Shown: in pieces, positions 1-64,000 of the stretch
Layout of the letters: each line of letters starts with the position of its first letter
Position numbering within the stretch: position 1 is the first letter of the stretch
Source: Tsukamurella pulmonis
Lineage (GTDB): Bacteria; Actinomycetota; Actinomycetes; Mycobacteriales; Mycobacteriaceae
NCBI RefSeq assembly: GCF_900103175.1
Contig: NZ_FNLF01000002.1
Coordinates: 3,610,136-3,674,135 of the forward strand
Reading direction: 5' to 3'
Length of the DNA stretch: 64,000 nt
Translations under genes and position numbers: made by a program
The notes under the pieces: generated by a model
Told to the model about the DNA's origin: nothing
The model's database searches: none
The model's input: only the letters and a program-made list of their open reading frames with translations

Positions 1-1
1 G

Positions 2-580
2 GACCTCGTCATCAGCACGCACCTGCACCCGGATCACTGCGGATGGAACACCAGGCTCGTCGACGGGCAGTGGCGGCCGACGTTCCCGAACGCCGTCTAC
101 CTCTTCGCCCGGGCGGATCTGATCGCCCTGCAGTCGCTCGCAGCGGGCGACGGTCTCGACGGTGTCATGGCCGATCTCGCCCGCACCTACGTGGACAGCG
201 TCGGCCCGGTACTGCGCGAGGGCCATTGGCGCGCGGTGGACGACGGCGAGGTCATCGCCGCCGACGACCACACGGAGGTGATCGTGCGCGCCTCCCCGGG
301 CCACACCGACGGGCACCTCGCGGTGGAGATCAGCTCCTCCGAGGGCGGCGCGATCGTCGCCGGCGACGCGATCCACCACCCGATCCAGCTCCTGCATCCG
401 GACCTCGTCCAGGGCGGCGACGCCGATCCCGAAACCGCGCGGGCCACCCGCGAGCAACTCCTTCGACGGTGCGCCGACGAGGGCCTGCTCCTGCTTCCGG
501 CGCACTTCACCGAGCACGCGCCGTTCCGGGTGACGATCGACGCCGGCGATCGTCCGGTGGTCAGCGCAGTGAGCGCGTGA
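2..580 (+). CDS. MBL-fold metallo-hydrolase (5' truncated)
   Basis: The reading frame is open from the first bases of the window, so the N-terminus lies outside. The visible 192 residues carry the metallo-beta-lactamase-fold metal motifs: HLHPDH at about visible residues 7-12 (the HxHxDH signature), a GHTDGH loop with its His near 101, the bridging Asp in AGDAIHH near 122, and a late His in PAHF near 168. Together these bind two metal ions in hydrolases of this fold. The pattern resembles quorum-quenching lactonases and related small-ester hydrolases, but the substrate cannot be assigned. The last 20 bp overlap the 3' end of the convergent reductase gene. Confidence 0.85.
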   Translation, partial: DLVISTHLHPDHCGWNTRLVDGQWRPTFPNAVYLFARADLIALQSLAAGDGLDGVMADLARTYVDSVGPVLREGHWRAVDDGEVIAADDHTEVIVRASPGHTDGHLAVEISSSEGGAIVAGDAIHHPIQLLHPDLVQGGDADPETARATREQLLRRCADEGLLLLPAHFTEHAPFRVTIDAGDRPVVSAVSA

Positions 581-1214
581 AGACGCGGTGCACGACGCCG
601 CTGGGGCTGGCGGTGGATTCGATCGCGAACCGCTCCTGCACGCCCTCGAGCCCGTCCCACAGCCGCTCGCCGCGGCCGAGCACGATCGGCACCTCCACCA
701 GATGTAGGTGATCGACGAGGTCGGCGGCGAGGAACTCGCGCACCGTCTGCACTCCCCCGCCGATGCGGATGTCCTTCTCCCCCGCGATCTCCCGCGCCGC
801 CGCGACCGCCTCGGCGGGTGAGGCGTCGAGGAACCGGAACTCCACCCCGTCGGCCGTGGTGAAGGCGGGCCGGGGCCGGGTGGTGAGCACGATGATCGGC
901 GTGGTGAAGGGCGTCTGCTCACCCCACCAGCCGCGCCAGGACTCGTCGGCGAGGACCTCCGGCGTGGGCGCGAACTTGCCGCGCCCCATGATCTCCACGC
1001 CGATCCCCTCGTCCCAGGCCTCGGAGAAGGCGTCGTCGACGCCGCGGGCCGCGCTGGTCAGTCCGTGGATCGCCGCGCCCCGCCGGGTGCCGAAGAACCA
1101 CTGCATCAGAGATCCACCGGCGTGCCCGAAGGGCGCGTCGCGGCTCTGGTCCGCTCCGGTCCCGAAGCCGTCCAGCGAGATCGCGAAGTTGTGCACGCGC
1201 ACCTGACCCGTCAT
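561..1214 (-). CDS. RibD C-terminal/dihydrofolate-reductase-like protein
   Basis: A 217-residue protein of the RibD_C/DHFR-like family, a Rossmann-type NADPH-binding fold found in riboflavin-pathway reductases and in many stand-alone actinobacterial proteins. The N-terminus (VHNFAISLDGF) is the family's first strand with the SLDGF motif. A central IMGRGKF corresponds to the nucleotide-binding turn, and IRIGGGVQTVREFLAADLVDHLHL is the typical C-terminal GG-containing segment followed by the DELHLHI-like strand (here split for description: IGGG near residue 150, then VDHLHLVEVP). It is monocistronic and converges on the upstream hydrolase with a 20-bp overlap. Substrate unknown; a true folate or flavin role is not implied. 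Confidence 0.8.
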   Translation of the reverse strand: MTGQVRVHNFAISLDGFGTGADQSRDAPFGHAGGSLMQWFFGTRRGAAIHGLTSAARGVDDAFSEAWDEGIGVEIMGRGKFAPTPEVLADESWRGWWGEQTPFTTPIIVLTTRPRPAFTTADGVEFRFLDASPAEAVAAAREIAGEKDIRIGGGVQTVREFLAADLVDHLHLVEVPIVLGRGERLWDGLEGVQERFAIESTASPSGVVHRVFTRSLR

Positions 1215-1267
1215 GGGGACAGGCTAGCGACGCGTCTCCGCCGCCGCGCCGCAACGGCGGCAGGCGG

Positions 1268-1780
1268 CTACCCCTCGAGGAGCTTCTTGCGCAGCGCCTC
1301 GTCCTTGTCGAGCACCATCTTCTCCAGGTTCTCCTGGAAGACGACCATGCGCTGGCGCAGCGAGGGATCGGCGGCGCCGAGGATCCGCACGGCGAGCAGG
1401 CCGGCGTTGCGGGCGCCGCCCACGGACACCGTCGCCACGGGGATCCCGGCGGGCATCTGCACGATCGAGAGCAGCGAGTCCATGCCGTCGAGGTGCTTGA
1501 GCGGCACGGGCACGCCGATGACGGGCAGCGGGGTCGCGGAGGCGACCATGCCCGGCAGGTGCGCGGCGCCGCCGGCGCCGGCGATGATCACCTCGACGCC
1601 GCGGTCCGCGGCGCCCTTGGCGTAGTCGAGCATCCGCTGGGGGGTGCGGTGCGCGGAGACCACGCCCACCTCGAACCGGATCCCGAACTCGGCGAGTGCC
1701 TCGGCGGCGGCCTCCATCGTCGGCCAGTCCGAGTCGCTGCCCATGATCAGTCCGACGCGCGGTCCGGTGTTCTCAGCCAT
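1268..1780 (-). CDS. purE: N5-carboxyaminoimidazole ribonucleotide mutase
   Basis: A 170-residue class I PurE that converts N5-CAIR to CAIR in de novo purine synthesis. GSDSDW at residues 14-19 and SAHRTP near 43 are the substrate-phosphate and catalytic-His motifs, and [14 protein letters not shown] is the conserved glycine-rich loop. The ATG at 1780 gives the family's usual length. A longer in-frame extension runs back into purK and is rejected because it has no PurE similarity. The start overlaps the purK stop by 8 nt, so the two genes are translationally coupled and encode consecutive steps. Confidence 0.96.
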
Positions 1781-2999
1781 GCTCACTCCATCCATCGGTC
1801 CACTCCGCGGTCGCCATCCAGTGCGCCGCACGTTCCGCCCGCTCCCGCAGCTCCGCCGCGTAGTCGGGGTCGTTCCGGTCGCCGTCGGGCGCACCGACCA
1901 GGTTGACGTGCCCGATCTTGCGGTCGGGCCGCCCCTCCTTGCCGTACATGTGCACATGCGCCTCGGGCATCCGGGCCATGAGGTGGTGCAGCCGCTCGTC
2001 GACGCCCATCTCGGGCTCCGACGGTGCGCCCAGCACGTTCGCCATGACGGTGAGCGGCGCGGTCGGGGCGGTGCCGCCGAGCGGGTAGTCGAGGACGGCC
2101 CGCACGTGCTGCTCGAACTGGCTGGTGACGCAGCCGTTCATCGACCAGTGGCCGGAGTTGTGCGGCCGCATCGCGAGCTCGTTGACCAGCATCTCGCCCG
2201 ACGGGGTCTGGAACAGCTCCACCGCCATCACGCCCACGACGCCCAGCTCGTTGGCGAGCCGCAGCGCCAGGGACTCGGCGAAGGACGCCTCCGCGTCGGA
2301 CAGGTTCGGGGCGGGCGCGAGCACCACCGCGCACTGGCCGTTGCGCTGCACCGTCTCCACCACCGGCCAGGTGGCGCCCTGCCCGAAGGGCGAGCGCGCG
2401 ACCATGGCCGACAGCTCGCGGGCCAGCTCCACCCGCTGCTCGCCCAGCAGCTGCACTCCGGCGGCGAGCTGGGCCTTCGCCACCTCCAGCGCCTCGTCCA
2501 GGGTGTCCGGCAGCCAGACGCCACGACCGTCGTAGCCACCGCGCACGGCCTTGAGCACCACGGCGCCGGGGTAGCGCTCCCAGAACGCCCGCACCTCGTC
2601 GACGGTGCCGATCTCGGCGAAGCCGGGCACGGGGGCGCCGAGTTCGGTCAGCCGGTGCCGCATCGCCAGCTTGTCCTGCGCGTAGAGCAGCGCCTGTGGC
2701 GGCGGGTTGACCGTGACGCCCTCGGCCTGCAACGCCAGCAGGTGCTCGGTGGGCACGCCCTCGTGATCGAAGGTCAGCGCGTGCGCGCCGGTCGCGACGC
2801 GGCGCAGGTCCTCGAGCCGGTCGTGGTCGCCGAGGACCACGTCCGGGCACACCTGGGGCGCGGGCTCGTCGGGCGCGGCGGCGAGCACGCGCAGGGACTG
2901 GCCCAGCGCGATGGCGGCCTGATGGGTCATGCGGGCCAGCTGGCCGCCGCCGACCATGGCCACGACGGGCCGCGACCGGCGCGTTTGAACATCACTCAC
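1773..2999 (-). CDS. purK: N5-carboxyaminoimidazole ribonucleotide synthase
   Basis: A 408-residue ATP-grasp ligase that carboxylates AIR to N5-CAIR with ATP and bicarbonate. An N-terminal VGGGQLARM loop is followed by the ATP-grasp core ([15 protein letters not shown] near the metal site) and a C-terminal [13 protein letters not shown] motif that carries the Mg-ligating residues. The GTG at 2999 (VSDVQ...) is preferred over an ATG 15 codons upstream because the extension is unrelated to the family. It is the first gene of purK-purE and is divergent from the GtrA gene, with 116 bp between. Confidence 0.95.
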
Positions 3000-3102
3000 C
3001 CGTCCATAATCGCAGGTCCACCACAGTCCGGGGGTGCCCGGCACAGCGTGCGGCCCCGCTCCGACCGCGTCACACTCTCCGCGGTACGATTCACGGTTCC
3101 GT

Positions 3103-3118
3103 TAGAGTGGCGCACGTG
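3103..3118 (+). promoter_or_regulatory. -10 element and leaderless GTG start of the GtrA gene
   Basis: TAGAGT at 3103-3108 is followed by 7 nt and then GTG at 3116. This is the same geometry as at accD5 and sseA in this window, so transcription probably starts at or next to the GTG. That favours 3116 over the in-frame GTG at 3107, which lies inside the -10. Confidence 0.55.
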
Positions 3119-3661
3119 GCATTCATCGAGGCGATCCTGGATCGCACCCCGGCACCGCTCCGCGGACTCGTCATGCAGCACCACGAGCTGATCAAGTTCG
3201 CGATCGTGGGCAGCACGACGGCGGTCTTCGACCTCGCCATCTTCTACGGCCTGGTCCTCACGGTCCTCGATGACAAGCCCACCGTCGCCAAGATCTTCTC
3301 GGGCGTCTGCGCCGTGATCCTCTCGTACATCCTCAACAGCGAGTGGAGCTTCAAACACCGCGGCGGCAGGGAGAAGCACCACGAGGCGCTGCTGTTCTTC
3401 GCCATCTCGGGCATCGGCGTGCTCATCATGGCCGCGCCCATCTTCATCGCGAACAACTTCTTCGACCTGCGCAACGTCGACTCGAAGACCACGCTGATCG
3501 TGGTCGACTTCGTGCTCAACTACATCGTGGGCAACCTGCTGCAGATGGCCTTCCGGTTCTGGGCGCTGCGCCGCTACGCGTTCCCCGAGGACATGCGCGA
3601 CGCCCCGGTCCAGGAGTCCATCCCCGCCGCCGGCGATACGACGTCCGCCGGCGAACGCTGA
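3116..3661 (+). CDS. GtrA-family membrane protein
   Basis: A 181-residue polytopic membrane protein of the GtrA/DPMS1 family, with four predicted transmembrane helices. The first begins at LIKFAIVGSTTAVFDLAIF, followed by a second around the YILNSEWSF motif (the family-typical N-x-x-W-x-F turn), then two more in the C-terminal half. GtrA proteins are thought to flip polyprenyl-phosphate-linked sugars or to support cell-wall glycosylation; in mycobacteria they are linked to arabinogalactan-type precursors. Divergent to purK as in M. tuberculosis (Rv3277). The start at GTG 3116 is set by the leaderless promoter spacing. The histidine kinase follows 11 bp downstream. Confidence 0.88.
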   Translation: MAFIEAILDRTPAPLRGLVMQHHELIKFAIVGSTTAVFDLAIFYGLVLTVLDDKPTVAKIFSGVCAVILSYILNSEWSFKHRGGREKHHEALLFFAISGIGVLIMAAPIFIANNFFDLRNVDSKTTLIVVDFVLNYIVGNLLQMAFRFWALRRYAFPEDMRDAPVQESIPAAGDTTSAGER

Positions 3662-3672
3662 GCCCTCCGGGC

Positions 3673-4980
3673 GTGCGCCATCGCATCCTCCGCTCGACGA
3701 TCGCGGTCGTCGCGGTCACGGGCCTGTTCCTCGGCCTACCGCTCATGTTCTACACGTGGCGCTGGCTCGATGACACCGCCCGCACGGACCTGCAGCACCG
3801 CCTGCAGCGGGCCTCGTCGGAGATCCTGGTGCAGGAGCAGCGCACCGGCGTCGTCGACGAGCCGCCGGTCGAGGCGCTCCGCCTGCTGGTCCCGTCCGAG
3901 GGCCGGCTGACCCTCTCCTACACCGATCGCACCGGCACGCCGCGCGAGCTCACGGTCGGCCGCGGGCCGTTCCAGCACGCGATGACCGAGGGCACCTCGC
4001 TCGGCGACGCCGGCCTGCTGCGCATCGAGCAGGACTACTCGGTGATCCGCGACGACCAGTACCGCGCGCTGACCATCGAGTTCATCGTGATGGTGCTCTC
4101 GCTCACCGCGGGCGTGGTGGTCGCCGCCGTGACCGCCAGCCGCGTCGCGGACCCGGTACAGGAGGTCGCGCACCGCGCGCAGCGCCTCGCCGGCGGCGAC
4201 TTCCGGCCCGACCCGCACCGGCACGGCATCGAGGAGCTCGACCGCGTCCTCGACGTGCTGGACGCCGCGACCGTGGAGATCGCCGACCGCCTGCAGCGGG
4301 AGCGGCAGATCGTCGGCGACGTCTCGCACCAACTGCGCAGCCGCCTGACGGCGATCCACATCCGCCTCGACGAGCTGACCCTGCACCCCGATCCCGAGGT
4401 GGTCTCCGAGGCGCAGGCGGCCCTCGACCAGGTCGACCGACTGACCTCCTCCGTCGGCGACATGGTGCGCATGTCGCGGGTCGAGCGGTCCGCGCGCGGC
4501 ACCGTCGACGTGCGGGCGGAGCTCGCTCCGCTGCTCGCCGACCTCGCGCCGTCGTTCGCCCGGGCCGGCCGCCGGCTCACCGTCCGTCCGCCCGACGGTC
4601 CGCCGCTCACCGCCCGGGCGACGGCGACACGCACGCGGGAGGCCGTCGCCGTGCTCGTCGACAACGCGCTCGAGCACGGCAGCGGCGAGGTGACGGTGAC
4701 GCTGCGCCCGGTCGGCGAACACACCGTGCAGATCACCGTCGCGGACGAGGGATCGGGCATCTCCGACGCCGACGCCCAGCGCATCTTCCGGCGCGGCTAC
4801 TCGGCGGGCGACGGCACGGGCGTGGGCCTGGCCCTCGCGCGCGCCTTCGTCGAGGCCGACGGTGGCCGCCTGCAGCTGCAGAGCCGCAAGCCCACAACCT
4901 TCGCCGTCTTCCTCCCCGCAGCGGGCGCGGGCGACGACCTCGAACCCCCGCACGCCCTCACCGAGCCCGAGCCCCGCTGA
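3673..4980 (+). CDS. Membrane sensor histidine kinase
   Basis: A 435-residue OmpR-class sensor kinase. TM1 spans roughly residues 8-28, followed by an extracytoplasmic domain of about 105 residues and TM2 near 136-156. A HAMP-like linker (VADPVQEV, then LAGGDF) leads to the dimerization helix with phospho-acceptor His219 in VSHQLRS. The ATPase domain has the N box at D330-N331 (VDNALEHG), the DEGSGI G1 box and GVGLALA G2 box. The GTG at 3673 follows the GtrA stop by 11 bp; a longer frame extends back inside the GtrA gene and is rejected. No response regulator is adjacent on this strand. The probable partner is the OmpR-type regulator at 6602-7288, across the convergent GMC gene. Confidence 0.9.
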   Translation: MRHRILRSTIAVVAVTGLFLGLPLMFYTWRWLDDTARTDLQHRLQRASSEILVQEQRTGVVDEPPVEALRLLVPSEGRLTLSYTDRTGTPRELTVGRGPFQHAMTEGTSLGDAGLLRIEQDYSVIRDDQYRALTIEFIVMVLSLTAGVVVAAVTASRVADPVQEVAHRAQRLAGGDFRPDPHRHGIEELDRVLDVLDAATVEIADRLQRERQIVGDVSHQLRSRLTAIHIRLDELTLHPDPEVVSEAQAALDQVDRLTSSVGDMVRMSRVERSARGTVDVRAELAPLLADLAPSFARAGRRLTVRPPDGPPLTARATATRTREAVAVLVDNALEHGSGEVTVTLRPVGEHTVQITVADEGSGISDADAQRIFRRGYSAGDGTGVGLALARAFVEADGGRLQLQSRKPTTFAVFLPAAGAGDDLEPPHALTEPEPR

Positions 4981-4983
4981 GCA

Positions 4984-6552
4984 TCAGGCGCCGAGCGCCC
5001 GGTCCATCAGATACTCGGCGAAGGCCGTGATCACCAGCGACGGGTTGGCCCCGCCCGCGTTGCCGGGGATGCCGGCGCCGTCGAGAACCCGGATGGCGGG
5101 ATGCCCGTGCAACCGGCCCTCGGCGTCCGAGGCCGCACCGAGTGGAACGCCGCCCAGCGGATGGGCGGTGGCGGTGGGCGGCAGGCCCGCGTTCGCGAAG
5201 CCGAGCGCCGGGTCGGCGCCGAGCCCCGCCGCGACGGGCAGCGGTGCGAGCGCCAGGCCGCCGTCGACCTCGGTGAGTCGGCGGAGCACCCGCGCGCTCG
5301 CCGCGCCCGCGTCGGCCGAGATCCCCAGCGGCGGCACGAGCAGCCGTGGCTCCCCACCGACCACCGTCCAGGACGCCCGGTTCTCCCAGTCGGCCGGAAC
5401 GGTGAAGACGGGGATCGCCGGCATCGACAGCGGCATGCCCATGGTCTCGACCCGCACAGGCAGGTGATCGTCGTCGTCATCGACGAACGCCGAGGTCGCG
5501 ATGGCCCCGGCCTGCGGCCCGAGCCCGTCGGCGCGCAGTTGCACCGCGACCTGGTTGCCGTTGTCACCGACCTGCGTGCCCACGTGCTCGTTGAGGTTCG
5601 GGAGCCCGCCCGCGAGCCGCGACCGCAGCAGCAGCTCGGTCGTGCCGTACGAGCCGGCGGCCAGGTAGAGCTGATCGCAGGTGTAGTCGCGACGCCGCTC
5701 GACCCCGCCGCCGCCGTTCAGCTCCTCGACGTGCACGGCGATCCGTCCGCGCTCCTGCGTGATGCCGGTGACCCGCTGCAGCGTGCGCAGCCGCACCGAG
5801 GGCTGCGCGAGCGCGGCGGCGAGGTAGGTGGTCGAGAGTTCGCGCTTGCCGCCGTTGCTCACGCCGAAGGTCATCTCTCCGGCGGTCACCGACGGCCGGA
5901 CCTCGCCGCGCAGCTCGCGGCGCACGACGTCCCAGTTCATCGTGCAGGGCACCGATTCGCACCGCCACCCGGCGCGGTCCATCGACGCCTCGAACCGGCG
6001 CAGGGTCGCGAACGGGCGGCTGGCCCGCACGTCGTCGGGGATGGGCGCCGCGCGCAGGTTCCGCAGCGCCCGCGGCAGGTACTCCCCAGCGAGCTGGGGG
6101 TACCGCGGCCCCGAGTGGAAGATCTTGTCGTAGTACCGGGGATGCGGGGGCACGGTGGCCCCGAAGTAGACGACGGAACCGCCGCCGACGACGGCGCCGC
6201 GCAGGATCGCCAGCGTGCCGGCGAGGTCGACGTCGAGCACGCCGGTCCGCCCGAGTTCCGGCGCCCACAGCGCGTCGGGGTGCAGCGGGTTCGTACCGGG
6301 CGCGTAGACCTCGGCGTGATCGTCGAGCCGGTAGGAGCGGCCCCGTTCGAGGACCAGCGTGTCGACGCCGGCGGCGCCGAGGCGCTGCGCTGCGACGGAC
6401 CCACCGAACCCGGTGCCGATCACGAGGGCGGTGACGTGCGTGCGCTCGGGAGCGGCGCGCACCGGCGCGGGAAGGGCTGCGGCGGTGATCGCGGCGGCGG
6501 CTCCCAGCAGGGCCGTCCGCCGCGTCAGGACGGGGCGGTCAACGGTGTGCAC
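4984..6552 (-). CDS. Tat-exported GMC oxidoreductase, cholesterol-oxidase-like
   Basis: A 522-residue flavoenzyme. A Tat-type signal starts with TRRTALLG (R11-R12), followed by a hydrophobic stretch and an AxA-like site near residue 34. The FAD dinucleotide-binding loop GTGFGGS is at 46-52. VVGGGSVVYFG and YYDKIF resemble the substrate-binding region of cholesterol oxidase. The C-terminal AHPLGG and the DGAGIPGNAGGANPSL block match the catalytic His/Asn region (WHPLGG and PGNxGxNP in cholesterol oxidase). Likely role: periplasmic or extracellular oxidation of a sterol-like alcohol. It lies 49 bp downstream of the response regulator on the same strand and ends 3 bp from the kinase stop. A sterol substrate is inferred from family resemblance only. 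Confidence 0.85.
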   Translation of the reverse strand: MHTVDRPVLTRRTALLGAAAAITAAALPAPVRAAPERTHVTALVIGTGFGGSVAAQRLGAAGVDTLVLERGRSYRLDDHAEVYAPGTNPLHPDALWAPELGRTGVLDVDLAGTLAILRGAVVGGGSVVYFGATVPPHPRYYDKIFHSGPRYPQLAGEYLPRALRNLRAAPIPDDVRASRPFATLRRFEASMDRAGWRCESVPCTMNWDVVRRELRGEVRPSVTAGEMTFGVSNGGKRELSTTYLAAALAQPSVRLRTLQRVTGITQERGRIAVHVEELNGGGGVERRRDYTCDQLYLAAGSYGTTELLLRSRLAGGLPNLNEHVGTQVGDNGNQVAVQLRADGLGPQAGAIATSAFVDDDDDHLPVRVETMGMPLSMPAIPVFTVPADWENRASWTVVGGEPRLLVPPLGISADAGAASARVLRRLTEVDGGLALAPLPVAAGLGADPALGFANAGLPPTATAHPLGGVPLGAASDAEGRLHGHPAIRVLDGAGIPGNAGGANPSLVITAFAEYLMDRALGA

Positions 6553-6601
6553 CGCGCGAGCATATGTTGCAACTGCAACCCGTACGGGAAGTCGGCCGTT
6601 T

Positions 6602-7288
6602 CTACTCCGCGTCGAATCGGAAACCCACGCCGCGCACGGTGACGATCCGGCGCTGCGATCCGGGATCGTCGCCGATCTTGCGGCGCAGCCAGGAGATGTG
6701 CATGTCCAGGGTCTTCGAGCCCCGCAGGTCCGAATCGCCCCAGACGTCGGCGAGGATCTCCTCGCGCGAGAGCAGCCGACCCGCGTGCTCCATGAGGAAG
6801 CGCAGCAGCTCGAACTCCTTGTTCGCCAGGGCCACGTCCTCCCCGTCGACGGTGACCCGCCGCGCGCTGGCGTCGAGCCGGATCCCGCCGGCCTCGACCA
6901 CCTCGGGGGCGTCCTGCGCCGGAGCGCTGCGCCGCAGCAGCGCCCGGGTGCGCGCCATCAGCTCGAACATGCGGAAGGGCTTGCCGACGTAGTCGTCGGC
7001 GCCCGCGTCGAGGCCGACCACGAAGTCCATCTCGTCGGTGCGGGCGGTGAGCATGAGCACCGCCAGCTCGGGGCGCGCAGCGCGGACCTCGCGGCACACC
7101 TCGAGCCCGTCCATCTCGGGCAGGCCGAGATCGAGGATGAGCAGCGCGTACTCCTCGTCCACGGCGCGGCGCAGGGCGTCGGTCCCGGTGGCGGCGACGT
7201 CCACCTCGTAGCCCTCGCGCGAGAGCGCGCGGGCCAGCGGCGATGCGATCGCCTCGTCGTCCTCGGCCAGGAGCACCCGCGTGGTCAT
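6602..7288 (-). CDS. OmpR-family response regulator
   Basis: A 228-residue two-domain regulator. The receiver domain shows the acidic pair E9-D10-D11, phospho-acceptor D53 (LILDLGLPEMDG), the switch Thr81 and Lys103 (VGKPF). The C-terminal winged helix contains the OmpR signature NKEFELLRFL, the recognition helix region SKTLDMHISWLRRKIG and the wing RGVGFRF. The ATG at 7288 overlaps the stop of the PH-domain gene (ATGA, 4 nt). It is therefore co-transcribed with birA and the PH-domain gene and followed by the GMC oxidoreductase, which may be its target. The kinase at 3673-4980 is the only unpaired OmpR-type kinase seen in the window. Confidence 0.94.
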   Translation of the reverse strand: MTTRVLLAEDDEAIASPLARALSREGYEVDVAATGTDALRRAVDEEYALLILDLGLPEMDGLEVCREVRAARPELAVLMLTARTDEMDFVVGLDAGADDYVGKPFRMFELMARTRALLRRSAPAQDAPEVVEAGGIRLDASARRVTVDGEDVALANKEFELLRFLMEHAGRLLSREEILADVWGDSDLRGSKTLDMHISWLRRKIGDDPGSQRRIVTVRGVGFRFDAE

Positions 7289-7830
7289 GAGCGCCGAGGG
7301 TACTCCGCCGAACGGCCGTCGCGACCGCGGTCGTCGTCCGCGTCGTCGAGCGCGTCGACGAGCAGCGCGTGCGTGGCGGCGATGCGAGGCACGTCGGGGA
7401 AGTCCAGTGGATCCTCCCCCGCGGACTCGACGGTGAGCACGCCGCTGCGCAGCATCCGGTCGAGGAGCCTTTGGTGGTACTGCACCGAGTTGATCCGGCG
7501 CAGCGGGATGTCGATGCCGCGGCGGCGCACGATCCCGGAGCGGAACATGATCCGCAGGTCGGTGATCACCAGGTGCGTGGCGCGCCACACCGCCCAGGGC
7601 CGTACGGTCCACCAGCCGACGATCAGCACCCACACCACGACGATCGCCAGCAGCAACCAGTCGGGCAGCGCACCGTCGAGCCGAGCGCGGCCGAGCAGCC
7701 CGAGCGCGACGCCCGCCGCGGCGCACGCGGCGAACAGGACCAGCACCGGGACGATCATCCGGGTGGCCTGCGGCCGCGTGTGCAGCAGGATCCGCTCGTC
7801 GTCGACGAGGGCCTTGGCCGGGAAGCCCAC
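7285..7830 (-). CDS. PH-domain (bPH2) membrane protein
   Basis: A 181-residue membrane protein. After a short cytoplasmic start (FPAKALVDDERILLHTRP, typical of this family), two hydrophobic helices span roughly residues 25-45 and 55-75. A bacterial PH-like domain follows, recognisable by HLVITDLRIMFRSGI, the RRGIDIPLRRINSV segment and VLTVESAG. It corresponds in position to Rv3278c of M. tuberculosis, directly after birA. The GTG at 7830 lies 2 nt from the birA stop; the stop overlaps the response-regulator start. Function is unknown; membrane-associated PH proteins often act as scaffolds. Confidence 0.87.
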   Translation of the reverse strand: MGFPAKALVDDERILLHTRPQATRMIVPVLVLFAACAAAGVALGLLGRARLDGALPDWLLLAIVVVWVLIVGWWTVRPWAVWRATHLVITDLRIMFRSGIVRRRGIDIPLRRINSVQYHQRLLDRMLRSGVLTVESAGEDPLDFPDVPRIAATHALLVDALDDADDDRGRDGRSAEYPRRS

Positions 7831-7832
7831 GA

Positions 7833-8651
7833 TCAGGCCGGCCGCAGGTGGGTGACGTCGCCGGCCGAGAGCACGTGGCGCGTTCCGGCCGCGTCCTGTA
7901 CCACGATGCGGCCCTCGACGTCCACGTCGACGGCGGTGCCGCGCAGCACCTCGTCGGCCGGCAGCGAGACCGTCACCTCCTGCCCGACGGTGACGCACAC
8001 GGCCAGGTAGTCGGCGCGGGCCGCGGCGGGGTCGTCGGTCCAGGCGGCGAGCCCGGCGTCGAGGTGGCGCAGGTAGGCGATGGCCAGGGCGGTGCGGTCC
8101 GGGTTCTCGGCGCCGGCCAGCTGGAGCGACGTGGCCGTCTCGACCGGCACGTCGGCGGCGGCCAGGGTCGTGTTCAGCCCGGTGCCGATGACGGCGACGA
8201 GCGCACCGTCGGGCCCGGTGGCGAGCTCGGAGAGGATGCCGGCGGTCTTACCGCCGCGGCCCCCGGGCGCGGGCTCCAGCAGCACGTCGTTGGGCCATTT
8301 CAGTCCGGCGGTCAGCCCCGTGACCTCCCGCACCGCGGCGACGGCGGCGACGCCGGTCACGAGCGAGAGCCAGCCCGCGCGGGGCGCGGCCGCGGCGGGC
8401 ACCGCCACCGTCACGGAGAGGGAGAGCTGGGTGCCGGCGGGCGCCGACCAGGGCCGCAGGTGGCGGCCGCGGCCCGCGGTCTGCACATCGGCGATGAGGA
8501 CGCGGCCGGGCTCCTCGCCCGCGCGGACCCCGTCGGCGAGGTCGGCGTTGGTGGAGCCCGTACTGGGCACCACCGAGACCTCGTGCCAGCGCGTGCCGCG
8601 CACGGCTTCGGCGATCACCGTCTGATCGGGGAGCACCACGACCTCCTCCAT
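7833..8651 (-). CDS. birA: Biotin--[acetyl-CoA-carboxylase] ligase
   Basis: A 272-residue class I biotin protein ligase. It makes biotinyl-5'-AMP and transfers biotin to the carrier lysine of acyl-CoA carboxylases, here presumably Lys564 of AccA3 encoded in this window. The biotinyl-AMP loop is GRGRHLRPW at residues 60-68 and the catalytic lysine is in KWPNDVL (K118). There is no N-terminal helix-turn-helix, so unlike E. coli BirA it is not a repressor. The ATG at 8651 is chosen because the upstream extension runs through the accD5 promoter region. Divergent to accD5. Confidence 0.95.
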
Positions 8652-8671
8652 CGATGGGCAGTGCGGTTCCG

Positions 8672-8698
8672 AATCGACTCTATTGGTTAGAGTCGATT
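8672..8698. promoter_or_regulatory. Perfect 11-bp inverted repeat with back-to-back -10 elements (birA/accD5)
   Basis: Arms 8672-8682 and 8688-8698 are exact reverse complements around the 5-nt centre TTGGT. Each arm contains TAGAGT on one strand: 8688-8693 on plus, ending 7 nt before the accD5 ATG at 8701, and 8682-8677 on minus, pointing at birA. The element therefore combines two opposed -10 hexamers in one palindrome. A symmetric regulator bound here would act on both genes. No regulator is identified. Confidence 0.6.
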
Positions 8699-8700
8699 GC

Positions 8701-10356
8701 ATGACGAGTGCCTCCACCACCGACGGCGCCTCCGGCGCCGGTGACAACGCTGACGCCGCGCCCAGCATCCACACCACCGCCGGCAAGCTGGCGGCCTTCC
8801 GCGCGAAGGACGCCGAGGCCCTGGCCCCGATGGGCCAGGCGGCGATCGACAAGGTGCACGAGAAGGGCCGCCTCACGGCCCGCGAGCGCGTGCTGGCGCT
8901 GCTCGACGAGGGCTCCTTCGTCGAGCTCGACAAGCTGGCGCAGCACCGCTCCACCAACTTCGGCATGGCGGCCCGCCGCCCCGTCGGCGACGGCGTGGTG
9001 GCCGGCTACGGCACCATCGACGGCCGCGAGGTGTGCGTCTTCAGCCAGGACTCGACGGTCTTCGGCGGCTCGCTCGGCGAGGTCTACGGCGAGAAGATCG
9101 TCAAGGTCATGGACCTGGCCACCAAGACCGGCCGCCCGCTGGTCGGCATCATCGACGGTGCCGGCGCGCGCATCCAGGAGGGCGTGGTCTCGCTCGCCCT
9201 GTACTCGAAGATCTTCATGCGCAACACCCAGGCCTCGGGCGTCATCCCGCAGATCTCGGTGATCATGGGCGCGGCCGCCGGCGGCCACGTCTACTCCCCC
9301 GCGCTCACCGACTTCGTCGTGATGGTCGATCACGAGAGCCAGATGTTCATCACCGGCCCGGACGTGATCAAGTCCGTGACCGGCGAGGAGGTCACCAAGG
9401 AGGAGCTGGGCGGCGCCCAGACCCACATGACAAAGTCCGGCACGGCGCATTACGTCGCCTCGGGCGAGCAGGACGCGCTCGACTACGTGCGCGAGCTGAT
9501 GACCTACCTCCCCTCGAACAACCGCGCCGAGGCGCCCCGCTTCGTGCCGACCGACCCGCTCACGGGCTCGATCGAGGAGTCGGTCAACGACGAGGACCGC
9601 GAGCTGGACACGCTGATCCCGGACTCGCCGAACCAGCCGTACGACATGCACGAGGTCATCCGCCGCCTGCTCGACGACGACGAGTTCCTCGAGATCCAGC
9701 CGCAGCGCGCGATGAACATCATCGTGGGCTTCGGCCGCATCGACGGCCGCAGCGTCGGCCTCGTCGCCAACCAGCCCACCCAGCTGGCCGGCTGCCTCGA
9801 CATCGACGCCTCGGAGAAGGCCGCCCGCTTCGTGCGCTTCTGCGACGCCTTCAACATCCCGATCGTCACCCTGGTGGACGTGCCCGGCTTCCTGCCCGGC
9901 ATCGGCCAGGAGTACGACGGCATCATCCGCCGCGGCGCGAAGCTGCTCTACGCCTACGGCGAGGCCACCGTCCCGAAGATCACCGTGGTCACCCGCAAGG
10001 CCTACGGCGGCGCGTACTGCGTGATGGGCAGCAAGGACATGGGCGCCGACATCAACCTGGCGTGGCCCACCGCGCAGTTCGCGGTGATGGGCGCGTCCGG
10101 CGCCGTCGGCTTCGTCTACCGCAAGGAGCTCGCCGCGGCCGCCGAGGCGGGCGAGGACGTCGAGGCCCTGCGCCTGAAGCTGCAGCAGGAGTACGAGGAC
10201 ACGCTGGTCAACCCGTACGTGGCGGCCGAGCGCGGCTACGTCGATGCGGTCATCCCGCCCTCGCACACCCGCGGCCAGATCGTCACGGCGCTGAACATGC
10301 TCGAGCGCAAGGTGGTCGCCACCCTGCCCAAGAAGCACGGGAACATCCCGCTGTGA
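8701..10356 (+). CDS. accD5: Acyl-CoA carboxylase beta subunit (propionyl-CoA type)
   Basis: A 551-residue carboxyltransferase of the AccD5/PccB type. It transfers CO2 from carboxybiotin on AccA3 to acyl-CoA, giving methylmalonyl-CoA (and malonyl-CoA) for mycolate and methyl-branched lipid synthesis. The two crotonase-like halves show the acyl-CoA pocket ([26 protein letters not shown]) and the carboxybiotin pocket ([37 protein letters not shown]). The ATG at 8701 is supported by a -10 element ending 7 nt upstream, which implies a leaderless message; no Shine-Dalgarno is present. Its stop overlaps the accE5 start. Confidence 0.96.
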
Positions 10357-10625
10357 GCGCGAACGACAAGCCGGTGCAGGCCAGCGCGGCCGACGTCGAG
10401 AAGCTCAGCGCCGCCATCCGGTTCGAGAAGGGCAACCCGTCGGCCGAGGACGTCGCGGCCGTCGTGGCCGTGCTGGCCGCCGCGGCCGGCTCCGCGCCGC
10501 AGACCGGCCCGGAGGGCCCGAAGTCGATCTGGGGCGACAACCGCGAGCGCATGCGCCCGCAGTACTTCAACGGCCCCAACGCCTTCACCAGCCAGACCCC
10601 GATCTTCTGGACCAAGGGGTCCTGA
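10353..10625 (+). CDS. accE5: Acyl-CoA carboxylase epsilon subunit
   Basis: A 90-residue small subunit that stabilises the AccA3-AccD5 complex in actinobacteria. The C-terminal half carries the family pattern [11 protein letters not shown], followed by [15 protein letters not shown]. The N-terminal half is Ala/Val-rich ([15 protein letters not shown]), as expected for the helical part. The GTG overlaps the accD5 stop (GTGA), so the subunits are translationally coupled. The maf-like gene begins 11 bp downstream. This order matches Rv3280-Rv3282. Confidence 0.92.
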
Positions 10626-10636
10626 TCTCCACCCCC

Positions 10637-11275
10637 GTGCGCCTGGTGCTCGCGTCGGCCTCGCCGGCGCGGTTGGGGGTGCTGCGCGCCGCCGGCACCG
10701 CGCCGCTGGTCTCCGTCTCCCAGGTCGACGAGGACGCGATCCTCGCCGGCCTGGGCCCGGACGTGACCCATGGGGACGCCGTCGAGGTCCTGGCCCGGGC
10801 CAAGGCCCAGGACGTGGTGGACCGGATCGTCGCGGTGGACCCGATCCCCGGCCGCGCCGTGGTGATCGGCTGCGACTCGATGCTGTCGATCGACGGTGAG
10901 CTGGTCGGCAAACCGCACACCGCCGCCACCGCGACAGCGCGGTGGCGGGCCATGCGGGGCGGTACCGGCCGCCTCCTCACCGGGCACTGCGCGATCCTGC
11001 TCGAGGACGGCGCCGTCGCGAGCACCGTCACCGGGACCCGTTCCACGACACTGCGGTTCGGGACGCCCACGGACGCCGAGATCGACGCCTACGTCGCGAC
11101 CGCCGAGCCGCTCGAGGTGGCCGGAGGCTTCACCCTGGACGGGCTCGGCGGCTGGTTCGTCGAGGCGGTGGACGGCGACCCGAGCTCGGTGATCGGCATC
11201 TCGCTGCCCCTCACCCGGGCGCTGCTGGGTGAGCTCGGCGTCTCGCCCGTCGAGCTGTGGTCCGACCGGCCTTGA
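10637..11275 (+). CDS. maf: Maf-family nucleotide pyrophosphatase
   Basis: A 212-residue Maf-like nucleoside-triphosphate pyrophosphatase that removes non-canonical or methylated nucleotides from the pool. [16 protein letters not shown] at the N-terminus is the triphosphate-binding SxSPRR-type motif. GCDSML (Asp in the metal site) with GKPHT forms the central Maf signature, and [13 protein letters not shown] is the conserved C-terminal loop. The GTG at 10637 is 11 bp after accE5. In M. tuberculosis the next gene is sseA; here about 9 kb of acyltransferase genes intervene. Confidence 0.93.
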
Positions 11276-11541
11276 AAGTTCACCAGCATGATGTGAGAGA
11301 CCTCATAGGTTTGGGCCCGTCCTCCGCGTAATCATCTCGTTAACAGCGCGCGATCATCGCGTTTCCGCAGCTCGGGCGACACACTCCACACTTCAATCAC
11401 GTACGGCGTCCGACCTGCAAGAACACCGAAGTATCCCCTAACCCGCGCTTCCGCCAACCCTGGTCAAGACCTGAACCGAGTGACGAGCGACACCACTCTT
11501 TCGCCTCGCGAAAGGAATGCCTCGCGTCTTAGCGTCATCAC
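11276..11541. promoter_or_regulatory. 266-bp intergenic promoter region of the acyltransferase locus
   Basis: Less GC-rich than the flanking genes. Two palindromes are visible: 13 bp at 11349-11361 (CGCGAT-C-ATCGCG) and 17 bp at 11498-11514 (CTTTCGC-CTC-GCGAAAG). A -10-like TAGCGT at 11530-11535 ends 6 nt before the ATG at 11542. The 11498-11514 palindrome covers the -35 region of that promoter, where a repressor would block it. No ORF is supported in this stretch. Confidence 0.55.
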
Positions 11542-12474
11542 ATGACCACGACGCCTGGACCACTCACCACCCCCGGAGCCCCGGTCCCCCACGCCGCGAC
11601 CCGCGAGGTGGACGGTTGCTCGTTCGCCGTGCGCGGCCGGATCGACGTGACCGCCCTGCGCGCGGCGTACGCGGCCCTGCTCGAGGAGTACCCCGCGCTC
11701 GCCGCCCGCGTGACGGCCGAGCACGATCGCTTCCGGTTCGCCCCCGGCGATCCGGCGGTCGCCGCGGCGATCGGCTTCCGCGACACGGCCGCACCGTGGG
11801 CCGGCTTCGCGCAGACGCCGCCGTCGTTCGTCGGGACCGAACAGCTCTCGGCCCTGTGGCTCACCGGCATCGGTGAGGAGAACCGCCTCACCCTGTGGAT
11901 CAGCAGGGCCGCGGCGCAGCCGGTGGGCGTCCTCGCCCCGGCGCGCCGCCTGTTCGAGTTCTACACCGCGCTCGCCGCCGGCGACCGGCCGCGCGTGCAC
12001 CGCCCGATCGGCGTGCGCGCCTTCGGTTTCCCCACCGAGCCGCAGCGACTTCCCGCCGCCGGCGGCCGCCCGGCCCGGGAGCCGGAGGGTGCGCGCACGG
12101 ACGACGCGCTGCGCCTGCGCCTCGACGCGCGCACCACCGCCGACCTGCTGGACACCGCGCGGGTGCGGGCGATCCCCCTCGGCGAGCTGGTCGGCGAGCT
12201 GCTCGACCGGGCCGGGGCGCCCGTGGGCCGGATCGAGGACCTGGGCACCGTCGGCGCGCCGGTCGCACCCGCGAACCTCGAGGTCCCGGACTTCCACTCG
12301 CACCGCACCGCCGCTGCACCGCAGGAGGATTCGTACGTCCTGTCGGTCTTCGCCGGCCGCCTCTCGGTGGAGTTGCGGACCCGCCCCGGCACGCCCGCCG
12401 CGGAGTCCGAGCGGCTCCTGCTGCGGATCGAGGACGAGATCCGCAGCCTGCTCCCCGTCGGCACCGCCGCCTGA
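11542..12474 (+). CDS. Short condensation-superfamily protein with a lost catalytic motif
   Basis: A 310-residue relative of PapA/WS-DGAT acyltransferases, clearly shorter than the 444-486 residues of its neighbours. Family features: the N-terminal strand-helix unit (AVRGRIDVTALRAAYAALLEEYPALAARV) and the helix after the active site (ARRLFEFYTALAAGD). The position where relatives carry HxxxDG reads SRAAAQPV (residues 121-128), so both the catalytic His and the Asp are missing. It is probably not an active transferase; a structural or regulatory partner is possible. First gene of the locus, with an ATG 6 nt after a -10 hexamer. Assignment to the superfamily rests on pattern and context. Confidence 0.7.
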   Translation: MTTTPGPLTTPGAPVPHAATREVDGCSFAVRGRIDVTALRAAYAALLEEYPALAARVTAEHDRFRFAPGDPAVAAAIGFRDTAAPWAGFAQTPPSFVGTEQLSALWLTGIGEENRLTLWISRAAAQPVGVLAPARRLFEFYTALAAGDRPRVHRPIGVRAFGFPTEPQRLPAAGGRPAREPEGARTDDALRLRLDARTTADLLDTARVRAIPLGELVGELLDRAGAPVGRIEDLGTVGAPVAPANLEVPDFHSHRTAAAPQEDSYVLSVFAGRLSVELRTRPGTPAAESERLLLRIEDEIRSLLPVGTAA

Positions 12475-12531
12475 CATCCCGTCGCCCACCGCCGGACCGC
12501 ACCACCCCCGCACCGCACCAGGAGGAACGTC

Positions 12532-13971
12532 ATGGAATACACCGAACTGGCCGACTACCCGCTCACGACCGGCGTCGTCACCGAGTGGATCCCCGTGGTC
12601 GTCGATCCCGATACCGGCTGGCGCGCCGATCACCGGCCGCCGAGCCACAACCAGGCGGACCACGTGCGGCGCGCGGCGCACCACGAGACCACCGTCGTGC
12701 GGCCGGGCGAGTGGATCGGCGGGGTCTGGCAGATCGACGAGGATCTCGACGAGGACGCCCTGCGCCGGGCCCTGCGCGGCTGGTTCGGCCGCCACGAGGC
12801 CTTCCGCAGCCTCATCTCGCACGCCGAGGACGGCACCCTGCTGCGCACCACCACCCCGCCGGAGTCGATCGACTTCGTCGCGCAGAGCGTCGGCAAGCTG
12901 ACCACCTCGCTGCGGGTCTATCAGCACCTGAAGAACTACTTCGACGCCACGATCACGCCCTCGCGCTGGCCGCACTGCGTGCTCGCCACCGTCGACAACC
13001 CGGCGGGCCCCGGTTTCACCATCGTCTTCGGCGCGGACCACTCCGTGATGGACGCCTACACCCAGGTGCTCGCCATCAGCGAGCTCACCGAGCTCTACCG
13101 CGCGGAGCGGGCGGACCGGCCCGCCCGGCTGACGCCGTCGAGCAGCTACCTCGACTTCTGCGCGCTGGAGCGGGATCAGTTCGAGCACATCGACTTCGAG
13201 CACCCGGCGGTGCGCACGTGGCTGGACTACCTCGCCGAGGACGACGGGGAGTCGCCCCGCTTCGGCCTCCCGCTCACCGATCGCGACGCCCGCGCCAACC
13301 TGCGGGTCTTCCAGTCCAGCCTGTCCCTGCAGCTGCTCGACGTCGAGCGCACCGCCGCCTTCGACGCGGCCTGCAAGGCGGCCGGCGGCAAGGCGGGCAA
13401 CGGCGTGGTCGGCGCGTTCGCGCGGGCCGAGGCAGGGCTGACCGGCAGTGACCACGTGCGCTTCGTGATGCCGATGCATACCCGCTCGGAGGAGCGCTGG
13501 GCCACCTCCGCCGGCTGGTTCGTCGGCCTCATGCCGGTGGACCTGGCGCTGCCGGCCACCTCGGCGCTCAGCGCCACGCTGGAGTCGGTCGCGGACGCCC
13601 TGCGCCGCAACCGCGACGTCGTGCCGGTCCCGTACCCGCTGCTCTCGTCGATCGTCGAGGAGCGCACGGGCCGTGGGCTTCCCGCGCCGCGGTACGTGCT
13701 CAGCTACGTCGACGTCCGCTACGTCCCCGGTGCCGCCGAGTGGGGCGAGCAGAACGCCGCGGTGCTGCGCTCGGAGTGCACCGCCGACGACGAGCTCTAC
13801 ATCTGGATCAGCCGCTCGCACACGGGCCTGTACTTCTCGGCCCGCTTCCCGTCGAACCCGGTCGCCTCGGCGAACGTCTTCCGGCTCATCGCCGCGCTGC
13901 GCGAGCAGCTGGCCGAGGTGATCGACCACGCCAGCGACGTCCCCACCGCCCTGACCGGCCACGCCGGCTGA
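12532..13971 (+). CDS. PapA-like condensation-domain acyltransferase (DHSVMDA variant)
   Basis: A 479-residue protein of the polyketide-associated (PapA) branch of the condensation superfamily. These enzymes move acyl chains from CoA or carrier proteins to sugar or alcohol hydroxyls. The opening MEYTELADYPL is shared with the 21726 paralogue (MRFTELDAYPL), as are the RHEAFRS segment, the active-site strand and the late GWFVGL motif. The active site is GADHSVMDAY with His170 and Asp174, but the usual Gly is Ala175. Preceded by a strong Shine-Dalgarno (AGGAGGAACG). 57 bp after the first gene and 14 bp before the next. Confidence 0.85.
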   Translation: MEYTELADYPLTTGVVTEWIPVVVDPDTGWRADHRPPSHNQADHVRRAAHHETTVVRPGEWIGGVWQIDEDLDEDALRRALRGWFGRHEAFRSLISHAEDGTLLRTTTPPESIDFVAQSVGKLTTSLRVYQHLKNYFDATITPSRWPHCVLATVDNPAGPGFTIVFGADHSVMDAYTQVLAISELTELYRAERADRPARLTPSSSYLDFCALERDQFEHIDFEHPAVRTWLDYLAEDDGESPRFGLPLTDRDARANLRVFQSSLSLQLLDVERTAAFDAACKAAGGKAGNGVVGAFARAEAGLTGSDHVRFVMPMHTRSEERWATSAGWFVGLMPVDLALPATSALSATLESVADALRRNRDVVPVPYPLLSSIVEERTGRGLPAPRYVLSYVDVRYVPGAAEWGEQNAAVLRSECTADDELYIWISRSHTGLYFSARFPSNPVASANVFRLIAALREQLAEVIDHASDVPTALTGHAG

Positions 13972-13985
13972 TCCCGGGAGGAACC

Positions 13986-15377
13986 ATGCGCGTCACCACC
14001 ATCGACGGCCTGCGCACCGCGCCCGGCCGGTACCTGGAGTTCCCCGTCGTGCCGACGGGGACCGCCGTCCCCAGCGACGTCCCCCCGTGCTTCAACCAGC
14101 AGTCGCACCTGCGCGCCGCGGACGGCGACGACTCCTCCCCGGGCACCTGGCTGTGCGGCGTCTTCGACGTCGACGGTCCCATCGACGAGGAGGCGCTGCA
14201 GGAGGCCTTCCAGCGCCTCGTCGACACCCACGCGACGCTGCGCTCGCAGTTCGCCGTCGCCGACGACGGGGCGCGCACCCCGCAGCGATCGGTGCACCCG
14301 GCGGGGAGCATCCGGGTGGGCGCGCCCGTCGCCGAGCACGCCGAGGACGAGGCACAGCCGTCCGTGCGTCTGCGCGGCCGGCTCGACGAGCAGTGCCGCC
14401 CCCTGCGCTTCCCGAACTACGTCCTCGCGGCGATCAGCCGGCCGGGCACCTCGACGATCGTCTGCGGCTTCGACCACGTCCACGTCGACGCGCTGTCGCT
14501 GGCCATCGCGATCGACGAGGTGGCGGCCGCCTACGCGGGCGTCGCGCCCGCGGTGTCGGTCCCGGGCGACGGGCACCTCGACTACTGCCGTGAGGAGGCG
14601 GCCGCCGAGCAGGTCGATCCGCACGATCCGCGGCTGGCCGAGTGGATCGAGTTCCTCGCCGACGCCGGTGGCCACGCCCCCGAGTTCCCGCTGGAGCTGG
14701 GCGTCCCGATCGGGGAGAGCGCACCGCAGCACAGCGCCGAGGTGCTGCTGCTCGACGCCGACGAGGCCGAGGCCTTCTCCGCGGCCACGGCGCGGGCCGG
14801 GGGCACCACCTACGCGGGGCTGCTGACGGCGCTGGCGATGGCGACCCACGCGGCCGGTGGTTCGGACCTGCTGCCGCTGACCTTCCCCGCGCACACCCGC
14901 TACGACGAGCGCTACGCACGTGCCCTGGGCTGGTTCGTCACCAGCGCCCCGATCACCGTCTCGGTGCACGACGACGGCCGGCCGGCCGATCCGTGCACGC
15001 TCTTCGAACGCAGCGTGGCGCTCACGCAGCAGGAGTTGCGGCGCGCCCGCGACCGGGCCGACGTGCCGCTCGGCCAGGTGATCGCGGCGACCACCGGCGG
15101 ATACCGGCCCCGGCGCCAGGACGTGTTCATGGCCTCGTACCTGGACTACCGTCGGATCACCCAGGGCGACAGCGGGTTCGGTACGAACCGCACGCACGTC
15201 TCCAACATCACCCGGTGCGACGACGTCCAACTGTGGTTCTCCCGCACGCACGACGGCGTCTCGGTGCGCACCCGCCACCCCGACACCCCGCAGGCGCACC
15301 GCACGATGCGCACCGTCCTGCAGTCCCTGCGCTCCACCGTGGCCGTCGTCGCCGTCCCCCAGAAGTGGGCCGCGTGA
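13986..15377 (+). CDS. PapA-like condensation-domain acyltransferase (DHVHVDA variant)
   Basis: A 463-residue PapA-like acyltransferase. The active-site strand reads GFDHVHVDAL with His164 and Asp168; the family Gly is again Ala (169). Other shared features are THATLRSQF in the N-terminal domain, TFPAHTRYDERYARALGWFVTSAPI (described in parts: HTRYDERY then LGWFVTS) and a late SYLDYRRI segment matching the family's conserved SxxDxR strand. Shine-Dalgarno GGGAGGAAC precedes the ATG at 13986. Its stop overlaps the GTG of the SGNH hydrolase gene (GTGA), so the two are coupled. Confidence 0.85.
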   Translation: MRVTTIDGLRTAPGRYLEFPVVPTGTAVPSDVPPCFNQQSHLRAADGDDSSPGTWLCGVFDVDGPIDEEALQEAFQRLVDTHATLRSQFAVADDGARTPQRSVHPAGSIRVGAPVAEHAEDEAQPSVRLRGRLDEQCRPLRFPNYVLAAISRPGTSTIVCGFDHVHVDALSLAIAIDEVAAAYAGVAPAVSVPGDGHLDYCREEAAAEQVDPHDPRLAEWIEFLADAGGHAPEFPLELGVPIGESAPQHSAEVLLLDADEAEAFSAATARAGGTTYAGLLTALAMATHAAGGSDLLPLTFPAHTRYDERYARALGWFVTSAPITVSVHDDGRPADPCTLFERSVALTQQELRRARDRADVPLGQVIAATTGGYRPRRQDVFMASYLDYRRITQGDSGFGTNRTHVSNITRCDDVQLWFSRTHDGVSVRTRHPDTPQAHRTMRTVLQSLRSTVAVVAVPQKWAA

Positions 15378-16201
15378 CGGTGGCCGGCCGGGCACCCGGC
15401 GACTGGGGCACGTACGTCGCGCTGGGCGATTCGCGCGCGGCGGCCCCCACGTGGTTGAGCCTGCTGCGCCGTGCCGACGGCCGCAGCGGCCGCGGCTACC
15501 CGCACGAGCTCGCGGCGCTGCTGCGCCCGGCCCTGTTCGAGGACCGCTCGTGCGTCGGCGCCACCACCGAGAACCTGCACCGTCGCGGCCAGGTGCGCTA
15601 TCAGGGGCTGCGCCGGGTGGTGCTGCCGCCCCAGGCCGACGCGCTGAGCGTGGAGACCGATCTGGTCACGCTCTCCATCGGCGGCAACGACATCCGCTGG
15701 CACTCGCTGATCGGCGGCGCCTTCTCCCACCGCCCCGGTGCCGCGGCGCGGTTCCGCAGCGACACCGACCGCGCGCGCCGCATCGACGCCGCGCTCACGG
15801 GCCTCGGGGCGCACCTCGCGGTGGCCCTCGCCGACGTCCGCGGCCGCGCGCCGGACGCGACGGTCCTGCTGGTCGGCCACGGCGGCTACTACCCGCTCCC
15901 CGACGCGGACGTCCCGCTGTGCGCCGCATCGGGTTCCGAGCTGGCGCTGCACACCGCGGCGGAGTTCTTCGAGGCGCTCGAGGACGTGTACCGCACCGCG
16001 TGCGACCGGACGGGCGTCACCTTCGTCTCGGTCCTCGACATCACCCGCGGCCACGACGGTGCCGCCCCGCGCTCCGAGCGCTGGTTCGAGGGGGACTCCC
16101 TCGTCTCGCTGACGCCGCCGCGCCATCCCACCGCGCTGGGGAGCGCGGCGCTCGCCGCGCACCTGGCGGCCACGCTCGCTCCCGAGGCGGTGCGGCCGTG
16201 A
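15374..16201 (+). CDS. SGNH/GDSL-type hydrolase, apparently cytosolic
   Basis: A 275-residue SGNH-family esterase or lipase. Block I is ALGDSRA with nucleophile Ser20. Block III is SIGGNDIRWH with oxyanion Asn105. The C-terminal catalytic His is probably His251 (RHPTALGSAAL). No signal peptide or lipobox is present: the GDS serine is only 20 residues from the start, unlike secreted relatives. The start overlaps the upstream acyltransferase stop and its own stop overlaps the exporter start, both as GTGA. The position suggests trimming or transfer of acyl groups on the locus's product before export, by analogy with the Chp hydrolases of mycobacterial PAT/sulfolipid loci. Confidence 0.82.
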   Translation: MTVAGRAPGDWGTYVALGDSRAAAPTWLSLLRRADGRSGRGYPHELAALLRPALFEDRSCVGATTENLHRRGQVRYQGLRRVVLPPQADALSVETDLVTLSIGGNDIRWHSLIGGAFSHRPGAAARFRSDTDRARRIDAALTGLGAHLAVALADVRGRAPDATVLLVGHGGYYPLPDADVPLCAASGSELALHTAAEFFEALEDVYRTACDRTGVTFVSVLDITRGHDGAAPRSERWFEGDSLVSLTPPRHPTALGSAALAAHLAATLAPEAVRP

Positions 16202-17679
16202 CGGCCGCGGCCACCCGGGCACAGCCCCGGATGAGCGACGGCGCCGCGGCGGCCCTGCTGGGCGTGGGCCTGCTGGTGCTGTTCATGGCCACCGTCGACG
16301 TGACGATCGCCAACATCGCGCTGCCCTCGATCCAGCGCGATCTCGGGCTCTCCCCCGCGCGGGGCATCTGGATCGCGGAGGCCTACGCGCTGAGCTTCGC
16401 CGCGTTCCTCATCCCCGGCGGCGCGCTGGGTGACCGGGTCGGTCCCCGCGCCGCGATGCTCGGCGGGATCTCCGTGTTCACCCTCGCCTCGATCGTGGTG
16501 GCGGCCAGTTCCGCGCTGCCGGTCCTGCTGGCCGGCAGAGTGTTCCAGGGCGCCTGCGCGGCGATGATCGTCCCCCAGGTCACCGCGATGGTCAAGCAGA
16601 TCCTGCCGGGCTCGTGGCGCGCCCGCGCGCTCTCGGCCGTGAGCGCCACGTCCGTCGCGGCCATCCTGCTCGGCCCCCTCGTCGGCGGCGGTCTGCTCGC
16701 GATCGACGCGTTCGGGATCGGCTGGCGGGCCGTGTTCTACGTCAACGTGCCGATCGGCGTCCTCGCCGTCGTGGTGCTCCTGGCGGCGCCGTTCCCGGCG
16801 CGCCCGCGGGCCGAGGACGGCGCCGATCCCCTGGACTGGGTGGGGCTCGCCCTGATGGTGGTCGCGATCACCGTTGCGCTGCTCGCGTTCTCGGGGCAGG
16901 CAGGCACGACGGAGCTGGTACTGTTCGCGACGCTGGCGGTGGCGGGCAGCGGCTTCCTGGCCTGGGAGCGGCATCTGCTGCGCAGCGGGTCCGCGCTGCG
17001 GCCGATCGTCGATCCGGACCTGTTCGCGAGCCCCAACTTCCGCTGGGGCGTGATCATCCAGCTCTTCGGGCAGGCCGCGATCGGCGGCTTCTACCTGTGT
17101 TTCACCCTGTACCTGCAGGACGGCCTGGAGCTGCCACCGCTCCGCGCGGGCGCGCTGCTCGTCCCCGCCGGGTGCGGCGCCCTCGGCGGCATCGCCCTGG
17201 GCATGGTGCTGGCGCGGGTGCCGGCGCGCCTGCTCATCATCGCGGGCGTGAGCGCCACGGCGGTGGGCTTCTCGGCGATGTTCGCGAGCATGGTCGCGGG
17301 CCTGGACGGTTCGCTGCCGCTGGTGATCACCTCGACGGTGGCCGCGGCCGGCCTCGGGCTGTGCGCGGCTCCCGCGCTCGGCGTGGTGCTCACCGACATC
17401 CCGGGGGCCCGCGCCGCCACCGCCACGGCGGTCTTCGCGGTGTGCCAGCAGACCGGCTCCGCGCTGGGGACCGGTGTGCTCGGCACGCTGTACGCGCGGA
17501 TGAGCGAGGGCGGTTCCGCCCGCACCGCGTTCAGCGCGACCGTCCTGCTGTGCGCGGTCCTCACCGCCCTGTGCGCGGTGTTCGCGCTCCGGCTCCGGCC
17601 CGGCGATCCCGCCGCCGGCCCCGACGCCGAGGCGTTCTCGACAACCGAAGGAGAAGTCCATGCCCATCCTGCGCGATGA
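16198..17679 (+). CDS. DHA2-family (14-TM) MFS exporter
   Basis: A 493-residue drug:H+ antiporter-2 type transporter. The first helix contains LFMATVDVTIANIALPSIQRDL (core: DVTIANIALP), the family's helix-1 motif D. GGALGDRVGPR is motif A between helices 2 and 3, and GRVFQGACAAMIVPQ is motif B. LGPLVGGGL and WRAVFYVNVPIG form the conserved motif C region. About 14 hydrophobic segments follow in sequence. The coupled position inside the acyltransferase block suggests it exports the lipid product, taking the role MmpL proteins have in comparable mycobacterial loci. The substrate is inferred from context only. Confidence 0.92.
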   Translation: MTAAATRAQPRMSDGAAAALLGVGLLVLFMATVDVTIANIALPSIQRDLGLSPARGIWIAEAYALSFAAFLIPGGALGDRVGPRAAMLGGISVFTLASIVVAASSALPVLLAGRVFQGACAAMIVPQVTAMVKQILPGSWRARALSAVSATSVAAILLGPLVGGGLLAIDAFGIGWRAVFYVNVPIGVLAVVVLLAAPFPARPRAEDGADPLDWVGLALMVVAITVALLAFSGQAGTTELVLFATLAVAGSGFLAWERHLLRSGSALRPIVDPDLFASPNFRWGVIIQLFGQAAIGGFYLCFTLYLQDGLELPPLRAGALLVPAGCGALGGIALGMVLARVPARLLIIAGVSATAVGFSAMFASMVAGLDGSLPLVITSTVAAAGLGLCAAPALGVVLTDIPGARAATATAVFAVCQQTGSALGTGVLGTLYARMSEGGSARTAFSATVLLCAVLTALCAVFALRLRPGDPAAGPDAEAFSTTEGEVHAHPAR

Positions 17680-18994
17680 CTGCCGTGCCAACCGAGTCAC
17701 CGACGACGACCGGACGATCGAGCTGGCGGGCGTGGTGCTCCGCGGACACCTGATCTCCCAGGCGACCTTCGACTACGCCACCGAGAACGCGCCCACGATC
17801 GCGGACCTGCGGCGCACCGTCGGGCACCTGGCGCGCGGACCGCTGAACCGGACCCTGCGCCGCTCCCCCGTGCCCGGCGCCCGCAGCTCGTGGCTGCCCG
17901 GACCGCCGACGGTGACCCTGCACCTGCGCGAGGAGCCCCTGGAACCCTCGTCGACGGTGGCGTGGCTGCAGGAGCAGCGCGAGCACGCCGGCGGCGACCG
18001 CGGCCTGGTCTCGGTCTCGCGGGCGCACCGCACCGACGGGCGCACCCTGGTCACCGTGCAGTACCCGCACACCGCCGCGGACGGCGGCGCGATGTACGCC
18101 GCACTGCTGGCCGCCTCGCGCGGCCTGAGCGGCGCGCGCACCCCCGACGAGCGGGCGCGCGCACCGCGGATCACCGACGACCTGGTGGACTCCGGGCGCC
18201 AGTTCCGCCGCCTGATCCGGACGGTGCGCGAGCGCGAGGCGCCGCGCACGCCGGTCCCGGCGGTCGAGCGTCCCGCCCCCGGCGGCGCTCCGGCCGGGGA
18301 CGGCCCCACCCCGCTCGTCGTGGCCCTGTCCACCACCGGGACCGCGTGGAAGGCGGCGGCGAAAGCCCGGTCCGCCAGTGGGAACACGCTTCTCGTGGCG
18401 TTCATGACGGACCTGCTGTTGAGCACCGAGCGGTACGCCGGGATCGACGCGGTGCCCACCAACATCCCGATCGACGTGCGCGCGGAGGGCTCCCGCGATG
18501 CGAACAACACCGCGTCGGTGACCGTCGCCGTCACCAGGGACGCGATCGAGGGCGATCTGGCGGGCCTGCACGCGACGATCAAGGCGGCCCTCGTCGCGAG
18601 CGGCAACCGGCCGGGCACGCAGCGGCGCTCGACGCCGCTGGAGGTGGCCGCGCACTTCATCCCCGACGCCCTGGTGGACCGGCTGGCCGGGCCGCACCCG
18701 CTGTCGATGCTCACGTGCTCGAACATGGGCGCCGTCGATCCGGACTTCCCGTCGCTGTTCGGGCCGGCGGCCGACCGGATCCTGATGGTGGCCGCGCCCA
18801 CCCCGGTCACCCCGGAGCGGCTCGCGCGCGGCGGTGGCGGGCTGGCCGCGTGGCTCGACATCGTCGGGGACACGCTCACGCTCAGCGTGGTCTGCCTGGA
18901 TCCGCTCGTCTTCGCCGATGCCGCCGACGCGCAGCGGCACCTCGCGGCGACCGCCGAGCGGTTCGGGATCGCCCCCGAGTTCTGGAACATCTGA
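17660..18994 (+). CDS. WS/DGAT- or PapA-like acyltransferase (PHTAADG motif)
   Basis: A 444-residue condensation-superfamily acyltransferase. The active site is QYPHTAADGGAM with His137, Asp141 and Gly142, so the catalytic motif is complete. The late segments PTNIPIDVRAEG and LTCSNMGAVDPDF correspond to the conserved VNxR and SNxG regions seen in wax-ester-synthase/DGAT and PapA5-type enzymes. It differs from the other copies in lacking the ADH strand and the GWFVG motif, so it is a different subfamily. The ATG lies 20 bp inside the exporter 3' end, with AAGGAG 5 nt upstream of it. Likely acyl-CoA:alcohol acyltransferase. Confidence 0.82.
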   Translation: MPILRDDCRANRVTDDDRTIELAGVVLRGHLISQATFDYATENAPTIADLRRTVGHLARGPLNRTLRRSPVPGARSSWLPGPPTVTLHLREEPLEPSSTVAWLQEQREHAGGDRGLVSVSRAHRTDGRTLVTVQYPHTAADGGAMYAALLAASRGLSGARTPDERARAPRITDDLVDSGRQFRRLIRTVREREAPRTPVPAVERPAPGGAPAGDGPTPLVVALSTTGTAWKAAAKARSASGNTLLVAFMTDLLLSTERYAGIDAVPTNIPIDVRAEGSRDANNTASVTVAVTRDAIEGDLAGLHATIKAALVASGNRPGTQRRSTPLEVAAHFIPDALVDRLAGPHPLSMLTCSNMGAVDPDFPSLFGPAADRILMVAAPTPVTPERLARGGGGLAAWLDIVGDTLTLSVVCLDPLVFADAADAQRHLAATAERFGIAPEFWNI

Positions 18995-19003
18995 GGAGGA
19001 ACG

Positions 19004-20371
19004 ATGATCGGTGCAGCACTGGATGATTGGCGTCCTCCGCAGGGAACCCTGATCGACTTCACGGCCACGGTCGGCGCGGGCGAGCAGCCCGCGGACGTCG
19101 GGCCCACCTTCCTGCAGGCCGAGCACCTCGCCGCGGCCGAGAAGGCCGAACGGCACACGGCCTACATCGGATTCGCGGCCGACGTGCGGGGCCGGGCGGA
19201 CGTCGCCGCGCTCACCGCGGCCGTGACCGACTTCGTGCGCGCCCACGAGTCACTGCGCACCCGGTTCGTGCGAGCGGGTGACGGCTGGGAGCGGCTCGTC
19301 ACGCCGGCCGAGGCGATCACCGTCGCCGCCGTCGACGCGGGCCCGGCGCCGGACGGCCCGGAGCTCACGGCGCGGCTGCGGGGACGCTTCTCGGAGGAGG
19401 CGACCGCGTGGCGGGTGCCCGGCGCGGTGATCGGTGCGATCGCCGGGGAGGACTCCTTCGGCCTGTACGTCGCGGCCGATCACAGCGCCACCGATGGCGC
19501 GTCGCTGCTGCTCGGGCTCAACGAGATCATCGTGCGCTACCGGGCGCACCGCGAGGGCACGAGCGCCCCGCTCCCGTCCGCGCTCGCCCCGCACTCGCAC
19601 GTCGCGCGCACCGAGCGCGACCGCACCGCGGCGACCGATCCCTCGGACCCCGCCCTGCAGGTCTGGCGCCGCGCGTTCACGGCCACCGGCGGCGGGCTCG
19701 AGCGGCTGCCGATCGACACGGGCCTCGAGCCGGGCGCATCGGCACCCGTGCAGGCCCTGCACCACCGGCTGCTCGACACGGACCAGGTCGCCGCGCTCGA
19801 GGCCTCGGTCGCCCCCGCGCGCCTGTCGGCGGCGCTCTACGCGGCCCTCGCCATCACCGACCACGCGCGCACCGGATCCGACACCTGGATGCGGGTCGTG
19901 GTCCAGGACCTGCGCCGCGAGTTCAGTTCCCCCGATGCGGATCTGAGCCTCACGCAGGGCTGGGTCGTCGGCTTCGCCCCGCTGCTGCTCGAAGGCCTGG
20001 CGGACAAGGAGCCCGCGCAGGTGATCGCCGACGCCGGGGAGGCCGTGCGCGCCGCGCGCCGGGCCGGCGCGATCCCCACCGCCGCCGCCCTCGGCGTCCT
20101 GTTCGCGGAGGGCACCGTCGACCCGGCCGCGGTCACCCGGCCCCCGCTCATCTCCTACCTCGATGCGCGGCCGGTGGCGTCGGCGCTGCCCGAGGTCGCC
20201 TCGTCGATGATGTTCCCGGGGGACGGGAGCACCGCGAACGTCTCGCTCTGGCTCACCCGGGAGTCCGGCGGCCTCGAGATCGGCGCGCAGTGCCCCGACA
20301 CCGCGACCGCCACGGCGGAGGTCGCCCGGTACGCGGAGGACCTGCGGGCGACGTTGGCGACCTTCGGGTGA
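19004..20371 (+). CDS. PapA-like condensation-domain acyltransferase (DHSATDG motif)
   Basis: A 455-residue acyltransferase with an intact active site, [11 protein letters not shown] (His160, Asp164, Gly165). Family features include [14 protein letters not shown] in the N-terminal domain, a [13 protein letters not shown] segment equivalent to the GWFVG motif of its relatives, and [10 protein letters not shown] for the conserved SxxDxR strand. Shine-Dalgarno GAGGAGGAACG, nearly identical to those of the 12532 and 13986 genes, precedes the ATG, 9 bp after the previous stop. It is the last gene of the block; sseA follows with its own leaderless promoter. Confidence 0.86.
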
Positions 20372-20381
20372 CCGCGCGCGC

Positions 20382-20397
20382 TAGGCTGGCGGACGTG
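20382..20397 (+). promoter_or_regulatory. -10 element and leaderless GTG start of sseA
   Basis: TAGGCT at 20382-20387 is followed by 7 nt and the sseA GTG at 20395. The geometry matches the other leaderless promoters in this window, and no Shine-Dalgarno is present. The promoter lies only 10 nt after the last acyltransferase stop, so the accessory block ends abruptly at the conserved gene's own promoter. Confidence 0.5.
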
Positions 20398-21288
20398 GCT
20401 ATCGAGACCGATCCGAGCGCGGAACTGCAGGACTACGCACACCCCGAGCGCCTCGTCACCGCGGACTGGCTGAGCGGGCACCTCGGTGTCCCCGGCCTGA
20501 AGGTGATCGAGTCCGACGAGGACGTGCTCCTCTACGACATCGGGCACATCCCGACGGCGCAGAAGGTGGACTGGCACCTGCACCTCAACGACCCGGTGAC
20601 CCGGGACTACATCACCGGCGAACAGTTCGCGGAACTCATGCGCAGCAAGGGGATCAGCCGCGACGACACCGTCGTCATCTACGGCGACAAGTCCAATTGG
20701 TGGGCCGCGTACGCGCTGTGGGTGTTCACGCTCTTCGGGCACCCGGACGTGCGCCTGCTCGACGGCGGCCGCGACAAGTGGATCAGCGACGCCCGCGACG
20801 TCTCGCTCGAGCAGCCCGAGTACCCGCGCAGCGACTATCCGGTCGTCCCGCGGGACGACTCGCGCATCCGCGCCTTCGCGGACGAGGTGCGCGCCGACAT
20901 CGGGCGGCGGGCACTGGTCGATGTGCGCTCGCCGCAGGAGTACACGGGCGAGCGCACCCACATGCCCGACTACCCGGAGGAGGGCGCCCTGCGCGGCGGC
21001 CACATCCCCACGGCCGTGTCGATCCCGTGGGCGAAGGCGGCCCGGCAGGACGGGCGCTTCCTCCCCCACGCCGACCTGCTCGAGGTGTACGGCGGACTGG
21101 ACCCGCAGGCGCCCGTCACGGCCTACTGCCGCATCGGCGAGCGCTCGAGCCACACCTGGTTCGTCCTCACGCACCTGCTCGGCTTCTCGGACGTCCGCAA
21201 CTACGACGGTTCCTGGACCGAGTGGGGCAACACCGTCCGGGCGCCCATCGTGCGGGGCGAGGAGCCGGGCACGGCTCCGGGCGCATGA
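20395..21288 (+). CDS. sseA: Thiosulfate sulfurtransferase
   Basis: A 297-residue tandem-rhodanese protein that transfers sulfane sulfur from thiosulfate to cyanide or thiol acceptors. The N-terminal rhodanese domain (residues about 20-140) lacks the catalytic Cys. The C-terminal domain carries the active loop CRIGERSSH with Cys245, preceded by [10 protein letters not shown]. Other family features are [24 protein letters not shown] (in parts: GHIPTA, DYIT) and [10 protein letters not shown] near the end. Its stop overlaps the sufE-like ATG by 4 nt. This matches Rv3283-Rv3284. Confidence 0.94.
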
Positions 21289-21704
21289 CGGCCGCCCTTC
21301 CCGCGCCGCTTGCGGAGATCGTCGACGACTTCGCCGGCGTCGGCGAGCAGGACCGGCTCGAGATGCTGCTCGAATTCTCCCGGGAGCTGCCCGAGCTGCC
21401 GGAGCACCTGAGTGCGGCGGCGATGGAACCGGTCCCGGAGTGCCAGTCGCCGCTGTTCCTGGACGTCGATGCGACGGATCCCGAGGCGGTGCGGCTGTAC
21501 TTCAGCGCGCCGCCCGAGGCCCCGACCACGCGCGGCTTCGCGTCGATCCTCGCGCAGGGCCTCGACGGGCAGCCCGCCGCCGCGATCCTCGCGGTGCCCG
21601 ACGACTTCCACCACGCCCTGGGCCTCGATTCCGTGGTCAGCCCGCTGCGGCTGCGCGGCATGTCGGCGATGCTGGCGCGGATCAAGCGCCGGCTCGCCGG
21701 GTAG
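21285..21704 (+). CDS. SufE-family cysteine-desulfurase partner
   Basis: A 139-residue SufE-like sulfur acceptor that takes persulfide sulfur from a cysteine desulfurase for Fe-S cluster assembly. The acceptor cysteine is Cys53 in VPECQSPLF, the SufE signature. The N-terminal [19 protein letters not shown] helix and the C-terminal [22 protein letters not shown] helix are also typical. The ATG overlaps the sseA stop (ATGA), so a rhodanese and a sulfur acceptor are produced together. The orphan PapA-like gene starts 21 bp downstream. Confidence 0.88.
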
Positions 21705-21725
21705 CCGCGCCGAGCGAGGCCCGCG

Positions 21726-23186
21726 ATGCGATTCACCGAGCTGGACGCGTACCCGCTGCGCCCGGGTGAACTGCGCAACTGGATCCCCACGACGGGCCCG
21801 GCGGCGCGCTGGCGCGACGATCCGCGCGCGACCTCGCACGTGCACGAGGCGCACCTGCGGGGCGCGCAGGCGGTGCTCGAGCGCCGCCACATCGACGGCG
21901 GCCGCGAGTCCTGGCTCGGCCTCGGCGTCGAGTTCGACGAGCCGCTGTCCATCCCCGGCCTGCGCACGGCGCTGCGGGCGTGGATCGACCGGCACGAGGT
22001 GCTGCGCACGCACGTCTTCCTCGAGGACGACAGGCCGCGCCGCCGCAGCGCGCAGACCGACACCGTCGACCTGCGGATCAGGACGGTGGGCACCTACCGC
22101 TCCACCGGTCCCCTGGCCGAGCAGCTGCTGGGGGAGTTCGACCGGTCGACGGCCCCGCTCACCTGGCCGGCGTACCTGTTCTCGACGGTCGCCCGCGAGG
22201 ACTCGTTCACCCTCTTCTTCGCCGCCGACCACTCCCTGCTGGACGGCTACTCGCTGATCCTGAGCCCGTACGAGCTGCGCGAGCTCTACCGCGAGGCGAT
22301 GGGCGGCGAGCCCGCCCGCCTGCTGCCCACCGGCAGCTACGTCAACTACTCGGACACCGACCGGCAGTCCGCGGACCGCGCCGGGGCGAGCCACCCCGCG
22401 GCGCAGATGTGGGACGAGTACCTCAGCGAGACCGGTTTCCGCCCCGATCCGTTCCCGATGCCGCTGCTGCCGCTGCGCGCCACAGAACTGGCCGACGAGA
22501 CCCGCGCGGCGCTCAGCCGCGACCCCGACGGCGTGCCCCGGCTCCCGCAGGGCGCGCTCAACTTCCACCTGCTCGACGACGACCGGGCCAACAACTTCAC
22601 CCGCGTCTGCTCGGAGTCCGGCGCCTCGATAGTGACGGGCGTGCTCGCGTGCATGGCCAAGATCAACACCGACCTCGGCTTCGGGCCGGTGTTCCGGTGC
22701 GCCGTCACCCGGCACACCCGCGACGCCGAGCAGTGGATCGCGGCGCTCGGCTGGTTCGTGGGTATCGCGCCGTTCCGGCTCGACACGACGGGTACCCGCA
22801 CCTTCGGCGAGCTGGCGCAGCGGGCGCAGTCGGCGTGGAAGCACTCCAAGATCGGCAGCACCCTGCCCTACCTGCGGATCGGGGAGGTGCTCGCCGAGGA
22901 GCCCGGCCGCTCCCAGGCGCCGCCGCCGCGCTTCGTCGTCTCCTTCATGGACACCCGCTCCGCGCCCGGCGCGGAGAGCAACGACGACGGCGGGGCCGGC
23001 GCGCTGCGCTCGCGGGACTACTCGATCGACGACGTCTACCTCTGGATGCTGCGCACACCGACGGGTCTGCACGTGGCCGCGCGCTTCCCCGGCTTCGACA
23101 CGGCACGCCGGAGTGTCACGCTCTACCTCGGCGCGCTACGTTCGATGGTGACCGAAATAGGCGATGCGACGGTTACTCGCGGGTAA
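21726..23186 (+). CDS. PapA-like condensation-domain acyltransferase, separate from the main block
   Basis: A 486-residue acyltransferase closely related in layout to the 12532 gene: both open with TEL-x-x-YPL and share RHEVLR, the active-site strand, LGWFVGIAPF and SFMDTRS. The active site is complete, FAADHSLLDGYS (His169, Asp173, Gly174). It lies between sufE-like and accA3, where M. tuberculosis has nothing, and is separated from the main block by sseA and sufE-like. It probably works with that block on the same lipid. A 21-bp gap from sufE-like suggests read-through transcription. Confidence 0.86.
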   Translation: MRFTELDAYPLRPGELRNWIPTTGPAARWRDDPRATSHVHEAHLRGAQAVLERRHIDGGRESWLGLGVEFDEPLSIPGLRTALRAWIDRHEVLRTHVFLEDDRPRRRSAQTDTVDLRIRTVGTYRSTGPLAEQLLGEFDRSTAPLTWPAYLFSTVAREDSFTLFFAADHSLLDGYSLILSPYELRELYREAMGGEPARLLPTGSYVNYSDTDRQSADRAGASHPAAQMWDEYLSETGFRPDPFPMPLLPLRATELADETRAALSRDPDGVPRLPQGALNFHLLDDDRANNFTRVCSESGASIVTGVLACMAKINTDLGFGPVFRCAVTRHTRDAEQWIAALGWFVGIAPFRLDTTGTRTFGELAQRAQSAWKHSKIGSTLPYLRIGEVLAEEPGRSQAPPPRFVVSFMDTRSAPGAESNDDGGAGALRSRDYSIDDVYLWMLRTPTGLHVAARFPGFDTARRSVTLYLGALRSMVTEIGDATVTRG

Positions 23187-23314
23187 CTGAACCCGAGTGG
23201 GGACTGTCAGCTGCGCCACAGGACCGTAGGCATAGACTGGTCGTTGACTGTGTTCTACGGGATACCCATGTCGGTGCGCGTTCCGGTGCGTACCGCAAGG
23301 AACAAGGAGATTGA
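23187..23314 (+). promoter_or_regulatory. accA3 upstream region
   Basis: A 128-bp region with a -10-like TAGACT at 23233-23238, which would give a leader of about 70 nt, and a clear Shine-Dalgarno AAGGAG just before the GTG at 23315. A TTGACT hexamer lies near 23244. Unlike accD5, accA3 thus appears to have a leadered message. Confidence 0.4.
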
Positions 23315-25123
23315 GTGGCAGCCCACGCTGACAAGAAGATCGAGAAGGTGCTGATCGCCAACCGTGGCGAGATCGCCGTCCGCGTCATCCGCGCCGCCCG
23401 GGACGCCGGCCTGACCAGCGTCGCCGTGTACGCAGAACCCGACGCCGACGCCAAGTTCGTGCGCCTGGCCGACGAGGCCTTCGCCCTGGGCGGACAGACC
23501 TCGGCCGAGTCCTACCTCGTCTTCGACAAGATCCTCGACGCCGCACGCAAGTCCGGTGCCGACGCGATCCACCCCGGCTACGGCTTCCTGTCCGAGAACG
23601 CCGATTTCGCGCAGGCCGTCATCGACGCGGGCCTGACCTGGATCGGGCCGTCGCCCGAGTCCATCCGCGACCTGGGCGACAAGGTGACCGCCCGGCACAT
23701 CGCCGAGCGGGCCAACGCCCCGATGGCGCCCGGCACCAAGGATCCGGTCTCCGGCGCGGACGAGGTCGTCGCGTTCGCCAAGGAGTACGGCGTGCCCGTC
23801 GCCATCAAGGCGGCGTTCGGCGGCGGCGGCCGCGGCATGAAGGTCGCCTACACCGTCGAGGAGATCCCCGAGCTGTTCGAGTCGGCCACCCGCGAGGCCG
23901 TCGCCGCCTTCGGGCGCGGCGAGTGCTTCGTGGAGCGCTACCTGGACAAGGCCCGCCACGTCGAGGCGCAGGTCATCGCTGACCAGCACGGCAACGTCGT
24001 GGTCGCGGGCACCCGCGACTGCTCGCTGCAGCGCCGCTTCCAGAAGCTCGTCGAGGAGGCGCCCGCGCCGTTCCTCACCACCGAGCAGCGCGACCGCATC
24101 CACCAGTCGGCCAAGGACATCTGCCGCGAGGCCGGGTACTACGGCGCCGGCACCGTCGAGTTCCTCGTCGCGGCCGACGGCCTGGTCAGCTTCCTCGAGG
24201 TGAACACCCGCCTGCAGGTCGAGCACCCCGTCACCGAGGAGACGGCCGGTATCGACCTCGTGCGCCAGCAGTTCCGCATCGCCGAGGGCAAGGAACTGAC
24301 CATCACGGAGGATCCCACTCCGCGCGGCCACAGCTTCGAGTTCCGGATCAACGGCGAGGACGCCGGCCGCGGCTTCCTGCCCGCCCCCGGCCCCATCACC
24401 GTCTACCGCGAGCCCACCGGCCCCGGCGTCCGTGTCGACTCCGGTGTGGACCAGGGCGACGTGATCGGCGGCCAGTTCGACTCGATGCTGGCCAAGCTCA
24501 TCGTGACCGGCGCCACCCGCGAGGAGGCGCTGGAGCGCTCGCGGCGCGCGCTGGCCGAGTTCGAGGTCGAGGGCCTGGCGACGGTCATCCCGTTCCACCG
24601 CCACATCGTCTCCAACCCCGCCTTCATCGGCGACGAGAACGGCTTCGAGGTCTACACGAAGTGGATCGAGACCGATTGGGAGAACCCGATCGAGCCGTAC
24701 ACCGGTGGCCAGGCCATCGAGGAGGACGACTCGCTCCCCCGCCAGAACGTGGTCGTGGTCGTCGACGGCCGCCGCGTCGAGGTCTCGCTGCCCGGCGAGC
24801 TCTCGCTCGGCGGTGGCGGCGCGGCCGGCGGCGCCGGCGTGATCCGTCGCAAGCCGAAGCCGCGCACCCGCGACCGCGGCGCCGGCGTGGCCGCCACGGG
24901 CGACTCGGTGACCGCGCCCATGCAGGGCACCGTCGTGAAGGTGGCCGTCGAGGACGGCCAGCAGGTCAGCGCCGGCGATCTGGTCGTCGTGCTCGAGGCC
25001 ATGAAGATGGAGAACCCAGTCGCGGCGCACAAGGACGGTGTCGTCACCGGCCTGGCGATCGAGCCCGGCACCGCCGTCACGCAGGGCACCGTCCTGCTCG
25101 AGATCAAGTCCGACGAGGCCTGA
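23315..25123 (+). CDS. accA3: Acyl-CoA carboxylase alpha subunit (biotin carboxylase + BCCP)
   Basis: A 602-residue fusion of biotin carboxylase and biotin carrier protein that supplies carboxybiotin to AccD-type transferases. The biotin carboxylase half shows [25 protein letters not shown], the ATP-grasp Gly-rich loop [11 protein letters not shown] and [16 protein letters not shown] Pro/Arg/Gly-rich linker near residues 500-530 leads to the carrier domain with biotinylated Lys564 in EAMKMEN. BirA and AccD5/AccE5, encoded upstream in this window, are its expected partners. The stop is followed after 4 nt by a small coupled gene. Confidence 0.97.
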
Positions 25124-25127
25124 TCAG

Positions 25128-25355
25128 GTGGATCCGGTCGGCCTGAACGTCGGGGCGTGGTACCTCACGGAACTGCGCCCCGACGCCTGGCTGGCCGACG
25201 AGGCCTACGCCTGGGCCGTCCGGGTGAACACCACGGGCGAGTCGATCGGCGAGGTCGTCCTGCACCCGTCCGGTGAAGTCACCGTCGACGGCGAGGACAG
25301 CGAGGGGCTGCGCACCGCGCGGGCCGCGGTGCAGCGGTTCGGCGCGTCCCTCTAG
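25128..25355 (+). CDS. Small uncharacterized protein downstream of accA3
   Basis: A 75-residue acidic protein of unknown function. It starts with GTG 4 nt after the accA3 stop, so it is almost certainly in the same operon. The sequence has alternating hydrophobic strands (GAWYLTELRP, AWAVRVNTTGES, GEVVLHPSGEVTVDGE) and a C-terminal helix (LRTARAAVQRFGASL), which suggests a small beta-sheet domain capped by a helix. No signal peptide, transmembrane segment or catalytic motif is visible. Coding is supported by spacing, codon usage and the absence of alternatives on the other strand. Confidence 0.65.
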   Translation: MDPVGLNVGAWYLTELRPDAWLADEAYAWAVRVNTTGESIGEVVLHPSGEVTVDGEDSEGLRTARAAVQRFGASL

Positions 25356-25398
25356 CGAAATCCCCGCGATCGGCGCGCCCGCGCGCGATGATCGTGGC

Positions 25399-25803
25399 AT
25401 GGCGAGAAAGCCGGAGCCCCCGAAGGCTCCACCCAGCATCAGCGAATCGGTCAACGACCTCGTCGACTCCGTGCGGGCCGCCGCCGGCAAGGCGATGGAC
25501 AACACCGGCCGCACCGTGACCAGCGTCGGCAAGCTCAGCACCATCCCGCCCGACACCATCGAGCTCATCGCGGAGCTGCCGAAGGTCATGCTCGCGATGG
25601 CCGACATGATCGAGCGCGCCAACAACGTGATCGACCGCGTCGAGCGGCTCACCGCGGTCGCCGATCCCGCGCTCAACACCCTCGACGCGGTGCTCCCGCC
25701 GCTGGTGGAGGTCACCGGCAAGCTCAGCGAGGTGCAGCGCGGCGTGAACAAGCTCCCGGGCGTGAGCCACCTGCGCAAGGCCACCGGCCTCGGCAGCGAC
25801 TAG
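25399..25803 (+). CDS. Helical, phasin-like small protein
   Basis: A 134-residue protein that is almost entirely predicted amphipathic helix. Its hydrophobic residues recur every three to four positions (SVNDLVDSVRAAAGKAM, then IELIAELPKVMLAMADMI, then VIDRVERLTAVADPALNTL), and a Pro-rich start (RKPEPPKAPP) precedes them. No cysteine or catalytic motif is seen. The overall shape recalls phasins and small lipid-droplet surface proteins of mycolate-containing actinobacteria, and its place next to accA3 fits a lipid role. That reading is an inference. It could equally be an unrelated helical actinobacterial protein. Confidence 0.6.
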   Translation: MARKPEPPKAPPSISESVNDLVDSVRAAAGKAMDNTGRTVTSVGKLSTIPPDTIELIAELPKVMLAMADMIERANNVIDRVERLTAVADPALNTLDAVLPPLVEVTGKLSEVQRGVNKLPGVSHLRKATGLGSD

Positions 25804-25825
25804 GCGCCGGGGATTTCGCATCCGT

Positions 25826-25860
25826 TTCCCCTCCGAGGGGGAATTCGGCCTCGGAGCCGA
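25826..25860. terminator. Hairpins between convergent genes
   Basis: Between the stop at 25803 and the convergent stop at 25887, TTCCCC (25826-25831) pairs with GGGGAA (25838-25843), and TCGGC (25845-25849) pairs with GCCGA (25856-25860). No U-tract follows. This may be a bidirectional terminator. Confidence 0.35.
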
Positions 25861-25886
25861 TCTGAGTGCGGAATCTCCGACCGGGG

Positions 25887-26462
25887 CTAGTCCCCCGACA
25901 CGTGGTGCGCGCGCTCGCCCTGCGGCCCGTAGATGCCGAGGTACTCGACCGGCTCACCGTCCGCGCTGCCGAACCAGTGCGGTAGGCGGGTGTCGAACTC
26001 GATCACTTCGCCGGGCTTGATCACGATGTCCTTCTCGCCGAGCAGCAGCCGCAGCCGCCCGTCGAGCACGTAGATCCAGTGGTAGCCCGGGTGCGACACC
26101 TGCCGGGGAACGCTCACCCCGCGCGCCGGCCGGATCACCTCCTTGAAGGTCCGCAGGCCACCCGCTCGGCGGGTGAGCGGGACGATGGTCCGGTCCCCGT
26201 GCCGCTGCGGCGTCAGTCGCACCCGCGGGTCCCCGGTCTCCGGCGCGTCGACGAGCTCGTCGAGCGGGAGGCCGTACGTCCGGGCCAGCGGCAGCAACAG
26301 TTCCAGGGTGGGCTTGCGGGTGCCGCCCTCGAGCCGGGAGAGCGTGCTCACCGAGATGCCGGTGGCCTCGGCCACCGCGGTCAGCGTGATGTCGCGCTCC
26401 TGCCGGATCGCGCGAAGCCGCGGTCCGACGTGCGCGAGGACGGGATCGTCGTTGTCCGGCAC
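25887..26462 (-). CDS. XRE-family regulator with C-terminal cupin domain
   Basis: A 191-residue regulator. The N-terminal helix-turn-helix (residues about 10-65) contains LRAIRQERDITLTAVAEATG and SVSTLSRLEGGTRKP, the second being the recognition helix of XRE/Cro proteins. A small-ligand-binding cupin domain follows, with GYHWIYVLDGRLRLLLGEKDIVIKPGEVIEF (core: LLGEKD, KPGEVIEFD) and a metal-type His in RLPHWF. It is divergent from two FMN reductase genes across 118 bp and is the obvious candidate regulator for them. The GTG start at 26462 is chosen because the region upstream is the shared promoter. Confidence 0.9.
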   Translation of the reverse strand: MPDNDDPVLAHVGPRLRAIRQERDITLTAVAEATGISVSTLSRLEGGTRKPTLELLLPLARTYGLPLDELVDAPETGDPRVRLTPQRHGDRTIVPLTRRAGGLRTFKEVIRPARGVSVPRQVSHPGYHWIYVLDGRLRLLLGEKDIVIKPGEVIEFDTRLPHWFGSADGEPVEYLGIYGPQGERAHHVSGD

Positions 26463-26580
26463 ACATCCATTGTGCCCGTGGGGAGCCCAGCCGCCCAAAC
26501 ACCCGACCGAACCGGCTCCGCCGAGCTACTGTGAGCCAGCACTCGCGTTTGCGACTGCGAAACCTCTGGGAGGGGACCCC

Positions 26581-27126
26581 ATGAAGATCGGCATCATCGT
26601 CGGCTCGGTACGCCAGGGCCGCAAGGCGGAACAGGTCGGAGAATGGGTCGCGGCGGCGGTGGCCGCCCGCGACGGCGTCGAGGCCACCCTGCTCGACATC
26701 GCGGCGTTCGATCTGCCGATCCTGATGGCTCCCACCCCGCCGGAGAACGCGAACAAGAAGTACGACGACCCGCTGGTGACCGCGTGGAGTCAGGCGATCG
26801 ACGCCCAGGACGGTTACGTCTTCGTCACCCCCGAGTACAACCACTCGGTGCCGGGCGCGCTCAAGAACGCCTACGATCTGCTCGGCTCGGAGTGGAGCGG
26901 CAAGACCGTGGCGTTCGTCGGCTACGGGGCCACCGGCGCCATCCGCTCGGTCGAGCACTGGCGTCAGATCACCGCGATCTTCGACATGGTGGGCACGGTG
27001 CAGCAGGTCGGCCTGGGCCTGCACACCGACTTCGCTCCGGACGGCGGATTCACGCCGGTGGACCGGCGGACGGGGGAGCTCGCGGCGACCATCGACGCCC
27101 TCGTCGCCCTGACCGCACGCCGCTGA
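26581..27126 (+). CDS. NADPH-dependent FMN reductase
   Basis: A 181-residue flavodoxin-fold reductase of the FMN_red family. The phosphate loop is GSVRQGRKAEQVG (residues about 8-20), and VFVTPEYNHSVPGALKNAYDLL is the FMN isoalloxazine-binding signature (core: PEYNHSVPG). Members reduce FMN, quinones, azo dyes or chromate with NADPH, often as redox-stress proteins. It is followed 85 bp downstream by a close paralogue, evidence of tandem duplication. A purine-rich GGGAGGGGA precedes the ATG. The divergent XRE-cupin gene probably regulates both. Confidence 0.9.
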   Translation: MKIGIIVGSVRQGRKAEQVGEWVAAAVAARDGVEATLLDIAAFDLPILMAPTPPENANKKYDDPLVTAWSQAIDAQDGYVFVTPEYNHSVPGALKNAYDLLGSEWSGKTVAFVGYGATGAIRSVEHWRQITAIFDMVGTVQQVGLGLHTDFAPDGGFTPVDRRTGELAATIDALVALTARR

Positions 27127-27211
27127 TCCGACGCCGGGTGCGCATGCGGGCGCTCGGCTACGGTGAGAGCCGTGCGCCCGCGTGGGCGATCGCAAACCCG
27201 AAAGGACTCAC

Positions 27212-27763
27212 ATGAAGATCGGCATCATCCTGGGCTCCATCCGCGACGGGCGCAAGGCGGAGGAGGTCGGCAAGTGGGTCGCCGCCCAGGCCGAGGCGCG
27301 TGAGGGCGTCGAGATCACCGTCATCGATCTCAAGGCGTTCGACGTGCCGCTGCTGACCTCCGCCACGGTGCCCGGCGCCGCCAACCGGAACTACGACAGC
27401 GCGGCGGTCACCGCGTGGGGCAAGGCGATCGACACCGAGGACGGCTTCATCTTCGTCACCCCCGAGTACAACCACTCGGTGCCGGGCGGCTTCAAGAACG
27501 CCTTCGATTCGATCGGTCCCGAGTGGACCGGCAAGACCGTGGCCTTCGTCGCCTACGGTGCCGACAACGGCGTCCGTTCGGTGGAGCACTGGCGCCAGAT
27601 CACCGCGAACTTCTCGATGGTCGACGTGCGCGCGCAGGTCAGCCTCGGCCTGTTCACCGATTTCGACGGCGACGGCGCCTTCACGCCGCTGGAGCGTCGC
27701 GAGCACGAGCTCGCGACGGTGCTCGATCAGCTGATCGCGGCCACCACACGCGAACAGGCCTGA
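27212..27763 (+). CDS. NADPH-dependent FMN reductase (tandem paralogue)
   Basis: A 183-residue FMN_red-family protein that parallels the upstream gene over its whole length. MKIGIILGSIRDGRKAEEVG aligns with the first copy, and TPEYNHSVPGGFKNAF and SVEHWRQIT are almost identical. The chief difference is the mid-region that contacts substrate (TSATVPGAANRNY against MAPTPPENANKKY in the first copy), so the two may differ in substrate. An ATG preceded by AAAGGA starts translation. It is transcribed toward the convergent LGFP-repeat gene, with a GC-rich hairpin between them. Confidence 0.9.
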   Translation: MKIGIILGSIRDGRKAEEVGKWVAAQAEAREGVEITVIDLKAFDVPLLTSATVPGAANRNYDSAAVTAWGKAIDTEDGFIFVTPEYNHSVPGGFKNAFDSIGPEWTGKTVAFVAYGADNGVRSVEHWRQITANFSMVDVRAQVSLGLFTDFDGDGAFTPLERREHELATVLDQLIAATTREQA

Positions 27764-27783
27764 TCACCGGTTCCACCGTCTCC

Positions 27784-27816
27784 GGGCGGGCCCGCGCCGT
27801 ACGGCCGGGTCCGCCC
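27784..27816. terminator. GC-rich hairpin between convergent genes
   Basis: Arms 27784-27794 and 27806-27816 are complementary over 11 bp with one mismatch, and the enclosed GCCGTACGGC (27796-27805) is itself a perfect palindrome. The hairpin sits midway between the convergent stops at 27763 and 27824. There is no U-tract, as is common in actinobacteria. Confidence 0.5.
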
Positions 27817-27823
27817 GTCGTCG

Positions 27824-28441
27824 TCACGGCCAGGTGATGACGCCGCGCTGGAAGCTCTGCGAGAAGCCGCTCCCGGTCCGCACCTCCGGGCCGGTCGGGT
27901 AGCCGTACTTGCCGGACTCGCGCTTGTCGGCGCTCCACTTGACGAGGATCTCGCCCCACACGGGCCAGGCGCCCGAGGCCGGCGACCAGTAGACCACGCC
28001 GCCCTGGAAGGCGTTCATCGCGCCGGTGACGGCGTTGAAGGGGCCGCGGGCCCGGATCTCGTCGGTGATCGGGTAGCCGAGGGGGCCGTTCTCCCAGCGG
28101 TTCTCGCCCCACTTCGCGCGGATCGCGCCGCCGACCTGGTGGGCGTTGCCGCCGTCGGCGGACGGGTGCCAGTAGAACGACGCCTGGTTCTTGAAGATCT
28201 GGAACTTGCCGCCGCGTCCGGCGTTGGACTCGGCGATCAGTGGAACACCCCAGGTCGGGGCACCGCCGGTCGCGAAGTAGGACACCTCGATCTGGCCCTT
28301 GACCAGGAACCGGCCCACCTGCTGATCGGCCTTGGCGACGGCGGCCATGGTGCCGCTGATGCCCACCGCGACGGCCGCCGCGGCGACGGCGCCCCGGAAC
28401 CAGGCGCGACGGTGGCTGTTCGACGTGACGTGCGTGGTCAT
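27824..28441 (-). CDS. Secreted LGFP-repeat protein
   Basis: A 205-residue exported protein. A signal peptide (basic NSHRRAWFRG, hydrophobic AVAAAAVAVG, cleavage after VAKA near residue 38) precedes about three LGFP repeats. The units are marked by TWGVPLIAES, LGYPITDEI and YGYPTGPEV at intervals of about 50 residues, each followed by a [FA]xxFQ/FK-GG-[IV]xW-like strand (FYWHP, VVYWSP, VITWP). LGFP repeats are common in mycolate-containing actinobacteria and are thought to anchor proteins to the cell wall. No catalytic domain is attached. Shine-Dalgarno AAGGAG precedes the ATG at 28441. Confidence 0.85.
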   Translation of the reverse strand: MTTHVTSNSHRRAWFRGAVAAAAVAVGISGTMAAVAKADQQVGRFLVKGQIEVSYFATGGAPTWGVPLIAESNAGRGGKFQIFKNQASFYWHPSADGGNAHQVGGAIRAKWGENRWENGPLGYPITDEIRARGPFNAVTGAMNAFQGGVVYWSPASGAWPVWGEILVKWSADKRESGKYGYPTGPEVRTGSGFSQSFQRGVITWP

Positions 28442-28550
28442 GCGTGCTCCTTCGGTCCGTACCTCCAGAACATCATGAATCACAGTAGTCACACAGGCAA
28501 CAACGGTACCGTCGGCGTGTCGCCGGGGCGCCGGCGCGGCGACCGCCGGA

Positions 28551-29975
28551 TCAGTACGTCCAGGCGGACAGGGCCCGGGTGTTCCGCTCGGCCGCCGGGC
28601 CGAACACGTGCAGGTCCTCCTCGGACCGGAACGGGCTCCACCCGGCGCCGGGCGTGCCCGTAGTGATGAAGTCGACCCATCGGCCGTGCACGTCGTCGGC
28701 CAGTTCCTGCGGCGCGTCCTCGCCGCCGTAGAGGGTGAAGCCCGGATCGGCGATGTTGTCGAAGGCGAAGCCCAGATCGAGCGTGTGCATCGCCGACTTC
28801 GTGTGGATGCTCGACGGCCAGGTGAAGTAGTAGGCGTAGCAGTTCTCGCCCTGACCCGTCTGCGCCGCGTAGGTCGGGCCGCCGAAGGCACCGTCGGAGA
28901 GCAGCTCGAGGAAGATCTCCCCGGCCGTCAGCGAGGAGCCGTAGACCTCCTGGTAGGCCGCCACGACGGGCGGGACGGCGCCGAACGGGCGCAGCAGCTC
29001 GCCCAGCGCGGTGAGGGTGCGATCGCTCGGCACGAACTCACCGAAGACCCGCCAGAAATCGGATTCCTTGCGGTTGTTGCCGATGAGCATCCGGACGGGC
29101 ACCGGGCCGCTCGCGAGGCGGGCGGCCGGGTTGACCGGCACCAGGTCGCCGTCGATGACGGGAGGGAACAGCGTGAGCACGTTGTGCGGGCTCAGGGTGC
29201 GCATCACCTTCGCCACCGCGGCGGCGTGCTGCCGCGGGTCGCCGTCGCGCAGGGCCTTCGCCGCCATGTGGAGCCCCAGGCCCGCGTGCAGCGGCATGGC
29301 GGCCTTGCGCGCCGTCTCGACCGGGGCCGCGACGCCGATGCCCGATTCGCAGATCACCTGCTGGAACAGCGATCCCGCGTACGTCGTCGTGGCCAGCGTG
29401 GACACACTCATCGACCCCGCGGACTCGCCGCCGATCGTGACCCGCGCAGGATCGCCGCCGAAGGCCTCGATGTTCTCCTGCACCCACTGCAGAGCGAGGA
29501 TCTGATCGTGCAGGCCGCGGTTGTCCGGCGCGTCGGCCAGGTGCGTGAAGCCCTCGAGGCCCACCCGGTAGTTGATGGAGACGTAGACGATCCCGTCGCG
29601 CGCGAACGCCGTCCCGTCGAACAGGGACTGCGCACTGCTGCCCATCGCGAACGAGCCGCCGTAGATCCACACGTACACCGGCAGCTTCGCGCCGGGCTCG
29701 GCGTCCGCGGGGGCCCACACGTTGAGCGTGAGCCAGTCGTCGCCCTCGATCACCGGATAGCTGTACGGCTCGGGGAGTTCCATCGACGCCGGCGGCGTCG
29801 GCCCGAACTCCGTCGCACGGAACACGCCGGGCAGCCGGTCCACCGGCTCGGGCAGGCGGAAGCGCCGCTCCCCGACCGGGGGCTGCGCGTACGGGATCCC
29901 CAGGTACCGGGCGACACCGCCCACCAGCGCGCCACTGATCTCACCTGCAGGACAATCGACGACGGGGTTCCCCAT
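28551..29975 (-). CDS. Type-B carboxylesterase
   Basis: A 474-residue alpha/beta hydrolase of the carboxylesterase/lipase type-B family. YLGIPYAQPPVGERRF is the classic N-terminal motif, IYGGSF the oxyanion-hole loop and GGESAGS the nucleophile elbow with Ser185. The acid residue is probably the Glu in NNRKESDFW. The catalytic His is probably in AMHTLDLGFAF. No signal peptide is seen, so it is likely cytosolic. The ATG at 29975 is taken because it begins directly at the conserved domain; 22 upstream in-frame codons have no family match. Divergent from lhr. Confidence 0.88.
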   Translation of the reverse strand: MGNPVVDCPAGEISGALVGGVARYLGIPYAQPPVGERRFRLPEPVDRLPGVFRATEFGPTPPASMELPEPYSYPVIEGDDWLTLNVWAPADAEPGAKLPVYVWIYGGSFAMGSSAQSLFDGTAFARDGIVYVSINYRVGLEGFTHLADAPDNRGLHDQILALQWVQENIEAFGGDPARVTIGGESAGSMSVSTLATTTYAGSLFQQVICESGIGVAAPVETARKAAMPLHAGLGLHMAAKALRDGDPRQHAAAVAKVMRTLSPHNVLTLFPPVIDGDLVPVNPAARLASGPVPVRMLIGNNRKESDFWRVFGEFVPSDRTLTALGELLRPFGAVPPVVAAYQEVYGSSLTAGEIFLELLSDGAFGGPTYAAQTGQGENCYAYYFTWPSSIHTKSAMHTLDLGFAFDNIADPGFTLYGGEDAPQELADDVHGRWVDFITTGTPGAGWSPFRSEEDLHVFGPAAERNTRALSAWTY

Positions 29976-30126
29976 GTCGCACCGCTCTCTCCCCGATCGC
30001 CGTCGGCGACCCGTGTCCGGAATCCGTTCTTTGCGATTCAATCAGAGGGTCGACAAAGTCGCACGCGAATGGGCGCCTCGACCTTCCCGGCCGCGGGTTG
30101 TCGGTGCCCTGCGCCATGATGAAGGC

Positions 30127-33100
30127 ATGCCGGACGCCCTCCGGGCGTTCACGCCCGCCACCGCCGAGTGGTTCACCGAGTCGTTCGCCGCCCCCACCGC
30201 GGCGCAGGCCGGGGCGTGGCGATCGATCGCCCGGGGCGAGAACACGCTGGTCGTGGCGCCCACCGGCTCCGGCAAGACCCTCTCGGCGTTCCTGTGGGCC
30301 CTGGACCGGCTCGCGGACCGTCCGGCACCGTCGCAGTCCGACGGTCCGCGCGGCACGTCCGTGCTCTACATCTCCCCGCTCAAGGCCCTCGCGGTCGACG
30401 TCGAGCGCAACCTGCGGGCGCCCCTGGCGGGCATCGCGCGCGTGCGCGAGCGCCGTGGCGAACCGGCCCCGGCGGTCACCGTCGGCGTGCGCTCCGGCGA
30501 TACGCCGGCCCAGCAGCGGCGGCAACTGGTGCGCACCCCGCCGGACATCCTCATCACCACCCCCGAGTCGCTGTTCCTCATGCTCACCTCGCAGGCGCGC
30601 GAGAGCCTGACGCAGGTGCACACCGTGATCGTCGACGAGGTGCACGCCGTCGCGGGCACCAAGCGCGGCACGCATCTGGCGCTCTCGCTCGAGCGGCTCG
30701 ACGCCCTGCTGGAGGAGCCGGCGCAGCGGATCGGCCTGTCCGCCACCGTGGAGCCGGCGCAGGAGGTGGCGGCCTTCCTCGGCGGCCCGCGCCCCGCGAC
30801 GGTGGTGCGCCCGCCCTCGGAGAAGGCCTTCGAGCTCAGCGTCACCGTGCCCGTGGCGGACATGACGGAGCTCGACGTGGTCGCCGAGGATCCGGACGAA
30901 CCCGTGCAGCAGGGCTCGCTGTGGCCCCACGTGGAGTCGGCCATCGTCGAGCTGATCGAGCGGCACCGCTCCACCATCGTCTTCGCCAACTCGCGCCGGC
31001 TGGCCGAGCGGCTCACCGCCCGGATCAACGAGCTCGCCGCGGGGGTGCACGCGGGGCCGCCCAATCCCGCCGTCGCGGGCGGCTCGCCCGCGCAGCTGCT
31101 CGCCAGCGGCCAGACGCACGGGGCGGAGGCGGTGCTGGCGCGGGCGCACCACGGCTCGGTGAGCAAGGAGCAGCGCGCGCTCATCGAGGACGATCTGAAG
31201 TCGGGCCGGCTGCGCTGCGTGGTCGCCACCTCCAGCCTGGAACTCGGGATCGACATGGGCGCGGTCGATCTGGTGATCCAGGTGGAGGCCCCGCCCTCGG
31301 TCGCCGCCGGGCTGCAGCGCGTCGGCCGCGCCGGGCACCAGGTGGGCGAGCCCAGCCGCGGCGTCTTCTTCCCCAAGCACCGCACGGATCTGCTGCACAG
31401 CACCGTCACCGTGCAGCGCATGCGCGAGGGCGCGATCGAGAAGCTCGTCGTGCCGCGCAACCCGCTCGACGTGCTGGCCCAGCAGAGCATCGCCGCCGCG
31501 GCCATGGACGTGCTCGACGTGCACGAGTGGCTGGCCCTGGTACGGCGGGCGCATCCCTATGCCGCGCTGCCGGACTCGGCGTACGAGGCGGTGCTCGACC
31601 TGATCTCGGGTCGCTACCCCGCGGAGGACTTCGGCGAGCTGCGCCCGCGCGTGGTGTGGGACCGCGACGCGGGCACACTCACCGGCAGGCCCGGTGCGGG
31701 CCGGCTCGCCGTCACCTCGGGCGGCGCCATCCCCGACCGCGGCCTCTTCGGCGTGTTCATGGTCGGTGAGAAGGCGTCCCGCGTGGGCGAACTCGACGAG
31801 GAGATGGTCTACGAATCGCGGGTGGGCGATGTCTTCGCGCTGGGGGCCACGAGCTGGAAGATCGAGGAGATCACGCACGACCGCGTCCTGGTCTCCCCCG
31901 CCTTCGGCCAGCCGGGCCGGCTGCCGTTCTGGGTCGGCGATACGGTCGGCCGCCCGGCCGAACTGGGCCGGGCGATCGGCCGGTTCACCCGCGAGTTCAC
32001 CGCGCTCGGCGCCACCGAGCAGCGGGCCCGCGCGCAGCAGGTGGGCCTCGGCGAGTGGGCCACCGACAACCTCATCGCCCTGCTCGACGAGCAGCAGCGG
32101 GCCACGGGCGTCCTGCCCACCGACCGCACGCTGGTGGTCGAGCGGTTCCGCGACGAGCTCGGCGACTGGCGCGTCGCGCTGCACTCGCCGCTCGGGATGA
32201 AGGTGCACGCACCGTGGGCACTCGCGATCGGCGCGCGCCTGAACGCCTCCCTCGGGCTTTCGGGCGCGGTCACCGCCACCGACGACGGGATCCTGATCCG
32301 CCTGCCCGATACGGACGACACCCCGCCCGGTGGCGAGCTCTTCCGGTTCGAGCCGGATGAGATCGATGCGCTGGTCACCGACGCGGTGGGATCGAGCGCG
32401 CTGTTCGCCTCCCGGTTCCGCGAGTGCGCCGCGCGCGCCCTGCTGCTCCCGCGCCGCGATCCGGGCAAGCGGGCACCGCTGTGGCAGCAGCGCCAGCGCG
32501 CGAGCCAGTTGCTCGAGGTGGCGCGCGGGTACCCGCAGTTCCCCATCGTCCTCGAGGCCGTGCGCGAGTGCCTGCAGGACGTCTACGACGTCCCCGAGCT
32601 GATCGCCGTGCACCGCGCCCTCGAGGCGCGGTCGGTCCGCCTGGCGGAGGTGGAGACGCCCGTGCCCTCGCCGTTCGCGGCCTCACTGTTGTTCAGCTAC
32701 GTGGGCGCGTTCATGTACGAGGGCGATGCGCCGCTGGCCGAGCGCCGGGCGGCGGTGCTCAGCCTCGATCCGGCGGTGCTCTCGCAGTTGCTCGGCCGGG
32801 TCGAGCTGACGGAGCTGCTCGACGCCGAGATCGTCGCCGAGGTCGGTGCCCAGCTGCAGCGCACCGCGCCCGGCTACCGGGCGCGCACCGTCGAGCAGGT
32901 CGCGGATCTGATCCGCGAGCTCGGCCCGCTCACCCGCGCCGAGATCGCCGCGCGGTCCGAGGGAGCGCCTACCGCGGTGGACGAGCTGCTCGCCGCGGGA
33001 CGCGTCTTCGAGTACGGCGACGGGTGGATCGCGGCCGTCGAGGATGCGGCGCGGCTGCGCGACGGCCTGGGCGTGCCGTTGCAGCCGGGGATCGCGTCGG

Positions 33101-34596
33101 CCTTCACCGATGCGGTGCCCGATCCGGTGGGTGACCTGATCGCGCGGTACGCCCGCCGGCACGGGCCGTTCACCGCCGCCGAGGTCGCCGCCCGCTACGG
33201 GCTGGGCGTCGCGGTGGTGCAGCGCCCGCTCACGGAACTCGTCGCGGCGCGGCGCGTGATCGAGGGCCGGTTCGTCCCCGACGCCGACGACGCCGGTCTC
33301 GACGGTGTGCCGCAGTTCTGCGACGCCGAGGTGCTGCGGCGCATCCGGCAGCGCAGCCTCGCGCGCCTGCGGCAGGACGTGGAGCCCGTGCCCGAACGCG
33401 CGTACGCGCAGTTCCTCGCGGGCTGGCACCACCTGACGTCCCCGCTGCGCGGCATCGACGGCGTCGCCGCGGTCATCGACCAGCTGGCCGGCGTCCCCGT
33501 GCCCGCCTCGGCGTGGGAGTCGCTGGTCCTGCCGCAGCGCGTCGCGGACTACTCCCCCGCCATGCTCGACGAGCTCACCGGCACCGGCGAGGTGGTGTGG
33601 ACCGGGCACGGCGCGATCGGCGCGCAGGACGGCTGGATCGCCTTCCACCCCGCCGATCTCGCTCCGCTGACGCTGCCGCCGCCGGCACCGCTCGACACCA
33701 CCGCCGCGCACGAGGCGATCGAGGACGCGGTCCGCGGCGGCGGGGCGTACTTCTACCGCCAGCTCCCGGGCGCGACGCCGGAGGCGCTGTGGGACCTGGT
33801 CTGGGCGGGCCGACTCACGGGCGACACCTTCGCCCCGGTCCGTGCGCGCCTGTCCGGCGGGCGCCGCGCCACGGCGCACCGCACGCCCCGGCGACCGCCG
33901 CGGGCGCGGTACCGCGTCGCGGTCGACCAGGCCCCGCCGATGGTCGGGGGCCGGTGGTCCCTGCCTCCCGCCCCGGTGGAGGCGAGCGCCACGGAGCAGT
34001 CGGCGGCGATCGCCGAGCAACTGCTGGAGCGCTACGGCGTGGTGACCCGCGGCGCGGTCACGGCCGAGCACGTGGAGGGCGGCTTCGCCCGGGTCTACCG
34101 CACGCTGGCCGCCTTCGAGGAGTCCGGCAAGGCGCGGCGCGGGTACTTCATCGAGCGCCTCGGGGCGGCCCAGTTCGCGCGGAGCGGCACCGTCGACGCG
34201 CTGCGCGACGCGGCGTCCGCGCTCGAACGGGCCGAGCAGCACGGCGAGACCTCGGCGCTGGTCCTGGCGGCCACCGATCCCGCCAATCCGTACGGTGCGG
34301 CGCTGCCCTGGCCCGACCGCGGCGAGGAGGGCGCCCGGCCGGGGCGCAAGGCGGGCGCCGTCGTCGTCCTGGTCGACGGTGCGCTGGCCCTCTTCGTCGA
34401 GCGCGGCGGCCGCACCCTGCTCACCTTCACCGACGCGCCGGACGCCGCACTGACCGCGCTCGCCGGTGCCGCGCCCCGGTTCGGTGGCCTCACGGTCGAG
34501 AAGATCGACGGTGCCCCCGCCCTCACCTCGCCCCTGGCCGGGGCGCTGACCGCCGCGGGCTTCGCCCGCACCCCCAAAGGTCTTCGCGTCCGCTGA
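30127..34596 (+). CDS. lhr: Lhr-family DNA/RNA helicase
   Basis: A 1489-residue superfamily-2 helicase with the length of mycobacterial Lhr (about 1500 residues). The Walker A motif is APTGSGKT (44-51), motif Ia is SPLKALAVD, the DEVH box begins at residue 170, and SATVEP is motif III. VATSSLELGIDMG and QRVGRAGHQ form motifs V and VI. The Lhr-specific winged-helix and beta-barrel region follows, then a long C-terminal domain of about 600 residues with repeated winged-helix units (LTRAEIAARS, FTAAEVAARYGLG, VVTRGAV). It translocates 3'-5' on ssDNA and is DNA-damage induced in mycobacteria. ATG 30127 follows GAAGG. Confidence 0.95.
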   Translation: MPDALRAFTPATAEWFTESFAAPTAAQAGAWRSIARGENTLVVAPTGSGKTLSAFLWALDRLADRPAPSQSDGPRGTSVLYISPLKALAVDVERNLRAPLAGIARVRERRGEPAPAVTVGVRSGDTPAQQRRQLVRTPPDILITTPESLFLMLTSQARESLTQVHTVIVDEVHAVAGTKRGTHLALSLERLDALLEEPAQRIGLSATVEPAQEVAAFLGGPRPATVVRPPSEKAFELSVTVPVADMTELDVVAEDPDEPVQQGSLWPHVESAIVELIERHRSTIVFANSRRLAERLTARINELAAGVHAGPPNPAVAGGSPAQLLASGQTHGAEAVLARAHHGSVSKEQRALIEDDLKSGRLRCVVATSSLELGIDMGAVDLVIQVEAPPSVAAGLQRVGRAGHQVGEPSRGVFFPKHRTDLLHSTVTVQRMREGAIEKLVVPRNPLDVLAQQSIAAAAMDVLDVHEWLALVRRAHPYAALPDSAYEAVLDLISGRYPAEDFGELRPRVVWDRDAGTLTGRPGAGRLAVTSGGAIPDRGLFGVFMVGEKASRVGELDEEMVYESRVGDVFALGATSWKIEEITHDRVLVSPAFGQPGRLPFWVGDTVGRPAELGRAIGRFTREFTALGATEQRARAQQVGLGEWATDNLIALLDEQQRATGVLPTDRTLVVERFRDELGDWRVALHSPLGMKVHAPWALAIGARLNASLGLSGAVTATDDGILIRLPDTDDTPPGGELFRFEPDEIDALVTDAVGSSALFASRFRECAARALLLPRRDPGKRAPLWQQRQRASQLLEVARGYPQFPIVLEAVRECLQDVYDVPELIAVHRALEARSVRLAEVETPVPSPFAASLLFSYVGAFMYEGDAPLAERRAAVLSLDPAVLSQLLGRVELTELLDAEIVAEVGAQLQRTAPGYRARTVEQVADLIRELGPLTRAEIAARSEGAPTAVDELLAAGRVFEYGDGWIAAVEDAARLRDGLGVPLQPGIASAFTDAVPDPVGDLIARYARRHGPFTAAEVAARYGLGVAVVQRPLTELVAARRVIEGRFVPDADDAGLDGVPQFCDAEVLRRIRQRSLARLRQDVEPVPERAYAQFLAGWHHLTSPLRGIDGVAAVIDQLAGVPVPASAWESLVLPQRVADYSPAMLDELTGTGEVVWTGHGAIGAQDGWIAFHPADLAPLTLPPPAPLDTTAAHEAIEDAVRGGGAYFYRQLPGATPEALWDLVWAGRLTGDTFAPVRARLSGGRRATAHRTPRRPPRARYRVAVDQAPPMVGGRWSLPPAPVEASATEQSAAIAEQLLERYGVVTRGAVTAEHVEGGFARVYRTLAAFEESGKARRGYFIERLGAAQFARSGTVDALRDAASALERAEQHGETSALVLAATDPANPYGAALPWPDRGEEGARPGRKAGAVVVLVDGALALFVERGGRTLLTFTDAPDAALTALAGAAPRFGGLTVEKIDGAPALTSPLAGALTAAGFARTPKGLRVR

Positions 34597-34604
34597 TCTC
34601 CCAC

Positions 34605-34700
34605 CCGATTCGTCGCCTCCCCACCGATCCGCCACCCCTCCCCCTCGATCCGTTCCTCTCCCACCGTTTCGCGCGGCGTTCAGGTGGGGAGGCGACGTAT
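34605..34700. repeat. Intergenic hairpin repeat, copy 1 (left of the AbiEi-like gene)
   Basis: A perfect 15-bp inverted repeat (34611-34625 and 34683-34697) encloses a pyrimidine-rich stretch. The segment 34616-34656 matches 35780-35820 on the other side of the AbiEi-like gene at 38 of 41 positions. The two elements thus form a small family of C/T-rich hairpin repeats bracketing one gene. Confidence 0.6.
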
Positions 34701-34818
34701 CAGGGGGGGACGATGGCCTGTGGATGGATTCCACGACGGCACCGCCCGAACCCCACTGCATGTGGATAACCGCGTCTACGCGGGGATCGACGTCCGCGGG
34801 CACTGGTTCACTGCGGGT

Positions 34819-35757
34819 ATGGGGACGATCTTGACGCGGGGACATCTGGAATCGACGGGGTGGAGCAGCGGCGCCATCAGTCGCGCCGTGGCCGCCGGCG
34901 AGCTCGAACGGCTTGCGAGCGGCATGTACACCGTGCCCGACGACAGCGCGCCGTGGGTGAAGTACCTCCTGCGCGTGCGAGCCGCGACCGTCAACCGCAT
35001 CCACGTGGTCAGCCACGAGAGCGCCGCGGCACTGCACGACATACCGTTCCTCCATCCGGCACGCACCCACGTGCACTTCACCACCGGGCGCGACCACGGC
35101 GGAGGCGTCCGCGGCGGCCGGGCGGGCAAGGTCCACCTCCACCCGCGGCCCCTTCAGCCGGAGGAGATCACGACGGTGGACGGCATCCCCGTCACCTCGC
35201 GGGCCCGGACGGCGGTCGACGTCGCGATGTCCGGCGACCTCCTCCGCGGCGTCTGCGCCTTCGACGCCGTCCGCCTGGTCCGGCGCTACCCGAGGCCGGA
35301 CGATCCGCCACCCGTGAGCGTCGACGAGTTGCACGTCCACCTCGATCGGCTCGGCACCCGGCGCGGCGTTGCAACGGCCCGTCGAGCGCTCGAACTGTCG
35401 GTCGAGCGCAGTGAGTCGCCGGGCGAATCCTGGTCGCGGATCGACATGCTGAACTGGAATCTCCCGCAGCCGCGCCTGCAGGCCGAGTACGCGATCGGCG
35501 GCCGCACCTACTTCGCCGACTTCGCGTGGGGCACCCTCGTCGGCGAGTTCGACGGGGAGGGCAAGTACGGCGAAACGGCTGAGGAGCAGGCCGCCGCCCT
35601 CGCCGAGGAGAAGGCCCGCGCCGCCGAGTTCACGGATTCCGGCGGCGAGGTCATCCGCTGGCAGTGGCGCCACCTCATCGTGCCGGGCCGGCTCCACGCG
35701 CTGCTACTGCCCGCAATGGCCCGGCACGGCCTCGTCGACGCCGCGCGCGCCCGGTGA
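34819..35757 (+). CDS. AbiEi-like winged-helix protein with PD-(D/E)XK-like C-terminus (orphan)
   Basis: A 312-residue protein of a widespread actinobacterial family. The N-terminal winged helix (ILTRGHLESTGWSSGAISRAV, then GELERLASGMYTVP) resembles the AbiEi antitoxin N-terminal domain of type IV systems. The middle has VSHESAAALHDIP and VTSRARTAVDVA, also typical. The C-terminus holds TYFADFAWGTLVGEFDGEGKYG (core: ADFAW, EFDG-x-KY), the D...ExD/K pattern of PD-(D/E)XK-fold or DUF559-like proteins. No AbiEii toxin gene is adjacent. The start is set by the family's first helix; upstream codons lie in a repeat. Flanked on both sides by related hairpin repeats. Confidence 0.72.
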   Translation: MGTILTRGHLESTGWSSGAISRAVAAGELERLASGMYTVPDDSAPWVKYLLRVRAATVNRIHVVSHESAAALHDIPFLHPARTHVHFTTGRDHGGGVRGGRAGKVHLHPRPLQPEEITTVDGIPVTSRARTAVDVAMSGDLLRGVCAFDAVRLVRRYPRPDDPPPVSVDELHVHLDRLGTRRGVATARRALELSVERSESPGESWSRIDMLNWNLPQPRLQAEYAIGGRTYFADFAWGTLVGEFDGEGKYGETAEEQAAALAEEKARAAEFTDSGGEVIRWQWRHLIVPGRLHALLLPAMARHGLVDAARAR

Positions 35758-35764
35758 GCCATTC

Positions 35765-35872
35765 CCACCCGGTCCGTTCCCTCCCCACCGATCCGCCACC
35801 TTGCCCCCTCGATCCGTTCCCTCCCCACCGATCCGCCGTGCGTCCCGGTGGGGACGGGATGGATCGAGGGGG
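35765..35872. repeat. Intergenic hairpin repeat, copy 2 (right of the AbiEi-like gene)
   Basis: Contains a 27-bp stem, 35804-35830 with 35846-35872, with three mismatches and a 15-nt loop. An internal direct repeat of 22 bp occurs at 35776-35797 and 35816-35837. The 35780-35820 part matches copy 1 at 38 of 41 positions. Confidence 0.6.
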
Positions 35873-35915
35873 AGGACGGTGCGGAGCCCGCGACACCGTC
35901 GGGAAGGATGGAGGC

Positions 35916-36299
35916 ATGAGCACACAGCCCGTCGACCGCTACGCCCAGTTCCTCGGGATCGAGGTGACGGGGCACGGCGGCGGCCGCGCGGTGTCGACGG
36001 TGACGGTCACCGAGGACCACCTCAACCCGCACGACACCACGCACGGCGCCTTCGTCTTCGCCCTCGTCGGCACGGCGGTGGCCGCGGCGGCCAACGACGA
36101 CGAGCACACCGGCGTGGCCAGCGCGATCCACATCGACTACCTGCGCCCGACCCGCCTGGGCGACTCCCTGCGCGCCGAGGCCGGCATCGGGGAACGCCTG
36201 CCCAAGGAGGACCTGTTCGTCATCCGGGTGACCGACGGCGAGGACCGGGTGGTCGCCCGCGCGAGCGCGCGGTTCACGCGCCGCGTGCGCGCGCAGTAG
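35916..36299 (+). CDS. Hotdog-fold (PaaI-type) thioesterase
   Basis: A 127-residue single hotdog domain of the PaaI/4HBT family, which hydrolyses acyl-CoA or aryl-CoA thioesters. The signature NPHDTTHGAFVFALVGTA carries the HGxxF motif, with the long hotdog helix following, and SAIHIDYLRPTRLGDSLRAEA is the strand pair in the dimer interface. VARASARF closes the sheet. The ATG at 35916 gives the normal single-domain length; the frame extends upstream through the repeat and is rejected there. The dodecin gene follows after 53 bp containing a small hairpin (36310-36342). Confidence 0.88.
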   Translation: MSTQPVDRYAQFLGIEVTGHGGGRAVSTVTVTEDHLNPHDTTHGAFVFALVGTAVAAAANDDEHTGVASAIHIDYLRPTRLGDSLRAEAGIGERLPKEDLFVIRVTDGEDRVVARASARFTRRVRAQ

Positions 36300-36352
36300 C
36301 GACCTCGCCGTTCCGCCACCCCGATCGCGGTGGAGGCGGAACATGGGGAGGT

Positions 36353-36562
36353 ATGACGAACAACGTGTATCGAGTCATCGAAGTCGTCGGGTCCTCCACG
36401 GAGGGGTTCGACGCGGCCATCGCCAACGCGGTCGACCGCGCCGCGCAGACCATGCGGAACCTGGAGTGGTTCGAGGTGGTCTCCACCCGCGGTCACATCG
36501 AGAACGGGGCCGTCGCGCACACCCAGGTGACGCTGAAGATCGGCTTCCGCATGGACGGCTGA
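36353..36562 (+). CDS. Dodecin (flavin-binding)
   Basis: A 69-residue dodecin that assembles as a dodecamer to store or buffer FMN or FAD (CoA also in mycobacterial examples). VYRVIEVVGSSTEGFDAAIANAV is the conserved first strand and helix (core: EVVGSS, A-I-x-NAV). NLEWFEVVSTRGHIENG contains the Trp that stacks on the flavin in the family. HTQVTLKIGFRM is the last strand. Shine-Dalgarno GGGGAGG lies 4-10 nt upstream of the ATG. It is convergent with the SRPBCC gene, 16 bp away. Confidence 0.93.
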   Translation: MTNNVYRVIEVVGSSTEGFDAAIANAVDRAAQTMRNLEWFEVVSTRGHIENGAVAHTQVTLKIGFRMDG

Positions 36563-36578
36563 CGCGCCCGTGCGGCGG

Positions 36579-37022
36579 TCAGCGCGCGAGCAGCTCCGCC
36601 CGCTGCACGAGACCGTCGACGTTGCCGTCGAAGCCGCGCTGCAGGTTCGCCCCGAGGAGCAGCCCGACGAGGGGCGAGAGCGGACCGTCGAGCTGGAAGT
36701 GCGAGGTGTAGCGCGAACGCCCGTCGCCGAGGTCGGCGATGTCCTGCTCGCGGATGCTGCGTAGCAGTCCTGCGGGAGCGGGCTTCATGGCGTACGCGAA
36801 CCCGCGCCCCTCGTCGACGGAGACGATGAACTCCTTCTGCGTCATCACCTTCGGCGGTCGCAGGGCGACCCGCATGGTGATCGCGCCGCCGGGTCGCAGG
36901 TCGCAGCGCGCCTGCACCGCGAACGGATTCCACTCGGGGTAGGCGTCGAAGTCGGTGAGCGCCTGCCAGACGAGAGCGGGCGGCGCCGCGATCTCCCGGC
37001 TGTGGTCGATGGTGAAGGCCAT
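36579..37022 (-). CDS. SRPBCC-family (START-like) protein
   Basis: A 147-residue protein of the SRPBCC/polyketide-cyclase-like fold, a hydrophobic-ligand-binding helix-grip domain. The N-terminal SREIAAPPALVWQALTDFDAYPEWNPF is the family hallmark (core: APPALVWQ, YPEWNPF). A pair of strands with RCDLRPGGAITMRVAL follows, then the long C-terminal helix (GLLLGANLQRGFDGNVDGLV). Ligand unknown. It is monocistronic and divergent from a DHA2 exporter; the 128-bp gap contains the exporter's promoter. Confidence 0.87.
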   Translation of the reverse strand: MAFTIDHSREIAAPPALVWQALTDFDAYPEWNPFAVQARCDLRPGGAITMRVALRPPKVMTQKEFIVSVDEGRGFAYAMKPAPAGLLRSIREQDIADLGDGRSRYTSHFQLDGPLSPLVGLLLGANLQRGFDGNVDGLVQRAELLAR

Positions 37023-37106
37023 GCGACCAACCTAGAACACGTTCCACCTTCTGCGAGCCGCATCACACGGTAATGAGTTGGTGGAATATCTTCGCCGCCG
37101 TTACAG

Positions 37107-37134
37107 TTGCACCCTGCACGTTATTGCTTAGAGT
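37107..37134 (+). promoter_or_regulatory. Sigma-70-type promoter of the DHA2 exporter
   Basis: A -35-like TTGCAC (37107-37112) is separated by 16 nt from a -10 TAGAGT (37129-37134). The ATG is at 37151 with a purine-rich GAAGGAAGG between, so this message has a short leader, unlike the leaderless examples in the window. Confidence 0.55.
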
Positions 37135-37150
37135 TTTGAAGGAAGGCCCG

Positions 37151-38791
37151 ATGTCCGAGACCACGGCGGAAACGCCACCGCAGACCGAGGCTCCGATGAC
37201 CCATCGGGAGATCCTCGAGGTCATGGCGGGCCTGCTCGCCGCCCTGTTCACGGCGCTGCTGAGCACCACCGTCGTGTCCACCGCACTCCCGAAGATCATC
37301 GACGACCTCGGCGCCTCGACGACCGCGTTCTCGTGGGTGATCACCACCGCGCTCCTGGCCAACGCGGCGTCCACCCCGATCTGGGGCAAGCTGGCCGACC
37401 TGTTCAACAAGAAGGTCCTGGTGCAGGCCGCGATCATCATCTTCGTGGTCGGCTCCGTGCTCGCCGGCGCGACGCCGAACATCGAGGTCCTGATGGTCGC
37501 GCGCGTGATCCAGGGCATCGGCATGGGCGGCCTGACGGCGCTCGTCGTCGCCATCATCGGCAGCATCATCCCGCCCCGCGAGCGCGGCCGGTACTCCGGC
37601 TACATGGGCGCGACCATGGCCGTCTCGATGGCGGGCGGTCCGATCCTGGGCGGCGTCATCACCGACCACATCGGCTGGCGCTGGTGCTTCTACGTCAGCG
37701 TGCCGCTGGCCGTGTTCGCGCTGATCCTGATCCAGCGCACCCTGCACCTGTCCTCGACCCGCAAGCAGGACGTCTCCATCGACTGGCTCGGCGCCCTGCT
37801 GCTGACCTCGGGCGTGTCCGTGCTGCTGATCTGGGTCTCGTTCGCCGGCAAGAACTACGGCTGGGCGTCCACCTCGTCGGCCGTGTACCTGGCCGCGGGC
37901 ATCGCACTGCTCGTCGCGACGATCGTCGTGGAGAAGCGCGCGAAGGATCCGATCATCCCGCTCACGATCATCACCGAGCGCACCACCGCGCTCGCGATCA
38001 TCGCCTCGATCGCGGTGGGCGTCGGCATGTTCGGCGCCATGTCGTTCCTCGGCCTCTACTTCCAGAACTCGCGCGGCTACAGCCCGACGATGGCCGGCGT
38101 CCTGACCATCCCGATGGTCGTGGGCATGCTGTTCTCGTCCGTCGTCTCGGGCCAGCTGATCACGCGGACCGGCAAGTGGAAGCAGTTCGTCGTCGGCGGT
38201 GCGATCGTCCTGGTCATCGGCTTCGCCCTGCTGAGCACCATCGATCACCTCACCCCGATCTGGCGGGTGCAGGTCTTCATCGCGATCATGGGCCTGGGTG
38301 TCGGCGCCCTGATGCAGAACCTGGTGCTCGCCGTGCAGAACACCGTCAGCGTGCAGAACATCGGCGCGGCCTCGAGCTCCGTGGCCTTCTTCCGCACCTT
38401 CGGCGGCGCGATCGGCGTCTCCGCGCTGGGCGCGGTGCTCACGGCACGCGTCACCGACCTGGTCAAGGAGGGTGCGCTCGCCCAGCAGGTGGTCCCGGAC
38501 CTGCGCAATCCGCTGTTCGTGGAGATCACCAACGCCGCGTTCGGCGACGCCACGGGGCGCATCTTCATGGTCTCGACGGTGTGCGCGATCGTCACCCTGA
38601 TCGCCGTCGCCCTGCTGCCGAACAAGCCCCTGCGCACCACGCTGGACATCGACCCCGCAGCGGACGCCGCCGCGGTGCCGGGCGTCCCGGCGACGGTCGC
38701 GAACGCCGCGGGCGCGCCGGCGACCTCCGCCGCCGACGGCCCGGCGGACGGCCCCACGAAGGAGAGCGTGAACATCAGTAAGCCCCACTAG
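37151..38791 (+). CDS. DHA2-family (14-TM) MFS multidrug exporter
   Basis: A 546-residue drug:H+ antiporter-2. Helix 1 holds LLSTTVVSTALPKIIDDL (motif D), GKLADLFNKKVL is motif A, and RVIQGIGMGGL motif B. MAGGPILGGVITDHIGWRWCFYVSVP is motif C (core: GGPILGG, WRWCFY). About 14 hydrophobic helices are visible and end near residue 500. The last 45 residues form an Ala/Pro-rich hydrophilic tail. Closest general resemblance is to actinobacterial P55/Stp/EmrB-like efflux pumps. Its own sigma-70-type promoter lies upstream; a META-domain lipoprotein follows, whose gene has a separate start signal. Confidence 0.93.
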   Translation: MSETTAETPPQTEAPMTHREILEVMAGLLAALFTALLSTTVVSTALPKIIDDLGASTTAFSWVITTALLANAASTPIWGKLADLFNKKVLVQAAIIIFVVGSVLAGATPNIEVLMVARVIQGIGMGGLTALVVAIIGSIIPPRERGRYSGYMGATMAVSMAGGPILGGVITDHIGWRWCFYVSVPLAVFALILIQRTLHLSSTRKQDVSIDWLGALLLTSGVSVLLIWVSFAGKNYGWASTSSAVYLAAGIALLVATIVVEKRAKDPIIPLTIITERTTALAIIASIAVGVGMFGAMSFLGLYFQNSRGYSPTMAGVLTIPMVVGMLFSSVVSGQLITRTGKWKQFVVGGAIVLVIGFALLSTIDHLTPIWRVQVFIAIMGLGVGALMQNLVLAVQNTVSVQNIGAASSSVAFFRTFGGAIGVSALGAVLTARVTDLVKEGALAQQVVPDLRNPLFVEITNAAFGDATGRIFMVSTVCAIVTLIAVALLPNKPLRTTLDIDPAADAAAVPGVPATVANAAGAPATSAADGPADGPTKESVNISKPH

Positions 38792-38828
38792 GGTGTTGCT
38801 GAAGTTTCCCCTGTGACGAGGGAGGCGG

Positions 38829-38844
38829 CATAATCGCATCCATG
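38829..38844 (+). promoter_or_regulatory. -10 element and leaderless ATG of the META lipoprotein
   Basis: CATAAT at 38829-38834 ends 7 nt before the first of two adjacent ATG codons (38842, 38845). The spacing selects 38842. Confidence 0.5.
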
Positions 38845-39444
38845 ATGCGTAAGTCCGCCTCCCTCGTCCTCCCTCTGCTCGCGGGCGCCGCCGTGCTCAC
38901 GGCCGGCTGCGCCGCCTCCGCGGGCGCCGATCCCGCCACCTCCTCGAAGCCCTCCGGGAGCTCCGCGCCCGCCGCCACCGCGGCGCCGTCGAAGCCCTCC
39001 CTCGTGGGCGCGCAGTGGCGCCTGAAGTCCGACCCGAAGGCCTGGTTCCGGGTCCAGGGCTCGAACATCTCGGGCAACGACTCGTGCAACACCCTGACCG
39101 GCACCGCGACGTCGCTGGCCACGGCGGACCGCGTCGACTTCGGCGCCGGCCTGGCGTCGACGATGATGTACTGCCAGGACCCCAAGGGCACGCAGACCGC
39201 GATCAGCGAGGCCCTCAAGGGCGAGCGGATCTGGTCGCGCAACGGCACCGAGCTCGTGCTCACCGATCCGGACAACAACCGCGCGTGGACCTTCGTCCTG
39301 ACCCCGGCGAGCCCCTCCGCGAGCGCGGCACCGTCCGCGAGCGCCGCTCCCTCCTCGAGCGCCGCGAGCGCCACGAGCACCGCGCCGTCGAGCACCGCGC
39401 CGTCGAGCACCGCGCCGGTGACCGTCCCGCCCGCGGCTCGCTGA
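38842..39444 (+). CDS. META-domain lipoprotein
   Basis: A 200-residue exported lipoprotein. The signal peptide ends in the lipobox LTAGC (Cys at residue 23), followed by a Ser/Ala/Pro-rich linker. A single META/HslJ-like domain follows (about residues 54-155): LVGAQWRLKSDPKAWFRVQG, then SCNTLTGTAT, equivalent to the CN-x-x-x-G motif of the family, and MMYCQDP. The C-terminal 45 residues are low complexity with a three-fold STAPS repeat encoded by 15-bp units at 39375-39417. Function unknown; HslJ-like proteins relate to envelope stress and drug resistance. Leaderless start at 38842. Confidence 0.82.
   Translation: MMRKSASLVLPLLAGAAVLTAGCAASAGADPATSSKPSGSSAPAATAAPSKPSLVGAQWRLKSDPKAWFRVQGSNISGNDSCNTLTGTATSLATADRVDFGAGLASTMMYCQDPKGTQTAISEALKGERIWSRNGTELVLTDPDNNRAWTFVLTPASPSASAAPSASAAPSSSAASATSTAPSSTAPSSTAPVTVPPAAR
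39375..39417 (+). repeat. 15-bp tandem repeat within the lipoprotein tail
   Basis: GAGCACCGCGCCGTC occurs twice exactly (39375-39389, 39390-39404), with a third partial copy to 39417. It encodes the STAPS-type tail and is a likely site of length variation. Confidence 0.75.
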
Positions 39445-39450
39445 CGCGGC

Positions 39451-40095
39451 TCAGTCCATCTCGCCCGCGGCCCACATCGCCGCGGCGACCTCGACGCGAT
39501 TGCGCGCGCCCAGCCGGCGGGTGATCGCGCCGAGGTGGGTCTTGACGGTGCCCAGACTGATCACCAGTTCGTCGGCGATCTCGGCGTTCGTGCGGCCGCG
39601 GGCCACGCACTGGGCCACCTCGCGCTCGCGCGTAGTCAGTTCGGCGAGCGCCACCGCCGCCGCGGCGTCGCGCCGCCCGGAACCCCGGCTCCTGGCCAGC
39701 AGGTCGACGGTGAGTTCGGGGCTGATCAGGGCGTCCCCCGTCGCGGCGGCGCGGACCGCGGCGATCAGCAGGTCCGGCCCGGCGTCCTTGAGCAGGAAGC
39801 CCGAGGCACCCGCGCCGAGCGCCGCGTCGACGTAGTCGGGCTCGCCGAAGGTCGTCACGATCACCACCCGCGTCGACGATTCGGCGACGCGCCGGCACAC
39901 CTCGATGCCGTCGAGTCGGGGCATCCGGATGTCGAGGAGCACCACGTCGGGGCGGGTTTCGGCGATCACGCCGACCGCCTCGACCCCGTCGGCCGCCTGC
40001 CCCACCACCTGCATGTCCGGTACGGCCCCGAGGATCATCGCGAAGCCGATCCGCACCATCTCCTGGTCGTCCGCCAGCACCACCCTGATCGTCAC
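39451..40095 (-). CDS. NarL/LuxR-family response regulator
   Basis: A 214-residue response regulator. The receiver domain shows ADDQ near the start, phospho-acceptor Asp in VVLLDIRMPRLDG and Lys in GFLLKDAG. The C-terminal LuxR-type helix-turn-helix includes LTTREREVAQCVARGRTNAEIAD and LGTVKTHLGAITRRLGARNRV (cores: TTREREV, GTVKTHL). The GTG at 40095 overlaps the stop of the kinase gene (4 nt), so the pair is coupled. Convergent with the META lipoprotein gene, 6 bp away. Targets are not evident; the pair lies directly downstream of glpD. Confidence 0.94.
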   Translation of the reverse strand: MTIRVVLADDQEMVRIGFAMILGAVPDMQVVGQAADGVEAVGVIAETRPDVVLLDIRMPRLDGIEVCRRVAESSTRVVIVTTFGEPDYVDAALGAGASGFLLKDAGPDLLIAAVRAAATGDALISPELTVDLLARSRGSGRRDAAAAVALAELTTREREVAQCVARGRTNAEIADELVISLGTVKTHLGAITRRLGARNRVEVAAAMWAAGEMD

Positions 40096-41240
40096 GTCAC
40101 CGCTCCCCCGTGCATCGGCAGGCTCGCCGACAACAACCACCCCTGTCCGTCGGGACCGTACGTCACCTCTCCCCCGACGGTGGCCGCCCGCTCGACCAGG
40201 CCCGTCAAGCCGGTTCCGCCGCCGGGGCCGGGGCCCGCCGGCCCGCCGTCGGCGGGTCCGTCGTCGGCCACGTCGACCCGGAGCGCCCCGTCCTCGCGCC
40301 CGACGGTGACCCGCACGCTCCCGCCCGGCGCGTGCCGGCGGGCGTTCGTGACGCCCTCGATCACCACGCGGTGCGCGACCAGCCGCACGAGGTCCGGGAC
40401 CTCCTCGCCGTCCGCCGCGGGATCGACGGCCAGCGTGATCCGCTCCCCCGCGACGTCCTGGGCGAGATCGGCGAGCGCCGCCCGCAGCCCGAGCGATCCC
40501 GACGCCGACGGGGCGAGCGGCAGCGGACCGTCGTTCGGCTCCCGCAGGGTCCCGACCATGGCGCGGATGTCGGCGAGGGCGCGCGCGCCGCTGCGCTCGA
40601 TCCGGGCGAGCGTGCCGGTGGCGTCCGAGCCCGCCGCGATCCCCGCCTGCGCCAGCACCACGATCCCCGTCACTTCGTGGGCGATCACGTCGTGCAGTTC
40701 CCGCGCCATCGCGGTGCGCTCGGCCAACTGGACCTCCGCCCGTGTCTCCTCGATCTTCCGCTCCGCCGTGCGGTGCCGGTGTCCGAACATGACGGCGGCG
40801 TTCACCGCACCCGCCATGAGGAAGGCCAGGATCCACAGCTGCGGCGCGTGCATCGCCAGCGGAACCACCGGGAGGACGGCGAGGACGCCCGCCGCGAGCT
40901 CGAGCACCCCGTCGAACGAGGTGTCCGCGTACGACGCCGTGATCCCGGCGACGATGACGAACACCCAGCACGCGCCGGCCGGCCAGATCGGTTCGCCGTG
41001 AGGACCGACGGCCGCCACCGTGAACGCCACGGCGGCGACCGCCGCCCCACCCCATGACCATGCCGCGCTGGCTCCGCGGATCTCGGACCACACGGTGACG
41101 GCGCCCCCCAGGGACGCCACCGCGATCAGGACCACGGACAACGGGGACGCGTTGACGATGAGGGAGATCACCGTCCCGATCGCCCATCCGCCGGCGAGGA
41201 CCACACCGAGCATGACCCGATCCAGGCGCGTCATGATCAT
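40092..41240 (-). CDS. NarL-type (HisKA_3) sensor histidine kinase
   Basis: A 382-residue sensor kinase with an N-terminal membrane domain of about five or six helices (starting VMLGVVLAGGWAIGTVISLI) and no large extracytoplasmic loop. The HisKA_3 dimerization motif ARELHDVIAHEVTGIVV contains the phospho-His. The ATPase domain shows the N box GVTNARRHAPGG and the G2 box GTGLTGLVERA. The start is uncertain: ATG 41240 lies 6 nt after a -10-like CAGAGT, while an in-frame GTG at 41345 lies 2 nt after the glpD stop and adds 35 residues. Cognate regulator is the overlapping downstream gene. Confidence 0.88.
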   Translation of the reverse strand: MIMTRLDRVMLGVVLAGGWAIGTVISLIVNASPLSVVLIAVASLGGAVTVWSEIRGASAAWSWGGAAVAAVAFTVAAVGPHGEPIWPAGACWVFVIVAGITASYADTSFDGVLELAAGVLAVLPVVPLAMHAPQLWILAFLMAGAVNAAVMFGHRHRTAERKIEETRAEVQLAERTAMARELHDVIAHEVTGIVVLAQAGIAAGSDATGTLARIERSGARALADIRAMVGTLREPNDGPLPLAPSASGSLGLRAALADLAQDVAGERITLAVDPAADGEEVPDLVRLVAHRVVIEGVTNARRHAPGGSVRVTVGREDGALRVDVADDGPADGGPAGPGPGGGTGLTGLVERAATVGGEVTYGPDGQGWLLSASLPMHGGAVT

Positions 41241-41347
41241 GACGCGACTCTGCCGGAGTGCGGCCGCCGCCGACTCCACCGAAGGATCGAACCACCCCGC
41301 CGCGACTCGGCCGTTCGGCCGAGGCGAGTGCGAGGGGCGGCGCACGA

Positions 41348-43162
41348 CTACTGCCGGAGCGCCCCGTGCTCAGCGCCGGGGACGGGCACCGGCTCGAGGA
41401 TCTCGCCGCGGGCCTCGGGCGCCGCGGCGCGCAGCGCGTCGGCGGTCTCGTCGTCCGGCATGCTCTGCGATTCGATCTCGGCGGCCACGCGCGCGCCGTA
41501 GTTCTCCAACTCCCGCGCGACATCGGCCGCGGACCAGCCCAGCACCGGCGCGATGAGCTCCGCGACCTCGGCGGCTGCCTCGAGACCCCGGTCCGGGTAC
41601 TCGATGGAGATGCGAGTGCGTCGCGCCAGCACGTCCTCCAGGTGCAGGGCACCCTCCGCCTTCGCGGCGTACAGCGCCTCCACCCGCAGGTACTGCGGGG
41701 CGCCGGCCAGCGGCTCCAGCAGTCCTCGATCCTCCTCGGCCAACGCCAGCACGTCGCCGATGAGCGAGCCGTACCGGTTGAGCAGGTGCGTGACCCGGTG
41801 CGGGTGCACGTCGTGCTCGCGCGCGATCGACGTGGTCTGGTTGGTCAGCGCGTAGTAGCCGTCGGCCCCGAGCAGCGGCACCTTCTCGGTGCACGAGGCG
41901 GGGATCTTGTGCGGCAGGTAGGCCTCCGCGGCGTCGACGGCGTCCGCGCCCATCACCCGGTAGGTGGTGTACTTGCCGCCCGCGATGGTCACGAGGCCGG
42001 GCGCGATCGCGGCGACGGCGTGCTCGCGCGAGAGCTTGGACGTCTCGTCGGACTCGCCCGCCAGCAGCGGGCGCAGGCCCGCGTACACGCCGGTGATGTC
42101 GTCGCGGGTCAGCTCCGTGATGAGCACCTTGTTGACGTGGTCGAGGATGTAGTCGATGTCCGTCGCGGTGGCCGCGGGGTGCGCGAGATCGAGATTCCAG
42201 TCGGTGTCGGTGGTGCCGATGATCCAGTGGATGCCCCACGGGATCACGAACAGCACGCTCTTCTCGGTGCGCAGGATCAGCGCCACGTCGCTGACGATTC
42301 GGTCGCGCGGCACCAGGATGTGCACGCCCTTGCTCGCCCGGACCCGGAAGCGCCCCTTCTGGTGCGAGAGTGCCTGCAGTTCGTCGGTCCAGACGCCGGT
42401 GGCGTTGACGACGACGGTGGAGCGGACCTCGGTGGTCTCGCCGGTCTCGCTGTCGCGGACCACGACGCCGGAGACCCGGTCCGCCTCGCGCAGGAAGTCG
42501 ACGACCTGCGTCGACGTGCGGACCACGGCGCCGTAGTGGGCCGCGGTGCGGGCGACGGTCATGGTGTGCCGGGCGTCGTCGACGACGGTGTCGAAGTAGC
42601 GGATGCCGCCGACCAGAGCGCCGCGCTTGAGCCCGGGCGCGAGCCGCAGCGCGCCGGCGCGGGTGAGGTGCTTCTGCGCGGGGACCGACTTGGCGCCGCC
42701 CATGGTGTCGTAGAGGAACATGCCCGCCGCCATGTACGGCCGCTCAATGACGCGCTTGGTCAGCGGCGCCAGGAAGGGCAGCGGCTTGACCAGGTGCGGG
42801 GCCAGCGTGGAGAGCGAGAGCTCGCGTTCGTGCAGCGCCTCGCGCACCAGGCCGAACTCGAGCTGCTCCAGGTAGCGCAGCCCGCCGTGGAACATCTTGG
42901 AGCTGCGCGAGCTGGTGCCCGAGGCGAAGTCGCGGGCCTCCACGAGCGCCACCTTCAGGCCACGGGTCGCGGCGTCGAGCGCGGTGCCCACGCCGACGAC
43001 GCCGCCGCCGATCACGACGAGGTCGAACTCGTCGGAGCCGAGGCGGTCCCAGGCCTGGGTCCGGTACTCCGGTGAGAGCAGGGACGCGGTGGTCGCGACG
43101 CCCGCAGAGGCCGCGCCGGAAGCACCCGGCGTCGCGGCGGATTCAGGGTTGGCAGCGTTCAT
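41348..43162 (-). CDS. glpD: Aerobic glycerol-3-phosphate dehydrogenase
   Basis: A 604-residue membrane-associated flavoenzyme that oxidises sn-glycerol-3-phosphate to DHAP and feeds electrons to quinone. The FAD-binding loop is IGGGVVGVG (residues 51-59). SSRSSKMFHGGLRYLEQ and GVHILVPRD are family blocks, and AGGKYTTYRVMG is the GlpD signature. A C-terminal helical domain (residues about 420-570) is present. Corresponds to Rv3302c. It is divergent from glpK with 27 bp between starts; that gap contains the perfect palindrome GTGATCAC (43165-43172). The two-component genes follow it. Confidence 0.95.
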   Translation of the reverse strand: MNAANPESAATPGASGAASAGVATTASLLSPEYRTQAWDRLGSDEFDLVVIGGGVVGVGTALDAATRGLKVALVEARDFASGTSSRSSKMFHGGLRYLEQLEFGLVREALHERELSLSTLAPHLVKPLPFLAPLTKRVIERPYMAAGMFLYDTMGGAKSVPAQKHLTRAGALRLAPGLKRGALVGGIRYFDTVVDDARHTMTVARTAAHYGAVVRTSTQVVDFLREADRVSGVVVRDSETGETTEVRSTVVVNATGVWTDELQALSHQKGRFRVRASKGVHILVPRDRIVSDVALILRTEKSVLFVIPWGIHWIIGTTDTDWNLDLAHPAATATDIDYILDHVNKVLITELTRDDITGVYAGLRPLLAGESDETSKLSREHAVAAIAPGLVTIAGGKYTTYRVMGADAVDAAEAYLPHKIPASCTEKVPLLGADGYYALTNQTTSIAREHDVHPHRVTHLLNRYGSLIGDVLALAEEDRGLLEPLAGAPQYLRVEALYAAKAEGALHLEDVLARRTRISIEYPDRGLEAAAEVAELIAPVLGWSAADVARELENYGARVAAEIESQSMPDDETADALRAAAPEARGEILEPVPVPGAEHGALRQ

Positions 43163-43164
43163 CA

Positions 43165-43189
43165 GTGATCACCATGTCAGTATTCGGTC
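43165..43189. promoter_or_regulatory. 27-bp divergent glpD/glpK start region
   Basis: The gap holds the perfect 8-bp palindrome GTGATCAC (43165-43172), which touches the glpD upstream side, and a -10-like CAGTAT (43178-43183) that ends 6 nt before the glpK GTG. The two genes can hardly have separate promoters here without overlap, so coregulation is likely. Confidence 0.4.
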
Positions 43190-44743
43190 GTGGCTCATTA
43201 CTCGCGCGCCCCGCAGTTCGTCGCCGCCATCGATCAGGGCACCAGCTCGACGCGGTGCATCATCTTCGATCGGCGCGGGACCATCGTGGCCTCCGAACAA
43301 CGGGAACACGACCAGATCTTCCCACGCGGCGGGTGGGTGGAGCACGACGCCACGCAGATATGGCGGAACACGCGCCTGGTGTGTGCCGAGGCCCTCGCCG
43401 CCTCCGACCTCACCGCCGCCGACATCGCCGCGGTCGGTATCACCAATCAGCGGGAGACCGTGGTGGTGTGGGACCGGGCCACCGGCGAGCCGATCCACAA
43501 CGCCGTCGTCTGGCAGGACACCCGCACCGACGCGCTCTGCGAGGAACTCGCGTCCGTCGGCCTCGACGAGCCCGACCGCGACCGGTTCCGGGCCTCCTGC
43601 GGCCTGCCGCTGTCCACCTACTTCTCCGGACCCAAGATCGCCTGGATCCTCGATCACGTCGACGGTGCGCGGGAACGGGCCGAGCGGGGCGAGCTGTGCG
43701 CCGGGACGATCGACTCGTGGCTGGTGTGGAACCTGACCACCGACGACGACTTCGGGCCGGGGCGCGCCGACACCACCCGGCCGCTGCACGTCACCGACAT
43801 CACCAACGCTTCGCGGACGATGTTGATGAACCTCGCGGACGGCGCGTGGGACCCGGCGACCTGCGCCGCGATGGGGATCCCGATGTCCATGCTGCCCGAG
43901 ATCCGTTCCAGCGCCGAGGTCTACGGCACCGTCCGGGAGCGCGGGGTGTTCGGCGGAGTGCCGATCGCCGGGATCCTCGGCGATCAGCAGGCGGCCATGT
44001 TCGGGCAGGCGGCCCTCGATCCGGGGACTGCCAAGAACACCTACGGCACGGGCAACTTCCTCCTGGTCAACACCGGCGAGCGGCCGGTCTTCAGCGAGCA
44101 CGGACTGCTCACGACGGTCTGCTACAAGCTGGGCGACGCGCCGACGGTGTACGCGCTCGAGGGGTCGGTCGCGGTCAGCGGGTCACTGGTGCAGTGGCTG
44201 CGCGACAACCTGGGCATCATCTCGTCGGCGCCCGAGATCGAGGAGCTGGCCACGGGTGTCGAGGACAACGGCGGGGTCTACGTGGTGCCCGCGTTCTCCG
44301 GGTTGTTCGCGCCGCGCTGGCGGCCCGACGCCCGCGGCGTCATCGTGGGCCTGACCCGCTTCTCCGACAAGCGGCACATCGCGCGCGCCGCGCTGGAGGC
44401 GACGGCCTACCAGTCGCGCGAGGTGATCGACGCCATGAACGGCGACAGCGGCATCGCACTCACGGAGCTGCGCGTCGACGGCGGCATGGTGGTCAACGAC
44501 ATGCTGATGCAGTTCCAGGCCGACGTGCTGAACGTGCCCGTGATCCGGCCGCGGATCATCGAGACCACCGCACTCGGCGCCGCCTACGCCGCGGGGTACG
44601 CCACCGGCGTGTGGACGCTCGAGGAGATCCGCACCAATTGGGCGGAGGATCGCCGGTGGCTCCCGACGATGCCGGCCGAGCAGCGCGAGCACCTGTTCGA
44701 CGAGTGGAACCGCGCGGTGGAGCGCACGCTGAACTGGGCCTGA
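43190..44743 (+). CDS. glpK: Glycerol kinase
   Basis: A 517-residue FGGY-family kinase that phosphorylates glycerol to sn-glycerol-3-phosphate, the substrate of the divergent glp[11 protein letters not shown] (about residues 13-22) is the phosphate-1 loop. [20 protein letters not shown] and WQDTRT are substrate-site blocks. [10 protein letters not shown] and [14 protein letters not shown] form the ATPase core, and [13 protein letters not shown] closes the domain. The GTG at 43190 follows a -10-like CAGTAT by 6 nt. No glycerol facilitator gene is seen in the window. Confidence 0.96.
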
Positions 44744-44773
44744 CCCGCCGCCCCGCCTCCGCCCCCGTCGCCG

Positions 44774-44889
44774 TCCCTAGCGGGGCGGCCACCTCCCCAG
44801 GTCCATGGACAGGGGGAATGCACGACACGCCGGGGTGATGCACGTCCCGCTAGGGAGCGCGACAGCTACAGCTGTCTCAATCAATGAGA
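44774..44889. promoter_or_regulatory. Inverted repeats upstream of the aminotransferase
   Basis: Between glpK and the aminotransferase there are three dyads. Arms TCCCTAGCGGG (44774-44784) and CCCGCTAGGGA (44846-44856) are exact complements 61 nt apart. GACAGCT/AGCTGTC (44861-44867, 44870-44876) flank AC. TCTCA/TGAGA (44875-44879, 44885-44889) flank five bases. The last two lie in the likely promoter, 44-72 nt before the ATG at 44933. A lower-GC stretch (AATCAATGAGATAATGG) follows. No ORF is supported here. Confidence 0.45.
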
Positions 44890-44932
44890 TAATGGTTTCG
44901 ACATATGGGACAGCGTCTGAGATGGTTCCTGC

Positions 44933-46096
44933 ATGTCCGAGGAATCCGGCTCCCTGTCCGTCCGCGCCGTGCGCGGTTCCGCGATCCGCGACCTGCTCGC
45001 CGTCGTCGAGCAGCCCGGCGTGCTCTCGCTGGCGGGCGGCCTCCCCTCCTCCGAGTCGCTGCCCGTGGAGCGGGTGGCCCGTGCCGCGGCGGCGGCCCTG
45101 CGGTCACCGTCGGCGCTGCAGTACGGCGTGACCACCGGCGCCCCGGCGCTGCGCGAGGTGGTGCACGCCCGCGAGTCCGCGAAGCTCGGCCGGGACGCCG
45201 GGGCCGTCGTCGTCACGCACGGCTCGCAGCAGGCCCTTTCGCTGCTGGCGCAGGCGCTGCTCGATCCGGGTGACGCGGTGATCGTCGAGGACCCCGGCTA
45301 CATCGGCGCGCTGCAGGCCTTCGACACCACACGGGCGCGCGTCATCGGCGTGCCGATGGACGCGGACGGCATGCGCACCGACGAGCTGCGCCCGATCCTG
45401 CAACGCGCGCGCGTCCGGATCGTGCACACGGTCTCGAACTTCCACAACCCGGGCGGCGCGACGCTGGCCGAGGGACGACGGCGCGAACTCGCCCGTCTCG
45501 CCGACGAATTCGGCTTCTGGATCATCGAGGACGATCCGTACGGGGAGCTGCGGTTCGCCGGGTCGACGGTGCCACCCGTCGCCGCGTACTCCGACCGGGT
45601 GCTGCGCCTGTCGAGCGCGTCGAAGATCGTCGCGCCGTCGCTGCGGGTGGGCTGGATGCACGGCGACGCCGGGGTTCTCGCGCTCGTCGAGCGACTCAAG
45701 CAGGGGGCGGACCTGTGCGGCTCGAGCCTGACCCAGGCCATCGCCGCCGAACTGCTCGCGGACACCGCATGGCTCGACGAGCACGTCGAGCGGATCCGCG
45801 CCGCCTACGCCGAGCGGGCGCTCGCTCTGCACGCGGCGCTGATCGAGGCGTTCGGCGATCGCCTGCGCCCCACCCGCCCCGAGGGCGGCATGTTCCTCTG
45901 GGGCGAGTTCACCGACGGAACGCGGACGTCCGACCGGCTCGACGAGGCTGTGGCGGCCGGAGTCGCCTACGTCCCGGGCTCCGCCTTCGCGGTGCAGCGC
46001 GATCTCTCGCACGCCCTGCGCCTGTGCTTCACCACCGGCACCCCGGAAGAACTGCGGAAAGCGGTGCACCGCCTCGCGACGGCGCTACCGGCTTAA
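44933..46096 (+). CDS. PLP-dependent aminotransferase (MocR/2-aminoadipate type, no HTH)
   Basis: A 387-residue fold-type I aminotransferase. SLAGGLPSSESLP near residue 32 is typical of the 2-aminoadipate/kynurenine aminotransferase and MocR branch. HTVSNFHNPGG (Asn172) and IIEDDPYGELRF (Asp201, Tyr203 region) contact PLP, and the Schiff-base lysine is Lys231 in SSASKIVAPSLRVGW. There is no N-terminal GntR helix-turn-helix, so it is an enzyme, not a MocR regulator. Substrate unassigned. It converges on the racemase-like lipoprotein gene with a 4-nt overlap of the stops. Confidence 0.88.
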   Translation: MSEESGSLSVRAVRGSAIRDLLAVVEQPGVLSLAGGLPSSESLPVERVARAAAAALRSPSALQYGVTTGAPALREVVHARESAKLGRDAGAVVVTHGSQQALSLLAQALLDPGDAVIVEDPGYIGALQAFDTTRARVIGVPMDADGMRTDELRPILQRARVRIVHTVSNFHNPGGATLAEGRRRELARLADEFGFWIIEDDPYGELRFAGSTVPPVAAYSDRVLRLSSASKIVAPSLRVGWMHGDAGVLALVERLKQGADLCGSSLTQAIAAELLADTAWLDEHVERIRAAYAERALALHAALIEAFGDRLRPTRPEGGMFLWGEFTDGTRTSDRLDEAVAAGVAYVPGSAFAVQRDLSHALRLCFTTGTPEELRKAVHRLATALPA

Positions 46097-46863
46097 CCGA
46101 TCTCGCGGACCGCGCTCCGCATCGCCGCGTTGACCGCGACGATCAGCGGCACGTCGGTCGCGGGCTGCAACCGCAGGGCGGACGGTGACAGCGGACCGCC
46201 ACCCATGATCACGGCCGCGGCACCGTCCTGCGCCACCGAGGCGCGTACCGCATCGCGCAGGGCCGCGTCGAGCGCGTCCGGGTCGGCGACGAGTCTCGTG
46301 GCGTCGCCGGGAGTGACCCGCACACCGCGGTACTGGGATCCGACGCCCAGCTCGTCGGCCTTCTGCCGGAAGGACTCCACCAGTGCGGGGTCCGAGGTGA
46401 CGGTCGCAATACCGAAAGCACGCCCGCCCTGCGCCGCTTCACGGAACGCCTCAGCGCCGATGCCGAACACGGGGATCGACACCGCACTCGACAGTTCCGC
46501 CAGACCGGGATCGCTGAACGCCGCGACGACGATCGCCCGGACGCCCGGCTCCTTCGCGGCCGCGACGCCGCGACGGAGCACGCCCTGGGCGGCGGTCACC
46601 ATGTCCTGCTGGGTGGTGAGCAACGCCGGCGCGCCCTCGTTGGTGACGCCGACGATCGTGGCCGCTCCGCCCACCTCGGAGCGCGCAAGTGCGACCATCG
46701 AGTCGGTCGCGCTCACACTCGAATTCGGATTGATCAGCACGATCATTGCGGGCGCCTGCGCCGTCGACGAGCCCGACACCACTGCATCTTCGCCGGAGCC
46801 GCATGCCGCGGCCGTCAGCGCCACCGCGACAATGCCTACTACCAGAGCGCGTCGAACCACCAC
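46093..46863 (-). CDS. Asp/Glu (hydantoin) racemase-like lipoprotein lacking both catalytic cysteines
   Basis: A 256-residue exported lipoprotein: signal peptide with lipobox TAAAC (Cys21) and a short linker, then a full-length racemase-like domain from MIVLINPNSS (residue 40). INPN, VTNEGAPALL and the two Rossmann-like halves match the hydantoin/aspartate racemase family. In active members the two catalytic cysteines sit in C-F-x-DPG and GC-A-G contexts; here these read AAFSDPG (Ala115) and MGGGP (Gly222). It is therefore probably not a racemase but a surface binding protein or sensor. Shine-Dalgarno GAGGAG precedes the GTG. It is transcribed downstream of galK. Confidence 0.78.
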   Translation of the reverse strand: MVVRRALVVGIVAVALTAAACGSGEDAVVSGSSTAQAPAMIVLINPNSSVSATDSMVALARSEVGGAATIVGVTNEGAPALLTTQQDMVTAAQGVLRRGVAAAKEPGVRAIVVAAFSDPGLAELSSAVSIPVFGIGAEAFREAAQGGRAFGIATVTSDPALVESFRQKADELGVGSQYRGVRVTPGDATRLVADPDALDAALRDAVRASVAQDGAAAVIMGGGPLSPSALRLQPATDVPLIVAVNAAMRSAVREIG

Positions 46864-46888
46864 ATCACTCCTCTTCCCACCGACCTCA

Positions 46889-46930
46889 CAGTCGGACGAA
46901 TTCCGTGGAATGGAATCTACAGTCCGACTG
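46889..46930. terminator. Stem-loop downstream of galK
   Basis: CAGTCGGAC (46889-46897) and GTCCGACTG (46922-46930) are exact complements around a 24-nt loop that can itself fold (ATTCC/GGAAT). It lies 36 nt after the galK stop on the minus strand and upstream of the racemase-like gene. It could end the gal transcript or be an operator of the next gene. Confidence 0.45.
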
Positions 46931-46965
46931 GCGGGAGGCGAGGCGGTTCGGGCGTATCTGTGCGC

Positions 46966-48048
46966 TCACACATCCACAATGACGTGTGCGCCTCTCCCTG
47001 GCCGGACCGAGGTCACCGTCGGGGTGGGGTGGCCGGCACCCGCGACCCGGGCCGGCAGCTCCTCCACGATGCTGCGGGCCGCGTCGGCCGGCGCCAGGGC
47101 GATGACGGTGCCGCCGAAGCCACCACCGGTCATCCGCGCGCCGTACGCGCCGAGCGCGACGGCGGTCTCGGCGATCAGGTCGATGGCGGGCACGGTGATC
47201 GCGAAGTCGTCGCGCATCGACGCCTGCGAGTCGTTCATCAGCGCGCCGAAGGCGGCGTGATCGGCACTGCGCAGCGCATCCGCGGCGTCGAGCACACGCC
47301 GATTCTCGGTGAGCACGTGCCGGGCCCGACGCCGCGTCTCGGCGTCCGCCAGCCGCTTCCAGTCGTCGTCCGCGGCGTCACGCAGGGAATCGACCCCGAG
47401 TTCCGCGGCCGCCCGCTCGCAGGCCTCGCGGCGGCGCCGGTACTCCCCCGCCGCGTGCTGGTGCGGCGTGTACGAATCGATCGCGAGGAGCACGTCGTCG
47501 CCGAGCCGCAGGGGAACGGGATCGACTGCGAGCGTGCGGAAGTCGAGCAGCAGCGCGGTGTCCTCGGCGCCGTGCAGGCTGCTCATCTGGTCGAGCAGGC
47601 CCGTCGGCGCCCCGACGTAGTCGTTCTCGGCGCGCTGCGCGATCCGGGCGAGCTCGGTCCGGTCGAGCGCCCCCGACGATGCGGTCAACGCCAGCAGCAC
47701 CGCGCATTCGAGCGCCGCGGACGACGAGAGTCCCGCCCCCACCGGCACGTCCGAGCGCAGTCGCAGTGTCCCGGCCGGCAGGTCGACGTCGTGCCCGCGC
47801 AACGCCCACACGCATCCCGCCACGTAGGAGGCCCAGCCCGTGACGTCGCCCGGCATGGTGTCCAGCGGCACGGTGACGGCGCCCTCCTCCTGCGCGGAGC
47901 TCACGATGATCGCGGAACCGGCACCGGTGGCGTCGAATTCGGCGTCGGTGCCCACCTGCAGGGCCATCGGCAGCGCGAAGCCGTCGTTGTAGTCGGTGTG
48001 CTCGCCGATCAGGTTCACCCGGCCGGGGGCGTAGGCGCGCACCGTCAT
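46966..48048 (-). CDS. galK: Galactokinase
   Basis: A 360-residue GHMP-family kinase that phosphorylates alpha-D-galactose at C1 in the Leloir pathway. GRVNLIGEHTDYNDG (residues 9-23) is the galactokinase signature and includes the sugar-binding Glu-His-Asp. VPVGAGLSSSAA (101-112) is the GHMP ATP loop, and RMTGGGFGGTVIAL is the C-terminal motif 3. The ATG overlaps the galT stop by 4 nt (ATGA). Last gene of the galactose operon; galE is not in the window. Confidence 0.96.
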   Translation of the reverse strand: MTVRAYAPGRVNLIGEHTDYNDGFALPMALQVGTDAEFDATGAGSAIIVSSAQEEGAVTVPLDTMPGDVTGWASYVAGCVWALRGHDVDLPAGTLRLRSDVPVGAGLSSSAALECAVLLALTASSGALDRTELARIAQRAENDYVGAPTGLLDQMSSLHGAEDTALLLDFRTLAVDPVPLRLGDDVLLAIDSYTPHQHAAGEYRRRREACERAAAELGVDSLRDAADDDWKRLADAETRRRARHVLTENRRVLDAADALRSADHAAFGALMNDSQASMRDDFAITVPAIDLIAETAVALGAYGARMTGGGFGGTVIALAPADAARSIVEELPARVAGAGHPTPTVTSVRPGRGAHVIVDV

Positions 48049-49142
48049 TCGATCACCGCCCGCAGCCCGTCCGCGATCGCCTCGGGCGTCTTGTCGGTGA
48101 CGAAGGCGTCGCGCCCGGACTCCGTGCCGGCCAGGTACTTGAGCTTGTCGGCGCTGCGCCGGATGGAGAACAGCTCCGCGTGCAGGTACCCCTCCTCGGC
48201 GTCGGGCCGGTACTGGTGCCAGGACGCGATGTACGGCAGGGGCGCGTCGTAGAGCGCGTCGAAGGCGCGCAGCAGCGCCAAGTACACCGCCGCCAGATCA
48301 TCGGCCTCGGCCTCGGTGAGCTCGGAGAGGTTGCGCACGTGCCGGTTCGGGTACACGTGCACCTCGACCGGCCACTTCGCGGCGTACGGCACGAACGCGG
48401 TGGTGTGCTCCGTGCGGATGAGCAGGCGCGTCCCGTCGGCGACCTCGGCGGCGAGGATCGCCTCGAACAGGTCCCCGCCCTCGCGCTCGCGGAAATCCTC
48501 GGCCCGCGCCACGATCGACTCCGTGCGCGGCGTCCGGTAAGGGAAGGCGTAGATCTGCCCGTGCGGATGCGGCAGCGTGACACCGATCTCCTCGCCGCGG
48601 TTCTCGAAGCAGTACACCTCCTCGACCTCCGGCCGCGCGAGCAGCTCGGCCGTCCGGTGCGCCCACACGTCGAGCACCAGCCGGGCGTGCTCGTGCGGCA
48701 ACCGGGCGAAGGCACCGTCGTGGTCGCTGGTGAAGCAGACGACCTCGCAACGCCCGACGCCGGCGGTCTCCGTCCGCAGGGCGTCGACGGGGCCGGGCCC
48801 GGGCGCCGCGGTCCCCGCCAGCGACGGGAAGCGGTTCTCGAACACCGCGACCCGGTAGTCCTCGACGGGCACCTCGCTGGAGAGCCCCTCGGGGTCGGGG
48901 CACAGCGGGCACATCGACTTGACCGGCTTGTAGGTCCGGTCCTGGCGGGCCGGCGCGATGATCACCCGGTCGCCGGTCTGCGGGTCCCGCCGCACGGTGG
49001 TCACCGGCTCCGCCGGCCGCGGCGCCAGGCTCCGGTGATCGACTCCGAGCACGGGCTGCGGCGCCCCGGGGAGGTCGAAGAGCAGGATCTCCCTGCCGTC
49101 CGCGAGGGCGCCTCGGGTCGGCGTGGGTGAGTGCCGGGTCAT
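48045..49142 (-). CDS. galT: Galactose-1-phosphate uridylyltransferase
   Basis: A 365-residue HIT-superfamily enzyme that exchanges UMP between UDP-glucose and galactose-1-phosphate. The active-site HPHGQ is at 192-196, with His194 in the position of the uridylylated nucleophile. CPLC (78-81) is the N-terminal zinc-site pair. VFENRFPSL and ENRGEEIGVTLPHPH are conserved, and YKPVKSMCPLC matches the family. Its ATG overlaps the DeoR-regulator stop (4 nt) and its stop overlaps galK, so the three genes are translated as a chain. Confidence 0.96.
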   Translation of the reverse strand: MTRHSPTPTRGALADGREILLFDLPGAPQPVLGVDHRSLAPRPAEPVTTVRRDPQTGDRVIIAPARQDRTYKPVKSMCPLCPDPEGLSSEVPVEDYRVAVFENRFPSLAGTAAPGPGPVDALRTETAGVGRCEVVCFTSDHDGAFARLPHEHARLVLDVWAHRTAELLARPEVEEVYCFENRGEEIGVTLPHPHGQIYAFPYRTPRTESIVARAEDFREREGGDLFEAILAAEVADGTRLLIRTEHTTAFVPYAAKWPVEVHVYPNRHVRNLSELTEAEADDLAAVYLALLRAFDALYDAPLPYIASWHQYRPDAEEGYLHAELFSIRRSADKLKYLAGTESGRDAFVTDKTPEAIADGLRAVIE

Positions 49143-49933
49143 TCGGGGCCCCCGTTCGCGATCGTCAGTGCGAGCACATCGGCCAGCGCCTCGCGCGCCG
49201 CCGGCCCCAGCCCGGCATCGGTGATGAGCCCGCCCACCGCGGAGAACTCGGCGAACAGGTGGGCGCCGATCTCTCCGAACTTGGTGTGATCGGCCAGCAT
49301 GTGCGTGACGCGCGCCGTCCCGATCAGGCGCCGATTGGTCTCGGCCTCACCGATGTTGGGGCTCGTGAAACCCGCCGTCGGGTCGATGCCGTGGGTGCCC
49401 AGGAACGCGCGATCGCAGCGGACGCGTTCGAGCATCGCGTTCGCGACGGGCCCGACCAGTGCGTCCGACGGGGTGCGCTGTCCCCCGGTGAGCTGCACCG
49501 CGCTCCCGTCCATCATGTCCCCGGTCGGGTCGGTCAGCACGTGGAAGATGGAGATGGAGTTGGTCACCACGGCGATCGGGCGGCCGCGCAGCAGGCGCGC
49601 GAGTTCGAGGGTGGTGGTGCCGGCACCGATCGCGACGGTCATGCCGTCCTCCACGAGCGCCGCCGCGGTGGTCGCGATCGCCCGCTTCTCCGCCGTGTCG
49701 CGCTCGGCCTTGTGGGCCGACATGGGTTCCGACCCGCGGGCGGCCGCGCTCGCGCCCGTGCGGACGGCGCCGCCGTGCACCTTGGTCAGCTCCCCGGCCT
49801 CCTCGAGCCGGTCGAGGTCACGCCGGATCGTCATCTCCGAGACGTCCAGGCTCTCAGCGAGATCGATCACGCGGACCGCGCCGCGCGCCACCGCCGCCGC
49901 GAGGATGTACCGACGGCGCTCTGCTGCCAGCAC
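49139..49933 (-). CDS. DeoR-family transcriptional regulator of the gal operon
   Basis: A 264-residue DeoR-type repressor. The N-terminal helix-turn-helix is classic: ERRRYILAAAVARGAVRVIDLAESLDVSEMTIRRDL (cores: RRRYIL, VSEMTIRRDLD, GELTKVHGGAV). The C-terminal sugar-phosphate sensor domain (DeoRC) contains IGAGTTTLELARLL, VVTNSI and FLGTHGID, which bind phosphorylated sugars in the family. The gene is embedded between the symporter pair and galT with overlaps, and a 16-bp inverted repeat lies upstream of the operon. Galactose-1-phosphate or a related ester is a reasonable inducer but unproven. Confidence 0.93.
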   Translation of the reverse strand: MLAAERRRYILAAAVARGAVRVIDLAESLDVSEMTIRRDLDRLEEAGELTKVHGGAVRTGASAAARGSEPMSAHKAERDTAEKRAIATTAAALVEDGMTVAIGAGTTTLELARLLRGRPIAVVTNSISIFHVLTDPTGDMMDGSAVQLTGGQRTPSDALVGPVANAMLERVRCDRAFLGTHGIDPTAGFTSPNIGEAETNRRLIGTARVTHMLADHTKFGEIGAHLFAEFSAVGGLITDAGLGPAAREALADVLALTIANGGPE

Positions 49934-49939
49934 TGCGCC

Positions 49940-50275
49940 CTACTCCTGATCCGTCGAGGCCCGCGCCGGGCGCAGCACCGCCCACGCGACGAAGGCGATG
50001 CCGCAGAGCACCAGGGCGGCACCGACCCAGAGGTTGGCGGAACTACCGGCCGCCAGATCCGTGACGTCGGGCCGGTGCTGGAGGCCCGGGGTGCCGGCCT
50101 CCGCCAGCCCCGGGAACAGGCCGGCGATGAGCAGGCCGAGCCCGTAGAGCCCGAGGAGTGCTCCGACGACGTTGCGGATGTCGAACAGGCGCGCCAGGCG
50201 GGCGCCGCGCTCACTGGTGTCGGTCATGGTCTTCGGGTTCCTCTCCTCGTAGCCGTTGTCGTTCTCGCCGGTCAT
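49940..50275 (-). CDS. Small two-helix membrane protein coupled to the symporter
   Basis: A 111-residue membrane protein. Two hydrophobic segments are visible: NVVGALLGLYGLGLLIAGLF (about residues 35-54) and LWVGAALVLCGIAFVAWAVL (about 82-101), separated by a Pro/Gly loop with LQHRPDVTDLAAG. The ATG at 50275 overlaps the symporter stop (ATGA, 4 nt), which supports that start over an internal ATG 16 codons in. Similar small proteins accompany SSS-family symporters in actinobacteria and may be accessory subunits. The DeoR gene starts 6 nt downstream. Confidence 0.78.
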   Translation of the reverse strand: MTGENDNGYEERNPKTMTDTSERGARLARLFDIRNVVGALLGLYGLGLLIAGLFPGLAEAGTPGLQHRPDVTDLAAGSSANLWVGAALVLCGIAFVAWAVLRPARASTDQE

Positions 50276-51975
50276 CGGAAGATCACCCCGAGCACCACCG
50301 TGGTGGCGATCACCGCGGCGCCCAGCGGGACGGGCCGCGAGTACCAGGGCGCGGCCGAATCGTCCTCACCCCGCAGCGTCGCGCGGTCGGTCAGCGCGTA
50401 GACGTACCCCACCAACTCGGAGTCGGGTTTGGGCTTCGTGACGGCCGAGACCGCCACGGAGACCACGATGTCCACGACGAAGGCCGTCGATGCGGCGACG
50501 AAGGCCATACCCTGCCCGGGGAGGTCGATGACGCCGGTGTTCTGCAGCACGAAGACCACGATCGCCGCGAGCGTGCCCGAGACGAGGCCGACCCAGCCCG
50601 CGGTCGGCGTCATCCGCTTCCAGAACATGCCGAGCAGGAAGGTCGCGAACAGCGGCGCGTTGAAGAACCCGAACAGCGTCTGCAGGTAGTCCATCAGGTT
50701 CGAGTACCCGGCGGCGATGGTCGCGGTGCCGATGGCCAAGAGGACGGCGACGACGGTCGCCACCTGACCGACCCGGATGTAGTACGCGTCCTCGCGGTCC
50801 TTGACGACGTACTGCTGCCAGAGGTCGAAGCTGAAGACGGTGTTGAACGCGGAGACGTTGGCCGCCATGCCCGCCATGAAGGAGGCGATCAAGCCGGCGA
50901 CCGCCACGCCGAGCAGGCCGTTGGGCAGGATGTCGCGCATCATCAGCAGCATCGCGTCGTTGTACGTCACGCCGGCGTCGGCCCCGTTGTTCTTGAGATT
51001 GATCATGTCGCCGACCGCGGCCGCGCAGATCATCCCCGGCACCACCACGACGAACGGGATGAACATCTTCGGGATGGCGCCGATGATCGGCGTGCGCCGC
51101 GCCGCCGACATCGAATCGGAGGCCATGGCGCGCTGCACCTCGACGAAGTTCGTCGTCCAGTAGCCGAAGGAGAGCACGAACCCGAGGCCGAAGACGATGC
51201 CGACCACCGACCAGACCGGCGACTCGAACCCGCTGAGCGCCTGCCCCGGCCAGGTGTGCAGCTGATCGGCGACGGTGGCGGAGACCCCCTGATCGGTACG
51301 GGTCTCGATCACCTTCTCCTTCAGCCCGCTCCAGCCGCCGACCTTGATCAGTCCGATCACGGTCAGGGGAACGAGTGCGGCGAGGATCACGAAGAACTGG
51401 AGCACCTCGTTGTAGATGGCGGCGGACAGGCCGCCGAGCACCGTGTAGGTGAGCACCACCGCGGCGGCCACGAGCAGCGAAACCCACTGCGGCCACCCGA
51501 GGACCACGTTGATCACGGTGCCCAGGAGGAAGAGGTTGACGCCCGCGATGAGTACCTGGGCGACGGCGAAGCTCAGCGAGTTCACCAGGTGCGCACCGGT
51601 TCCGAACCGCTTGCGCATGAACTCCGGCACGCTGCGCACCTTGGAGCCGTAGTAGAAGGGCATCATCACGATGCCGAGGAAGACCATCGCCGGCACGGCG
51701 CCGATCCAGTAGTAGTGGAACGTCGCCATGCCGATCTGCGCGCCGTTGGCCGACATGCCCATGATCTCCACCGCGCCGAGATTGGCGGAGACGAACGCGA
51801 TGCCCGTCACCCACGCGGGCAGGCGCCGGCCGGAGAGGAAGAAGTCGAGGCTGGAGGCCACCTGCCTGCGCGCCATGTAGCCGATGCCCAGCACGAAGAC
51901 GAAGTAGATGGCGATGAGCCAGTAGTCGAGAAAGCCGACGTTGAGCCGGAGCGGAGCATCGAGCGCCAGTGTCAT
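50272..51975 (-). CDS. Sodium:solute symporter (SSS family, probable galactose transporter)
   Basis: A 567-residue SSS-family (SglT/PutP-like) transporter with about 14-15 helices. The first helix begins LDYWLIAIYFVFVLGIGYMARR. SLDFFLSGRRLPAW is the conserved SSS loop, SANLGAVEIMGMSANGAQIG (core: ANLGAVEIMG) lies in the substrate/Na+ region, and LTVYTVLGGLSAAIYNE-type segment reads TYTVLGGLSAAIYNEVLQFF here. AGLIASFMAGMAANVSAFNTVF holds the Na2-site residues. The ATG at 51975 is preceded by AGGAGG at 8 nt; an upstream extension enters the operator and is rejected. First gene of the gal operon, so galactose is the likely substrate. Confidence 0.9.
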   Translation of the reverse strand: MTLALDAPLRLNVGFLDYWLIAIYFVFVLGIGYMARRQVASSLDFFLSGRRLPAWVTGIAFVSANLGAVEIMGMSANGAQIGMATFHYYWIGAVPAMVFLGIVMMPFYYGSKVRSVPEFMRKRFGTGAHLVNSLSFAVAQVLIAGVNLFLLGTVINVVLGWPQWVSLLVAAAVVLTYTVLGGLSAAIYNEVLQFFVILAALVPLTVIGLIKVGGWSGLKEKVIETRTDQGVSATVADQLHTWPGQALSGFESPVWSVVGIVFGLGFVLSFGYWTTNFVEVQRAMASDSMSAARRTPIIGAIPKMFIPFVVVVPGMICAAAVGDMINLKNNGADAGVTYNDAMLLMMRDILPNGLLGVAVAGLIASFMAGMAANVSAFNTVFSFDLWQQYVVKDREDAYYIRVGQVATVVAVLLAIGTATIAAGYSNLMDYLQTLFGFFNAPLFATFLLGMFWKRMTPTAGWVGLVSGTLAAIVVFVLQNTGVIDLPGQGMAFVAASTAFVVDIVVSVAVSAVTKPKPDSELVGYVYALTDRATLRGEDDSAAPWYSRPVPLGAAVIATTVVLGVIFR

Positions 51976-52011
51976 GAGTGGCGGCCTCCTGTGCAGTCGA
52001 GACGAAGTGCC

Positions 52012-52064
52012 ACGAAATCTAACAGAACGACTCACAAACACTGCGAATTTCTGTGAGATTTCGT
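52012..52064. promoter_or_regulatory. Large inverted repeat upstream of the gal operon (putative operator)
   Basis: Arms 52012-52027 and 52049-52064 are complementary at 15 of 16 positions (ACGAAATCT-x-ACAGAA type), separated by 21 bp. An inner CTCACA/TGTGAG pair (52031-52036, 52052-52057) overlaps the right arm. The repeat lies 37 bp upstream of the symporter ATG and is AT-richer than its surroundings. It is the obvious binding site for the DeoR regulator encoded in the operon. Confidence 0.65.
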
Positions 52065-52113
52065 TACTTCATGATCGATATGCCCGCTCCGGCGCCCGCC
52101 GACGCGTGCTCGA

Positions 52114-52845
52114 TCAGCCGAAGAACCTCGTCGCCGCGATCTCGGCGCCCGGGCCGGGCAGCAGGGTGCCGTCGTCCAGGCGCGCACCGAAGTACGTCGC
52201 CTCGGCATCCCGCACGACGGTCCGCTCGTCCCCGGCCTCCCCGAGCGCGCGGCGCACCAGTTCGTCGAGGGCGAAGACCTCGGGTCCCGCGACCTCGATG
52301 CGCCCACCGACGGGAGCGGCGAGCGCGGCCCGCACGACCGCGGCGGCCACGTCGTCGGAGGCGATCGGCCGGATCCCCGCGCCCGGCAGGCGCACGGCAC
52401 CGTCGACCTCGGAGGCGGCGGCGATGCCCGGCACGAACTCGAAGAACTGCGTGGCGCGGACGATCGTGTACGGCACGTCGCCGCCCTCGATCAGCTCCTC
52501 CTGCGCGATCTTCCCGCGGAAGTAGCCGCTCTCGGCGAGCCGATCGGTGCCCACCACCGACAGCGCGACGTAGCGCGCGACGCCCGCCGACCGGGCGGCG
52601 GCGAGCAGATTGATGGTGGACGCGGTGAAGAACTCCAGCACCGCGGCGTCCTCGAAGGACGGCGAATTCGCCACGTCCACCACGGCTTCGGCGCCCGCGA
52701 GCGCATCGGCGAGCCCCGCACCGGTGACCGCGTTCACGCCCGTGCTCGGGGCCGCCGCGAGCGCTTCGTGCCCGGCGGCGGTGAGGCCGGCCACCACCTT
52801 CGACCCGATCAGTCCGGTGCCGCCGATCACCACGAACTTCGCCAT
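52114..52845 (-). CDS. NmrA-like NAD(P)-binding epimerase/SDR (ECF41 partner)
   Basis: A 243-residue atypical short-chain dehydrogenase. VIGGTGLIGSKV at residues 6-17 is the NAD(P)-binding loop of the NmrA/extended-SDR type; AVVDVANSP, ALSVVGTDRL and GYFRGKIAQEELI (with the YxxxK-like Tyr and Lys) follow. IASDDVAAAVVRAAL is the conserved C-terminal block. It lies downstream of an ECF41-type sigma gene, the usual genomic partner of such proteins, and a matching promoter sequence lies just upstream (52894-52920). Substrate unknown. Confidence 0.88.
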   Translation of the reverse strand: MAKFVVIGGTGLIGSKVVAGLTAAGHEALAAAPSTGVNAVTGAGLADALAGAEAVVDVANSPSFEDAAVLEFFTASTINLLAAARSAGVARYVALSVVGTDRLAESGYFRGKIAQEELIEGGDVPYTIVRATQFFEFVPGIAAASEVDGAVRLPGAGIRPIASDDVAAAVVRAALAAPVGGRIEVAGPEVFALDELVRRALGEAGDERTVVRDAEATYFGARLDDGTLLPGPGAEIAATRFFG

Positions 52846-52893
52846 GTCATGTCCTCTCGCTCGGGCCCGATCCGTTCGGGCCTCCACTACAAG

Positions 52894-52920
52894 GACCGGA
52901 TAGCAGGTCCGGTTGTGACC
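52894..52920 (-). promoter_or_regulatory. Putative ECF41-type promoter for the NmrA-like gene
   Basis: On the minus strand GGTCACA (52920-52914) is followed by exactly 16 nt and GGTC (52897-52894). The published ECF41 consensus is TGTCACA-N16-CGTC, so 9 of 11 bases agree with the exact spacing. Transcription would start near 52888, about 43 nt before the ATG. Confidence 0.5.
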
Positions 52921-52921
52921 G

Positions 52922-53776
52922 TCAGGCGAAATCCGCCAGCTTCTCGGCGTTCATCACCCACATCAACCGGGTGAGACCGTCGTCGGAGGCCGTCGGACAC
53001 AACAGGGCCACCGGCGCACCGTCGAGGGTGAAGACGGCACCGGGCAGGCCGTTGACCTCGACGATCCGCGCGGTGGTGTCCGCCATGAAGCGCACCGAGA
53101 AGCCCGCGACGAACCGGGCGACCGCGTTGCCTCCGACCACCGGCCGGCGTCCGGCCCGGCGGGCCCCGCCACCGTCGGTCTCGCTGACCACGTCGGCCAC
53201 CAGGACGGCCTCGAGCCCGGCGACGTCGCCCGCGTGCGCGGCGGCGAGGAAGGCGTCGAGCAGGGCCCGGGCCCGCGCGCGGGTGGCCGTGGTGCGCCGC
53301 TCCCCCGCCACCTGCGTGCGGGCCCGGCTCACCAGCTTGCGCACGGCGGGCTCGCGCATCTGCAGGATCTCCGCGATCCGGGCGTACGGGTGGTCGAAGG
53401 CCTCACGCAGCACGTACGCGGCGCGCGCCTCCGGGGCCAGTCGCTGCAGCACGTGCACGACGGCCAGTTCCAGCGCCTCCGTCCGCTCGGCGCCCAGCGC
53501 CGGGTCGGCGGCGGTGTCGACGGGCGTAGGAAACCACTCTCCCACGTACTGCTCACGGCGCGCCCGCGCCGATTGCGCCGCGTTCAGCGCGAGCCGCGTC
53601 ACCGTGACCACGAGGAAGGCCTCGGGGTCGCGGACCGCGTCGCGCTCGGCCGCGCGCCAGCGCAGCCACCCGTCCTGGACCACGTCCTCGGCGTCCGGCG
53701 CCGAGGCGAGGATCCGGTAGGCCACCCCGAACAGCCGGGGCCGCAGCGCTTCGAAGACCGCGTCGTGATCGGTCAC
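52922..53776 (-). CDS. ECF41-type RNA polymerase sigma factor with SnoaL-like C-terminus
   Basis: A 284-residue group-ECF41 (SigJ-like) sigma factor. Region 2 has LFGVAYRILASAPDAEDVVQDGWLRW, and region 4 has LAPEARAAYVLREAFDHPYARIAEIL with MREPAVRKLVSRAR as the -35-recognition helix. The fused SnoaL-like domain (residues about 170-284) carries the hallmarks of the group: the WLPEP-like linker (WFPTP, 81-85), DGGG (201-204) and a C-terminal NPDKL-like motif (NAEKL, 276-280). That domain acts in place of an anti-sigma factor in the group. It starts 10 bp after lpdA and precedes the NmrA-like gene. Confidence 0.92.
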   Translation of the reverse strand: MTDHDAVFEALRPRLFGVAYRILASAPDAEDVVQDGWLRWRAAERDAVRDPEAFLVVTVTRLALNAAQSARARREQYVGEWFPTPVDTAADPALGAERTEALELAVVHVLQRLAPEARAAYVLREAFDHPYARIAEILQMREPAVRKLVSRARTQVAGERRTTATRARARALLDAFLAAAHAGDVAGLEAVLVADVVSETDGGGARRAGRRPVVGGNAVARFVAGFSVRFMADTTARIVEVNGLPGAVFTLDGAPVALLCPTASDDGLTRLMWVMNAEKLADFA

Positions 53777-53786
53777 CGGCGGATCG

Positions 53787-55190
53787 CTAGGCCAGGTCGT
53801 CCTGGCGCATGAGCTGTCGTGCGGCCTCCGTCACCGAGCCGGCCAGCGACGGGTAGACGGAGAAGGTCTGCGCCACGTCGTCCACGGTCAGCCCGTTCTG
53901 CACCGCGACGGTGAGCGGCAGGATCAGCTCGGAGGCGTTGGGCGCCACCACGACCCCGCCGATCACCAGGCCCGTATTGGGACGGCAGAAGACCTTGACG
54001 AAGCCGCGCTTGAGCCCCGACATCTTCGCGCGCGGGTTGGTCGCGAGCGGCAGCATGACGGTGCGCGCCTGGTACGTGCCGTCGTCGATCGCGGCCTGCG
54101 AGACGCCGACCGTCGCGATCTCCGGGCGGGTGAAGATCGCCGACGAGACCGTCTTGAGCTTGACGGGCGAGACCCCCTCGCCCAGCGCGTGGTACATCGC
54201 GACGCGGCCCTGCATCGCGGCGACGGACGCGAGCGGCAGCACGCCGGTGCAGTCGCCGGCGGCGTAGATGCCGGGCACCTTGGTGCGGGAGACCCGGTCG
54301 ACGGGGATGTAGCCGCCCTTGTCCAATTCGATCCCCACCTCCTCGAGGCCGATCCCCGCGGTGTTCGGGATGGAGCCGACCGTCATCAGGCAGTGCGAGC
54401 CCTCCACGGTGCGGCCGTCGGTGAGCCGCACGACGATGCCGTCCTCGGTGCGCTCGACCTTGTCGGCGTAGGCGCGCTTGACCAGCGAGACACCGCGGTC
54501 GACCAGGGCGTCCTCCAGGACCAGGGCGGCGTCCTCGTCCTCGTGCGGCAGCACGCGGTCACGGGAGCTGACCAGGGTGACCTTGATCCCCAGCTCGGTG
54601 TACGCGTGCACGAACTCGGCGCCCGTGACGCCGGATCCGACGACCACGAGGTGCGTGGGCAGCTCCTCCAGGTCGTAGAGCTGGCGCCAGGTGACGATCC
54701 GCTCGCCGTCCGGCTTGGCGGACTCCAACACGCGCGGCGACGCGCCGGTGGCGACGAGCACCACGTCGGCCTCGAGCATCTGCTCGCCACCGGTCGGGGT
54801 GACCACGTTCACCACGTGCTGCGCCATGCCGGGATTGCTCGGGGCGATGGCCGCGCTGCCGCGGATGATCCGCACGCCCTCGCCCACGAGCCGGGCGCGG
54901 ATGTCCGCCGACTGCGCCGCGGCGAGGTCCTTGACGCGGGTGTTGATCCGCTCGACGTCGATCTCGACGCGCTCGAAGTGCAGCTCGATGCCCAGGTCGA
55001 CGGCGCGCCGGGTCTCGGTGCGGATGCCGGTCGAGGCGATGAAGGTCTTCGACGGGACGCAGTCGTACAGGACGCACGCGCCGCCGATCCCGTCGGACTC
55101 GATCACCGTGACGTCGCCGCCGTGCGCCACCGCCACCAGTGCTGCTTCGTACCCCGCCGGACCGCCGCCGATGATCACGATGTTCGTCAT
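53787..55190 (-). CDS. lpdA: NAD(P)H quinone reductase, LpdA-type flavoprotein
   Basis: A 467-residue flavoprotein disulfide-reductase homologue. The FAD loop is IIGGGPAGYEAA, the NAD(P) loop VVGSGVTGAEFVHAY, and GIYAAGDCTG closes the FAD site. A Cys pair is present (GGACVLYDCVPSK, Cys39 and Cys44). The C-terminal His-Glu dyad of lipoamide dehydrogenases (HAHPTxSE) is replaced by SVYPSLAGSVTE, so lipoamide activity is not expected. This matches mycobacterial LpdA (Rv3303c), an NAD(P)H:quinone reductase. The ATG at 55190 begins at the FAD strand. Confidence 0.93.
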   Translation of the reverse strand: MTNIVIIGGGPAGYEAALVAVAHGGDVTVIESDGIGGACVLYDCVPSKTFIASTGIRTETRRAVDLGIELHFERVEIDVERINTRVKDLAAAQSADIRARLVGEGVRIIRGSAAIAPSNPGMAQHVVNVVTPTGGEQMLEADVVLVATGASPRVLESAKPDGERIVTWRQLYDLEELPTHLVVVGSGVTGAEFVHAYTELGIKVTLVSSRDRVLPHEDEDAALVLEDALVDRGVSLVKRAYADKVERTEDGIVVRLTDGRTVEGSHCLMTVGSIPNTAGIGLEEVGIELDKGGYIPVDRVSRTKVPGIYAAGDCTGVLPLASVAAMQGRVAMYHALGEGVSPVKLKTVSSAIFTRPEIATVGVSQAAIDDGTYQARTVMLPLATNPRAKMSGLKRGFVKVFCRPNTGLVIGGVVVAPNASELILPLTVAVQNGLTVDDVAQTFSVYPSLAGSVTEAARQLMRQDDLA

Positions 55191-55265
55191 GGTTGCCACG
55201 CTAGCGCCCGGGCCCGCGCCGCGTGCGGGCACCGTCGGGCAGAGCCACGCGGTGGGCGGGCGCGG

Positions 55266-55280
55266 TAAAGTCCACCTGTG
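55266..55280 (+). promoter_or_regulatory. -10 element and leaderless GTG start
   Basis: TAAAGT at 55266-55271 ends 6 nt before the GTG at 55278; there is no Shine-Dalgarno. The GTG start of the gamma-glutamylcyclotransferase-like gene is chosen on this basis. Confidence 0.5.
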
Positions 55281-55772
55281 CCGATCTACGCCGCCTACGG
55301 CTCCAACATGCACCCCGACCAGATGGCCGAGCGCGCCCCGCACTCGCCCATGGCAGGTACGGGGTGGCTGCGGGGCTGGCGCCTGACCTTCTCCGGCGAG
55401 GACATCGGCTGGGAGGGCGCGCTCGCGACGGTCACCGAGGACCCGTCCGATCCCGATGCCAAGGTGTTCGTCGTGCTCTACGACGTGACGCCCGACGACG
55501 AGCTGTCGCTCGACCGCTGGGAAGGCTCCGAGCTGGGCATCCACGTCAAGCTCAAGGCGCGGGTCGACCTCATCGACGGCGGCTCGACGCTGGCCTGGCT
55601 CTACGTCGTCGACGCCTTCGAGGGCGGCCTGCCCTCGGCCCGCTACCTCGGTGTGATGGCCGACGCGGCGTACATCGCCGGCGCCCCGGAGGACTACGTC
55701 CTCGACATCCGCACCCGCGAATCCCGCAACGTCGGGCCCGGCCCCGGCGCCTCCGCCGACGGCCCGGAGTAG
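55278..55772 (+). CDS. Gamma-glutamylcyclotransferase-fold protein
   Basis: A 164-residue protein of the GGCT/AIG2-like fold. The N-terminal YAAYGSNMHPDQMAER is the substrate-binding YGSN loop. WRLTFSG, LALATVTEDP-like ALATVTEDPSDP and VVLYDVTPDDELSLDRWEGSELG follow, the last carrying the likely catalytic Glu. YIAGAPEDYVLDI is near the end. Corresponds in position to Rv3304, divergent from lpdA. The natural substrate of this branch is not established. Confidence 0.88.
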   Translation: MPIYAAYGSNMHPDQMAERAPHSPMAGTGWLRGWRLTFSGEDIGWEGALATVTEDPSDPDAKVFVVLYDVTPDDELSLDRWEGSELGIHVKLKARVDLIDGGSTLAWLYVVDAFEGGLPSARYLGVMADAAYIAGAPEDYVLDIRTRESRNVGPGPGASADGPE

Positions 55773-55777
55773 ACCCC

Positions 55778-56014
55778 TCAGGCCGCGTCGGACCCGCAGG
55801 TCGCCGGTGCCGGCTCGATGGCCGTCGCAAGCCGTCGCAGCGCGCCGGCCAGCCGGGGCCGCACGCCACTTCGCCGCAGGTCGACGGTGCGCCCCACCCG
55901 GTTCCGCGCCGCCCGCTCGGCCTCCGAGCGCTCGTGCGCGTCCGCGAGACGGGCGTAGACTGCTGCCATCGGAGGATCCGCCGTCAGGTTCCAGTGCTCT
56001 CTGTATTCGCTCAT
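55778..56014 (-). CDS. Small basic protein of unknown function
   Basis: A 78-residue protein starting MSEYREHWNLTADPPMAAVY. It has a conserved-looking N-terminus (WNLT, AAVYARLADAHERSEAERAARN) and an Arg-rich helix (VRPRLAGALRRLATAIEP). No transmembrane segment or recognised domain. An in-frame start 12 codons upstream (56050) would overlap the divergent promoter and is less likely. The gene converges on the cyclotransferase gene (5 bp) and is divergent from the ArsR-type gene. Confidence 0.5.
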   Translation of the reverse strand: MSEYREHWNLTADPPMAAVYARLADAHERSEAERAARNRVGRTVDLRRSGVRPRLAGALRRLATAIEPAPATCGSDAA

Positions 56015-56055
56015 ACGGCAAGCACACACGAACCTCGTCGCGGGTTCCAATGAAT

Positions 56056-56068
56056 TAGGTGGCGCCTA
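56056..56068. promoter_or_regulatory. Palindrome overlapping the ArsR-type gene's promoter
   Basis: TAGGTGGCGCCTA (56056-56068) is an inverted repeat with one mismatch. Its left end reads as a -10-like TAGGTG, 8 nt before the ATG at 56070. A site that covers the start suggests autorepression by the regulator encoded here. Confidence 0.45.
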
Positions 56069-56069
56069 C

Positions 56070-57092
56070 ATGTTGACCTACCTGCTGGACGTCGGCGACC
56101 TGGCCGACGCCCGATTCGTGGTGTCCCCGCTCAACGAAACAGCGCTCAGCATTTTCCACCTCAATCACATTCACCGCACGTCGCATCACTTGACCGCCTG
56201 GCGCGCGGCCGCCGACGAGCTCCGCGCCACGTACGACCGGGACCTCATCGACGCCCTGGTGTCGCCCTCCGGGCGCCGGATCCCCGACTTCCTCACCCCG
56301 ATCACGGCGCCGGGCTCGGGCCGCCCGTCGTTCGACGACCACGTCGCCGCCGTCGCGGCCACCGATCCGGCGACTGCACACACCGAACTGGCCGGCCTCA
56401 TCGAGGACGGACCGCCGTCCCCCGCCCTGGCGACGTTGCTCTCGCTCGACGACCCGGCACCGGTCATCGCCGAGGCCCTCGCCGACTACCACCGCGCGGC
56501 GATCGCACCGGTCTGGCCGACGCTCTCGCGGATCCTCGAGTCGGACGTCACCCACCGGGGCGGCGTCCTGGCGACGGGCGGACCCACAAAGCTCTTCGAA
56601 TCACTCAGTCCCCGTGTGGAATGGACTCGCACGGGCGAACTCAGCGTGGACCTCGCGTGCACCGCCGGTTCCGGCCGCTTCTCGTCGGGCGGTCGCGGGC
56701 TGACCCTGATGCCCAGTGTCTTCATCGGCATGATCACCGTGGCGCACGATCCCCGCCGCACCGCGCCGCACATCGGCTATCCGGCCCGCGGATCGGCGAC
56801 TCTCGCGGAAACCGTTCGCCCCGTGGCGGACGACGCACTGCGCAGACTCATCGGGGCGGCGAAGGCCGACCTGCTCGCAGCACTTGCCGACCCTGCCGCG
56901 GTCGTGGACCTGGCTGCCGCACTGGGGATCTCACCGTCCGCCGTGTCGCAGAGCCTGAAGGTGCTGGGCGCCAACGGCATCGTGGAGAGCTCCCGCTACG
57001 GCCACCGGGTCCTCTACCGCCGCACCGCCCTCGGCGACGCCCTCATCGATCGCACCCGACCTCCCCCTCCGGCGGTCACGCCGCCGCGATGA
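56070..57092 (+). CDS. ArsR-family regulator with long N-terminal domain (DUF5937-type)
   Basis: A 340-residue regulator in which the winged helix is at the C-terminus. The N-terminal 240 residues open with LTYLLDVGDLADARFVVSPLNETALSI, a pattern typical of actinobacterial ArsR-like proteins annotated with DUF5937 (AxxRFxxSPLxE). The C-terminal helix-turn-helix is DLAAALGISPSAVSQSLKVLGANGIVESSRYGHRVLYRRT (cores: SPSAVSQSL, GIVESSR). A palindrome overlaps its promoter. Its last 17 bp overlap the convergent membrane-protein gene. Ligand unknown. Confidence 0.85.
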   Translation: MLTYLLDVGDLADARFVVSPLNETALSIFHLNHIHRTSHHLTAWRAAADELRATYDRDLIDALVSPSGRRIPDFLTPITAPGSGRPSFDDHVAAVAATDPATAHTELAGLIEDGPPSPALATLLSLDDPAPVIAEALADYHRAAIAPVWPTLSRILESDVTHRGGVLATGGPTKLFESLSPRVEWTRTGELSVDLACTAGSGRFSSGGRGLTLMPSVFIGMITVAHDPRRTAPHIGYPARGSATLAETVRPVADDALRRLIGAAKADLLAALADPAAVVDLAAALGISPSAVSQSLKVLGANGIVESSRYGHRVLYRRTALGDALIDRTRPPPPAVTPPR

Positions 57093-57462
57093 GCAGGACG
57101 ACGAGGAACACCGCGGCTGGCAGGATCACCATCAGAGCGAGGACTCCGAGGAGTACGTACATCCATGGCCAGCTCGAATGGGTCTGCGGCGCGAACCCCA
57201 GAACACCGCTCACAGAGGGAAACGCGGGCGGCGAGAAATACACCGTGACCACCTGACCTGGGGCCACGGAGACCGACATCGACGCCCACTTCGACGGGGC
57301 AGGCATGTTCTCCGACACGGCGAGCATCCGTACCCCGGGCGAGACGGGGATCAGCGTGTCGTCGTCGTTCACCGGACACATCCGTCCGTCGACGACGACA
57401 GTGGGCGGGACCCAACTGCGGGTCAGGGGCGAACCGTGCCGAATCAGACGGATGGCTGTCAT
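57076..57462 (-). CDS. Small C-terminally anchored membrane protein
   Basis: A 128-residue protein. The first 95 residues look like a soluble beta-rich domain (TRSWVPPTVVVDGR, VSPGVRMLAVSENMP, MSVSVAPGQVVTVYFSPP). One or two hydrophobic segments follow (WMYVLLGVLALMVILPAAVFLVVLL, described as about residues 100-125), ending in AAA. No signal peptide. No family is recognised. It overlaps the 3' end of the convergent ArsR-type gene by 17 bp and is transcribed on the same strand as the TetR gene, 68 bp downstream of it. Confidence 0.6.
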   Translation of the reverse strand: MTAIRLIRHGSPLTRSWVPPTVVVDGRMCPVNDDDTLIPVSPGVRMLAVSENMPAPSKWASMSVSVAPGQVVTVYFSPPAFPSVSGVLGFAPQTHSSWPWMYVLLGVLALMVILPAAVFLVVLLIAAA

Positions 57463-57530
57463 GCCACCAGCATCGAAGCCGGCGCTGAACCCGCAGTTGT
57501 CGCGCGCTTGGCGCGCCGACTGACGGCGAT

Positions 57531-58022
57531 CTAGTCGACTCCGAAGCGACTGAGGATGGCATCGAGATCGACTCTCGCGGCAGGAGAACGCCGCAACACC
57601 GCGTCGAGCACGAAACCGTCCAACGACACTGCGAGCGCGGTCGCGTCAGTCGGGTTCAGCCCGCGATCAACAAGATCCTCGATGAGTCGGTCGCGTGCGC
57701 GCACGATTTCCGCTGCCAGCTCTTCGTCGTGAAAGGAGGCGACGATCAGCTCGTACCGCGCGCGGGTCCACCCCGATTCGATTCCCACCCACCTGACGAC
57801 CTGGTCGTGTACCGTCGCGCCGTCCGACGGTCGGTCGACGTCGAGCAGGTGCCTCACCATCGCCAGCACGAGTCCGCGTTGGTTCGAGAAATGATGGCGC
57901 GCAGTCCCGTGCGGAACACCGGCCTCGTCCTCCACCGCGCGCATCGACCAGTTCTTGAGCCCGACCCGTCCGAGCAGGTCCAGACCTGCTCGCAGCATCG
58001 GCTCCCGCGATGACTTCTCCAC
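57531..58022 (-). CDS. TetR-family regulator
   Basis: A 163-residue TetR-type repressor. The helix-turn-helix lies in LLGRVGLKNWSMRAVEDEAGVPHGTARHHFSNQRGLVLAM (cores: SMRAVEDEAGV, TARHHFSNQ). A short ligand-binding domain follows, ending with the dimer helices (ATALAVSLDGFVLDAVLR). The GTG at 58022 lies 6 nt downstream of a minus-strand TAAGCT, so the message is probably leaderless. Its promoter is buried in a set of nested palindromes shared with a divergent microprotein gene, the expected operator for autorepression. Confidence 0.9.
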   Translation of the reverse strand: MEKSSREPMLRAGLDLLGRVGLKNWSMRAVEDEAGVPHGTARHHFSNQRGLVLAMVRHLLDVDRPSDGATVHDQVVRWVGIESGWTRARYELIVASFHDEELAAEIVRARDRLIEDLVDRGLNPTDATALAVSLDGFVLDAVLRRSPAARVDLDAILSRFGVD

Positions 58023-58062
58023 GTGGAGAGCTTACCTGGTAAGCTGCTCTCCATGTGGAGAG
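58016..58062. promoter_or_regulatory. Nested palindromes between TetR and a divergent microprotein
   Basis: Three adjacent dyads: TCTCCAC/GTGGAGA (58016-58029, perfect), AGCTTACC-T-GGTAAGCT (58029-58045, perfect) and CTCTCCA-TG-TGGAGAG (58047-58062). The whole is also one imperfect palindrome centred near 58038, in which the outer two dyads mirror each other. TAAGCT occurs on both strands as a -10. TetR GTG (58022) and an in-frame GTG of the microprotein (58055) sit symmetrically. Confidence 0.65.
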
Positions 58063-58081
58063 TGGATGGTCGGCGCAAACC

Positions 58082-58189
58082 ATGGTGATCTTCTTCGACG
58101 TCCTGTTCGGCGTCTGCGTGGTCGCGACTTTCTGGTTCGCCGGCTACGTCGTCTATCGAGTTCTCAACGACGACACGCCCCGCAGGTAG
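58082..58189 (+). CDS. 35-residue single-helix microprotein
   Basis: A tiny ORF (ATG to TAG) that encodes one hydrophobic helix, VIFFDVLFGVCVVATFW followed by FAGYVVYRVL, and a charged tail NDDTPRR, so it is probably a single-pass membrane peptide. It is divergent from the TetR gene and shares the palindromic operator. An 11-codon ORF starting at ATG 58053, which lies 7 nt after a -10-like TAAGCT, ends at 58088 and overlaps this start. An in-frame GTG at 58055 is an alternative start that adds 9 residues. Function unknown. Confidence 0.5.
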   Translation: MVIFFDVLFGVCVVATFWFAGYVVYRVLNDDTPRR

Positions 58190-58313
58190 ACACCTCGTCG
58201 ACGGCCTGCTCATTCCGACTATCGGACCCGGTCACAGAAACCACGGATGTGACATCCGGCTCGCCGTGGCACTGCGGGTGGCCGTCAGCGCGGATACAAC
58301 TCGGGCACGGCGG
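58190..58313. other. Intergenic region with a 15-bp palindrome
   Basis: 124 bp between convergent genes (microprotein and amiA1). It contains the perfect dyad CGGATGT-G-ACATCCG (58244-58258), a possible terminator stem although the loop is very small. Nothing else is recognised. Confidence 0.35.
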
Positions 58314-59510
58314 TCAGCGTTCGGAGGCGAACACCACGTTCGTGAAGACCTTCACGCCCATCTCCAGCGCGCGCTCGTCGAGCACGAAGTCGGGCTGGTG
58401 CAGGTCGTACTGGCGGCCCTCGCCGGACCACACGCCCAGCCGCGCCATGGCGCCGGGCGCCTCCTCGAGGTACCAGGAGAAGTCCTCGCCGCCGCCGGAC
58501 TGCGGGGTGTCGACGGCACCGTCGGGCGAGACGGCGCGGGCGGCGTCCGCGAGCCGGGTGGCGGCCAGGTGCTCGTTGATCACCGGCGGCACGCCGCGGG
58601 TGTAGTTCACCTCGTGCTTGACCCGCAGGGGCGCGAGCAGCTCGGCGATGATCTCGCGCACGAGCGGCTCGAGCGACTCCCAGATGTGGTGCTCACCGGT
58701 GCGGACCGTCCCGTGCAGCGCGCCGATCTGCGGGATCGCGTTGGGCGCGGAGCCTGCGTTGGCGGCGCCCCACACCATGATGGTGCCCGAGCGCGGGTCC
58801 ACGCGCCGCGAGAGCACGCCCGGCAGTCCGGTGATGACGGCGCCCATGGCGTAGATCAGGTCGCTGGTCAGGTGCGGGCGCGAGGTGTGTCCGCCCGGCG
58901 AGTGCAGGATCACCTCGACGTGATCGGCGGCGGAGGTGATGGCGCCCGAGCGGACGCCGATCCTGCCCACCTCGACGCGGGGATCGCAGTGCAGGGCGTA
59001 GATGCGGGAGACGCCCTGCATGACCTCGTCGCGCACGGCCGACAGTGCGCCGCCGGGCATGACCTCCTCGGCGGGCTGGAAGACCAGCCGCACGCCGACG
59101 GGCAGGCGCCCGGCGCGGTCGAGCTCGGCGAGCACCAGTCCGGTGCCCAGCAGGATCGAAGTGTGGGCGTCGTGGCCGCAGGCGTGCGAGGCGCCCGCGA
59201 CGGTGGAGGCGTAGTCCAGGCCGGTGGCCTCGTGAATGGGCAGGGCGTCCATGTCGGCGCGCAGCGCGACCCGCTCGCCCGTGGCGGGCCCGAGATCGCA
59301 CACCAGGCCGGTGGTGGAGAGCCTGCGCGGGTGCAGGCCCGCGGCGGTCAGGGCCTCGAAGACGGCGCCCGTGGTGCGCTGCTCACGCCAGGACAGCTCG
59401 GGGTACGCGTGCAGGTCGCGGCGGAACTCGCGGAGCCAGTCGCCCTTGCGCCGCAACCACTGATCGACGTACGCGGCCCTCGAGAGATCCTCGCCCGCAG
59501 TCCCGCTCAC
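58314..59510 (-). CDS. amiA1: M20-family amidohydrolase (AmiA1-like)
   Basis: A 398-residue zinc-dependent amidohydrolase of the M20D/AmiA branch (N-acyl-amino-acid or indole-acetyl-amide hydrolase type). FRRDLHAYPELSWRE is the N-terminal block, ALRADMDALPI and SHACGHDAHTS (109-118) bind metal, PAEEVMPGGA includes the catalytic Glu, and ALHCDPRVEVG the next metal His. HSPGGHTSRPH begins the lid domain. QSGGGEDFSWYLEEAPGAM is near the end. Its ATG overlaps the amiB1 stop (4 nt). The pair corresponds to Rv3305c-Rv3306c. Confidence 0.92.
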   Translation of the reverse strand: MSGTAGEDLSRAAYVDQWLRRKGDWLREFRRDLHAYPELSWREQRTTGAVFEALTAAGLHPRRLSTTGLVCDLGPATGERVALRADMDALPIHEATGLDYASTVAGASHACGHDAHTSILLGTGLVLAELDRAGRLPVGVRLVFQPAEEVMPGGALSAVRDEVMQGVSRIYALHCDPRVEVGRIGVRSGAITSAADHVEVILHSPGGHTSRPHLTSDLIYAMGAVITGLPGVLSRRVDPRSGTIMVWGAANAGSAPNAIPQIGALHGTVRTGEHHIWESLEPLVREIIAELLAPLRVKHEVNYTRGVPPVINEHLAATRLADAARAVSPDGAVDTPQSGGGEDFSWYLEEAPGAMARLGVWSGEGRQYDLHQPDFVLDERALEMGVKVFTNVVFASER

Positions 59511-60709
59511 TGTCCGCCTCCATCACTTCCACGGCGCTCGGCCGCCGTGAGCAGCCGGGCGCGCTCGCCCTCGTCCTCCGCGACCGCAGCGAAGGCTGCG
59601 GCCAGGGCCAGCGCACCGTCGCGCACGGCCCGATCGGCGGATTCGGTGGCGGCGGCGGCCGTGAACTCCGGCTGATGGGTCACGGCCCCGTCGGTCTCGA
59701 GGCCGATCAGCGGATGGATCGACGGTACAGCGTGGCTCACATTGCCCATGTCGGTACTCCCCAGCGGCACCAGGCCCTCGAACTCGGGCGCCACGGGCGA
59801 GCGGCCGATCGCGATCGCCGCGGCGCGGTACGCGGCGGCGAGCGCGTCGTCGCTGCGCAGCTCGGTGTAGGCGGGCGCGAGTTCCTTCACCTCATGGGTG
59901 CAGCCGGCGCCCAGCGCGCCCGCGGCGAAGCAGTCGCCGGCCCGGGCGGCGAGGCGCTCCAGCGACTGCGCGTCGTCGGCGCGCAGGTAGTAGAGCAGCT
60001 CCGCCGCCGAGGGCACAACGTTCGGCGCGGTCCCGCCCTCGCTGACGATGCCGTGCAGCTGCTGGCCGGGCTCGAGGTGCTGGCGCAGTAGTCCCAGCGC
60101 GACCTGGGCGACGGTGGCGGCGTCCCCCGCGTTGCGGCCCGCCCACGGGGCGGCGGAGGCGTGCGCCTCGCGGCCGGAGAACCGGATCGCGAGGTCGGCG
60201 AGCGCGAGGGTGCGGGTGCGCACCACGTCGAACGGGGCCGGATGCACCATGCCCGCGCAGCCGACACCGTCGAACACGCCCCGCTGCAGCATGAGCACCT
60301 TGCCGCCGCCCGACTCCTCCGCGGGGGTGCCGTAGACCTCGACGGTGATGCCCAGCTCGTCGGCGACCGAGGCCAGCGCGATGCCGGCGCCGACGGCCGC
60401 AGCGGCGATGATGTTGTGCCCGCAGGCGTGCCCGATGCCGGGCAGCGCGTCGTACTCGGCGAAGACCGCGACCCGCAGCGGACCGGATCCGGCACGGGCG
60501 ACGAACGCCGTCTCGAGATCCGCGATCCCGCGCTCGACGGCGAAGCCGTGCCCGGCCAGCGCGTCGGCGAGCAGTCCGCAGGCGTAGTGCTCCTCGAACG
60601 CCAGCTCCGGCCGGCCGTGCACCGCACGGCTGACCGCGACCAGGTCGTCCCGGACGAGGTCGACGGTGCCGGTGAGCGCCTCCAGGACGGAGGTGACGCG
60701 ACCGGTCAC
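59507..60709 (-). CDS. amiB1: M20-family amidohydrolase (AmiB1-like)
   Basis: A 400-residue M20 amidohydrolase related to aminobenzoyl-glutamate hydrolase. SRAVHGRPELAFEEHYA, AEYDALPGIGHACGHN (metal Asp and His), TPAEESGGGKVLML (catalytic Glu) and MVHPAPFDVV give the metal-site order. SGREAHASAAPW is the lid-domain motif and LGSTDMGNVSHAVPSIHP the C-terminal one. The GTG at 60709 is 2 nt after the echA-like stop and its own stop overlaps amiA1, so the three genes form an operon. Probably acts on an N-acyl or folate-like amide. Confidence 0.92.
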   Translation of the reverse strand: MTGRVTSVLEALTGTVDLVRDDLVAVSRAVHGRPELAFEEHYACGLLADALAGHGFAVERGIADLETAFVARAGSGPLRVAVFAEYDALPGIGHACGHNIIAAAAVGAGIALASVADELGITVEVYGTPAEESGGGKVLMLQRGVFDGVGCAGMVHPAPFDVVRTRTLALADLAIRFSGREAHASAAPWAGRNAGDAATVAQVALGLLRQHLEPGQQLHGIVSEGGTAPNVVPSAAELLYYLRADDAQSLERLAARAGDCFAAGALGAGCTHEVKELAPAYTELRSDDALAAAYRAAAIAIGRSPVAPEFEGLVPLGSTDMGNVSHAVPSIHPLIGLETDGAVTHQPEFTAAAATESADRAVRDGALALAAAFAAVAEDEGERARLLTAAERRGSDGGGQ

Positions 60710-60711
60710 CG

Positions 60712-61422
60712 TCAGCCGAACTTGACTTCGGTCGTCGGGACGGCGAGGTCCGCGATGAGCGGCGCGTGCAGGTCGTTCTTGATCTTGTTCAGGGTCGGGC
60801 CGTCGGCCGCGGTGTTGGTCGCGGCGCGGGCGGTCGCGGTGGCCAGCAGCTCCTCGTCGGAGACGGCGGCCTGCACGATGCCCGCGGCCACGGCGTCGCC
60901 GCCGCCGTAGCGACGTCCGGTGGTCATCGCCTCGAGCGCGGTCTGGTACGGCAGGCGCGAGCGCAGCAGGGTGGCCATGCCCTGGGTGAACCCCATCTTG
61001 AGGCTGACCTCGGGGAGGCAGAAGAAGCCGCGATCGTCGCGCATCACGGCGAAGTCGCAGGAGAGTGCCAGCATCGCCCCGGCGCCGAAGGCGTGGCCGT
61101 TGACGGCCGCGACGGTCGTCATGGGGAAGGTCAGCAGGCGGCTGAAGACGGTGTGCACGCGGTCCAGGTACGCGGGCAGCTCGCCGACGTTGGCGAGGAT
61201 GTACATCACGTCGAGGCCGTTGGAGAAGAACTTGCCCGTCGCGGTCACCACCAGGGCCGCGGCCGAGCCCGCGGCCTGCTGCTCGATCTCGTCGAGCCGG
61301 GCGTGCACCGCCTCCACCCAATCGGGTGAGAACCGGTTCTCCGGGTTGGTCTCCGAGAGCTCGACCCCCTCGTCTCCGAGGTACAGCGTGAAGATGTCGT
61401 CGGTGCGCGTGACGTAGGGCAT
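60712..61422 (-). CDS. Enoyl-CoA hydratase/isomerase family protein
   Basis: A 236-residue crotonase-fold protein. VVTATGKFFSNGLDVMYI is the first oxyanion-hole block (FSNGLD), and AAVNGHAFGAGAMLALSCDFAVM the second (NGHAFGAGA). PEVSLKMGFTQGM follows. The typical hydratase Glu pair is not complete (LKMGF where many hydratases have a Glu), so isomerase or thioesterase-like activity on acyl-CoA is as likely. The ATG at 61422 is set by a minus-strand TATCGT (61435-61430) ending 7 nt upstream. Leads the operon echA-amiB1-amiA1. Confidence 0.87.
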   Translation of the reverse strand: MPYVTRTDDIFTLYLGDEGVELSETNPENRFSPDWVEAVHARLDEIEQQAAGSAAALVVTATGKFFSNGLDVMYILANVGELPAYLDRVHTVFSRLLTFPMTTVAAVNGHAFGAGAMLALSCDFAVMRDDRGFFCLPEVSLKMGFTQGMATLLRSRLPYQTALEAMTTGRRYGGGDAVAAGIVQAAVSDEELLATATARAATNTAADGPTLNKIKNDLHAPLIADLAVPTTEVKFG

Positions 61423-61429
61423 GGGCATC

Positions 61430-61457
61430 ACGATAGCCGCTAGCATCGGGAGCCATG
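61430..61457. promoter_or_regulatory. Divergent leaderless promoters (echA-like / nucleoside phosphorylase)
   Basis: Minus-strand TATCGT (61435-61430) ends 7 nt before the echA-like ATG at 61422. Plus-strand TAGCAT (61441-61446) ends 8 nt before the phosphorylase ATG at 61455. The two -10 hexamers are only 5 bp apart, so both genes are served from one 32-bp gap and their polymerases would compete. Confidence 0.5.
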
Positions 61458-62291
61458 GCGCAAGATCCGGCAGCACGTGACTTCGGCATCGATGATCCCT
61501 CCGCGGCGGCCCGGGAGGCTGCCGCGACCTTGCTCGCGGCGACCGGGGGTGAGCCCTTCGACGTGGCCGTCGTCCTCGGCTCCGGCTGGGCGCCCGCGGC
61601 CGACGCACTCATCGCCCGCGGCACCGCCGTCGGCTCCATCCCCATGGCGGACCTGCCGCACTTCGCCCCGCCCAGCGCGGCCGGCCACAAGGGCACGGCC
61701 TCCGCCGTCGTCGTCGGCGACAAGCGTGTGCTGGTGCTGCTCGGCCGCACGCACGCCTACGAGGGGCACGACCTCTCGCGCGTGGTGCACCCCGTGCGCA
61801 CCGCCTGCGCCGCCGGCGCGAGCACGGTGATCCTGACCAACGCGGCCGGAGGCCTGCGCGAGGGCATGTTCGTCGGCGAGCCCGTGCTCATCGCCGACCA
61901 CCTGAACCTGACGGCCCGCTCCCCGATGGTCGGCGCGCAGTTCGTCAACCTCGTCGACGCCTACTCGCCCGCGCTGCGCGCGCTGGCGCGCACGGTCGAT
62001 CCGTCGCTCGGCGAGGGCGTCTACGCCGGCCTCCCCGGCCCGCACTACGAGACGCCTGCGGAGATCCGCATGCTGCGCACCCTCGGTGCCGACCTCGTGG
62101 GCATGTCCACGGTGCACGAGACCATCGCGGCCCGCGCGGAGGACGCCGCGGTGCTGGGCATCTCGCTGGTCACCAACCTCGCCGCGGGCATCACCGGCGA
62201 GCCCCTCAACCACGAGGAGGTGCTCGAGGCGGGGCGCGAGGCGGCCACCCGGATGGGTGGCCTGCTCGCCGACGTGATCGAGGCGATGTAG
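61455..62291 (+). CDS. deoD: Purine nucleoside phosphorylase
   Basis: A 278-residue trimeric-class PNP (PNP/MTAP family 2) that phosphorolyses purine nucleosides for salvage. [14 protein letters not shown] contains the phosphate-binding Ser, [19 protein letters not shown] carries the conserved His in the phosphate site, and [11 protein letters not shown] is the base-site loop. [16 protein letters not shown] holds the family signature with Glu and Tyr. [11 protein letters not shown] and [18 protein letters not shown] complete the site. Corresponds to Rv3307. The pmmB GTG abuts its stop codon, so they are coupled. Confidence 0.95.
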
Positions 62292-63917
62292 GTGAGCGGC
62301 GAACTCGCGGCCCAGGTCCTGGCCTGGATCGACGGCGACCCCGACCCCGCCACGCGCGCCGAGCTCGACGCCCTCAGCGGCGACGAGCTCGCCGAGCGCT
62401 TCGCGGCCCCGCTGTCCTTCGGCACCGCCGGCCTGCGGGGTCCGGTGCGCGGCGGACCGTCGGGCATGAACGTGGCGGTGGTGACCCGCACGACCTGGGC
62501 ACTCGGCGAGTGGCTGAAGGCCACGTGCCTGGGCGGCGGCACCGTCGTCGTCGGGCGCGACGCCCGCCGCGGCTCCGAGGCGTTCTTCGCCGCCGCCACC
62601 GAGGTGCTCGCGGCGCAGGGATTCGCCGTGGTGGCGCTCCCGGAACCGGGCCCCACCCCGTGGGTCTCGTTCGCGACCAGGGCGCTCGGCGCGGTGGCGG
62701 GCGTGCAGATCACGGCCTCGCACAACCCGCCCGCCGACAACGGCTACAAGGTCTACCTCGACGGCGGGGCCCAGCTGGTCTCGCCCGCCGACGCCGAGAT
62801 CGAGCGGCTCATCGTCGCCGCTCCCCCGGCGAAGGAGATCGACCGGGCGCCGGTGCCCGCGGACCCGCGGGCGACCGAGGTGGTCGCCGCCTACCTGGAC
62901 CGGGTCGCATCGCTGCGGCCCGCACCCGCGACGGGCCTGCGGATCGCCCTGACGCCCATGCACGGCGTGGGCGGCGCGGTCGCGCTCGAGGCGTTGCGGC
63001 GCAGCGGTTTCGACGATGTGCACGTCGTGGATCAGCAGTTCGCCCCGGACGGGGAGTTCCCGACGGTGACCTTCCCCAACCCCGAGGAGCCCGGCGCCTC
63101 GGACCTGTTGCTCGCACTCGCCGAGCGGGTGGACGCGGATCTCGCGGTCGCGCTCGACCCCGACGCCGACCGCTGCGCCCTCGGCGCCCGCTTCCCCGAC
63201 GGCTGGCGCATGCTCACCGGCGACGAGGCCGGCTCCCTGCTCGGCGCGCACCTGCTCGACGAGCCGCTGGCGGGCGCGCCGTCGGACCCACTGGTGGCGA
63301 CGACGATCGTCAGCTCCGAGCTGCTCGGCGCGATCGCGCAGGGTCGCGGGGCCCGCTACGCGCGCACCCTGACCGGCTTCAAGAACCTCGTCCGGGCGGG
63401 CGAGGGACTCGTCTTCGCCTACGAGGAGGCGCTCGGGCTCTGCGTCGATCCGTCGACGGTGCGCGACAAGGACGGGATCTCCGCCGCGGTGGTCGCCGCC
63501 GGCTACGCCGCGGCGCTCAAGGCCGGTGGCAGCGGCCTTCCCGACGCCCTGGACGCCCTGTACCGCCGGCACGGCGTGTACCTGTCGAGCCAGTACGCGC
63601 TGCGCGTGGACGACGTCGCCCGGATCGGGGCGATCATGGCCGCCCTGCGCGCCGATCCTCCCGTTGAGGTTGCAAACACCGCCGTGGGCTGTGAGGATCT
63701 CCTGACGGCCCGCCCAGCGACGGACGCGCTGGTGTTCCGCGGCGACGGCGTCCGGGTCACGGTGCGCCCCTCCGGAACCGAGCCGAAGGCGAAGTTCTAC
63801 CTGGAGGTGATCGAGCGCGTGACCACGGACGACGACACGACGGACGCGCAGGCGCGCGCCCGGCAGCGGCTCACCGCGGTGACCGAGACCGTGCGTAAGT
63901 GGGCGGCCTTCGGGTGA
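62292..63917 (+). CDS. pmmB: Phosphomannomutase/phosphoglucomutase
   Basis: A 541-residue alpha-D-phosphohexomutase. The phosphoserine loop is TASHNPPADNGYK (Ser143), the Mg2+ loop DPDADRC, the sugar-binding loop EEALG with the surrounding YEEALGLCVD, and the phosphate-binding loop RPSGTEPK near the C-terminus. It opens with an insertion typical of the PmmB/PGM2-like branch (FGTAGLRGPVRGGPSGMN). In this operon with the nucleoside phosphorylase it may process pentose-1-phosphates (phosphopentomutase activity) as well as hexose phosphates. Corresponds to Rv3308. Its stop overlaps the GTG of the next gene. Confidence 0.94.
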   Translation: MSGELAAQVLAWIDGDPDPATRAELDALSGDELAERFAAPLSFGTAGLRGPVRGGPSGMNVAVVTRTTWALGEWLKATCLGGGTVVVGRDARRGSEAFFAAATEVLAAQGFAVVALPEPGPTPWVSFATRALGAVAGVQITASHNPPADNGYKVYLDGGAQLVSPADAEIERLIVAAPPAKEIDRAPVPADPRATEVVAAYLDRVASLRPAPATGLRIALTPMHGVGGAVALEALRRSGFDDVHVVDQQFAPDGEFPTVTFPNPEEPGASDLLLALAERVDADLAVALDPDADRCALGARFPDGWRMLTGDEAGSLLGAHLLDEPLAGAPSDPLVATTIVSSELLGAIAQGRGARYARTLTGFKNLVRAGEGLVFAYEEALGLCVDPSTVRDKDGISAAVVAAGYAAALKAGGSGLPDALDALYRRHGVYLSSQYALRVDDVARIGAIMAALRADPPVEVANTAVGCEDLLTARPATDALVFRGDGVRVTVRPSGTEPKAKFYLEVIERVTTDDDTTDAQARARQRLTAVTETVRKWAAFG

Positions 63918-64000
63918 GCCGGCCAGTGGGCCCGTCCGACCCCGGGCGCCGTCGAGTGATCGCCGGGTCGGTCCTGGTGGGGGTGCTCATCGTGATCGCC
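63914..64000 (+). CDS. Membrane protein, N-terminal fragment (cut by window end)
   Basis: A GTG overlapping the pmmB stop (GTGA) opens a frame that continues to the window edge: SRPVGPSDPGRRR, then VIAGSVLVGVLIVIA. A short basic N-terminus followed by a hydrophobic helix indicates a membrane protein or an uncleaved signal anchor. Only 29 codons are visible, so the family cannot be named. Confidence 0.55.
   Translation, partial: MSRPVGPSDPGRRRVIAGSVLVGVLIVIA

Follow-up and report, generated by a model that had tools for sequence, protein, structure and literature searches.

Among the acyltrehalose loci of mycobacteria, the sulfolipid locus contains PapA1 and PapA2, and in the chemistry of PapA2 and PapA3 a conserved histidine deprotonates a sugar hydroxyl, which then attacks the acyl-thioester. 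The DAT/PAT locus is described as a set of PapA3, Chp2, and MmpL10, in which PapA3 acylates trehalose on the cytosolic side (PMC4183827). Little is known about the genes for non-mycobacterial trehalose and oligosaccharide lipids, such as biosurfactants and surface glycolipids, and the accessible parts of the genome papers name papA genes without defining a locus. Rhodococcus sp. I2R, which makes succinic trehalose esters, is reported to possess three papA genes in a row, followed 1.5 kb further on by a fourth, all closest homologues of the trehalose lipid synthase TlsA at ~30% similarity; in the accessible text of that report, the lipids are tied to the papA genes by homology and not by mutation (PMC8396431).

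In a 64,000-nucleotide stretch of Tsukamurella pulmonis DNA (the window), we found seven genes, named A-G, packed on the + strand at 11542-20371. The block shares PapA1/2/3-type enzymes with the mycobacterial acyltrehalose loci, but it has four to five acyltransferase genes where those have one or two, has no PKS, FadD, or MmpL nearby, carries an MFS transporter in place of MmpL, and encodes an SGNH protein without a leader where DAT/PAT is described with the periplasmic Chp2. The I2R order papA3-papA1-papA3-(gap)-papA3, on one strand, has, as far as that locus is described, the same spacing as B-G-C, sseA-sufE, and H in the family to which Tsukamurella belongs, a likeness of spacing alone; the triad of the window is split by D-E-F, unlike the consecutive papA genes reported for I2R. 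The T. pulmonis genome gave 21 ketoacyl-synthase, 48 AMP-binding, and 28 MMPL matches, and none of them falls within the window, which contains no locus of the SL, DAT, or PDIM type combining PKS, FadD, and MmpL with PapA. The original prediction of a multi-acyltransferase block without a local PKS, acyl ligase (FadD), or MmpL, with an MFS protein at the exporter's place, is therefore supported for the window, and its interpretation as a whole is partly supported.

Layout of the block and its flanks

The left conserved flank consists of accD5 (8683..10356, + strand; PF01039, E 1.8e-203), the true start of which may be 8830, accE5 (10353-10625, + strand; ACC_epsilon PF13822, E 5.9e-16), and finally maf (10637..11275, + strand; PF02545, E 1.3e-44). 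A 266-bp leader (11276..11541, + strand) follows, common to both alternative cassettes; blocks of it are conserved among the window, Tsukamurella sp. PLM1, and genome G013 (locus L118) despite the different genes downstream, and a promoter and terminator scan of the leader found no sigma-70 consensus site. The right flank opens with the rhodanese gene sseA (20395..21288, + strand; PF00581, E 1.9e-31), continues with sufE (21276-21704, + strand; PF02657, E 1.2e-29) and with H (21726..23186, + strand), a PapA1/2/3-type acyltransferase gene (motif DHSLLDG) linked to accA3, and ends with accA3 itself (23315..25123, + strand), the nearest models of which are those of biotin carboxylase. The identity of accD5 is 87-97% across the Tsukamurella loci where it was seen, and that of accA3 is 97% in PLM1. 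The adjacency of accD5, accE5, and accA3 had been taken as a possible source of acyl-CoA; it is weak evidence for this, because the linkage persists at sites with no PapA gene between accD5 and sseA, whether the interval is nearly empty (L127, L130, L163, L175, and L176) or filled with 2-3 kb of other DNA (L170 and L178).

The coordinates, the single strand, and the overlaps predicted for the block were all confirmed; the overlaps consist of GTGA at C/D and at D/E and of 20 bases at E/F, and every frame is open in the window. Near-identical Shine-Dalgarno sites, expected throughout, are present upstream of B, C, and G (AGGAGGAAC / GGGAGGAAC), but F has its own sequence in that region (GAAGGAGAAG), A has no Shine-Dalgarno upstream, and the starts of D and E depend on the GTGA overlaps. 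Likewise, four of the five condensation-superfamily proteins attributed to the block (B, C, F, and G) are intact, whereas A is shortened and motif-less, and a sixth such protein, H, lies outside the block. H was found in 16 of the 16 Tsukamurella genomes, has 96% identity to its counterpart in G013 and a dN/dS of 0.14, and is a core gene of the accD5-accA3 site.

The PapA triad at the accD5-sseA site

B (12532..13971, + strand; DHSVMDA; PF00668, E 2.6e-15), C (13986..15377, + strand; DHVHVDA; PF00668, E 1.7e-16), and G (19004..20371, + strand; DHSATDG; PF00668, E 9.9e-8) encode PapA1/2/3-type acyltransferases, which share with H a full-length PapA similarity and the HxxxD motif. In a tree of matches with at least 380 aligned residues, from which the B/C/G/H-type matches of eight Tsukamurella loci (L119-L123, L126, L129, and L131) were omitted, B is nested in the triad-B clade (99/97), C in the triad-C clade (100/100), and G in the triad-G clade (100/98). 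On the evidence of the tree and the site maps, the three are orthologues of the PapA triad that stands at accD5-sseA in a family-wide cassette, with the order B-C-D-E-F-G in the window.

In at least four other genera of the family, PapA glycolipid cassettes stand between accD5-maf and sseA-sufE-H-accA3, usually in the form of a PapA triad (B-G-C), GT28 glycosyltransferases, and F-type proteins, often with an ABC-2 exporter. Counted among the matches listed at E 1e-40, with gaps of at most 400 bases and up to 35 candidates scored per genome, a head-to-tail PapA triad is present in at least 12 of the 46 sampled family genomes, seven of which have it at accD5-sseA together with glycosyltransferases. 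The site map comprises 40 loci, several from one genome. For the comparison, 20 stretches were hand-picked among the strong F matches (159 matching genomes) and 20 from PapA matches. For seven of the 15 mapped cassette-bearing genomes, a search for two transporter types, an ABC-2 pair and an E-like match, found neither in the stretch seen. Literature searches on the accD5-sseA site, Tsukamurella papA, and Gordonia PapA loci returned nothing useful.

The cassette of the window is unusual in the absence of a glycosyltransferase and an ABC exporter, in its added D-E pair, and in A; no glycosyltransferase is encoded among A-G, and the three GT28 matches of the genome are distant, outside the window. 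The comparison across relatives proposed with the original prediction found the gene order kept in PLM1, but the idea of a free-standing new lipid system does not survive it, as the site is known with PapA cassettes in other genera and B, C, and G are local members of their triad. The role of MmpL assigned to the MFS protein is not supported either; should this protein replace anything, the relatives point to the ABC-2 exporter. The homologues did not prove to be parts of a larger known PKS/NRPS cluster; the mapped relatives are glycosyltransferase/ABC loci.

A profile of B, C, G, and H matches the PapA2 structure 6aef with E 1.5e-62 over positions 3-450 of 460, and the motif residues His170 and Asp174 (B numbering) are invariant in eight of the eight sequences. 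The likely role of the cassette enzymes is to load a sugar with several fatty acids. The superfamily also forms amides, and esters on carrier proteins, and the block might instead encode free-standing condensation enzymes that link a peptide or small alcohol to acyl, hydroxy, or amino acids, with E as the efflux pump for the product or an antibiotic. The assignment of B, C, and G to the Pfam family Condensation, the NRPS condensation structures that rank next after PapA2 (1.4e-27), the likeness of E to antiseptic and antibiotic pumps, and the block without a glycosyltransferase would all fit such a non-sugar product. We nevertheless regard it as quite unlikely: the match to PapA2 is 35 orders of magnitude better than those to NRPS structures, the window has no AMP-binding match and the Pfam matches of the block no carrier-protein domain, and a GT28-like gene lies near the triad genes in 15 of the 15 genomes mapped at the site, 10 of which were picked via F hits.

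Gene F (17660..18994, + strand) matched no Pfam model, even at E 0.1, and we know of no characterised relative. A profile of F and 21 relatives matches a PapA5-type structure with E 8.4e-7 and condensation domains from E 3.4e-5, and the His, Asp, and Gly of its motif HTAADGG are invariant in 22 of the 22 members; this profile similarity and the HxxxDG motif place F in the condensation/PapA superfamily. A wax ester synthase/DGAT identity was rejected, as F has no WS_DGAT match and two of the 22 members match with a best E of 0.0083. F matches at E 0.001 occur in 159 of 301 family genomes, and the relatives of F are frequent companions of the PapA triad cassette; this acyltransferase group, for which Pfam has no model, is present in roughly half of the family genomes sampled.

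Genes D and E and the proposed product

The predicted SGNH hydrolase was confirmed in D (15374..16201, + strand; PF13472, E 2.6e-17), which keeps the GDS, GGND, and His-Pro blocks in an alignment with 10 chosen relatives and has phospholipase A1 (4hyq, E 2.3e-8) as its nearest PDB entry. The DxxH of 4hyq is missing in D, but a loss of the catalytic Asp peculiar to D was rejected; none of the 10 aligned relatives has DxxH, so its absence is normal for the nearer kin of D. D begins 13 residues ahead of the conserved YVALGDS stretch and shows no signal peptide by inspection, whereas in nine of the 10 relatives the N-terminal part is longer (with script-chosen starts, judged by eye); D is probably cytosolic.

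E (16198..17679, + strand) is a DHA2-like MFS transporter. Its membership in the MFS stands (PF07690, MFS_1, E 9.7e-44), but its TIGR00711 score of 167.5 bits is below the cut-off of 230.2 for the DHA2/EmrB exporter subfamily. Residues 15-435 align with QacA-, EfpA-, and EmrB-type structures and residues 19-490 with 7d5q; the matches include an antiseptic resistance protein (3e-33), EfpA (8.1e-27), EmrB (8.5e-26), and 8pnl, a 'putative triacylglyceride transporter' (5.3e-16). At E 1e-70, E has no match in any other of the 121 sampled genomes. EfpA and 8pnl match most of E in sequence, and the mycobacterial MFS proteins EfpA and Rv1410 are reported as lipid carriers with lipid substrates (PMC10802681, PMC10576003). 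Drug pumps are at least as similar to E as these lipid carriers are, EfpA included, so that the sequence does not reveal what E transports; E may export the product of the cassette.

We consider it rather probable that the Tsukamurella block is a version of the fixed-site glycolipid-acylation cassette, that it multi-acylates a ready-made sugar, of which trehalose is the likeliest, and that E is the exporter; the cassette itself is observed at the site, and its product and transport are what we infer. Ordinary acyl groups would pass stepwise from CoA to the sugar hydroxyls in the cytosol through the action of B, C, G, and perhaps F, together with H, and D would trim or transfer acyl groups there. 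E would then carry the finished amphiphile across the inner membrane, and A, presumably an enzyme no longer, may serve as a partner or scaffold. The GT28, some GT2, ABC-2, and esterase genes of the same-site cassettes in other genera point to a glycolipid. It counts against this reading that the sugar acceptor is deduced from relatives with glycosyltransferases, which are absent from the block. The window cassette would be a small PKS-free set on which to test whether acylation proceeds step by step and whether an MFS protein exports the glycolipid.

One report, in its accessible text, names four Tsukamurella species with trehalose diesters that pair a long acyl chain with a short one (PMC4365757; see also PMC9321207). 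Since such diesters occur in several species but the cassette in two of 16 genomes, H or two other PapA genes may make the known lipids, and the cassette may do something other than these diesters. In a stricter form, H and the other genus-wide PapA genes would make the trehalose diesters and the cassette would add only species-specific acyl variation, such as short chains or extra positions, resembling antigen variation. The constancy of H and of the two further PapA genes elsewhere in the genome, one matched in 16 of 16 and the other in 14 of 16 Tsukamurella genomes, beside a variable cassette, and the resemblance among the diesters listed for the four species (PMC4365757), speak for this division of labor, which refines the acylation cassette proposed above and is not its opposite; we judge it unlikely, though worth keeping in view.

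Gene A, the alternative cassette, and the age of the block

A (11542..12474, + strand) encodes a shortened PapA5-like protein of 310 aa that passes PapA_C barely (30.2 against 30 bits) and has neither the HxxxDG motif nor the full length of the PapA5 family; HxxxD is absent in both species, T. pulmonis and PLM1. Compared with gene 2 of L118, it has 46-49% identity in the matched stretches, the HAATDG motif is replaced, and segments are missing. This alignment identifies A as a conserved derivative of gene 2 of the alternative cassette that has lost the catalytic motif and is apparently catalytically dead. In the window, A escaped a GC3-based gene caller. A spurious gene or a dying pseudogene was rejected by the codon-position GC, the differences by codon position (54/58/103), and a dN/dS of 0.39, which together indicate a selected protein.

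Of the 16 Tsukamurella genomes, two have the window cassette, 11 have a different, PapA5-type cassette, two have none, and one is cut by a contig end. The alternative cassette (L118 and ten similar loci, the former annotated with Pfam and the latter judged by A matches and gene lengths) occupies the same site, is also multi-acyltransferase, has the leader in common in L118, and contains the parent type of A as its gene 2. However, its enzymes are of PapA5 type instead of the PapA1/2/3 type of the window, and as annotated in L118, its six genes include a GT28 and a 228-aa membrane-like protein but no SGNH and no MFS gene.

A broader and more doubtful possibility is that accD5-sseA is a glycolipid 'serotype' site of mycolic-acid bacteria, with cassettes swapped by recombination. 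The conserved flanks and the common leader would allow whole cassettes to recombine, as in capsule and O-antigen loci; a swap in the lineage of the window would have left no glycosyltransferase or ABC exporter and installed a dedicated MFS glycolipid exporter and a cytosolic SGNH acyl-editor, and the shortened, dead PapA5 (A) would have been kept as a needed non-catalytic partner. If true, a constant chromosomal location for compact alternative cassettes would allow the genes of non-mycobacterial trehalose and oligosaccharide lipids to be predicted by synteny, and the enzyme responsible for each acyl group to be tested.

The gene order of the block is kept in PLM1 with a protein identity of 68-86%, and all seven genes are under purifying selection, with a dN/dS of 0.20-0.39 between the window and PLM1, calculated after masking codons in 15-codon stretches with fewer than five identical residues, which were taken as PLM1 frameshifts. 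Frameshift-like stretches were seen in E and F of PLM1. A decaying or silent remnant of cassette replacement, with A as the first sign of decay, is suggested by the catalytic motif and protein segments lost in A and by the retention of the block in just two of 16 genomes, but is highly improbable: every frame of the window is open, the dN/dS holds at a dS of ~0.5 for every gene, A included, and the three overlaps, the second one as ATGA, are retained in PLM1 apart from the stretches in its E and F.

A recent transfer between the window and PLM1 was rejected, as the dS of the block (0.42-0.58) is similar to the values for Lhr (0.48) and for sseA, H, and maf (0.39-0.60); the block is thus about as old as the split between the two. 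One clade may have gained the cassette in a single event: a sister grouping of the window and PLM1 conflicts with Lhr (AU p 0.015) and with the flanks (p 0.009) when each is taken by itself, but is not rejected when the two are combined (p 0.094). Two of the flanking genes, accD5 and accA3, have a lower dS of 0.20-0.24.

Gene block and acyltransferases

We found genes A–G (11542..20371, + strand) and their overlaps in the 4.78 Mb, two-contig genome as originally predicted, within a same-strand run of accD5, accE5, maf, A–G, sseA, sufE, H, and accA3. H (21726-23186, + strand) is an additional PapA-type gene situated past the 3' end of the block first described. In Pfam, B, C, and G match Condensation, D matches GDSL lipase, E matches MFS_1, and A matches PapA_C marginally, while F has no match. 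The predicted local absence of PKS, acyl-ligase, and MmpL genes was borne out, as none of the genome's 21 ketoacyl-synthase, 48 AMP-binding, and 28 MMPL matches lies in the window. One MMPL gene occurs three times in this genome (G000:C1:53450-56251, G000:C2:925-3726, and G000:C2:134101-136902) with equal or nearly equal scores; one copy is found at the start of a contig, another 130 kb along it, and the third on the small contig, pointing to repeated DNA or an assembly overlap.

The B/C/G/H profile, built from two species, matches the PapA2 structure best (E 1.5e-62), followed by an NRPS structure (1.4e-27), and these proteins share an invariant catalytic His and Asp. F, together with 21 relatives as a profile, retrieves a PapA5-type structure (8.4e-7) and then condensation domains; His, Asp, and Gly are invariant across this set. 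At E 0.001, F has matches in 22 of the 31 genera, spread over 159 of 301 family genomes. By sequence, F belongs to an acyltransferase-superfamily group lacking a Pfam model. GT28 and ABC-2 genes often adjoin F-type genes, and tandem arrays of F-like genes are seen in the loci L108 and L109.

Between the window and Tsukamurella sp. PLM1 (G009), the dN/dS values are 0.39 (A), 0.20 (B), 0.27 (C), 0.32 (D), 0.24 (E), 0.30 (F), 0.29 (G), and 0.14 (H). Gene content, site, orthology, selection, and motifs are what the analysis shows. The block is a real, conserved, and selected acyltransferase-MFS cassette; the proposal of a new lipid assembly and export system holds to this extent, but the cassette is a variant of PapA glycolipid loci and not a new kind.

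The accD5-sseA site in Tsukamurella

The site is of greater interest than the cassette, being a fixed address whose acylation cassette varies, both inside one genus and between genera. Every one of the 16 Tsukamurella genomes has H between sseA and accA3, and H keeps this position in other genera whether or not a cassette is present; it may serve as the site's core acyltransferase. The accD5-sseA interval contains the block A–G in two of the 16 genomes (the window and PLM1) and an array of A-matching PapA5-type genes in 11. In two others (G010 and G012), the interval is 1.0-1.2 kb, with space for accE5 and maf only; the loci L127 and L130 are empty but for these two genes. In the remaining genome (G011), a contig ends within the stretch and an A-like match adjoins sseA.

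The alternative cassette, annotated at L118:7688-14830 in G013 and resembled by the loci L119-L126, L129, and L131, encodes in order two PapA5-type proteins, a 228-aa protein, a GT28 glycosyltransferase (annotated at L118 only), a third PapA5-type protein, and a 424-aa protein. The 228-aa and 424-aa proteins have no Pfam match; the latter carries an HxxxDG motif and shows 20% identity in alignment with the F group. The 266-bp leader from maf to the first gene contains conserved blocks common to both cassettes (window, PLM1, and L118). Despite this conserved leader, no sigma-70 consensus promoter was found in 10300-23400.

Both ends of A align to gene 2 of the alternative cassette, and A lacks HAATDG and internal segments identically in the window and PLM1. 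This points to a single event, either a replacement of the alternative cassette by that of the window or a recombination between the two, at about the time the two lineages split or earlier. The dS of the block (0.42-0.58) is similar to that of Lhr (0.48). Trees of Lhr and of flank genes do not place the window beside PLM1, and their sister grouping is rejected there (AU p 0.015 and 0.009), but not by the Lhr and flank data combined (p 0.094); given these results, cassette swapping is likely, not proved. In PLM1 (L033, L150/L151), the reading frames of accD5, E, F, and Lhr are interrupted in a frameshift-like manner, suggesting sequencing errors in that complete genome.

PapA triads across the family

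The B/C/G/H profile matches (E 1e-40) in 28 of 46 Mycobacteriaceae genomes and 19 of 31 genera. Three head-to-tail PapA genes occur in 12 of the 46 genomes (8/31 genera; 14 triads in total), seven of which carry a triad at the accD5/sseA site (G020, G025, G031, G033, G050, G054, and G058). Neither accD5 nor sseA is present in the stretches that hold the triads of G021, G022, G043, G051, and G052 and the second triad of G031. Triad genes adjoin at least one flank in 15 mapped genomes of genera g6, g11, g17, and g19 (G286, G298, G147, G193, G255, G139, G129, G072, G031, G025, G020, G058, G033, G054, and G050). A GT28-like gene is present in all 15 and an ABC-2 pair in eight, the seven without it all belonging to g6. 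An F-type gene is present in the stretch seen of 14, a count biased because 10 of the 15 genomes were picked via F matches. In a 54-row tree, the window's B, C, and G are nested in the family-triad B, C, and G clades (99/97, 100/100, and 100/98), the C clade also including another PapA of the same genome on a long branch. The tree program warned of long branches meeting; nonetheless, each clade covers several genera.

Proposed function, transporter, and hydrolase

By analogy with PapA3 of M. tuberculosis, we propose that a ready-made sugar would receive several acyl groups from B, C, G, and H, with F perhaps contributing. Because the block has no glycosyltransferase, trehalose would be the simplest acceptor, and E, from its gene position, may be the exporter. 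In the cytosol of M. tuberculosis, PapA3 adds acyl groups to positions 2 and 3 of trehalose, with MmpL10 and Chp2 acting later (PMC4183827). The trehalose diesters of Tsukamurella spp. combine a C16-20 with a C2-6 chain, and T. tyrosinosolvens also makes tri- and tetrasaccharide esters (PMC4365757, PMC9321207); the diesters would suit the glycosyltransferase-free cassette and the oligosaccharide esters the GT28-bearing one. EfpA and Rv1410 are MFS precedents for lipid carriage (PMC10802681, PMC10576003). The Rhodococcus I2R papA group, tied to TlsA by its authors' BLAST, has a spacing like that of B-G-C plus H (PMC8396431), and Rhodococcus papA genes are also listed in PMC9229178 and PMC13206832. 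The available portions of open-licence literature on Tsukamurella papA/glycolipid genes, PapA-trehalose and trehalolipid clusters, tlsA, Gordonia PapA, and Rhodococcus papA3 contain no account of the accD5-sseA site.

The structures aligning with E include antiseptic-resistance (QacA), EfpA, EmrB, and triacylglyceride-transporter structures, with lipid carriers not favoured. E has no match at E 1e-70 in other genomes among the 121 family genomes sampled, PLM1 being absent from the matches shown. A scan of GTDB r220 contigs with D, from which the window's own record was possibly excluded, returned PLM1 as the sole locus. Across 249 genomes of the order, D shows at most 45% identity to the matches listed besides itself, and at most 40% to full-length ones. 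In an alignment with 10 relatives, inspected by eye, D retains GDS, GGND, and His-Pro, lacks the longer N-terminal stretch of nine of them, and has few of their conserved cysteines. At the accD5-sseA site of G038 (genus g24; L166:9194-14040), two PapA genes are accompanied by an MFS gene with 31% identity to E, one isolated hint that MFS and PapA genes are paired a second time.
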